This document shows positions 1 through 32,178 of a stretch of 32,178 nucleotides of DNA, piece by piece. The notes beneath the pieces were generated by a model, which worked only from the letters and a program-made list of their open reading frames with translations, was not told the origin of the DNA and did not search any database. Numbering within the stretch: the stretch's first letter is position 1; each line of letters begins with the position of its first letter. The stretch comes from a virus, in IMG/VR virus record IMGVR_UViG_3300008999_000019, positions 1 through 32,178 of that record; one strand, given 5' to 3'. The position numbers and the translations under genes were made by a program.

Positions 1-1223
1 ACCCTCTGATTGTTGCTCCAGCAACACAACCAGATGGCTATCAATTTCCTATCTGCAATGGGCTTCTGTACTATTCTAACAGACTAATTGCTACTGGTCA
101 GCATTACTTAAGTGAAGGAAGGTCTAACTATGCCGTATGCGTTGCTAACTATCTAGAACACTTGAGTTGGGATGCGGTTGATGAATTCCTGTTCAATCAA
201 GGTGGTAATGATGAAGTCATTTCTATTACGCCTTGGACGCTAAATGAGTTTCTTGTCTTTCTTAGAAACAGTATCTTTTATGTAAACATTGGTCTTGGTA
301 GATATTCTACTGGTGACGGTCTTTCTACCACATCTTTTATTAAGTCTCTTGTTACCGACACAGGCTGTCTTGCAAAGAGAACCGTAGTCCAAGCCAATGG
401 TGGCATTCTGTTCCTGTCTGACAATGGTGTGTACTTCCTACAGCCTCAGAACAATTCGTCTAACGACTCTGTAAGACTTTTGACGGTTGCCGAACCGCTG
501 TCTGCACAGATTAATGATGTCATTCAGACTATCAATAAGACTACCGCATACAAGTCTGTTGCTATTTATTTTAACAACAGATACTACCTTGCCGTGCCAA
601 TTGGTACATCTGAAACAAACAACTGTGTTCTTGTTTATAACTTTATCCTAAAAGGCTGGGAGTCTGTTGACACTTACCCTGCTGGATTTGATGTGTTTAA
701 CTTTATTGTATGCAAGCGTAACAACGAAAAGAGAGTGTTTATTGTAGATACAAATCAAGGCATCTTTTTGATGGATGAACTTAATTACGATGAGTATCAA
801 GATTGGGCTATTGGAGACCCCAACCAAGGTACACCTATTCTTCCTTTTCCCTGTGGCAATGGACTGAGTGCCTTGCTTGATGAAAGTTCTTTCCCTAAGA
901 ATAAAATTACAGGAGTTCTCCAGACAAGACGCTATAACTTTGAAAGCCTTGGACAAAAAAGGTTTAGTACAGTTGAAGTTGAAATGGTCTCTGAAGGCTC
1001 AAGTAGCGTTCTTACAGAGGCTATAGTAACAAATCCAGACTCAGTTACTACTATTGAAGGTTATGGTTACACAACTACTGAGGACTCTATGCGTAGAAAT
1101 CCTATCAGAAAAAACGGTTCTGGCATTCAATTAAAATTTACATCTGATAACGACAGACCCACAATTCGCTCTAGTTTTGTGTACGCAACTGTCTGGACTC
1201 AGAACAACATTAGCAAAAAATAA
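1..1223 (+). CDS. Tail nozzle/hub protein, T7 gp12 / P22 gp10-like (5' partial)
   Basis: This reading frame is open from the left edge (first whole codon at base 3) with no stop before 1223, so the gene begins outside the window; 406 residues are visible. An internal TTG at 162 is not the start, because the frame continues upstream with protein-like sequence. The protein is rich in beta-strand-like segments of about 40 residues with aromatic and Gly turns (FLSDNGVYFLQPQ, NNRYYLAVPIG, NCVLVYNFILKGWESVD). This resembles the beta-propeller repeats of podovirus tail tubular protein B (T7 gp12) and P22 gp10-type stabilisation proteins, which form the tail nozzle below the portal ring. Position immediately before the fibre and internal virion genes agrees with the T7 order. 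Arginine codons are mostly AGA (11 of 17). The family call rests on residue pattern and gene order. Confidence 0.6.
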   Translation, partial: PLIVAPATQPDGYQFPICNGLLYYSNRLIATGQHYLSEGRSNYAVCVANYLEHLSWDAVDEFLFNQGGNDEVISITPWTLNEFLVFLRNSIFYVNIGLGRYSTGDGLSTTSFIKSLVTDTGCLAKRTVVQANGGILFLSDNGVYFLQPQNNSSNDSVRLLTVAEPLSAQINDVIQTINKTTAYKSVAIYFNNRYYLAVPIGTSETNNCVLVYNFILKGWESVDTYPAGFDVFNFIVCKRNNEKRVFIVDTNQGIFLMDELNYDEYQDWAIGDPNQGTPILPFPCGNGLSALLDESSFPKNKITGVLQTRRYNFESLGQKRFSTVEVEMVSEGSSSVLTEAIVTNPDSVTTIEGYGYTTTEDSMRRNPIRKNGSGIQLKFTSDNDRPTIRSSFVYATVWTQNNISKK

Positions 1224-1226
1224 CTT

Positions 1227-2399
1227 ATGGCACAAATTAAACGAGGAGACACATTTGTTGACGGTCAACAGGTAACTGGTGACAGACTCAACAACCACAT
1301 TAACAATGCTAGTCTTGATGACGATGCAATCATTGGACAGACCGCCCTTACTGTAAACACGGTAGCGGTAGGTGACTCGTTCTTGATTCACGATTTGTCT
1401 GCTACTTCGCCACCCACTAAACTTAGAAAGATTACGGCTACTGGATTTCTCAACAGTCCTCTTAACTGTTCTTTTAATCTTTTTGCACAACCACTTAAAG
1501 ACATTACGCTAACTCCTATTATTGGAACTGGTGTACAGAACAAAACCATTTCTCCTACTACAGTTGGTGAAGTAACCACAGTAAAGATTGTGTCTGCTGG
1601 TCACGGTCTTCTTGCTGGACAGGTTATTGTTGTGACTGCTGGTCCTTCTGATTTTAATGGAACTTGGGAAGTTGATAGCGTTACTCCAGACGAAATTAAC
1701 TACAAACTTTTTGTGAAGTCAGTTCAGACCGCTGGAACTTGTTCGTATGTTAAGGCTCCTAGTGTACTTTCTACTGGGCATATTTCTGTTACAGGCGGTC
1801 TTTATTCAGACGGAACTAATAAGTTTGATGGCGTTACCCAATGTATGGGCAATCTTGTTGCTGAGTCTGCCCTTACTGCTAAAGGTGTGTGTAACTTTAC
1901 AGGTACTGTTCAGTTTAAAGGCACTCCTGTCTTTGGTCTGTATTCTAAAATAACTTCACCTCTTACTAATGTTACCTTGTTTGGCACGGACAATGTTTAT
2001 CGATTTGCGGCTTGGTCTGCTAATTGGATGAATTTTGGTAAAGTTACTTATACTGAAGATTTTATTGTTCCAGATGAAGAGACTTGGGAGATACACCTTG
2101 TTTCTACATTGTATAACAATATTGTGGTTGGTGCTGGCAATTATGGTTATGGTTGCCAATTAATTTCTAGTGTAAACAATGTTACTACAACTACTACAAT
2201 TGGAGATACATTTAGCATTGGAGTCAATAGATACACCGCCACTCCATACATCTATAATGTTATTCTTCCTTCTGGTACTCACACTATTAGAATGGTTGCC
2301 TGTCACTTTGGTGGAGTAAGTACTGCTGGCTCTGAACTTAACTGTAGTACCACGGTTGCCCCTTCTCACAAAACTGTAAGCAAGTTCAAGACTGCTTAA
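1227..2399 (+). CDS. Tail fibre / appendage structural protein
   Basis: A 390-residue protein. Its N-terminus (MAQIKRGDTFVDGQQVTGDR followed by LNNHINNASLDDDAI) matches a segment common at the start of fibre-like structural proteins of marine podoviruses, which I take to be the virion-attachment region. The middle is Thr/Gly/Val-rich and low in charge, as in beta-structured fibre shafts. The C-terminal part (about 245-390) looks like a compact beta-rich tip with conserved aromatics and could be the receptor-binding or trimerisation head. The start follows the previous stop by only 3 bases (AAATAACTTATGG) with no Shine-Dalgarno. Its stop overlaps the next start as TAATG. Host-range function is inferred from position and composition only. 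Confidence 0.6.
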   Translation: MAQIKRGDTFVDGQQVTGDRLNNHINNASLDDDAIIGQTALTVNTVAVGDSFLIHDLSATSPPTKLRKITATGFLNSPLNCSFNLFAQPLKDITLTPIIGTGVQNKTISPTTVGEVTTVKIVSAGHGLLAGQVIVVTAGPSDFNGTWEVDSVTPDEINYKLFVKSVQTAGTCSYVKAPSVLSTGHISVTGGLYSDGTNKFDGVTQCMGNLVAESALTAKGVCNFTGTVQFKGTPVFGLYSKITSPLTNVTLFGTDNVYRFAAWSANWMNFGKVTYTEDFIVPDEETWEIHLVSTLYNNIVVGAGNYGYGCQLISSVNNVTTTTTIGDTFSIGVNRYTATPYIYNVILPSGTHTIRMVACHFGGVSTAGSELNCSTTVAPSHKTVSKFKTA

Positions 2400-2830
2400 T
2401 GACAGAAGAAGACTTCCAGAGCACTTGTAGATTTGTCTACGAGAACAAAGACAACGGCAAACGCCCTGTCTTTCAGTTAGACTATCTTGATGACTGGCTG
2501 AAGTGGGCGATGGAAAAGGAATGGATGTTTATCAATAAGGTAAACAATGAGGTCAACGGAGTTGTAATTATCTACCCAATTGGTAGGTGGGCAGAAACTC
2601 CAACCCTTGAAGATGTGTTCAGATGTTCTGGAAACACATATGTTGACAACGACTACTTCATTATGGACGCTTTGGTTGACAATGAAGATGCTAGGGCTAA
2701 CATTTGCCGTCAAATCGACAATAGATTCCCAGAGATTAGAGGGGATGAGAACAGCCAAATCTTTTCACAACGAGGAGATATTGTGCAAAAACTCAAAAAA
2801 GACCTAATCATAAATTTAACAAATAACTAA
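2399..2830 (+). CDS. Small virion-region protein in the T7 gp13 position, possibly GNAT-like
   Basis: A 143-residue protein whose ATG shares one base with the previous stop (TAATG), suggesting translational coupling. It has a short alpha-beta pattern: a helical N-terminus, a Trp-rich segment (DDWLKWAMEKEWMFI), a strand pair (NEVNGVVIIYPIGRW), a central YFIMDALVDNEDARA stretch and a final basic helix. This is weakly reminiscent of GNAT acetyltransferase-like folds, and T7 gp13, which occupies the same slot between tail tube and internal core proteins, has a similar size. T7 gp13 is an internal virion or assembly protein. No acetyl-CoA-binding loop (RxxGxG/A) is visible, so enzymatic activity is not supported. 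Structural or assembly helper is the best guess. Confidence 0.45.
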   Translation: MTEEDFQSTCRFVYENKDNGKRPVFQLDYLDDWLKWAMEKEWMFINKVNNEVNGVVIIYPIGRWAETPTLEDVFRCSGNTYVDNDYFIMDALVDNEDARANICRQIDNRFPEIRGDENSQIFSQRGDIVQKLKKDLIINLTNN

Positions 2831-2831
2831 T

Positions 2832-3659
2832 ATGGGTTCAACAAAAGTACAGGCTCCACCGCCTAGAGATTATTACAAGGAATCGGTTGATACGATTCGT
2901 GCTCAAGTAGATATGGCTCCCATCATTATGGATGCGGAGCGTAGAATTGTTCCGCAGATGCAAGCAATGCAGATGGAGCAGATGCTTGGTCAGTCCAAGA
3001 ATCTTCTATCTTTCTATGGGCAGGTGATGGACCCGTTTTCTAAGTTGGCTGGGCAGTATGCTGAGTCGATGAACAAGAACACGATGGAGCCTCTTGCTAG
3101 AAGTAGCAGAACTGCATACGAGGCAAGTCTTGGTGGCGGGGCTGGCATTCAAGACAAACTCCGCTCACAGGCGTTTTCAGACCTTGATGCTGGATTCAGC
3201 CTTACTCCAGAGATGAACACATTGGCTACACAGATGGCTAGGGCTGGGGCTACTCAGCGTGGTATGGCTGGTGGCAACTATGGCTTGGCTTCCGAAATTC
3301 TTGGCGGTTACCAGATGGGACAACAGAGACAAGATAGAGCCAGAACCTTTGCTGGTGCTGTGCTTGGTTCTGACCAGCAGTTGGCTGGACAGGCTTACGC
3401 TCAGTATGGCTCTCCGATGATGGCTGGCATTATGCAGGGCTTTAGTCCTACAGGCATTGCTGGTAATGCTATGGGTATGAACACCAACCTTGGTCCATCC
3501 TATGTTAAGCCAGAATCTCAGATGGCTCAGAATATTTACGCTAGTAACTACAACGCTGAACTACAGGCTAGAACTGCTACTGCATCTAATAATGCGGCGA
3601 TGATTAGCGGTGCTATGAGCGGTGCTGGTTCTGCTCTAAAATCTGGCTGGGCTAAGTAA
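2832..3659 (+). CDS. Internal virion / DNA-ejection protein (T7 gp14 slot)
   Basis: A 275-residue protein rich in Ala, Gly, Met and Gln. The N-terminus has a Pro-rich motif followed by DYYKESVDTIRAQVDMAP, a pattern seen in small structural or DNA-transfer proteins of many T7-like marine phages. The rest is helical and small-residue-rich (for example AGGNYGLASEILGGYQMGQQ and an AGIMQGFSPTGIAGNAMGM stretch). Such composition is typical of ejection proteins that insert in or line a trans-envelope channel, such as T7 gp14 or P22 gp7. The gene lies between the gp13-slot protein and the two larger internal core proteins. There is no Shine-Dalgarno; the upstream bases are AAATAACTAAT. Function comes from composition and synteny, not from a catalytic motif. 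Confidence 0.6.
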   Translation: MGSTKVQAPPPRDYYKESVDTIRAQVDMAPIIMDAERRIVPQMQAMQMEQMLGQSKNLLSFYGQVMDPFSKLAGQYAESMNKNTMEPLARSSRTAYEASLGGGAGIQDKLRSQAFSDLDAGFSLTPEMNTLATQMARAGATQRGMAGGNYGLASEILGGYQMGQQRQDRARTFAGAVLGSDQQLAGQAYAQYGSPMMAGIMQGFSPTGIAGNAMGMNTNLGPSYVKPESQMAQNIYASNYNAELQARTATASNNAAMISGAMSGAGSALKSGWAK

Positions 3660-3664
3660 AACAT

Positions 3665-5707
3665 ATGGCATCACCATTTACACAATATACATCTGAGCAG
3701 GTAGGTCAGATTAACATTCTTCCTGCTGTTGGTCAAATCAGCGAGATGCTAAGAAAGGGCATCGCTGACTTTGGACAGGGCGTGGGAGAGGCTTATACTG
3801 GGTACAAGCGAGAACAGGCAGAGCACGATATTATGGCACAAAATGCCGTAACATCTGCTATGAAATATCTCAAGCAGGAGGAAAAGCCTAATGATGATAA
3901 TGGTGACAGCGGTCAACTTAACTACGAACTAGACCCTAATACCCCTATGCATACGGCACTCCTTATGAAGGAGGCGTTTAAGGTTGGCGGTGGAGATTGG
4001 ACTAATCCAGAGACTGCTATCAAGGGTCTTGCTGGGATGGACACTAATAAACTTAGAGCGTGGATGGGTGATGAGAATAAGTACAAGGTTGAGAAACAGC
4101 AGGAGTTTGACAACGATATCAAGGGAAGAGAAATGAAGGCTAGAGAGAAAACTCTCCTACTTGCTGAACAAGACGCACAAAGAAAAGACGCAGAATACCA
4201 GCGTGGTGTTGAAACACAGAAGGCTCTAATTGCCATTGAAAAAGAAAAGGTCGCTACTACTGCCATTGGTGAAAACAAGATTGTAACCAAGCACAGAATT
4301 GGTGACTTGTATTCTAAAACAGGAGAACTTCTTGCTTGGCAGACTGACATTGAATCTGTGATGGCTCAGAATGGTCTTAAGGATTCTGATGTAGTTACAA
4401 GGGAAACCCACGATGCACAGATTAAGGTTTACGATGACTATCCTTCTCACGCTTCTGCACAGCATTTTGCTGGAACTACAGATGGCAAAGTTCCGTTTAA
4501 CCCAGAACTTCCATTAAGAGATAATCAAGAACTTCACCGCAACAATGGTGCTACTGAAAAGTTTATTAGAAACGCATTTAAGGTTGGTACTGAACTTGAA
4601 TCTCCAGCCCTAAGAGCACAAGCAAAGGTATTCTTTCCAGAAGGATTTAGTGGTCCAATTTCAAATATGAATGGTGCGTATGCAATGGCTAAAAACATTG
4701 TAAAGACTAAGCCAGTACAAGAAAGACTTGCTAAGAACTATGGCGTTGGGATGGTTCCCAATGGTGCTATCTTTGACAAGGCTTGGGTTGATGTGACAGG
4801 CACTACTGACAGCATTTCTGTCACTAAGATTGAAGTTCCTATTCACCCAGATGCCCAAGAGAAGGCTAGATATGACGCTGTGTCGGCAAGAATGGGAGAC
4901 AAGATGCCATTCTCTTATGAGCAATTTAAGATTCTGAGTGTTGGTCATCGCATTCCGTGGTCATACGATGGTCAAGGCAACAAGGTTGTTCAAGTTGGCA
5001 AGGGTGCTAACGAAAGATGGCTTCCATATAATGACCTTGCAAAAATTACTGCTGAACCACCTAAGAATCAGTTTGAGCAGAACAGACTTGGCACTAGCAC
5101 TTGGCTACAGGGACACGCTGGCAAGGGACTTCATTATGGTCCACAAGGAAATGGGTTTACGCTTGTTTACAATGGTACTATTGACCAACTTAGGTCTCCT
5201 AACCCAATTGAAGATTCTCAGTTTGTCAGCGATGGTCTAGGTGCTGTCGTAGATATCAGAAGAATTGGTGCAGAGATGAAGAGTCTGATTAATGGTGCTG
5301 GCATTGTTGAGAAGAATCTTAGCGTTTCATACAATCAGAAATACGAGAATCTGTCCCTACAGGCTCAGACTTACAGAAAGTACTTCATCGCAAGCGGACA
5401 GGAAACCGACAAGGACAATGCACGACTTACCACAATGGTAACCGACAACTCATTCCTTAAGACATTTACTCCTACTGAACAGATTGAAATCATCAACGCT
5501 ATGGAGCGTATCATTGGAAACAAGATTCTTGGTAAGTGGACTGCTATGGGTGGCAAGGTTCTTGAAGATAGACCTAATGCAGTAAGCGAGGAAACGATGA
5601 AAAAGATGATGAAATACGCAGATAAGGCTGGTATTCCTACATTCGAAGAACTAAAAGCCAGAGACCTTGCTGAAAGGGCTTCCGCAAGAACCCATAAACC
5701 CCAATAA
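3665..5707 (+). CDS. Internal virion protein (T7 gp15 slot)
   Basis: A 680-residue soluble protein. The N-terminal 70 residues are amphipathic (LPAVGQISEMLRKGIADFGQ). A charged, probably coiled-coil helix spans roughly residues 135-205 (many E, K, R and Q), followed by a long mixed-fold body and a basic, Ala-rich C-terminus. Length and place, directly before the giant protein and after the gp14-slot protein, match T7 gp15, an internal core protein that leaves the head with gp16 during infection. I see no enzymatic motif. The ATG follows the previous stop by 5 bases (TAAAACATATGG). Its stop shares one A with the giant gene's ATG (TAATGG), so the two are probably translated together in fixed proportion. 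Confidence 0.6.
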   Translation: MASPFTQYTSEQVGQINILPAVGQISEMLRKGIADFGQGVGEAYTGYKREQAEHDIMAQNAVTSAMKYLKQEEKPNDDNGDSGQLNYELDPNTPMHTALLMKEAFKVGGGDWTNPETAIKGLAGMDTNKLRAWMGDENKYKVEKQQEFDNDIKGREMKAREKTLLLAEQDAQRKDAEYQRGVETQKALIAIEKEKVATTAIGENKIVTKHRIGDLYSKTGELLAWQTDIESVMAQNGLKDSDVVTRETHDAQIKVYDDYPSHASAQHFAGTTDGKVPFNPELPLRDNQELHRNNGATEKFIRNAFKVGTELESPALRAQAKVFFPEGFSGPISNMNGAYAMAKNIVKTKPVQERLAKNYGVGMVPNGAIFDKAWVDVTGTTDSISVTKIEVPIHPDAQEKARYDAVSARMGDKMPFSYEQFKILSVGHRIPWSYDGQGNKVVQVGKGANERWLPYNDLAKITAEPPKNQFEQNRLGTSTWLQGHAGKGLHYGPQGNGFTLVYNGTIDQLRSPNPIEDSQFVSDGLGAVVDIRRIGAEMKSLINGAGIVEKNLSVSYNQKYENLSLQAQTYRKYFIASGQETDKDNARLTTMVTDNSFLKTFTPTEQIEIINAMERIIGNKILGKWTAMGGKVLEDRPNAVSEETMKKMMKYADKAGIPTFEELKARDLAERASARTHKPQ

Positions 5708-8700
5708 TGGAATCGCAGAACTTTACTTATTCCTCCGAAGAAGACCTTCGTAGGATTGCTTCTCAACAGGGATACATCCTGCCTTCACAGGTAGCAGTTG
5801 CTGACCCAAAGACAGACCTTGAGGAGGAGACAAGGGCAAGTGAGGCTCCGTCTGAAGAACTGGACGGAGAGTCTATTGCTGGAATGATTGCCAGATTTAC
5901 TACAGAAGGTCATAGACCTACTTTTCAACAGGCTCTTATTTACCGTGAGCATATGAAGACTAAAGAAGTCGATATGTGGAATGGTATTACAAGTGCAATG
6001 TCTGCTACCGCAAGCGACCTTGGCTCTGGTGCTTATGAACTAATTGGAGATGCCTTGCACCTTAAAGTCCCAAAGGTTGTAGGTTCTGTTATTGAAGGTG
6101 CTATTATGGGTACTGCTAATTGGTATCATATGTACGAGGAAGGTAAGTTTAATGAAGACAGTTTGCTTCACAAGATGCTGTTTAAGAAGAACAATAGTGA
6201 TGAAGAGTACTATTCTAACTTGATGAATATGCTAGACCTCAGACAGAGCATTGAGGAGCACACTAGAAACGGATACTTCCTTCCAAAAGAAATGGAGGTC
6301 GGGGGTCACAAAATTGAACTTTGGAATCCTGCTGTTGTTATGGCTATCAGTTATGTTGCAGACCCTTCTTGGGTAGCACCTAATTTCGGAATCGAATCTG
6401 CCCTTGCTAAGGGTATGAATAGTGCAAACAGAATGCTCAAACTTAATGAGCAGTTGGCTAGTGCTGGCATCTGGGCATCTAAGAGTATTGAGGGTAATGC
6501 TAAAAAGGTTGGTGAGAGTGCTGGAAGACTATCTGCTGGCATTCTTAAGGTTGAAGAATCACTTCTTAAAGACCTTAAAGATACATTTGAAATTGATGCC
6601 TTCATTGGTACTTCTGGTCAAGTTGTTGACAAGTCTGACCTTGGTAGAGGTGCTATGACTGCTGTTGGTATGAATGCGGTCAAGATTCCTGCTTGGTCTG
6701 TTACTACCCTTACTTGGGGTGTTGCTAAGTTGGGAGAAGGTCTTGCTGGTGCTGTTGAAACAGGTGCTAGAATTGCCAGAGAAGCCCCTAAGAATGCTGG
6801 TATGAGGCTCTCTGAGCGTATTGCTATGGAGTCTGAGAGTAAGGTTGTTTCGGCTATGGCTAACACTTGGGCTAAGACTGGCTCTCCATTCCTTGAATGG
6901 GGTACTGCTACGGCTCATACCACGCTACACGCTGGTATGTATGGTGGTGCGTTTGGCTTTACCTTTGGCGGTGAAGAAGGCTTCTACAATGGCATTGGTT
7001 CTGGCTTTGTGCTTGGTGGTGCTTTCCACCAGATTGGTGCTTTTCATAATACTGTTGCTGGTGGCAATTCCCCTAACGAAGTAATTAAGAACTTCCTGTG
7101 GTCTACTCAGCACTATGATTTGGCTAATCAGCAGGGTCTTCATCGCCTCCTTACAAATGTTGAGAGAGATTATGATGACGGTAAGGGCGGTGGACAGAAG
7201 GCTAAACTGCAAGTTATGTCTGACATTGCTTCTGCTGAAAGACTCCAGCGTAATGTAAGAAGACTGATTCTTACTGAGGAGGAAATCCAAGCCAGAATGA
7301 CTGACGATGAGTGGGTTGATTACGAAAAGTTTAAACTTGCACAGGCTGATACTTGGGGTGGTGTTGCCTTTAGACAGAAACTTAGCGGAGAGATGGTAAC
7401 TATCATCAACGCTGACAGGGCTGTTAAGTCTGCCGTTAAGGAAGAACTCTTCCACACACTTATGATGTCTGAAAGATATCGTGAAGTGTTCCACCAAGAT
7501 GCAATGCAAGCCCTCATTGGTACGGATGACCATAAGGGTGCTCTGTATCGTATGCCAAAAGAACAGGCACTTAGCCTTCTTAAACAATTTAAGGAAGCCT
7601 ATGTTGGGCTTGAACAGGAAACCGCAAAGAAGGCTCCTGTTAACGATGGTCATTTCCAAGAACTTGATAAGCATTGGGATGAGGTCATTAACGACTTCAG
7701 AGAAGGCAAAGACCTTGGTGGCAAGATGCACAGTCTCTTTGAGGAGTTCCTTGCATCGTACTGGAATCGCTACATTGAAGATAAGCCAATCGACTATCTC
7801 CTTAAGGGTGGTGACCTAGGTCTTATCCGTAACGCTGTTCAACTGGCTAAGGATTCTTACCAGAACATTATGCACACAGATTTGACCTCTGCTGGTGCTC
7901 ACTTTAATTTCGGAACTAACATTGACCATTTCTTCCTCGACCAGAAAACTGGTCAGAGAGTCCGCATTCCTAAACTAGAAAAGTTGATGGAGCATTTTGT
8001 TAAGACTGCTTCTAAGGAAATGTATACTGGCTGGACTGTTAATCCTCGCAAGGGTGGGGGCATTGAAGGGGCTGTTGCAAATGAGTTAGAACACCTGTTT
8101 AGCAGAGATGCTACTGGTGGGCTTAAGCGTACATCTGAATCTGACCTTGATAAGGAAACTGCTGTTTCAATGCAGAATGTTCTGCGTAGCATCCTTGAAC
8201 TAGACAAGAGCCAGAGAGGACTTAAAATTACTGTTAATGGAAACAACGGTGGAGATGGTCCAATGGCGTTCTCTAGAGGCAAGCCAAAGAAGCCTAAGAC
8301 CAAAAAACAGGTGGAAGAAGAGGTTACTGGAACCAAGCCAGTACAGAACAAACTTCCCAATAGAAGAGCAATTGCAGACCATTGGGATGATGTAGAGCCA
8401 GCCACCCCTAGAAAGAAAAGGGGTACAATTGATGAAAACGAAATTGCCATCGCTGAAGAAGTTGCTGGCGAAGACACTTCTGGTTCTGGCAGATGGTCTA
8501 CTGACAAGCGTAAGAAGTTTTGGGAAAGCGTTTGGGAAGGCAATCCACGAATCACTATTACTGGTAGAGCGTCTACTGCTGAACTTAAGATTCTTTCCGA
8601 CCACCTTCCTGCTAATACTGTAAAGAGATTTGCTGAACTTAACACCATCATCGAGATGGCTAGAGACGGTGTGTTTGCTAAGAATGTGTCTAACATTGCC

Positions 8701-11700
8701 AAGACTGAGTATATGGCAAAACAGAAGGAAAATAATGATGGTAGCCGTATCACATACGAAGCGGGTGAAGAAAGAGTACGCCACACTAACTTTATTCCTG
8801 TTGAACTACATCTGTACTTTGAACGAAATAAACGAATCGTTGATGGTGAACCAGAACTGAGTGTTGGTACTGCTCAGATTAAGGTTACAGCCATTGACCA
8901 CGATGCTCTCATTAAGCGTGTTGACTATGCTTGGGCTAAGTGGGTTGAGACTGGTATGTCTTGGAGAACTGTCAGAAAACTTTTTGGAGATAAGACCAAC
9001 CTATACCAAGCCTGTAAGGACTTGATTACTCATTACTCAAACTCTGAGTCTAAAGAAGGTGGCATCAGAATCTTCCAAGCCAATGGTGCGGTAGGTGCTA
9101 GAGATGCTGGTCATATGAGAACGATTGCTAATGCTGTTCTTGGATTCCATCCTACCAATGAGATGGTTCGCAGAGGCGAGCATTCTAATCCTAGGTGGAA
9201 ACTACAGAACAGAATGGAAGGAAAGAAGGTAGATGTTCCCGATGTCATCTTTGATATGAACATCAGAAGAATGGGAAGAATCACCACTAGAAACGGTGAA
9301 GGATTTGGCGTGGATTGGAATTCTGCCTATGTCAGAAGCCAGTACAACCATAGCCCTGCAAAGGTTAAGAGAGACCACGAAGGCAACCCGCTCAGAACGC
9401 ACGAACTTTCTGCACTCCAGAATAGCGTATACCGAAATAAGGATGGCGAAATCCTTGCCGTATACTCTCTTAACAAGCCATATTCTTCACAGAAAAGAAT
9501 GAATGAATCGTCTGTGTTTGATTATGTAGATGAAGGTCTTGGTAATAGATTTGGCTCTAGAGGCGGTGAATACTTCTCTGATACTGGCTGGTTGCACTAC
9601 ACTCCAGATATGGGTCTTGCCTCATTGGTAAGCAAGGGGTCTATGAAGACTGGGTACATTGATACTCAGAAACACATTGACCTAAGCGACTTGCATCCTA
9701 CTTCCACGGTTGAAGATGTTGCTGGCGTTCTAGTCAATCGAATGTCTGAACTGACTGGCAAAAGCAGAGAGTCATTGTTGGCTGAACTGCTTTCAATTGA
9801 GACTGGAGAAGGCGTAACGGTTGGTGAACTGTTTAACACTCACGAGAATGTGCTTATGCACGAAGGTCACGACCTTGATGTGTGGCTGTTTACTCCAGAA
9901 ACTGTAAAGTTTATGAATGAAAACGGAATCAACTCCGTTGAGTATCAGTATCACAATAGAATTGCAGACACTAATAGTACTGCTGTTGCTTTGCTTGATA
10001 ACAGAAGGTTCATTGAAAATGTGTCCAGAAGAGCAGAGGCTAATTACTTTGCTTTCAGTCCTGCTAAGAAACCGAGGACTCCCTCACACAACCCTCCCAA
10101 GACAATTACCGAAGTCCTTCAAGATAAGATTAGGGCGTTGCAACAGGGTAACTATACTGAGGCTGATATCCAGAAAGCATTCCTTTCTCATATTGTATCT
10201 GAAGATGGAAAGACCGTCTTACAGAACCCAGAACGCCTTACAGAAGACGGTCTTGATAGCCTTATCCAAGAACAACTTGCTAAGGTTAGACAACTGACAA
10301 GAAAGGAACAGGCTGAAAAGTTTGGTCCAGAAGACAGAGCAAAGATTGCAAGCCAACTTAGAAGCCATACTCTTAGGGCTTTAAGAGAAAAGTTCCCTGT
10401 TGCTCCTACTGCTGTTCTTAATCAGATTGCTGATGTTGCCCTAAGCGGAGTCAGCGTAAATGCACAAACTGTAACTACTGGCAGGGTTGCTGGTAGGGAT
10501 ATCCAAAAAGAAGTCCTTGCGATTAACGGAACTGTGCTTGGAAGAATTAAAAAGAATGGAGGTCTTACTGGAAGAAAGATTGAGGACAGCGGTATCCCAA
10601 TGCTTGCACACATTGCTGAAATGAGTGAGAGAGACTTCCAGATTTTTAAGGCTATCCCAGAGTACCTTGATGCAATCAAGAAGGGAACTACTGCTGAATG
10701 GCTTCAGACAAATCAAAGCATTGTTGATGACCTTTATGGCAAGCACGGTGGTCCAAAGAAGTTCTACAAAAAGTTTGATGATGCACAGAAGGATATCTTC
10801 TTCCTGCTTGATGCACAGTTGGCTAACAAGATTCCATTAACTGATGGCAGTCTTATGGATGTTGTTAACGAAAAGAAAATCAGAGAGGCTTTTGCTGAGA
10901 AGACTAGGGCGTTTGTATTTAAGACCCTTACGGAGGCTGGCTGGGGTCAGCGTGGTAGCCTTATGGAGACTTGGGACAAGTATAGAGATGTTAAGAAAGA
11001 AGCAGAGATGAGCCGTGCTCTGTTCAGAATGCACTCAGAAAATATTGAGGGGATGCTTACATCCGAGTTCCACGAGCGTGTGCTTGATACCCTTACCGCT
11101 CTTGATATCCCTCTGGACAATAAGATTGTCAACCACAGGGAGATTGCAGAAATGGTTAGAGCCGTCCTGTATGACCAGTCTAGAAAAGGTTTAATCAAAC
11201 TTGGTTCTTATGAGGCTATTGCTGAGAGCGTGAGACTGTATTATGAATACGCAGAAAGAGAATCTGTTGACGGAAAGAAAATTGTCATAGACAAGAAGAA
11301 GGCTCTCAGAGAAAACCTAGTCAAAGCACTAATTGAACTTGAGGAAAATGGCTTTGAAGGCATCAACTGGACAAAGCGTCCAGACACTCGTGATGTAACA
11401 AAAGAAGGTAAAGTGTTTAAGGTTACACAGAAACTGTTTGCTGGTTCTGGTGACACGCTGATGACCATTGATGGTCACAACATCTGGGACTTTGAAGGCA
11501 CTCATTTTAAGGTCATTGAAGAAGGCGTTTGGGCTGATGACTCTGCTCTTATCCTTCGTGATATGCGTACTGGTGAGGCTATCCTTACCAAGCCAATGAA
11601 GAAAGAAGGCTCTAGTACTGCTTCTAATACAGAAAGAGGAAAGATTATCAGAGAGTTTCTATCTGAAGCCACACACGCTATCGTAAAGAGACAGCCAGCA

Positions 11701-14700
11701 ACCGCTCTGTCTATGAACTTTGGTCAAGTACACGGACCAGTTAAGGACTACATCATTACAAAATGGCTTGCCGAGGACAAACAGGCTGATGTTGGTATGC
11801 TTGGTGGACAAGACTTCTCTAACTTTGCTTTGTATAAACAAGGCAATCATTATGTTGCTGTAAGAAAATACGAAAACTATCTGATTGATGAGGCTCTTCC
11901 TAAGAGAGAAGGCGAACCCGAAAGAAAAAAGGGACGAGGAGATATTGATACTCAGCAAAGAATTGACCAACTTGAGCGTGACTTTGCCAATGGAGTTGTT
12001 GAAAGAACTGTTCCATCTGGAAAGAACAAGACTTCTACTGTTAAGCGTAAGGGTTCTGCCGATGAACTTGCAACGCTCAGAGAGCAGATTACAGACCTAA
12101 AGGGTAAACTATTTACTGACAGAGGTGTCATCCTTGAGATGGGGCAGGATGGAAGTGTTAGTGTTATTGATACTCCTCACACTATGCTTGAGGTGGCTAC
12201 GGCTATTAAGAACCTTAAGAAAGGTAACCTTAACACAAAATCTTTTGAGGCTTATGTGAAAGAGATGTACCGCACATTCCATTACAAACTTAAGGCTTTC
12301 CAAGAAAAAGAAACAGGTAGAATTGAAAAGGTTCTTGACCCAAAAGAAGGCAACCTTGTTAAGATTAAAAAGTTACAGGCTGAAATTAATAAGCACCAGA
12401 GCAAGGTGCAGGAACTGTATATGGAGCGTTACAGAAAACTTCGGAAAGAGAAGTACGCAGATGGCAAAGAAGCATACCCAGAAGAAATGTGGTCTGCTGA
12501 AGATATGGTATCGGAAGTTGAAAAACAGATTGATGCAGACATCAAAAATGCAGACCAAAATGTACGCAATGCACAGAATAGAATCTATGCACTAGAACAA
12601 AAACTCCTAGACTTAGGTGCATTCCCAGAGTTCTCAAAGATGTCTATGTCTGAACAGCAGACTTGGCTGGCACAGCAGGACAGATACTCAAAAGAAAATG
12701 GAGTAGGCGGTAAGTATGACACAGCCAACTGGCTTGATACTAAGATGCCTATGTTACAGGGAGAACCTACAATGGATTACATTGTAAGAATCAGAAAAGA
12801 AAGACAGGCTCAGTCTCAACTTCTCATCCAGCATCAAGGTGCTTATGACGGAATGAAGAACCTGCTTGATTACAATAAGGTAAACCTTGAAAAGGTTAAA
12901 CTTAAGGTTCAGTTCCTTGCTCAACAGTACGCAGAGGCTAGTGGCATTAAGGTTACCCAGACTTGGCTTAAGGGATTGGTTGCAGGAGGAGAGGGCGAGA
13001 TGTGGACTCAAGTAATCAATATGGGTAAGATTAAAAATCTTACTGGTCATAAGCCTATGACTCCTAGATACCTTCCAGATACTGAAGGCATTGTTGGAAA
13101 GAAATCTTCTGCTGTTACTGTAAAGGATATGCATACAGCCTTCCTTGAAGGTATGATGACTGCTTCGGATAATTGGAGGGGCATTACTGGTAGCAGAATG
13201 GAACGGATTAACCTGCTCCTTGATAGGGCTGAGAAACAGGCTGACAAAGGACCAAAGGAACCTCGTCCTGTTAGACCAGAAGGTATGAGCAATGAAGAGT
13301 GGACGCTTACACAGGAATATTATCTAGCCAAGAAACACGCTCGTGAATTTGGTGCTACCCACACGCTTCCATTGTTTAAGGAATGGGTTAAGATTAATGA
13401 AGAGAAGTTTCCTAAACTTGCTAAGAGTGTTATTTATGACAAAAAGGGTGTACCAACCTATCAAACTAGAAGCCAACTTCGTATCCACCAGAGACCGCAG
13501 GATGTTAATCTCAACATTGAATCAATGCTTAGAGATGCTTCTGTTGAAAAAGGTCTTTTGTTTGAAGACATTATGGAGGCTGGTAGACAGAAGTCTAGAC
13601 CTAGCACAGAGTTTGACCTTGGAGATGACCTTAACACCGTCCTTAAAGGAAGTAGTCTTAACCACGCAGAAGGTGCTTGGGTTCAAGACCCTCTTAATAG
13701 AAAAAAGATAGAGGAACTACAGGAGAGATGGAAGGAAGACAGACAGGATGACAGACTTAAGGCTGACAACAAGTTTGTTGAAGCCGTTAAGGAAGAACAT
13801 TTCAGAAGTGTTGTTGGAAAAGATGGAAGAGAAATCCTAGACTCGATGGATAAGATTGAGTCACTTCAATCACAGGCTTACAAACTTTACAGAATCGTTG
13901 ATGAGTTAGAATTCCAACAGCATCAGTTGTCTATTACTGGAGATAAGGATGGAGAGATTCCTAACCTTAAGGCTAAACAAACTGCATACGAAGATAGAAT
14001 TTATAAACTCAATTCAGAAATCAGACCGCTTGAGGCTCGCATTCAAGAGTCTATTGACATTACTGCTGTAAAGGAAAAGCAGGATGCGGTTACAAGGATG
14101 AGTGAACCTCTGCGTAAAATCGAACAGAACCTTGACAGTCTTCGTGCAGAGTTTGATGCCAGAAATCTTTTAATTCAAAAACTCAATCCTCCAGCAGTTC
14201 CTGTTCCAGATGGTGGTCCCGCTGGAAGCAGAGCACAGATTGAAAGAGCAACAGCCCTTGCACAGAATGCGAAGAGACCTACTCGTGCTCAATACGAAGA
14301 GATTAAAACTGCCAAACAAGAGATGGCTCAGATTCAAAAGGAAATCCACGCTGAAGAGGCTAAGGCTATTCCTCTTAGACAGGCTATCAAAGACACAGGA
14401 GTTACAGCAGGTGAATGGAAGTATCCAAAGGGAAGGGTAGAGACAGACATCTCTCCTGTTCAAATTGCTAAGTTCAATAACCCTGCATACCAAATGGTTA
14501 TTGATATGGTCAACAAGAAGAGGCATAACATTGATACATATCTTCTGCAAAGAGAGAGAACCCTTAATGAAAGAAAGCAGTTGGCTGAGTCTCACGCTAC
14601 AGACTACGCAAAGCATCTTGCTACCTTTGACGCTAGAGCCAAGCAACTTGGATACAGTTCTTCCAGTCTTATTGTAAGCCCTAACAACCCTAGAACGCAT

Positions 14701-16860
14701 CAAATCTATCTGGCATTCCCGAAGATTTCCTACGACTTGTATGGCTCTATGCACCCGCTTGATTGGAGCGGTAGCGAGTGGCAGATTGGAACTACTGCTA
14801 GAGGCGAGAAGACAATTAGTTTTGGTAGTTCAAACGACCCAGCCTATGTCCTGTACAACAAGGAAGTACAGGGAGGAAGAAAGATTTACACGCTGGCTGA
14901 CTATATGTTCTTTGCACAAAAGAAGGCTGAGTACCATATGGCTAACCCAGATATGGCTATCTCTGCTGAAGATGCTATGCTTATCAGAACGCTTGTTCCT
15001 CCAGATGTGTATACCATTCCTCAGTCCAAGGCTGACACAATCCTTGATAAGCATTGGAAAGAAATTAAGAGAATCAAATCTGGCATTATTGATAACCTTG
15101 ATGTCCCTGCTAACGCAAAGGCACTTGTTACTAGGTTTGTTGAGGACGGTCTAGACCTAGTAATCGGTCGCAGACAGGACAGAATCAATGCCTTTAAGAG
15201 ACTTGAAGGTCTTAGTGATGCTGAGTTTATTGAACGCACAAAGGATATGACTCCAGAGCAGGTAGACCAGATGACCTTTAAGAAAGAGTATATTGAACAG
15301 GCTTACTACTGGCTACAGGAAGCAAAAGATGTTGGTGGATTCATTCACCTAACATCAACAACGGAAGCCTACCAGAAACAAGACCCAAGAAATAAGAACT
15401 CTACAATACCGTTTCTTACTGAGAAACTTTCTATTCAGAGTATCATTGAGATGGATGGATTCCTTGCTCAGTTACAGGAGTCTATGGATAGAAGAAAGAT
15501 TTCTAGTATGTTTGATACTAAGCCGTACTCTAAGACGCTGTACGAGGCTCTTCCTGTTCAAGAAAGAGTTAACCTTGACGCTACAGTTGTGCAAAGACTT
15601 GCCCTAGAAAACGATGCTGGTGTCCTTAGACATCAAGGTCTCCTTGAGGCTGAACGCAGAGGTAACCCGCAATGGTTCCCCGACCAGCAGAAGGACATCC
15701 AGTACACAGGCAATGATGCTGACAGTATTCGACTTGAGCACGAGCGTGTTGAGTCACTTCTTAAGAAGATTGGTGCTGTTGAGGCTTCAGTTGCTATGTA
15801 TAAGGGTGAGGTAACTAATTTTATTGCAAAAAGACCTTGGGCTTTAGACCATTTGCTCTCCCTTAAGGATGATGGCGTTCATTTCTCTAATCTTGTGTGG
15901 AAAGATGGAGATGTAATAACTCGTGCTGACTCTATGCGTACTTCCAATGACGGAAGATATATCATTAAGAGAGAGCCTTACGGAAAGGATTTCAGATATC
16001 AACTCTACTACATTGGTGAGACATTCCTTGGTGCTGATGGCGTAAAGATTTATGAGATTCCAACATCTCAAATTGGTACATTCAGCGACACCACACAGGC
16101 ACAGGTAATGGCTAGGTTTATTGAAGACGATATTGTCAGACTTCGTACACTACAGAGCCTTGTTAAGGGTGGTAATGACAACTATTCCCCGACAAAGGTA
16201 TTTAACACATTGATTCCTTACAGTTCTACAAAGGCTGGGCATATCCTTGGGTCGCTTGCTGAAGTACCAGCGTTTTCTGGTGCTGTTATTAGAGCCTATG
16301 AAGCACACGGTGGTAAGCCAGAACACTCCAGCACTATGAAGAAAATCCTTTCACCATTGCAGGACTTTGGTGAAGTTCAGTTCTTTGCCGTCAACGGAAA
16401 CGGTCAAGTTGTTCAAAAGAGAAGAATCATTACTCCTAGTGTTGAAGTAACTCTTAAAAAGTACTTTAACCTATCATACACAGCAGATGGTCACAAGACT
16501 TGGACATCTAAGGATAGAACTCAGACCAGCCCTGCCCCTGCCAACACAGAGCACACGGCTCCGACTGCCAGCAACCCTGCACTAGAAACACCAACAGTTC
16601 ACGAGCAGAAACTTGCAGACATTACTTCCTTTGAAGCCATCTCTAATGTGCAGGTTGAAGGTCAGAACTTCCAGCAATGGGAAGTCATCCGTAACAAACT
16701 GAACTACCAGATTATTCGAACAAAGGTTAACGGAACCCAACAGTTCAAGTTGTTCAATCAGTCCTCATTGTTCATTGGTCAATTCCACCACGAGCAAGAG
16801 GCTGTGGATGAAATTTTCGCAAAAGAGTTTGCCGAGAAAGGACTAAAGTATGTCCGATAA
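5707..16860 (+). CDS. Giant 3717-residue polyvalent virion/ejection protein (T7 gp16 slot)
   Basis: One uninterrupted frame of 3717 residues fills more than a third of the window. It is in the slot of T7 gp16, the internal core protein ejected into the host, but far longer than gp16 (about 1300). Visible layout: acidic N-terminus (1-60); Gly-rich hydrophobic segments near 330-350 and 400-460 that could insert in membrane; a zincin-like segment with K578-E-E-L-F-H583 and later E679/E680; a Lys/Pro-rich linker near 860-890; an ART-PolyVal-like region near 1233-1445 (DGEILAVYSL, GEYFSDTGWLHYTP); predicted coiled coils near 2196-2304 and 2711-2898; two related small modules near 3410-3480 and 3660-3717. 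The first His of HExxH is Lys and the ART-region His is Ser, so both enzymes look degenerate. Likely role: packaged, ejected and perhaps host-acting. I see no T7-type RNA polymerase motifs, which argues against an N4-like virion polymerase. Confidence 0.65.
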   Translation: MESQNFTYSSEEDLRRIASQQGYILPSQVAVADPKTDLEEETRASEAPSEELDGESIAGMIARFTTEGHRPTFQQALIYREHMKTKEVDMWNGITSAMSATASDLGSGAYELIGDALHLKVPKVVGSVIEGAIMGTANWYHMYEEGKFNEDSLLHKMLFKKNNSDEEYYSNLMNMLDLRQSIEEHTRNGYFLPKEMEVGGHKIELWNPAVVMAISYVADPSWVAPNFGIESALAKGMNSANRMLKLNEQLASAGIWASKSIEGNAKKVGESAGRLSAGILKVEESLLKDLKDTFEIDAFIGTSGQVVDKSDLGRGAMTAVGMNAVKIPAWSVTTLTWGVAKLGEGLAGAVETGARIAREAPKNAGMRLSERIAMESESKVVSAMANTWAKTGSPFLEWGTATAHTTLHAGMYGGAFGFTFGGEEGFYNGIGSGFVLGGAFHQIGAFHNTVAGGNSPNEVIKNFLWSTQHYDLANQQGLHRLLTNVERDYDDGKGGGQKAKLQVMSDIASAERLQRNVRRLILTEEEIQARMTDDEWVDYEKFKLAQADTWGGVAFRQKLSGEMVTIINADRAVKSAVKEELFHTLMMSERYREVFHQDAMQALIGTDDHKGALYRMPKEQALSLLKQFKEAYVGLEQETAKKAPVNDGHFQELDKHWDEVINDFREGKDLGGKMHSLFEEFLASYWNRYIEDKPIDYLLKGGDLGLIRNAVQLAKDSYQNIMHTDLTSAGAHFNFGTNIDHFFLDQKTGQRVRIPKLEKLMEHFVKTASKEMYTGWTVNPRKGGGIEGAVANELEHLFSRDATGGLKRTSESDLDKETAVSMQNVLRSILELDKSQRGLKITVNGNNGGDGPMAFSRGKPKKPKTKKQVEEEVTGTKPVQNKLPNRRAIADHWDDVEPATPRKKRGTIDENEIAIAEEVAGEDTSGSGRWSTDKRKKFWESVWEGNPRITITGRASTAELKILSDHLPANTVKRFAELNTIIEMARDGVFAKNVSNIAKTEYMAKQKENNDGSRITYEAGEERVRHTNFIPVELHLYFERNKRIVDGEPELSVGTAQIKVTAIDHDALIKRVDYAWAKWVETGMSWRTVRKLFGDKTNLYQACKDLITHYSNSESKEGGIRIFQANGAVGARDAGHMRTIANAVLGFHPTNEMVRRGEHSNPRWKLQNRMEGKKVDVPDVIFDMNIRRMGRITTRNGEGFGVDWNSAYVRSQYNHSPAKVKRDHEGNPLRTHELSALQNSVYRNKDGEILAVYSLNKPYSSQKRMNESSVFDYVDEGLGNRFGSRGGEYFSDTGWLHYTPDMGLASLVSKGSMKTGYIDTQKHIDLSDLHPTSTVEDVAGVLVNRMSELTGKSRESLLAELLSIETGEGVTVGELFNTHENVLMHEGHDLDVWLFTPETVKFMNENGINSVEYQYHNRIADTNSTAVALLDNRRFIENVSRRAEANYFAFSPAKKPRTPSHNPPKTITEVLQDKIRALQQGNYTEADIQKAFLSHIVSEDGKTVLQNPERLTEDGLDSLIQEQLAKVRQLTRKEQAEKFGPEDRAKIASQLRSHTLRALREKFPVAPTAVLNQIADVALSGVSVNAQTVTTGRVAGRDIQKEVLAINGTVLGRIKKNGGLTGRKIEDSGIPMLAHIAEMSERDFQIFKAIPEYLDAIKKGTTAEWLQTNQSIVDDLYGKHGGPKKFYKKFDDAQKDIFFLLDAQLANKIPLTDGSLMDVVNEKKIREAFAEKTRAFVFKTLTEAGWGQRGSLMETWDKYRDVKKEAEMSRALFRMHSENIEGMLTSEFHERVLDTLTALDIPLDNKIVNHREIAEMVRAVLYDQSRKGLIKLGSYEAIAESVRLYYEYAERESVDGKKIVIDKKKALRENLVKALIELEENGFEGINWTKRPDTRDVTKEGKVFKVTQKLFAGSGDTLMTIDGHNIWDFEGTHFKVIEEGVWADDSALILRDMRTGEAILTKPMKKEGSSTASNTERGKIIREFLSEATHAIVKRQPATALSMNFGQVHGPVKDYIITKWLAEDKQADVGMLGGQDFSNFALYKQGNHYVAVRKYENYLIDEALPKREGEPERKKGRGDIDTQQRIDQLERDFANGVVERTVPSGKNKTSTVKRKGSADELATLREQITDLKGKLFTDRGVILEMGQDGSVSVIDTPHTMLEVATAIKNLKKGNLNTKSFEAYVKEMYRTFHYKLKAFQEKETGRIEKVLDPKEGNLVKIKKLQAEINKHQSKVQELYMERYRKLRKEKYADGKEAYPEEMWSAEDMVSEVEKQIDADIKNADQNVRNAQNRIYALEQKLLDLGAFPEFSKMSMSEQQTWLAQQDRYSKENGVGGKYDTANWLDTKMPMLQGEPTMDYIVRIRKERQAQSQLLIQHQGAYDGMKNLLDYNKVNLEKVKLKVQFLAQQYAEASGIKVTQTWLKGLVAGGEGEMWTQVINMGKIKNLTGHKPMTPRYLPDTEGIVGKKSSAVTVKDMHTAFLEGMMTASDNWRGITGSRMERINLLLDRAEKQADKGPKEPRPVRPEGMSNEEWTLTQEYYLAKKHAREFGATHTLPLFKEWVKINEEKFPKLAKSVIYDKKGVPTYQTRSQLRIHQRPQDVNLNIESMLRDASVEKGLLFEDIMEAGRQKSRPSTEFDLGDDLNTVLKGSSLNHAEGAWVQDPLNRKKIEELQERWKEDRQDDRLKADNKFVEAVKEEHFRSVVGKDGREILDSMDKIESLQSQAYKLYRIVDELEFQQHQLSITGDKDGEIPNLKAKQTAYEDRIYKLNSEIRPLEARIQESIDITAVKEKQDAVTRMSEPLRKIEQNLDSLRAEFDARNLLIQKLNPPAVPVPDGGPAGSRAQIERATALAQNAKRPTRAQYEEIKTAKQEMAQIQKEIHAEEAKAIPLRQAIKDTGVTAGEWKYPKGRVETDISPVQIAKFNNPAYQMVIDMVNKKRHNIDTYLLQRERTLNERKQLAESHATDYAKHLATFDARAKQLGYSSSSLIVSPNNPRTHQIYLAFPKISYDLYGSMHPLDWSGSEWQIGTTARGEKTISFGSSNDPAYVLYNKEVQGGRKIYTLADYMFFAQKKAEYHMANPDMAISAEDAMLIRTLVPPDVYTIPQSKADTILDKHWKEIKRIKSGIIDNLDVPANAKALVTRFVEDGLDLVIGRRQDRINAFKRLEGLSDAEFIERTKDMTPEQVDQMTFKKEYIEQAYYWLQEAKDVGGFIHLTSTTEAYQKQDPRNKNSTIPFLTEKLSIQSIIEMDGFLAQLQESMDRRKISSMFDTKPYSKTLYEALPVQERVNLDATVVQRLALENDAGVLRHQGLLEAERRGNPQWFPDQQKDIQYTGNDADSIRLEHERVESLLKKIGAVEASVAMYKGEVTNFIAKRPWALDHLLSLKDDGVHFSNLVWKDGDVITRADSMRTSNDGRYIIKREPYGKDFRYQLYYIGETFLGADGVKIYEIPTSQIGTFSDTTQAQVMARFIEDDIVRLRTLQSLVKGGNDNYSPTKVFNTLIPYSSTKAGHILGSLAEVPAFSGAVIRAYEAHGGKPEHSSTMKKILSPLQDFGEVQFFAVNGNGQVVQKRRIITPSVEVTLKKYFNLSYTADGHKTWTSKDRTQTSPAPANTEHTAPTASNPALETPTVHEQKLADITSFEAISNVQVEGQNFQQWEVIRNKLNYQIIRTKVNGTQQFKLFNQSSLFIGQFHHEQEAVDEIFAKEFAEKGLKYVR

Positions 16861-17152
16861 TCAATCAATGGAGGCTGTCCTTGATGACTTCAAGAAGGGT
16901 GGCTGGATTATGGCTGTCCTTGGAGGGCTTGGGATGCTTGCTAGGCTCATTTTGACCAACGAGGAGTACAAGGTAGCCATCTGGACAAGAAAAGTCATTG
17001 CAGGTGGCATTGTGGGGGTAATCAGTTACTTTGCCCTATATGGGGTCTCCATTGACCCGATGTACAAGTCTGTATTGTGCTCTATTTCTGGTTCTATTGC
17101 ACCCGAACTATTTGAGTATGTGCGGAGAAAATTTATACAAAAAGCGAAATAA
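16850..17152 (+). CDS. Holin, LydA / holin superfamily III type
   Basis: A 100-residue membrane protein. A short charged N-terminus is followed by a hydrophobic segment at about 18-36 (GGWIMAVLGGLGMLARLIL), a second at about 48-66 (AGGIVGVISYFALYGVSI), a weaker third at about 72-90, and a basic C-terminus (YVRRKFIQKAK). The GGW..A.LGGLG.LARL motif and three-helix pattern are typical of the LydA-like holin family. Such holins form inner-membrane lesions that time lysis. Its ATG lies 11 bases inside the end of the giant gene, so translation is probably coupled to it. The T7 holin (17.5) also follows the internal core and fibre genes. Confidence 0.85.
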   Translation: MSDNQSMEAVLDDFKKGGWIMAVLGGLGMLARLILTNEEYKVAIWTRKVIAGGIVGVISYFALYGVSIDPMYKSVLCSISGSIAPELFEYVRRKFIQKAK

Positions 17153-17154
17153 TT

Positions 17155-19233
17155 ATGGCTAAATATACTCCAGAAGGAACATTTCTTCCAGATTATAACA
17201 AGGGAGACGAAACCAAACTTGACATAGATTTGTTGCGTAGAAAATTTACCGCAAGAGTCAATAATTTATACACTCCTCAATTAGAAGGAGGAATCCAGAT
17301 TGATAAAAGGCTTAATATTGACCCTAGGGTTCTTTATAGATGGGTTGGGCTTGATGCTATTAAAGATTTTGATTCAAGCGGACTTATCAGAGGTCCAGAA
17401 ATAGCAGGGTTTGCGGACGAAGCCGTTATGGGTCAGCAACCTCCGTTTTTTTCTCAAGGTATGCCATTGTGGCAATACGCTGGAGGAGTTAGTGCTGGAA
17501 CAGGAACTGCAAAGTCGGCTAGTAACCCATATTTAATTGGTACTGTTGGTGCTGATTGGACTTCAAGAACAGGTACAAGAACTGTAGATGACTCACAGGT
17601 TGTTAAATCTAACTTCGAAGATTACATTGAACAAGAAAGAGGGCTTACTCGTGGAGCAAGAGATGCTGTTGTTGACACCCGAATGGAGTTAAAAAAACTT
17701 GCTCAATTTGTAGAAGAATTAAGAGAAACTAAAAGTCACAGCCCTCGACATATTGAGGGTGTGATGAAAAGATATCAAACAATTCTTGAAGGAATTAAAC
17801 CTCACGAAAGAACACTTAATAAATATTTACACGGAACTGAAGGACTTGAGCAAGTATATGACGATGAAGTTCATCTTGATTCTTTAGGTAAATCTATTGG
17901 TGCTGACTTAGGTGTTACTACTTTAGATTTTACGCCAGAAAGAGAATGGCTAGGTGAAAAAGGAGGCGAAAGGCAGTTAAATCAATTTTCAAATATGCTT
18001 ATTGAAAGAAGAGATGAGTTGTCTCGTCTTACTGATGACCTCCAACCAAGTCCAAGCACTTTTAATTTAACTCCTAGACAGTATAGAACTTTTAATGGAA
18101 GAAACGCTACAAGTTTTGCTCTTCCAAGATGGCTTAAATCAATGGATAATTCTACTGACTTAAAACCGTCTGATTCTGCTTTGTTTGAAAGAATTAAAAA
18201 CGGAACAGCAACGCCAGAAGAATTAAATGCTCTATATGGTATGGGGAGATTTGATTATGACTTAAATGATATGGGTAATCCGTTAAGACACCTAGACCTT
18301 AGAAGAAGTGGTTCTGGTGCAATGTATCACGAAAGATTACCAAACACACGAATTCAACCAAGTAATGCAAATTGGAGTGAAGGCTGGGAAGTTCCTTCTG
18401 CATATCTTGATGTAAAAGACAGACCTTTTGCCGTGTGGCAATATACTAAAAACGGTCTTAGACTTGTTAACCAAGGAAATAATAATCCTGTGCTTGGCAA
18501 CAGACCAATTCCAACAGAACTACAAGACCCATATCTCACATATATGGATTTGGCTGAATCTAAAGCAAGAATGGCTCCAGACTTAACTAGTCAAACAGGA
18601 AAAATTAGAATAGAAAAGTTTGCCCAGCCAGATAGCGTTTTTTCACTTTCAAATGTAATTGATGAATCAACAAAAGGCAGTCGTGCTTATGGAAGAAAAG
18701 GTTTTGTAGATATGAATTTGCTTACACAGCCACTTCAACGCCACGCTCAATCGTTTGCTAATGTTGCCAAGGGTGTTACGGAAAAAGATGAGTTCCTTGC
18801 AATGATGCAAAAAGGATTAAGCAATCCAGACCACGCTAGAAATTTTGCTACGAACTACACAAGGAACCCAGCCTTAAGAGGGGCGGTTAACGCTGAAATG
18901 GGAGCAAGTGCTATTAAGTTTTTAGGAAAGGTTGGAGCCGTAGCAGGTATTGTAACTGCTCCGTCATCTGCTGTCGAAAGAAGAGACAGGATATTCTCTG
19001 ACTGGGCTACTAACAATAGAGGGTATCCGCATCCAATCCAAGATTTTGGTATGAGAGTACAGGCTGGTATGGAGAACGCACTAGCAGTAGGAACTATGGG
19101 AATTTCTGATGAATATTTACATCCAGAATGGAGAGAGCAAATAGAGCCTGTACAGAGAGGATACTACTCAGACAACGGTCAGCGTGTTCCTAACTGGGTT
19201 CCTAACCTGCAAAGCACATTACTCGCAAAATAG
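17155..19233 (+). CDS. Unknown 692-residue protein with ART-like N-terminal module
   Basis: A large protein wedged between holin and spanin, where small lysis or packaging genes usually lie. Residues 57-132 (PRVLYRWVGLDAIK, a G-I-RG turn, PPFFSQGMPLWQYAGG, NPYLIGTVG) resemble the Arg-first-strand and FF/YLI-strand arrangement of ADP-ribosyltransferase-like domains in phage polyvalent proteins. I cannot point to a full catalytic triad. The middle is charged and helical. Residues near 583-605 (GKVGAVAGIVTAP region) are hydrophobic enough for one membrane segment. Leucine is often TTA and the gene is more A/T-rich than its neighbours, which mainly use CTT, suggesting separate acquisition. No Shine-Dalgarno (GCGAAATAATTATGG). 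It could be an extra virion or ejected effector, or an unusual structural protein. Confidence 0.5.
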   Translation: MAKYTPEGTFLPDYNKGDETKLDIDLLRRKFTARVNNLYTPQLEGGIQIDKRLNIDPRVLYRWVGLDAIKDFDSSGLIRGPEIAGFADEAVMGQQPPFFSQGMPLWQYAGGVSAGTGTAKSASNPYLIGTVGADWTSRTGTRTVDDSQVVKSNFEDYIEQERGLTRGARDAVVDTRMELKKLAQFVEELRETKSHSPRHIEGVMKRYQTILEGIKPHERTLNKYLHGTEGLEQVYDDEVHLDSLGKSIGADLGVTTLDFTPEREWLGEKGGERQLNQFSNMLIERRDELSRLTDDLQPSPSTFNLTPRQYRTFNGRNATSFALPRWLKSMDNSTDLKPSDSALFERIKNGTATPEELNALYGMGRFDYDLNDMGNPLRHLDLRRSGSGAMYHERLPNTRIQPSNANWSEGWEVPSAYLDVKDRPFAVWQYTKNGLRLVNQGNNNPVLGNRPIPTELQDPYLTYMDLAESKARMAPDLTSQTGKIRIEKFAQPDSVFSLSNVIDESTKGSRAYGRKGFVDMNLLTQPLQRHAQSFANVAKGVTEKDEFLAMMQKGLSNPDHARNFATNYTRNPALRGAVNAEMGASAIKFLGKVGAVAGIVTAPSSAVERRDRIFSDWATNNRGYPHPIQDFGMRVQAGMENALAVGTMGISDEYLHPEWREQIEPVQRGYYSDNGQRVPNWVPNLQSTLLAK

Positions 19234-19235
19234 TT

Positions 19236-19859
19236 ATGCAAACTAAATGGCTCAAAAGTTTCCAAATGGGGGTGTTTCTATGCCTCTTTGTAACCTTTAC
19301 TTTAACAGGGTGTTCAACCGTAGCACCTACCCCTCCTGTCATAATTTCTAACAACAATGAAAAAGACTCGTACATCACGAAGGTCGAAGAAATCGTCTCT
19401 GAGTCTGTTTCTGCTCTCGTTGCTGTCGCTCCTGCCCTCCCTGCTGGAATCCCTAGAGAAATTATTGAAGGGCAAATCCAAAGACTGAGCGGGTTGAGCA
19501 AGCCGTCAGTCGTTAAGGTTGCTGAGTTTCAGCGTATAATTAAAGAGAAGGACGAGAAGGCTGTGGTCAAAGACCGTGCTGAAGCCGTCAAAGTCGATGC
19601 AGAAACAACGGAACTGTGGGCAAAAGTAGAGGCACAAAACAAGAAACTATCCGAAGCCAATGCACTAAAACTGCAAGCAGAACTAAAAGCGAAAGAAGAA
19701 ACCAAGACCAGAGTAGTGTACCAAGCGAGTTCGGCTTGTTTAGGGTTATTGATATTCGGAATTCTGGTAACTGCATTTAGTTCGTGGAAGATTTCTGGTC
19801 TTACGATTGTCGCTCTGTCCTCTTGTGGCATTGGAGCGGTCTGGTGGTTCCTATCTTGA
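19236..19859 (+). CDS. Candidate unimolecular spanin (lipoprotein with C-terminal membrane hairpin)
   Basis: A 207-residue protein. It has a lipoprotein signal: basic start, hydrophobic core 11-24 and lipobox L23-T-G-C26, followed by a Thr/Pro-rich spacer. A charged, likely coiled-coil helix covers about 97-155. Two hydrophobic segments close the chain (about 164-182 and 186-206), the last ending at the C-terminus. A lipobox plus a C-terminal membrane anchor in one chain is the defining layout of u-spanins such as phage T1 gp11, which tether outer to inner membrane and fuse them at the last lysis step. It is longer than T1 gp11 and has two C-terminal segments instead of one. It lies two genes downstream of the holin, with 2 bases between it and the 692-residue gene. 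No embedded second spanin frame was recognised. Confidence 0.65.
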   Translation: MQTKWLKSFQMGVFLCLFVTFTLTGCSTVAPTPPVIISNNNEKDSYITKVEEIVSESVSALVAVAPALPAGIPREIIEGQIQRLSGLSKPSVVKVAEFQRIIKEKDEKAVVKDRAEAVKVDAETTELWAKVEAQNKKLSEANALKLQAELKAKEETKTRVVYQASSACLGLLIFGILVTAFSSWKISGLTIVALSSCGIGAVWWFLS

Positions 19860-19874
19860 CAGACCAACCTATTA

Positions 19875-19893
19875 GAGCAAACTTGGCTTGCTC
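19875..19893. terminator. Hairpin just after the spanin gene
   Basis: GAGCAA (19875-19880) and TTGCTC (19888-19893) form a perfect 6-bp stem with a 7-base loop, 15 bases past the spanin stop. There is no T-run after it (AAATAAG), so Rho-independent termination is uncertain. The rightward virion/lysis transcript has to end in this region. Confidence 0.35.
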
Positions 19894-19966
19894 AAATAAG
19901 TTCGTGCGATGGTTTGTTTGCTGTTGTTGGCGTTGCGTTCCATTTGGGACTTACAGAGAAACGGTG

Positions 19967-19994
19967 CTACCACCTTCGCACGAAAGGTGGCTAG
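19967..19994. terminator. Convergent intergenic hairpin, possible bidirectional terminator
   Basis: CCACCTT (19970-19976) pairs with AAGGTGG (19984-19990) around a 7-base loop, and CTA/TAG outside extends the stem with a one-base bulge. It lies between the end of the rightward lysis genes (19859) and the end of the leftward operon (19998), where a terminator for both transcripts is expected. No clear T-tract follows in either direction. Confidence 0.45.
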
Positions 19995-19997
19995 TGC

Positions 19998-20300
19998 CTA
20001 TTCGTCTTCATCTTCTAATGGCTCGTGTCGCTTAATAACAGGCTTTGGCTCTGGGAGCATACCCATACCCTTGTCAATGTTGTAGTCCACAATCATACAG
20101 GCTTGGCTTCGGGTCAGACCGTCTTTGACCATAAAGCACTCAACAATGGTCTCATAGTCGTACAGGATGCCTCCTGTAAGCCCTTCCAGCCCTAGGATGG
20201 CTTGGTCTAGCCATTCCCTAGGTTCAAGGAAGATGCCCACAGGGTAGTCCCTGTCGTTATCCTTTAATTCCGCTTTTGAAAGCCTTCTCGGTTTTGGCAT
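19998..20300 (-). CDS. Unknown 100-residue phage protein with acidic C-terminus
   Basis: The last gene of the leftward operon. Basic start (MPKPRRLSKAEL), an amphipathic middle (REWLDQAILGLEGLTGGILY), a likely helical Cys-containing stretch (TRSQACMIVDYNIDKGMGM) and a strongly acidic tail (EPLEDEDE). The start overlaps the upstream winged-helix gene by 44 bases. No later ATG leaves a sensible protein, so the overlap is probably real. I do not recognise a family with confidence. It has no signal peptide or membrane segment. Confidence 0.6.
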   Translation of the reverse strand: MPKPRRLSKAELKDNDRDYPVGIFLEPREWLDQAILGLEGLTGGILYDYETIVECFMVKDGLTRSQACMIVDYNIDKGMGMLPEPKPVIKRHEPLEDEDE

Positions 20301-20550
20301 CTTTGAATTTGTAGAGGTAAATCTTACGGATAGAGATAGGACTAGTCCTTACTCTTGCTTGAACGAATTTTACGCTTCCGTCTCTTAGATGCTTTACTAA
20401 TCGCATCTGCAAGTTTCTTAGAGGTATGGAATATTTCTCCGCTAACTCGATGGAAGACAAGTATCCTTTCGGTCTCGGTTCTGATGTAACCTTCCTGTAC
20501 TGACCTCTGGAATTTACCTCGTTCAGAAACTGGCTGGTTGTTATCTTCAT
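20257..20550 (-). CDS. Small winged-helix/HTH-like DNA-binding protein
   Basis: A 97-residue basic protein. Residues about 31-70 (SSIELAEKYSIPLRNLQMRL, then KHLRDGSVKF) read as a helix-turn-helix: SIELAEKY as the first helix, SIPLRNLQMRLVKHL as the recognition helix, and a following strand and wing rich in Lys/Arg. The end is basic (KDAKTEKAFKSGIKG). Its ATG overlaps the metallophosphoesterase stop as ATGA, the same coupling seen across this operon. Role could be a small phage regulator or a DNA-handling accessory factor. No enzymatic motif is visible. Confidence 0.55.
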   Translation of the reverse strand: MKITTSQFLNEVNSRGQYRKVTSEPRPKGYLSSIELAEKYSIPLRNLQMRLVKHLRDGSVKFVQARVRTSPISIRKIYLYKFKDAKTEKAFKSGIKG

Positions 20551-21287
20551 TTTCTTTCGTGGCTAAAGATAAACTCTTTTCCAACTCGGTGGGCTTGCCA
20601 GACTTTCCAGTCGTTACCTTGTACGAATCCATAGAGCCATCCAGTACCCCACTTAGAAGTAGCCAATCGGTTCTTCGCATAACGCATTTCACGCTTCTTG
20701 CAGAGACACCCACCAGAAAAACCAACTGTACCTCGATATCTTCGTGCGTTGGTTTGCTGGATGCTGTGGATGTGTCCCATAAGGACTGCCCCTTCTTCCA
20801 GTCCGTAATGTATTGCGTGTTCTTCCACCGCTCGCACTCCACAAGTGTATCCGTGGACTGTTCGTACTTTTCCCAAGGTGTGGACACCATCTTCAGCGTG
20901 ATAGGGGTAGATTTTCTTACACCCACCCACTTTAAGGGTAGTTCGAATAGAGGCATCCATTTCTTCACAATAGTCTTTAGCCATTGCGTTATGCGATGAG
21001 TGAATAATTTGGTCGAGGCGGTCTTCGTGGTTTCCATAATGAAATACAGTAGGGCAGGTGTGTTGTAAGAAATGCTTTCCCCATTGAAGGTCATCTTCAA
21101 GAGATTCTCCTTCTTCTTTCATACTACGACCAGACCTAATACTGCGAAAATCAAAACAATCTCCTAGGTGGATACGCTCCTCTGGAGCATAGGATTTAAT
21201 AAACTTAAACAAGGCAGATGAGGCATCCTCGTCCACCATATCTCCGTGATTGTCCCCAAAAGCCACAAATTTGATGTATTTACTCAC
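20547..21287 (-). CDS. Calcineurin-like metallophosphoesterase
   Basis: A 246-residue protein carrying the full metallophosphoesterase signature: D12-x-H14 (GDNHGD), G42-D43 (LGDCFDF), G85-N-H-E88, a later metal-ligand His (H145, in TVHGYT) and G171-H-I-H174. These residues hold two metal ions and hydrolyse phosphomono- or phosphodiesters. The family includes SbcD/Mre11 nucleases, protein phosphatases and cyclic-nucleotide or nucleotide phosphatases; nothing seen here decides the substrate. Start: GTG at 21285-21287, overlapping the upstream gene's TGA as GTGA, which fits coupled translation. No Shine-Dalgarno. Neighbours are recombination and replication genes, so a DNA-end or nucleotide role is plausible but inferred. 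Confidence 0.85.
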   Translation of the reverse strand: MSKYIKFVAFGDNHGDMVDEDASSALFKFIKSYAPEERIHLGDCFDFRSIRSGRSMKEEGESLEDDLQWGKHFLQHTCPTVFHYGNHEDRLDQIIHSSHNAMAKDYCEEMDASIRTTLKVGGCKKIYPYHAEDGVHTLGKVRTVHGYTCGVRAVEEHAIHYGLEEGAVLMGHIHSIQQTNARRYRGTVGFSGGCLCKKREMRYAKNRLATSKWGTGWLYGFVQGNDWKVWQAHRVGKEFIFSHERK

Positions 21288-21538
21288 GAGTGGTTGGCAT
21301 CTCCATTTTCTTTGAGCGTAGGAATAGCAGAAGGTTCTCTGCGTCCTTGATTGTCAAGTAGATGAACTTCGCTTTGCTTCTCCTCGCTCCAGACAGCAGG
21401 AAGGATAAACGGTTGTCCGCTGGCTGTACGGATTTCTTTGACGGAGTTGGCATTGTGGAGGATTTGGATAAGTTCTTCAACGCTAAGACCAAGGAGGAGG
21501 GCAGACGCTTTGAGACCATTTTGGTTATTGTGATTCAT
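21284..21538 (-). CDS. Unknown 84-residue protein
   Basis: Start chosen at the ATG at 21536-21538 (MNHNNQNGLKASALL). The frame can be extended upstream to 21655, but that part is basic and low in complexity and lies over another small gene, so it is a shadow. The N-terminal half contains a Leu-rich helical pair (ALLLGLSVEELIQILHNA). The C-terminal half is polar (WSEEKQSEVHLLDNQGRREP). The stop overlaps the downstream GTG of the metallophosphoesterase gene as GTGA, and the start overlaps the preceding tiny gene by 14 bases. No family recognised. Confidence 0.55.
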   Translation of the reverse strand: MNHNNQNGLKASALLLGLSVEELIQILHNANSVKEIRTASGQPFILPAVWSEEKQSEVHLLDNQGRREPSAIPTLKENGDANHS

Positions 21539-21686
21539 ACTTATTGAGAGGCTTGGCAAACAATTTAGCCCATAGAGCCTTGGCATACACAAAGTATTCT
21601 TTAGTCTTAGTGACCTCTGCTGTAGTCTGCTTCTTTGCTTCAAGATGACCGCCATTGTGGGCTGGTCGCATCCACTTCTTTTTCAT
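21525..21686 (-). CDS. Unknown 53-residue basic protein
   Basis: A short frame read directly from the bases: ATG at 21684-21686, TAA at 21525-21527. The product begins MKKKWMRPAHNGGHLEAKK, continues TTAEVTKTKEYFVYAKALW and ends AKLFAKPLNKYESQ. It starts 2 bases after the lysozyme stop and overlaps the next gene start by 14 bases, so it fills an otherwise empty slot in a tightly packed operon. It is Lys-rich with an aromatic amphipathic segment. No function can be assigned. Confidence 0.6.
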   Translation of the reverse strand: MKKKWMRPAHNGGHLEAKKQTTAEVTKTKEYFVYAKALWAKLFAKPLNKYESQ

Positions 21687-21688
21687 CT

Positions 21689-22105
21689 TCACAGGATGCC
21701 TCTGGCACGATTGAGTGCAGGGTAGTCAAGGTCAGTATTCAGTTTACGCTTCAAGGCTCCAGTAACGCCCATACAGTAGCACATATAGACACGCATAGGA
21801 GTAGGCTTGATGTTGTTTTTCTGAAGGGTCTGCACAATCCATTCGCAATGCCATTGGGCTACCTGCCGTGCGATTGGGTAATTGAATGCGTTAGACTTGT
21901 TGTACTCCCAGTTGGCAAGGTTACGCTTACAAGCGTCTTCCCAAGCAGAGCGATGCATCTGGTAGGCTCCAAGAGATTTTCCCTTGTCTGAAATCGAGGT
22001 GCATCTGTTGTCAGATTCGATGATGGCTAATTTATCCAAAAAGCCGTCTGTTATTTCCATCGCCTGTGCATTGAGACACAGGAGAAGTAGTGTTGCGTAT
22101 TTCAT
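21689..22105 (-). CDS. Exported lysozyme / SLT-type lytic transglycosylase (endolysin candidate)
   Basis: A 138-residue protein. It has a signal peptide (MKYATLLLLCLNAQA, signal-peptidase-like NAQA|M). After it comes the SLT/goose-lysozyme pattern: I-I-E-S-D-N with the likely catalytic Glu, then SISDKGKSLGAYQMHRSAW, matching the S-x-G-A-x-G-x-x-Q-M motif of soluble lytic transglycosylases. The usual late Y-N-x-G motif appears as YCMG, a mild deviation. It would cleave peptidoglycan glycan strands after export. A signal peptide means export need not depend on the holin. The gene lies in the replication operon, on the opposite strand from the holin and spanin. It could also be a virion-independent muralytic enzyme for another stage. 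Confidence 0.75.
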   Translation of the reverse strand: MKYATLLLLCLNAQAMEITDGFLDKLAIIESDNRCTSISDKGKSLGAYQMHRSAWEDACKRNLANWEYNKSNAFNYPIARQVAQWHCEWIVQTLQKNNIKPTPMRVYMCYCMGVTGALKRKLNTDLDYPALNRARGIL

Positions 22106-22114
22106 TTGGTAAAA

Positions 22115-22186
22115 TGTCCCTGCTAGGAATCGAACCTAGATAATTCGCTTAGAAGGCGAATGTTCTATCCATTGAACTACAGGGAC
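22115..22186 (-). tRNA. tRNA-Arg(UCU)
   Basis: A full cloverleaf can be folded on the minus strand, 72 bases without CCA. The acceptor stem is GTCCCTG with CAGGGAC plus discriminator A. The D arm is GTTC/GAAC around an AATGGATA loop, and the anticodon stem is TTCGC/GCGAA around loop CTTCTAA, giving anticodon TCT. The T arm is CTAGG/CCTAG around TTCGATT. CCA is not encoded (TTT follows). It lies between the lysozyme gene and the ERF gene, 7 bases past the ERF stop, so it is probably cut from the operon transcript. It decodes AGA, the main arginine codon of the structural genes sampled here. Confidence 0.95.
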
Positions 22187-22193
22187 AGATTGG

Positions 22194-22922
22194 TTAGAAC
22201 GGAACTTCGTCTTGGGATTCGGGTTCAGAGTCTACACCATTCTGCTTCAAAACCCAGAGAGCCTGTGCAGACTTCTTAAGGGACTGGTCTTTAGCACCTA
22301 CCTTACCAGTCTTCTCCCACGGCTTAGGCTCCCACTTGTTAGCCCAGTAGTCCAAATCCTTGTCAGCCAGAGCGGACAGGGCAGTACCCTTGTTATTGCC
22401 GAACGGAACAGCCAGTTCAAAGTCGATACCAACGCTACCAGTATGAGGGGCAACAAAGGTGGCTGGTTTAAAATCTGGGGCTGACTTCTTTAAAGGAGCA
22501 GAGGCAGTCTTGACCACACGGTCTACTTCTGCGTCATCATCAGCCGTAGCCAGACCTCCAATAGAAGCCAAGCAATAGCGTCTAAGATAAGTTAGGATTG
22601 CACCAGCCTGTTGACCAGTAGCCTGTTCGCCAACAGGAACAACGCACGAGGATTCGATGCTCGTACCATTCTTGTGGGCGATGATGGTCTTGATACCAAT
22701 ACCATTGTCGTGGTACTCAGAGGTAGGCAGTTGAATCACCGTGAGACCGTGCTTGTGGAACAGGGGTTTAAGATAAGACAAGTGAGCCGATAGGCTCGCA
22801 AATTTATTCTTAAAATGCGGATTAAAGTCATCAGCAACTATGTCCTTCGTGTCAGCGTGTACATTTCCAATAGCGATGTACAGTTCAGCCAGATTGGGCT
22901 TAGGAAGAGTATCGTCTTGCAT
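22194..22922 (-). CDS. erf: ERF-family single-strand annealing protein with DUF3820-like module
   Basis: A 242-residue protein from the ATG at 22920-22922, 22 bases after the upstream stop; an earlier in-frame start at 22994 would overlap the preceding gene by 50 bases. Residues 40-130 carry the ERF signature: SLSAHLSYLKPLFHKHGL, then Q104-QAGAILTYLRRYCLA and the acidic DDD at 128-130. ERF proteins bind and anneal single-stranded DNA in phage recombination. Residues about 171-222 (VPFGNNKGTALSALADKDL, then DYWANK) look like a DUF3820 module, often found with exonucleases. The C-terminus is acidic and ends DEVPF, like the SSB tail that binds partner enzymes. It pairs with the RecE-like nuclease upstream in the same operon. 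Confidence 0.88.
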   Translation of the reverse strand: MQDDTLPKPNLAELYIAIGNVHADTKDIVADDFNPHFKNKFASLSAHLSYLKPLFHKHGLTVIQLPTSEYHDNGIGIKTIIAHKNGTSIESSCVVPVGEQATGQQAGAILTYLRRYCLASIGGLATADDDAEVDRVVKTASAPLKKSAPDFKPATFVAPHTGSVGIDFELAVPFGNNKGTALSALADKDLDYWANKWEPKPWEKTGKVGAKDQSLKKSAQALWVLKQNGVDSEPESQDEVPF

Positions 22923-22944
22923 ATCGATGCGTGTCCAGAGTTGG

Positions 22945-23166
22945 TTACTTCTTGCTGACCACGATTTCATTGACGGAGCGAGCGTTGTTCGCATTGATAC
23001 GGACAGCCTTGCCTTGGTCGTTGATGAACGAGTAGTACAGGTAGTGCTTGACCTTTACAGGCTTCAGCAGACGAGCCATACGACCATCGGGAAGTACGAC
23101 ATACTTGGTTGCGTTGTTGACCCCGATGAGTTCGGAGGTCGCATTGTTGGTGGTTGGGTTTTCCAT
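22945..23166 (-). CDS. Unknown 73-residue protein
   Basis: A small basic protein between the helicase loader and the ERF gene. Visible pattern: a polar Asn/Thr-rich start (MENPTTNNATSELIGV), a strand-rich centre (KYVVLPDGRMARLLKPVK, then HYLYYSFI) and a final basic segment. The central part could be a small beta-barrel or a DNA-binding fold. I do not recognise a named family. Start ATG at 23164-23166, 9 bases after the loader gene, with no Shine-Dalgarno (CCCAATAAATTCCCACT). Position suggests a role in recombination or replication. Confidence 0.6.
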   Translation of the reverse strand: MENPTTNNATSELIGVNNATKYVVLPDGRMARLLKPVKVKHYLYYSFINDQGKAVRINANNARSVNEIVVSKK

Positions 23167-23175
23167 AGTGGGAAT

Positions 23176-23868
23176 TTATTGGGTAACAGAGGCTCCGTAG
23201 ATTTTAAAATAGTCTTTCAGTCTTCGGATAATGGCTGTGCCAGTTTCTCCGTTATTGAATCTATCAGAAAGTCCGCTTCCGTTATAGTTTGTTGTTATAA
23301 TTGTAGGGCGTTTATTTGAGGTACGCTCGTCAATGATTGAAAATAAATCAGTCTCCATACGCTGGGTCAAGCGTTCTTTACCTAAATCGTCAATGACCAG
23401 CAGAGAGCAGGAAGTCAGACGCTCGATGACATCTCCGTGAGTCTGATTGGCAAAGCCCTGCTCAATCTTCTGCTCCAGTTTCCGCATCGTGAGGAACTCA
23501 GAGTACTTGGGATAGTGGTGAAGCCAGCCCTTGTTGAACATAGCCCAAGCACAGCGGGTCTTCCCTGTCCCTGTGACACCGTGGAGCAGTACGCTTTGGT
23601 CTGGGGTGTACTCCTCCAAAGCCTGTTGCATCTGGGGAGCGAGTTTACTGACCACGGTGTCTTGGAAAGCACTAGGCGTGTTCGGGTGCATCGACTTGAA
23701 AGCCCAGTCGTGCTTATCAAACACACCCCTGTAGGAGTAAGGGTAATCGTGATACTCTGCCGTGCCAAAGCAATCAAGGCACACAGACACATTAGTCTTA
23801 AACTTCACAGCACGGCTATCCCATACAGGAGTAGCAGGTGCTTTGCAATGAATGCACTTAGAAGCCAT
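23176..23868 (-). CDS. DnaC/IstB-type ATPase, helicase loader
   Basis: A 230-residue AAA+ protein. N-terminal zinc-ribbon-like cysteines C5-x2-C8 and C30-x2-C33; Walker A G97-VTGTGK-T104; Walker B L156-LVIDD161; sensor-1 stretch IITTN at 190-194; an RRL pair near 215 as possible arginine finger. This is the layout of DnaC and IstB-like loaders that place the replicative helicase on DNA. The ATG overlaps the end of the initiator gene by 11 bases, as expected for an initiator-loader pair (compare lambda O and P or other phage initiator-DnaC pairs). No helicase is seen in this window, so it may load a host DnaB or a phage helicase encoded elsewhere. Confidence 0.88.
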   Translation of the reverse strand: MASKCIHCKAPATPVWDSRAVKFKTNVSVCLDCFGTAEYHDYPYSYRGVFDKHDWAFKSMHPNTPSAFQDTVVSKLAPQMQQALEEYTPDQSVLLHGVTGTGKTRCAWAMFNKGWLHHYPKYSEFLTMRKLEQKIEQGFANQTHGDVIERLTSCSLLVIDDLGKERLTQRMETDLFSIIDERTSNKRPTIITTNYNGSGLSDRFNNGETGTAIIRRLKDYFKIYGASVTQ

Positions 23869-24493
23869 TGGAGTGGTCGTTGTTGGTTAAGGTTTTGGCT
23901 TTGGAGCCGTTACTGTTTATTACAAAAAGCCCCTGCCAGCCAAAGGCAATGCTTTTGTTTATGGAATCTACAGCCTGTGCCTCGTTAGCCCAAGACCCCA
24001 GCAACTTCAACTGCTCCGTCTTGGTCATAGGGGTCAAAGGCTTCTTGGTCTGCTTGCGGTACATCTCCCACTTTGTCCAAGCCTCCTTGAAAGACTCTCC
24101 GTAGGGCAATACCTCTGTATTGATATACTCTATCTTATCTTCTTTTCTATATGTAGGAAGTCTACTTCCCCCCCTGCGGGAAATAGGTTTCCCCCTCCCT
24201 AGGAAATCTATAGCACCCACCAACGCTTGCTTCTCCACCGTCCGTAGGATGCGTCTGCCGTTCAGTTCGATGCGGACTACCAACTGGTGGTCGATAAGGG
24301 TTTTGAGGACATTCTTGACCTGTCTGTCGCTGAGTTGCAAGGTTTGTGCAAGGTAGCCGTTGGAGGCGAAACAGCCCTCTTCATTGTCGAGGGCGTTCAC
24401 GATTCCGTACACCACCTTCTCGGTGATAGTAAGCGTTTCCAACTGGAAGACCTCTACAGGAATCCAGACACCAGTAAACGATGGCTTGCTCAC
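23858..24493 (-). CDS. Replication initiator with winged-helix domain
   Basis: A 211-residue protein from the GTG at 24491-24493, which overlaps the upstream TGA as GTGA; the longer frame to 24568 lies inside the nuclease gene. Residues 10-90 (LTITEKVVYGIVNAL, SNGYLAQTLQLSDRQVKNVL, then TLIDHQLVV) form a winged helix like phage replisome-organiser proteins. After a charged, Gly/Arg-rich linker (about 95-130), the C-terminal region (FKEAWTKWEMYRKQTKKPLT and SINKSIAFGWQGLF) matches the end module of phage initiators next to DnaC-like loaders. It likely binds the origin and recruits the loader encoded next. The linker DNA contains inverted repeats and may be the origin. Confidence 0.8.
   Translation of the reverse strand: MSKPSFTGVWIPVEVFQLETLTITEKVVYGIVNALDNEEGCFASNGYLAQTLQLSDRQVKNVLKTLIDHQLVVRIELNGRRILRTVEKQALVGAIDFLGRGKPISRRGGSRLPTYRKEDKIEYINTEVLPYGESFKEAWTKWEMYRKQTKKPLTPMTKTEQLKLLGSWANEAQAVDSINKSIAFGWQGLFVINSNGSKAKTLTNNDHSNGF
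24117..24193. other. Candidate replication origin inside the initiator gene
   Basis: A mostly A/T tract (about 24117-24155) sits beside two perfect inverted repeats: GGAAGT/ACTTCC (24156-24161 and 24164-24169, 2-base spacer) and GGGAAA/TTTCCC (24178-24183 and 24188-24193, TAGG loop), with C-runs between and after. This lies in the part of the initiator gene that encodes the linker between its two domains. Lambda O places its iterons and A/T-rich unwinding tract in the same way. No long iterons were found, so this is a hypothesis. Confidence 0.4.
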
Positions 24494-25254
24494 GAATAGA
24501 TGCTTGGCTTGAGAGCAGGAAGCGTCTTGCAGGAGGCATAGCCCTCCCACTCGTTGATGGTTTCGCAAATCATATAGCGAGCCAAGTCACGAGTCACACA
24601 GTTCTTCCAAATCTGGAGTTCCTCATCGGAAACAGTATACAGCACAGCACCGCTAGGCTCCGTGGTCTCAACAGCAAGAAACTGGAACGAGAAGGGCTTA
24701 CTCCACATCATCTCTGCCATAAGGCAGTAGAAGCCAGCCTGTACCCAGTACAGCCTATCCTGCACATCATATCGGAACTTGAGAGCGTCTTGGCACGACT
24801 TGATGTCCGTGATGACACCACGCTCCACATCAACGATGTCGAGTTTAGCCTTACAGTCGATTTTGAACAGGCTACCAAGTACGACCACCTCCTTGCGGAT
24901 TCCAGAACTGAACTTGTCAGCGTTAGCCTTCATACATTCAACGACTGCCTTACAGCAACGCTCCACGACTTCTTGGCTGTCAGCCTTGAGGATAATCTTG
25001 CCGACATTCTTCTCTTCAAATTCAGCCTTCAGAATCTTTCCCTCTTTGGTGCGACCATCGATGTCTGGCAGGTAAGCGATGGAGGCGAAGTACTCTTCTG
25101 GCTCTAGGATAGCCGTGTGGATGGCAGTACCGACACGCATAGCCTCGCTGGTCTCTACCTCCTTCTGGTGCTTGAAGTGGAACGGTGAACGGACGAAAGC
25201 CTTAAAGCGTGAAGCGTTAAGACCTACAAGAGAGCGGTACTCGCTCTCCGACAT
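24490..25254 (-). CDS. RecE-like exonuclease (PD-(D/E)XK, DUF3799 type)
   Basis: A 254-residue nuclease from the ATG at 25252-25254, one base after the upstream TAA; an ATG at 25281 would add nine residues inside the RusA gene. The start (SESEYRSLVGLNASRFKAF, then SPFHFKHQ) and the VGTAIHTAILEPEEY helix are typical of exonuclease VIII-like proteins. Catalytic candidates are H46, E122, D139 (KLDIVD) and D150-I-K152 (ITDIKSC). The QDRLYWVQAGFYCLMA helix holds the conserved Gln-x6-Q/Y pattern of these enzymes. It should resect double-strand ends 5' to 3' and hand single strands to the ERF annealing protein. The stop overlaps the initiator start as GTGA. Confidence 0.85.
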   Translation of the reverse strand: MSESEYRSLVGLNASRFKAFVRSPFHFKHQKEVETSEAMRVGTAIHTAILEPEEYFASIAYLPDIDGRTKEGKILKAEFEEKNVGKIILKADSQEVVERCCKAVVECMKANADKFSSGIRKEVVVLGSLFKIDCKAKLDIVDVERGVITDIKSCQDALKFRYDVQDRLYWVQAGFYCLMAEMMWSKPFSFQFLAVETTEPSGAVLYTVSDEELQIWKNCVTRDLARYMICETINEWEGYASCKTLPALKPSIYS

Positions 25255-25255
25255 T

Positions 25256-25720
25256 TTACTGGCTACTGGGTTGTTGGGCATTTTGTTGGTTTTGGTTTTG
25301 GGTTATCGTACAGAGAACAGCGGGTTGCTGTGACCAGTACTTACGGACAGTTAGGCTCCAGACTTGGCTATCGTCAAGCCAGTATCCCAACTTTGTAAAT
25401 TCATCCAGAATGACCTTGACTACATTGTCGCAGTCTGGTTTGGTTGTTTTTACAAGCGTTTTACACTTGTTAATCTTTGGTAAAAGGTACTTTGGGGGCG
25501 TGTAGTACAGGCTGATTTCGACCTCCACAGCCCCCTCAATGGGTACAGCGGGTACATACCGCTTGGCGTGTAGGCTAAAAGCGGATACCCAGCCCACCAC
25601 CTTGGAGTTTTTCATCTTTCCAACAAACATCTGCCCAGTTTTGGACTTCAGAATCCTCAAGGCGGCTTGATGGGTGCTAGTTGGAGGTTCTAAGTTGCAA
25701 GCAATGAAAATATGTGTCAT
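25256..25720 (-). CDS. rusA: RusA-family Holliday-junction resolvase
   Basis: A 154-residue protein, close to the usual RusA length. The active-site block is clear: K94-P-D96-C-D98-N with a following lysine (K102), then L-D-D117-S-Q-V at the third acidic position and a later lysine (K127). The N-terminal part fits the RusA fold (strand pair, polar loop, LYYTPPK). RusA cuts four-way junctions symmetrically and can debranch replicating phage DNA before packaging. First gene of the leftward operon. Only 9 bases (25721-25729) separate its start from the divergent HTH gene, so its promoter must lie within the neighbour's coding sequence. The C-terminus is Gln/Asn-rich (QNQNQQNAQQPSSQ). Confidence 0.9.
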   Translation of the reverse strand: MTHIFIACNLEPPTSTHQAALRILKSKTGQMFVGKMKNSKVVGWVSAFSLHAKRYVPAVPIEGAVEVEISLYYTPPKYLLPKINKCKTLVKTTKPDCDNVVKVILDEFTKLGYWLDDSQVWSLTVRKYWSQQPAVLCTITQNQNQQNAQQPSSQ

Positions 25721-25729
25721 TTTAGTATT

Positions 25730-26185
25730 ATGGAAAGCGAATCGCCCTATGAAAGAGTCAAAACAGACAAGAAGTCTACAACCCTTGAAAAGTTAGACCC
25801 AAAGAAGAAAGAGGAAATCGTTTGGATGACTGAAGAGGGTCATACGCAACGAGAAATCGAAGAGAAAGTGGAGGTGTCTGGTCATACTGTCGTGGCGGTT
25901 AGGCAGGATATGGGTGATAAGGATATTGACCTAGGTACATACAAGAAGGGCGTTAGCACTCTCTTCAAGTCTATTATTATGAAGGGTGCGATTCGTCTAG
26001 ATACAGAAATCGACAAACTTCCTATCAGCCAGATGCCCCTAGCCCTTGCTATTCTTATCGATAAGGTGCAGACCCTTAACGACCAGCCTGTAGTAGTTAC
26101 TGAACACAGACTCAAAGTTTCCCACGAAGCCATTAATAAAATGCTCTCTGGTGAGATTATAGACATTTCCTCGGAAAAAAATTAA
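25730..26185 (+). CDS. Helix-turn-helix protein, possible regulator or small terminase-like
   Basis: A 151-residue protein from the ATG at 25730; a TTG/ATG-like extension to 25712 would run into the divergent RusA gene. Highly charged N-terminus. Residues 25-61 (KKKEEIVWMTEEGHTQREI then EEKVEVSGHTVVAVR) form a resolvase/MerR-like HTH. The C-terminal half is helical (LFKSIIMKGAIRLDTEIDKL and LALAILIDKVQTLN). It is transcribed away from the leftward operon and stands alone before a structured intergenic segment, as expected for a regulator of the divergent region. Small terminase subunits also have HTH plus helical oligomerisation parts, so that is an alternative. Confidence 0.65.
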   Translation: MESESPYERVKTDKKSTTLEKLDPKKKEEIVWMTEEGHTQREIEEKVEVSGHTVVAVRQDMGDKDIDLGTYKKGVSTLFKSIIMKGAIRLDTEIDKLPISQMPLALAILIDKVQTLNDQPVVVTEHRLKVSHEAINKMLSGEIIDISSEKN

Positions 26186-26211
26186 GGCAAAAAGCCTTCC
26201 GCATAAGGCTT
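26184..26211 (+). terminator. Two mutually exclusive hairpins after the HTH gene
   Basis: AAGGC (26184-26188) can pair with GCCTT (26194-26198) over an A-loop. Alternatively AAGCCTT (26192-26198) pairs perfectly with AAGGCTT (26205-26211) over CCGCAT. The shared middle arm means only one can form at a time. The segment begins on the HTH stop codon. No T-run follows, so it may be an attenuator or RNA 3' end rather than a simple terminator. Confidence 0.45.
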
Positions 26212-26235
26212 CAATTGGGCAAATGGGTTAGGGAT

Positions 26236-26335
26236 GGTGGGTGTCCGTGGTCGGACTCGTTCCCGATTTTGATTTTATGCTCCCAGCATCTGCTATCTTA
26301 CCATTGAGCCAAGCGATGTCGGGTAAGACGAGGCG
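26236..26335 (-). other. Structured, tRNA-like decayed element in the intergenic region
   Basis: Read on the minus strand, this stretch contains a D-arm-like GGCTCAATGGTAAGATAGC and an anticodon-arm-like ATGCTGGGAGCAT. A T-arm-like TCGGGAACGAGTCCGA follows. The acceptor arms do not pair, the D arm has an insertion and the T loop lacks TTCGA, so no working tRNA can be folded. CCCGA and TCGGG can also close the whole segment as a long stem. It may be a tRNA remnant or a structured leader or small RNA. The 256-base gap between 26186 and 26441 otherwise holds no protein gene that I can support. Confidence 0.3.
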
Positions 26336-26340
26336 ATGCC

Positions 26341-26357
26341 CACTCCACTACGGAGTG
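26341..26357. other. Perfect 6-bp hairpin upstream of the accessory gene run
   Basis: CACTCC (26341-26346), loop ACTAC, GGAGTG (26352-26357). It lies about 85 bases before the ATG at 26442 and could be a terminator of an upstream transcript, an operator-like inverted repeat or part of the structured leader. Its symmetry leaves the strand undecided. Confidence 0.35.
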
Positions 26358-26441
26358 AGGTCGCTACACCCTGTGGATGTTTAACCAAAATAAAAAACAT
26401 TTGCAGGGAAGTCTTATTCTGAATTGTGCGGTAATAAAACT

Positions 26442-26945
26442 ATGAGCGATAACCTCATTGTTAAGTTCAAGACGGCAGTCACGGTGACTGTCCTCGAAAC
26501 GGTAATCTACTCGTCTGTTGCCCCCAGCAGTTACGAGACTGATTACGAAGGCAACGGAAAGTTCCTGCGAGCGTTCGCAAAGATGAGCGGTGTCGGCTAC
26601 CGCTCGTTCTTCAACATCACGCTGACTACCAAAAGCGAATCGACTGGCAATACCTACCGCCAGAAAATCTCCGCTTATGAGTTCGTCAAGATGGTGGCTT
26701 GGGAGTTGCAGTCTGGTGTGATTGAAGCGTTCAGCAAGTCGATGTTCCAGCACGAGAATGGTTTCGAGAATGACGCAACCAAAATCGTGGAGGACAATAC
26801 GAAAGAACTGTATGCCTCGTTCGAAGGTGGCACTCACTATTGGCGTGTGATGATGGCTGACGAACAGGACAAGGTTATGAACCGTGGCGAAAACTCCTCC
26901 ACGGTTGCTGACTCGTTCGACACGGATGTGTCGGAGAATAAGTAA
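26442..26945 (+). CDS. Unknown 167-residue protein
   Basis: Start chosen at ATG 26442 (MSDNLIVKFKTAVTVTVLE); a TTG six codons upstream is less likely. No Shine-Dalgarno (GGTAATAAAACTATGAG). Alternating strands fill the first 60 residues (LIVKFKTAVTVTVLETVIY, then SSVAPSSYETDY). A helical middle follows (YEFVKMVAWELQSGVIEAF), and the tail is acidic and polar. All five arginines are CGN codons, unlike the structural genes. First gene of the rightward accessory run, after a structured intergenic segment. No family recognised and no membrane or export signal. Confidence 0.7.
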   Translation: MSDNLIVKFKTAVTVTVLETVIYSSVAPSSYETDYEGNGKFLRAFAKMSGVGYRSFFNITLTTKSESTGNTYRQKISAYEFVKMVAWELQSGVIEAFSKSMFQHENGFENDATKIVEDNTKELYASFEGGTHYWRVMMADEQDKVMNRGENSSTVADSFDTDVSENK

Positions 26946-26960
26946 TCGCTGACGAGTGTG

Positions 26961-26981
26961 AGTGCAGTCCGACCCTGCACT
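26961..26981. other. Hairpin between two accessory genes
   Basis: AGTGCAG (26961-26967) pairs with CTGCACT (26975-26981) around a 7-base loop. It lies 15 bases after the preceding stop and 39 bases before the next start. The sequence after it (TGCATTTATC) is only moderately T-rich. Likely an RNA end or a processing structure between genes. Confidence 0.4.
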
Positions 26982-27020
26982 TGCATTTATCTGTCTTATC
27001 AAACTCCTATAAACACTCCT

Positions 27021-27860
27021 ATGAAGTTATTCAACTTCGACAACGCAAAGACTCGCAAGGGCGAGCAACTCGGATACTCCACCGCAATACTTTATCTGTC
27101 TCCGTCAGATACGAGTGGAATCATCGACACCTGCACCCACGCTACTGCACATTGCAAAGCGTTGTGTCTCAACACCGCAGGTATGGCTGGCATCTTCCCG
27201 AACATCATCGCATCACGCAAAAAGAAAACTGCGTGGCTGGCGAGCAACCCAGAAACTTTCTGGGCGAAGATTAGCCGTGAAGTTCAGAACCACGAGAACC
27301 TTTGCTACCGCAACACAAAACGGTTGAAGCGAAAGTTAAAACCGTGTGTCCGTATCAACGGCACATCGGATTTGTGGAGAATGGAGATGAGGTTGATTAT
27401 GCATCGTTATCCAGATGTGCAGTTCTACGACTACACGAAAGATTTCGAACGCATCGTTGATTGGCATATGGATAAGATGCCGATGAACTACCATCTCACC
27501 TTCTCGCATTCGGAAACGAATCTTGAAGAGAGCAAGTGGTGTCTCGCTAACGGAATCAATGTCGCTGTCGTTTTCGAGAACGATGGTCCGCTCCCATCGT
27601 CTTGGAATGGTTACGAAGTAATCGATGGCGATAAGAGTGACCTGCGATTCCTTGATGCGAAACTTCCGTATCCTAACGCTCTGTATGTTGTTCACGGAGT
27701 TGTTATCGGTCTCCGTGCCAATGGTAAAGCGAAGAAGGCAACCGCAAAGGTAAACGGATTCGTCAACCCAACGAAGAGTGTGTTTCGTGGTGTTGCTTGG
27801 AGTAACCCGATTGATGGCGAAGAAGACGAGGAGCAGAATAATCTGAACCGCTATGAGTAA
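27021..27860 (+). CDS. Conserved phage protein with C-x6-C-x3-C motif and barrel-like strands
   Basis: A 279-residue protein from ATG 27021 (MKLFNFDNAKTRKGEQLGY). It resembles a family of uncharacterised proteins frequent in mycobacteriophages and other phages, which share the start (NAKT.KGE..G), a Cys cluster, an R-x-NGTSD segment, FYDYTK and a YHLTFS.SE strand. Cysteines here are C38-x6-C45-x3-C49. A regular strand series (VRINGTSDL, VQFYDYTK, YHLTFSHSE, VAVVFEND, YEVIDGDKSDLRFLD, VVIGLRA) suggests an alpha/beta barrel. Three clustered cysteines before a barrel suggest a metal or Fe-S site, like the radical-SAM-like phage Gp37/Gp68 family, but the spacing differs and this is inference. Two ACTCCTAT repeats, not a Shine-Dalgarno, precede the start. 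13 of 15 Arg codons are CGN. Confidence 0.75.
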   Translation: MKLFNFDNAKTRKGEQLGYSTAILYLSPSDTSGIIDTCTHATAHCKALCLNTAGMAGIFPNIIASRKKKTAWLASNPETFWAKISREVQNHENLCYRNTKRLKRKLKPCVRINGTSDLWRMEMRLIMHRYPDVQFYDYTKDFERIVDWHMDKMPMNYHLTFSHSETNLEESKWCLANGINVAVVFENDGPLPSSWNGYEVIDGDKSDLRFLDAKLPYPNALYVVHGVVIGLRANGKAKKATAKVNGFVNPTKSVFRGVAWSNPIDGEEDEEQNNLNRYE

Positions 27861-28071
27861 GTGCAACTGTGGTAGCGGTGTGGAATCGTTCTGGTACTTC
27901 GATGGTCATTGCATCGAACTGTTCAAGGGTTGTCCGAAGTGCGAAGCAGATAAGTTCAAGAAGTATCGCCCCGACATTAAGACGCAGTATGTGAGCGAAG
28001 AAACTATCGAGCCAGAGCCAGAGGTTCGCATCGTCAATCGTCTGACGCAATGGGAGAACGAAAACCAATGA
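27853..28071 (+). CDS. Small Cys-rich (zinc-finger-like) phage protein
   Basis: A 72-residue protein overlapping the previous gene by 8 bases. Cysteines C4, C6 and, later, C27-P-K-C30 suggest a zinc ribbon or treble-clef-like knot (KCNCGSGVESFWYFDGHCIE). The same pattern (CxCGSG, DG..IEL, C..C, KY RP) occurs in many small phage and plasmid proteins of unknown role. The acidic C-terminus (EETIEPEPEVRIV) is probably flexible. Likely a small nucleic-acid or protein-binding adaptor; no activity can be named. Coupled to the next gene by an ATGA overlap. Confidence 0.65.
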   Translation: MSKCNCGSGVESFWYFDGHCIELFKGCPKCEADKFKKYRPDIKTQYVSEETIEPEPEVRIVNRLTQWENENQ

Positions 28072-28664
28072 GTCGCTTCTATCGTAAGAAGTTAAACGCA
28101 CAGGGCAGATACATCAACCCGCCTGTTCACGCAAAGAAGAAGCCAACCATTGCGACTGCAACGCACGGAACTGAAACGAAGTTATATAAGTTTGAGCGTG
28201 GTCCGTTAAAGGAAACTTCGACAGAGCGTACTATCCGAATCGCAAAAGAAGCAGAGGAGCGTTACTACGCAAGACGAGCAGAGAAGGAAGCAGGTAAAAT
28301 GTTCAAGCAAAAGACTGCCGAAGAGAAGCGTGTGATTGCAGAAGCAAAGCGGAAAGCAGAATACGATGCGTTATCCGAAGGTCAAAAGCGTTATGCAGAT
28401 GTAAGAGAGATGCGAAGACTGCAAAAAAGAAAGTGTGGTGCTCCTGTTGGTATGTACAAACGCTCTGAGGAAGTAAGACAGAAGATGCGTGAGTCAGCCA
28501 AAAAGCGTTGGGCAGGACTGTCACCTGTACTGACGAAAGAAGAAAAGCGTTTGAAGCACAATGCGTATCAGAACGCTCGCAACCAAAGGCTTAGTGCTGA
28601 AGCCAAAAATAAAAGCACAGCGTTCGTGATTACGATTACAATCACCGACCCAAACAAGTCGTGA
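28068..28664 (+). CDS. Basic protein with NUMOD3-like motif
   Basis: A 198-residue, Lys/Arg-rich protein from the ATG at 28068, which overlaps the previous TGA as ATGA. Most is helical and charged (EAEERYYARRAEKEAGKMFK and following). Residues near 128-155 (GAPVGMYKRSEEVRQKMRE, SAKKRWAG) match the NUMOD3 DNA-binding motif usually found beside GIY-YIG or HNH homing endonucleases. No GIY-YIG or HNH core is visible, so this is a DNA-binding remnant or a nuclease-free NUMOD protein. It may be chromatin-like or regulatory. The end (TAFVITITITDPNKS) is strand-like. Confidence 0.6.
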   Translation: MSRFYRKKLNAQGRYINPPVHAKKKPTIATATHGTETKLYKFERGPLKETSTERTIRIAKEAEERYYARRAEKEAGKMFKQKTAEEKRVIAEAKRKAEYDALSEGQKRYADVREMRRLQKRKCGAPVGMYKRSEEVRQKMRESAKKRWAGLSPVLTKEEKRLKHNAYQNARNQRLSAEAKNKSTAFVITITITDPNKS

Positions 28665-28671
28665 AACTGTT

Positions 28672-28702
28672 GCTCACACCTTCGGGTGTGGGCTTAACTT
28701 TT
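28672..28702 (+). terminator. Rho-independent-type terminator
   Basis: GCTCACACC (28672-28680) pairs with GGTGTGGGC (28685-28693) through nine base pairs, one of them G-T, with the stable TTCG tetraloop, then TTAACTTTT. It lies 8 bases after the NUMOD3-like gene stop, ending the 26442-28664 gene group. The remaining bases to 28863 hold no gene I can support. Confidence 0.8.
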
Positions 28703-28863
28703 GCTGTGCTACATACTACGCCCTCAACAGCCGAGTACTCACAAGGCAGTAGACAGTAGCACGGCAATCCATTTCTCATACAGCGTGAACCCCGACCAAA
28801 CTAACTAGGGTAGTATCGCTGTGTGAGTCCACAGAAACGAAACAAACATAAACAGATACGCCT

Positions 28864-29697
28864 ATGAAACAAATGATTGGTAAACTGCTGGCTTGGTTCT
28901 TACCAGCCAATACTACGGAGCATAAGTATGCTCTTTTGGAAATGCGAGTGATGTGCTTGGAGATGGAGAATAACAAACTCCGAGTGATGTTGGAGATGGA
29001 TGACATCAACGCATCAACGAAAGAGCAGTTCAAACCGCACTTCGACACGCTGGTGTCCAAGAGCGTTATGAGTTGGCTGAAAAACTGGCTCGATGATTAC
29101 GATGTATCCGAATCCGAATCCTTCAAGGATGGTGTCGGAAGTATTCTCGATGACCACGATTTCAGCGACCAGATTGACGATGCACTTGGCAATCGTGATT
29201 GGTCTTACGAGTTGGAAGGTGTCTTGGATTACGATGATGTCGCAAGCAAGGTTATCAAGAAGTTGGATTGGTCTGATGTCATCAGCGATAACGACATCGT
29301 TACTTCTGACGATATCGATTGTTCCGATGTAATGCTAAAGTCCGAGCAACTCTCCGAAGACGAAATCGTCAAGCGTGGCGATTTGGCAGAAGAGATTAGC
29401 AACGACTTGAAGCGTGATTGGTTTAAGTCCCTCATCGCTGAAATGGTTGACAGCGAATTCCAACACTCGCTTGGCAAGGCTCGTGAGAACGCACAAGCCA
29501 ATTCCCAGAACGCAATCGATGACGAGATTCAGAACGCTGTCGCAGAGCGTATCGAGTCGCAGTTCAAGACCAAGTTCGGAGCCGAGTGGGACAATTGGTT
29601 CAGCGAGAATATCCGACACACGGTACAAACTGTGCTGGGCGAGATGCTCCAATCCGCTTACGAACAGACCAAGAGCGAGGGCAAATCCAATGCCTAA
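28864..29697 (+). CDS. Acidic protein with tandem 13-residue repeats
   Basis: A 277-residue, strongly acidic protein. The N-terminus has a short hydrophobic stretch (MIGKLLAWFLPANT) then a likely coiled coil (KYALLEMRVMCLEMENNKLR). Residues 95-146 are four tandem 13-residue units that start with Leu and have Asp at position 5 followed by a bulky residue: LDDHDFSDQIDDA, LGNRDWSYELEGV, LDYDDVASKVIKK, LDWSDVISDNDIV. The rest is helical, with Glu/Asp and Gln-rich segments. Repeats of this sort could form a solenoid or a negatively charged, DNA-mimic-like surface, but no partner is known. Start ATG 28864 has no Shine-Dalgarno (AACAGATACGCCTATG). Overlaps the next gene by 8 bases. Confidence 0.7.
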   Translation: MKQMIGKLLAWFLPANTTEHKYALLEMRVMCLEMENNKLRVMLEMDDINASTKEQFKPHFDTLVSKSVMSWLKNWLDDYDVSESESFKDGVGSILDDHDFSDQIDDALGNRDWSYELEGVLDYDDVASKVIKKLDWSDVISDNDIVTSDDIDCSDVMLKSEQLSEDEIVKRGDLAEEISNDLKRDWFKSLIAEMVDSEFQHSLGKARENAQANSQNAIDDEIQNAVAERIESQFKTKFGAEWDNWFSENIRHTVQTVLGEMLQSAYEQTKSEGKSNA

Positions 29698-29950
29698 AAA
29701 GCCCAAGGTCTCCGAGGAACGCACCGCAGAGTTGGTTAAGATGTTAGAGATTCCAGAAACCATTTCGCCAGAGGATTACCCATCCGCACGGCTTCTTGGT
29801 GAACAGAATATCTTCATCGATATCAGTTCCGCTTGCAAAGCGTGGCGTAGAGTTGACCGAGGAGTATCCGAAAGGATTTTCAAGGTCATCAATGACGCTG
29901 GATGCGATGAGCACGAAGTCGATGCCCTCCTTAACGCCATTACACTCTAA
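29690..29950 (+). CDS. Unknown 86-residue protein
   Basis: Start chosen at ATG 29690 (MPKKPKVSEERTAELVKML), inside the last codons of the acidic-repeat gene. The same frame is open back to 29414, but that part is Ser/Arg-rich shadow of the upstream gene. The product is short and helical, with a PEDYPSARLLGEQNIFIDI segment and an acidic-rich end (DAGCDEHEVDALLNAITL) that could be a helix-turn-helix-like or dimerisation module. No family recognised. About 106 bases follow before the DUF932 gene; they include GAGCCT/AGGTTC and GTGC/GCAC hairpins but no gene. Confidence 0.6.
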   Translation: MPKKPKVSEERTAELVKMLEIPETISPEDYPSARLLGEQNIFIDISSACKAWRRVDRGVSERIFKVINDAGCDEHEVDALLNAITL

Positions 29951-30056
29951 CCAAGAGTAATCGCTTCTGTCCCCAAAATTTGTGCGAAAAACATTGGAGC
30001 CTCCACAGGTTCTAGTGCGAAGTAGCACATAACCCAAAGAAAAACCAAACACACAT

Positions 30057-31001
30057 ATGTTGTCCTACAACATTCAGTCCGATGCCGACCTCACAAGTCT
30101 GCGTCTTCAATACGAGCAGGAAGTCGCAAGACATTCTGCTAACGCTCCGAAGGTTTCCTTCGGTGCAAACGCCCATAAGTATTCAGTCCGTGCCGTCCCG
30201 CTCTACACGAGCGAAGGCATTCCTGCTAACTGTTGGGGTAATCAGCGGTGCGATAATGGAGCAATCATTGGTAAGGTGTCCGAGAAATACGGCATCATCC
30301 AGAACGATGACTTCGAACATCGCATCCTCAACGGCTTCGAACAGAATGGTCTCACGCCTACTGCATTCGAATCCATCGTCACTCGTATGGGAGCACGAGC
30401 ACACTTGTGCTACGATTTCCAAACCGAGAAGTTCGATGTTACCCACAAGGGTGATATCGTTGCCCTGCGTATCACCGCAAAGAACTCATTCGATGGCACT
30501 AGCCGTTCGTCTGTTTCTGTCGGTGCTCTTCGTTTGGTCTGCCTCAATGGTATGACATCGTTCCGTGAAGATGTGTTTATGTCTGTGCGTCACACACAGT
30601 CCGTATCCGCAGACTTCGTGAGCAACATCATCCAACAGGCGATGAACGAGTGGACTCATATTCGTCAGTCGTTCCAAAATCTTGCTACTAGCGACATCAC
30701 GCAAGAGCAGGGTTGGAACGCTATCGAGAATATGGTTAACCGTGGCATTCTTGGTGCTTCGCTTCGCAAGCAAGTCCACGAAGTCTGGGAACAACCATCG
30801 TATGAGGAAGACCGCAGTCGTAATTTGTGGAATCTGTATAATGCCCACACGCAAGTGCTGACGCATAACCACGGCAACCACAAGTATGAGATGAAGCAAC
30901 GCCAAGGTGGTGCTGTGCTTAACACTCTGCATACGGCTTCGACCTCTGCTGAATTCGCACGACTTCTTCTGGCAACACCAGACGAGGTTCGCTCTAACTG
31001 A
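30057..31001 (+). CDS. DUF932-family phage/plasmid protein
   Basis: A 314-residue protein matching the DUF932 (YfjQ-like) family found on many phages, plasmids and genomic islands. Visible landmarks are RAVPLYTSEGIPANCWGNQR near the start, SEKYGIIQNDD with the conserved Y/Q/D context, the SVGALRLVCLNGMTSF block, and the late NLWNLYNAHTQVLTHNH with alternating aromatics and His. The family function is unknown; genes often lie near recombination, replication or defence genes. The start follows a CAAACACACAT leader without Shine-Dalgarno. A strong hairpin follows the stop. It stands apart from its small neighbours by size and conservation. Confidence 0.8.
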   Translation: MLSYNIQSDADLTSLRLQYEQEVARHSANAPKVSFGANAHKYSVRAVPLYTSEGIPANCWGNQRCDNGAIIGKVSEKYGIIQNDDFEHRILNGFEQNGLTPTAFESIVTRMGARAHLCYDFQTEKFDVTHKGDIVALRITAKNSFDGTSRSSVSVGALRLVCLNGMTSFREDVFMSVRHTQSVSADFVSNIIQQAMNEWTHIRQSFQNLATSDITQEQGWNAIENMVNRGILGASLRKQVHEVWEQPSYEEDRSRNLWNLYNAHTQVLTHNHGNHKYEMKQRQGGAVLNTLHTASTSAEFARLLLATPDEVRSN

Positions 31002-31008
31002 TATTACA

Positions 31009-31038
31009 GGGACGCATCATAGCAATGTGGTGCGTCCC
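31009..31038 (+). terminator. Strong hairpin between DUF932 and the small-gene cluster
   Basis: GGGACGCATCA (31009-31019) pairs with TGGTGCGTCCC (31028-31038) through eleven pairs, one of them G-T, around an 8-base loop. Only 7 bases separate it from the DUF932 stop, and it ends 10 bases before the next ATG. No T-tract (CGCTTATC), so it may be a partial terminator or a stabilising/processing hairpin that also shields the next start. Confidence 0.6.
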
Positions 31039-31048
31039 GCTTATCACT

Positions 31049-31237
31049 ATGAAAGCAACATTCGGTATCGGTCTCGAACCAACCAAGCGTAACAAAGTTT
31101 GGGTTGTGTCTATCTATATCAACCTGCCCGACAAAGCCCCAATGCTCGACTCTGAACATTCGTTCAAGACGAAGCGTGATGCGAAACTGTTCATCGAAGG
31201 ATGGAAGGCTAACTGTGAGTGCAATAATCGTAACTAA
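31049..31237 (+). CDS. Unknown 62-residue protein
   Basis: Start taken at ATG 31049 (MKATFGIGLEPTKRNKVWVV); the upstream in-frame ATG at 31025 lies inside the hairpin. The product has alternating hydrophobic strands (VWVVSIYINLPDKAP) and a Lys-rich helix (SFKTKRDAKLFIEGWKANCE), the layout of small alpha/beta domains that bind nucleic acid. It ends one base before the next ATG. No family recognised. Confidence 0.55.
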   Translation: MKATFGIGLEPTKRNKVWVVSIYINLPDKAPMLDSEHSFKTKRDAKLFIEGWKANCECNNRN

Positions 31238-31238
31238 T

Positions 31239-31439
31239 ATGATTACGATTAACGGAGTTGAGTTAACTCCTGCACAGTTAGTGTCGCTCACCAAGTTGGT
31301 GAATGTCGGTTGGACTATTGATTACTCGTCAATCCATAAACTGCCAGCAGAGCAATGCATTATGGTCGCTGTCAAAGGCAACCAGACAGGTGCTCAAATG
31401 GTAATCGGAATCGAAGCAGATGGCTACTCGCACTCGTAA
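31239..31439 (+). CDS. Unknown 66-residue protein
   Basis: From ATG 31239 (MITINGVELTPAQLVSLTKL), directly after the previous stop (TAATATG). Two hydrophobic helices or strands (QLVSLTKLVNVGWTI, CIMVAVKGN) precede a polar end. The frame can be extended to 31104 but only as a shadow of the preceding gene. Overlaps the next gene by 20 bases. No family recognised. Confidence 0.5.
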   Translation: MITINGVELTPAQLVSLTKLVNVGWTIDYSSIHKLPAEQCIMVAVKGNQTGAQMVIGIEADGYSHS

Positions 31440-31638
31440 GTTTAGTTGGCTGGTAGTAGCACAGACCTACAAGTCTGCCGTCATCAAGGCTGAAACTGAA
31501 CGAGATGCTATCGATGTGTTTCATAACATCGAATACAATGGTTCAACCAGAGCGAAACAGGCATTGGAAGACAGCACCGCATACGAGGTTGAAGCACACG
31601 AGTATGATTGCCCTCGTCCTAAACGGAAACGAAAATGA
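31420..31638 (+). CDS. Unknown 72-residue basic protein
   Basis: MATRTRKFSWLVVAQTYKSA begins a short protein with a strand-helix pattern (VIKAETERDAIDVFHNI) and a basic tail (CPRPKRKRK). It overlaps its neighbours at both ends (20 bases before, ATGA after), as real small phage genes do here. The alpha/beta pattern plus basic tail suggests nucleic-acid binding, but no family is recognised. Confidence 0.5.
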   Translation: MATRTRKFSWLVVAQTYKSAVIKAETERDAIDVFHNIEYNGSTRAKQALEDSTAYEVEAHEYDCPRPKRKRK

Positions 31639-32075
31639 GTCTCGATTTCGAATTCGCCAAGGGCATTAAGAAAGAGTTGATTGAGTATCGGCAGAAAGAT
31701 GGTTCGTTGCATTGGTTGCCTCGTGCTCAATCGTTCGTCTTCTATCAGATGTTGTTACAACACGACATCGATGGTGAGATGACCGATAAAAAGATGTGCG
31801 AGATTAACAGACGCATAGAAATCATCAACGCCAGCATCAGCAAGCATTCGCATTGGTATTCAGCAACCGAAGGATTCCAACATCAGTTGAATGATGTCGT
31901 TGTCTATTGGGGGCTTACGACAAATGTATCCCATATGTCTATGACCAAATGGAATGCTTGGTTTGCAAAAGCCCACGCTCGTAGAAGTATGGAGAATCAT
32001 AAACAGTATGGCTGGCAGAATGCTGTATTGAAACCATACGAACAGTTGTCACGAGCAGATGACAACGCTGGCTGA
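31635..32075 (+). CDS. Unknown 146-residue protein
   Basis: Coupled to the previous gene by an ATGA overlap (31635-31638). Basic, helical, with several Trp, Tyr and His residues (SKHSHWYSATEGFQHQL, NDVVVYWGL, MTKWNAWFAKAHARRSM). No signal peptide, membrane segment or catalytic motif is visible. Arg codons include CGN forms as in the rest of the accessory run. No family recognised. Confidence 0.6.
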   Translation: MSLDFEFAKGIKKELIEYRQKDGSLHWLPRAQSFVFYQMLLQHDIDGEMTDKKMCEINRRIEIINASISKHSHWYSATEGFQHQLNDVVVYWGLTTNVSHMSMTKWNAWFAKAHARRSMENHKQYGWQNAVLKPYEQLSRADDNAG

Positions 32076-32130
32076 AGCAGTAGTGGTTGGCATATGGCTC
32101 TGCATATTAATCAAAGGATTGCGAAAATAA
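32059..32130 (+). CDS. Possible 23-residue membrane micropeptide
   Basis: ATG at 32059 overlaps the end of the previous gene by 17 bases and ends at TAA 32128-32130. It reads MTTLAEAVVVGIWLCILIKG then LRK: a short soluble start, one hydrophobic segment long enough to cross a membrane, and a basic end. The hydrophobic run plus positive tail is more ordered than a random short frame would give, but at this length chance cannot be excluded. Confidence 0.35.
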   Translation: MTTLAEAVVVGIWLCILIKGLRK

Positions 32131-32140
32131 GCAAAAACCT

Positions 32141-32172
32141 TGGGTTAAAGACAGGTTTCACAGCGAAACCCA
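32141..32172. other. Alternative hairpins at the right edge
   Basis: GGTTTC (32154-32159) pairs perfectly with GAAACC (32165-32170) over ACAGC. TGGGTT (32141-32146) can instead pair with AACCCA (32167-32172), using the same 3' arm. Exclusive pairings of this kind occur in attenuators and in terminator/anti-terminator pairs. The sequence ends 6 bases later, so any T-tract or following gene is outside the window. Confidence 0.35.
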
Positions 32173-32178
32173 GCCATC

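Follow-up and report, generated by a model that had tools for sequence, protein, structure and literature searches.

The window, i.e. the whole 32,178-base virus record analyzed here, contains an open reading frame of 3717 uninterrupted codons located downstream of a tail hub gene (Table 1). This giant gene represents about a quarter of the phage genome and 34.7% of the window, bearing out the original prediction that one gene fills more than a third of it. Its start overlaps by one base the stop codon of the upstream 680-aa gene (TAATG) and its end overlaps the start of the next gene. Full-length homologs with 57-100% identity are found in IMG/VR contigs, and the gene is intact in relatives ranging from 59 to 95% identity. 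Comparison with two relatives at 95% identity gave dN/dS values of 0.10 and 0.11 for the whole gene, 0.03-0.05 for residues 500-1500, and peaks of about 0.2 in 500-residue blocks, those from residue 2500 on. The low dN/dS values indicate translation of this frame, with constraint over its entire extent. The giant gene is therefore real and under purifying selection throughout.

In PHROGs, the tail hub protein weakly matched tail as well as head-closure proteins. A 390-aa protein is encoded between the tail hub and a 143-aa gene. Genes for proteins of 143, 275 and 680 residues then precede the giant, to be compared with T7 gp13 (138), gp14 (196), gp15 (747) and gp16 (1318). The gene order gp14-gp15-gp16 downstream of the tail hub is present in the window. 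Hence, the proposal that the giant occupies the slot of T7 gp16 is supported by synteny, in order and in sizes, but not by homology. Similarity to T7 gp16 was searched with blastp, hmmsearch and hhalign; the results were negative for 8 of 8 segments, in a comparison of low power with a single T7 sequence.

Two neighboring genes vary among related records. The size of the gp15-slot protein ranges widely, from about 635 to 1400 residues. Just downstream of the giant, a 692-aa gene (17155-19233, plus strand) has partly or wholly different counterparts of 462-826 residues in relatives. Its replacement is seen even where the giant is 95% identical (L003 and L004 compared with L002). It may be a further virion or effector gene that is subject to exchange.

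Table 1 Features of the window (positions in nucleotides; aa, residues of the giant protein).
Feature	Position	Strand	Basis
Tail hub / head-closure protein (3' part), T7 gp12 / tail tubular B slot; search anchor	3..1223	+	
143-aa protein, T7 gp13 slot	2399..2830	+	Size and position only
275-aa protein, T7 gp14 slot, PPPRDYYK motif; search anchor	2832..3659	+	
680-aa protein, T7 gp15 slot	3665..5707	+	
Giant ORF, 3717 aa, third ejection-protein slot (T7 gp16 position)	5707..16860	+	ORF, homologs, dN/dS
Conserved N-terminal module, aa 1-480, including Gly-rich stretch	5707..7146	+	Shared with wider family
Zincin-like metallopeptidase-derived domain, aa 530-780	7294..8046	+	Alignments; DUF5700 match in a relative
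Lys/Pro-rich linker, predicted disordered, aa 845-946	8239..8544	+	Low-pLDDT segment
Last shared core domain, aa 930-1235	8494..9411	+	Profile E 5e-5 and weaker
Clade-specific domain, aa 1240-1450	9424..10056	+	ADP-ribosyltransferase-like pattern by eye, unconfirmed
Clade-specific middle, aa 1460-3500, heptad-like at about 2263-2306 and 2707-2991	10084..16206	+	Without known domain
Terminal module, aa 3640-3717, with a counterpart in the last ~50 aa of distant giants	16624..16857	+	hhalign

A 46,341-base record is nearly identical to the window (99.5-99.9%). It carries a terminal redundancy of 781 bp (97% identity), which puts the genome length at about 45.6 kb; the window covers about 70% of it. 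Among the head genes on the longer record are those for a terminase and for a major capsid protein of the SU10 type. Genes for ERF, RusA, a DnaC/IstB-like ATPase and a PD-(D/E)XK nuclease are found among those for replication. Search for a T7-type RNA polymerase in three related records gave no match, which is weak evidence for its absence because a positive control also remained unmatched. From its gene content, the phage is not obviously T7-like. Judged by the terminase, Phage C75C1 (31% identity, E 8e-69) and some uncultured podoviruses come closest among named records, and the nearest named-record match of the tail hub protein is likewise Phage C75C1. Among 50,697 named phage records, tblastn identified no relatives of either the giant gene or the gp14-slot protein. 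A host search with the gp14-slot and hub proteins against 84,980 prokaryote genomes gave no match for either. The phage group is podovirus-like and we could find no description of it. A tRNA-Arg (tct) is located at 22114-22187 on the minus strand, within a minus-strand gene block.

Composition and models of the giant protein

The original prediction listed several features of the chain. A Gly-rich stretch is present (residues 397-456, 27% Gly), but none of the hydrophobic segments reaches ordinary transmembrane hydropathy. The Lys/Pro linker persists in a weaker form, RGKPKKPKTKK at about residues 858-868, in a stretch disordered according to AlphaFold. The long coiled coils also have to be toned down. 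Heptad-like segments are observed around residues 2263-2306, 2707-2744 and 2860-2991, and heptad-like windows exceed those of locally shuffled sequence (57 versus a mean of 12.9). Finally, the repeated end modules were not upheld: residues 3407-3486 and 3640-3717 are both predicted, with low confidence, to contain strands plus a helix, and show no profile match with each other (hhalign probability 1.7%).

Searches in Pfam, PHROGs and the PDB revealed no enzyme or effector domain in the window's own giant, and no peptidoglycan-hydrolase domain was recognized in it. Matches to FliD_C, DUF1664 and gp20 core-protein were weak and coiled-coil-like, and were set aside. An ADP-ribosyltransferase (ART) was considered at residues 1240-1450 from a by-eye pattern (GWLHYTPD ... 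TGYIDTQ ... NSVEY ... ALLDNRRFIEN) and the predicted strand order only. This claim was dropped because Pfam, the PDB and hhalign against the ART regions of L100 and L102 gave no ART-PolyVal match. One member matched LPD22, with an E of only 0.2. The ART-like and C-terminal regions of the clade, used as queries for other contexts, retrieved the same family only.

Two pieces of the chain, residues 520-1458 and 2960-3717, were modeled with AlphaFold from 12-sequence alignments. The mean pLDDT is 58 for both models, corresponding to low to moderate confidence. Search for structural similarities using Foldseek revealed no PDB match for either one. The model of residues 520-1458 matched six BFVD entries at E <1e-3. 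Four of the six, all from uncultured phages, are annotated NAT_SF, Large polyvalent protein associated or ART-PolyVal-like (E 1e-14 to 2e-4). These are probably members of the wider giant family; such proteins would therefore already be present in sequence databases.

Relatives of the giant

Relatives were found by synteny, using the tail hub (43 loci) and the gp14-slot protein (37 loci) as anchors. In nearly all contigs of sufficient length, the gp15-slot gene is succeeded by a giant ORF, which was found in about 30 related records. Complete or nearly complete giants, after missing stretches were fetched, have 2258 to 4621 residues, and one incomplete record exceeds 4783 residues. Distant members also include shorter slot ORFs of 1757, 1642 and 1311 residues. 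All nine nearer relatives (L099, L101, L106, L108-L113) align with the window giant nearly end to end, with segments at about 23-39% identity; the part most often left unaligned is rich in heptads, at about residues 2500-2950. The chain is collinear within this near clade, without cargo exchange. For distant giants, blastp and profile matches are confined to parts of residues ~20-450 and ~480-850, apart from weak ones that extend to about residue 1235. The profile of residues 1-480 matches distant giants with E down to 3e-30. The domain at 930-1235, which has a dN/dS of about 0.03, is weakly detected in distant giants, directly following the zincin domain. These comparisons show that the first ~1,230 residues form a core common to distant giants. 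As a separate observation, the 88,287-base record IMGVR_UViG_3300010970_000150 contains two complete hub-gp14-gp15-giant modules of different clades (L062, L063, L106, L107), with giants of 3511 and 2586 residues. The record could consist of two genomes joined together, result from chimeric assembly or reflect a genuine duplication.

An HExxH motif with a downstream Glu, as in zincins, is common in polyvalent proteins but not universal. Most distant members of the giant family have such a motif (HELFH, HEVFH, HEMLH or similar), and in many of them EEFGAYYF is found about 100 residues further. L120 matches DUF5700, a putative zinc peptidase family, with an E of 8e-4 that is under the curated cut-off. 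At the HExxH position, the window has EELFH (residues 579-583, nt 7441-7455), and EEF is found at residues 679-681. The first position of the motif is E in the window and in 10 of 11 aligned near relatives (EELFH, EELLH, EETFH), and A in the other one (AEFFH). Across the window and these 11 relatives, the inner E and the last H never vary, and neither does EEF. Thus, the first zinc ligand is absent from all 12 near members aligned. In the zincin mechanism, zinc is bound by two His and a Glu (PMC5512222). Because EELFH removes a zinc ligand, no peptidase activity would be expected in the window clade, where the domain is probably structural or inactive.

At the other end of the chain, comparison of the last ~50 residues of near and distant members gave an hhalign probability of 96.5% (E 1e-9). 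This C-terminal module, present in many of the distant members, is also carried by slot proteins of 1,137 and 1,642 residues. Among the C-terminal sequences listed, it was not seen in the 4,000+ aa clade (L118-L120). A second, internal copy is observed around residues 1126-1405 of L097 (E 6e-11) and, more weakly, of L098, L100, L103 and L107. This copy is found right where the conserved core ends; the cargo of those distant giants is thus flanked by the module on both sides.

Between the ends, relatives carry recognizable domains. ART-PolyVal is over the cut-off in L100 (Pfam/PHROGs, E 5e-16) and is also found in G014 and G026. G009 has three GNAT copies, G007 and G015 have two each, and several records have one; the match is over the cut-off in G009 only and weaker in seven further records. 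G010 has a ParB-like C-terminal domain (E 9e-41). Several enzymatic domains can occur on one chain, as ART and GNAT-like in L100, ART and helicase in L114, and helicase and ART within a single 3,864-aa frame in G026. DUF7178 was detected in the 4,000+ aa clade, under its cut-off. L097 and L103 are 90% identical over residues 1-2074 and then contain different material, with about 660 residues of L097 having no close counterpart in L103. Their last 66 residues are again 95% identical. As read from the alignment, this is an in-frame exchange of putative cargo between constant ends. The domain at residues 2570-2719 of L103 recurs in L116 and L120 (residues 3620-4030) with 38-40% identity. The suggestion that the giant may carry effectors into the host gains from these ART-PolyVal, GNAT, ParB-like and helicase domains in the same slot of relatives, and from the polyvalent and ART-PolyVal-like annotations matched by the model of residues 520-1458. 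No effector was identified in the window's own chain.

Possible role of the giant

We favor the view, with a probability of about 0.68, that this podovirus-like phage encodes in the giant an internal virion (ejection) protein that has grown into a polyvalent one. This view draws on the gene order and sizes, which follow gp12 to gp16, on the giant ORFs in the same slot of about 30 records, and on relatives that keep the ends while their middles differ and are, in other phages, recognizable enzymes. The giant would be loaded into the head along with the gp14- and gp15-slot proteins and would exit via the tail upon infection. By analogy with T7 gp16, the N-terminal core may aid envelope passage, and the middle would act in the host cell prior to phage gene expression. 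In the window clade, the 2,400-residue middle would be cargo without a recognized domain, next to an altered zinc motif. The need for a protein of about 410 kDa to pass a short tail counts against this scenario, but N4 manages 3,500 residues. Also against it are the window chain, in which neither an effector nor a peptidoglycan-hydrolase domain was recognized, the low to moderate confidence of both models with their negative PDB searches, and the loss of the first zinc ligand. N4 gp50 is a precedent for such a delivery, and its C-terminal region is needed for encapsidation (PMC5512222). By analogy, the C-terminal module of the giants could have a loading role.

A purely structural protein was also considered, an oversized gp16 analog serving as envelope channel and DNA-translocation hub, with the middle as scaffold or spacer. 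The slot, the low dN/dS everywhere and the heptad-like stretches fit this description, as do the collinear near clade and the window's own chain without a recognized enzyme. However, relatives have recognizable enzymes in the equivalent position, exchanged between kept ends, and swapping of ART, GNAT and ParB-like domains is unexpected of a scaffold. We thus consider a purely structural role unlikely. Less credible still is a surface or tail protein that is not ejected (fibre, baseplate, wall-degrading tip) and that would follow the internal protein genes by chance. In its favor, the giant is long, modular and without assigned identity, and the downstream gene at 17155-19233 is also variable among relatives. 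Against this, the giant overlaps the gp15-slot gene by one base in the classic gp14-gp15-gp16 order, the cargo of relatives is of intracellular type (ART, GNAT, ParB-like, helicase), and no fibre, depolymerase or peptidoglycan-binding match was found.

The possibility that we regard as the most improbable is a virion-associated RNA polymerase or another single giant enzyme, analogous to N4 gp50. The similar size (3,500 aa), the location among virion genes and the 644-aa virion protein that adjoins gp50 in N4 speak for it. A match to an N4-type virion RNA polymerase would run counter to the original prediction and was looked for. Similarity to N4 gp50 was absent from all segments by blastp, HMM searches and hhalign, and no RNA polymerase family match was obtained.

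If the giant is an ejection protein expanded into a polyvalent protein, an entire phage group would have given the ejection-protein slot to a polyvalent protein with constant ends and exchanged middles, one near-identical pair having different cargo. The parts dedicated to packaging, entry and action in the host would be directly testable by deletions and domain exchange. The family would also offer a large set of uncharacterized domains, likely acting on bacterial hosts or their defenses. It is conceivable, though doubtful, that the constant ends (the ~1,230-residue core and the ~50-residue module) form a portable injection chassis marking any insert for loading and delivery. Large injected enzyme blocks would then be swapped in frame, as polymorphic toxins swap tips.

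Comparison with known systems

Homologs of T7 gp16, a protein that crosses the inner membrane, differ in domain content; the gp16-like proteins reviewed have 609-1337 residues (PMC8954989). The giant resembles T7 gp16 and P22 gp16 in genome position and, for T7, in the number and size of the preceding genes. It differs in being about three times longer than T7 gp16 and in having no match to a lytic transglycosylase. This N-terminal domain, which is not universal in the gp16 family, was searched for in the giant with Pfam. In N4 gp50, a region for injection at the N-terminus is followed by an enzymatic middle and then by a C-terminal encapsidation region that includes a zincin domain (PMC5512222). 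Its ~3,500 residues and its setting among virion genes are reminiscent of the giant. In contrast, the zincin domain of the giants is N-terminal of the cargo and no polymerase match was obtained. Phage C75C1 (OQ984151) also encodes large proteins in this part of its genome (2,769, 375 and 1,343 aa). However, its giant proteins have no significant similarity to the window giant.

Injection of polyvalent proteins is a prediction, mostly from domain content and gene context. They are described as injected multidomain proteins that carry zincin and ART domains and whose genes adjoin those of the virion (PMC5512222). The giant shares with them a very long chain, virion-gene neighbors and a zincin-like domain; its relatives further share ART-PolyVal, GNAT, ParB-like and helicase domains in varying order. 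It differs by its position in the third ejection-protein slot and by its constant core of ~1,230 residues. The window clade further departs from them by the lack of a recognized effector and by EELFH in place of HExxH. Taken together, the sequence comparisons suggest that the giant, in a phage group for which no description was found, is a variant of the phage polyvalent proteins.
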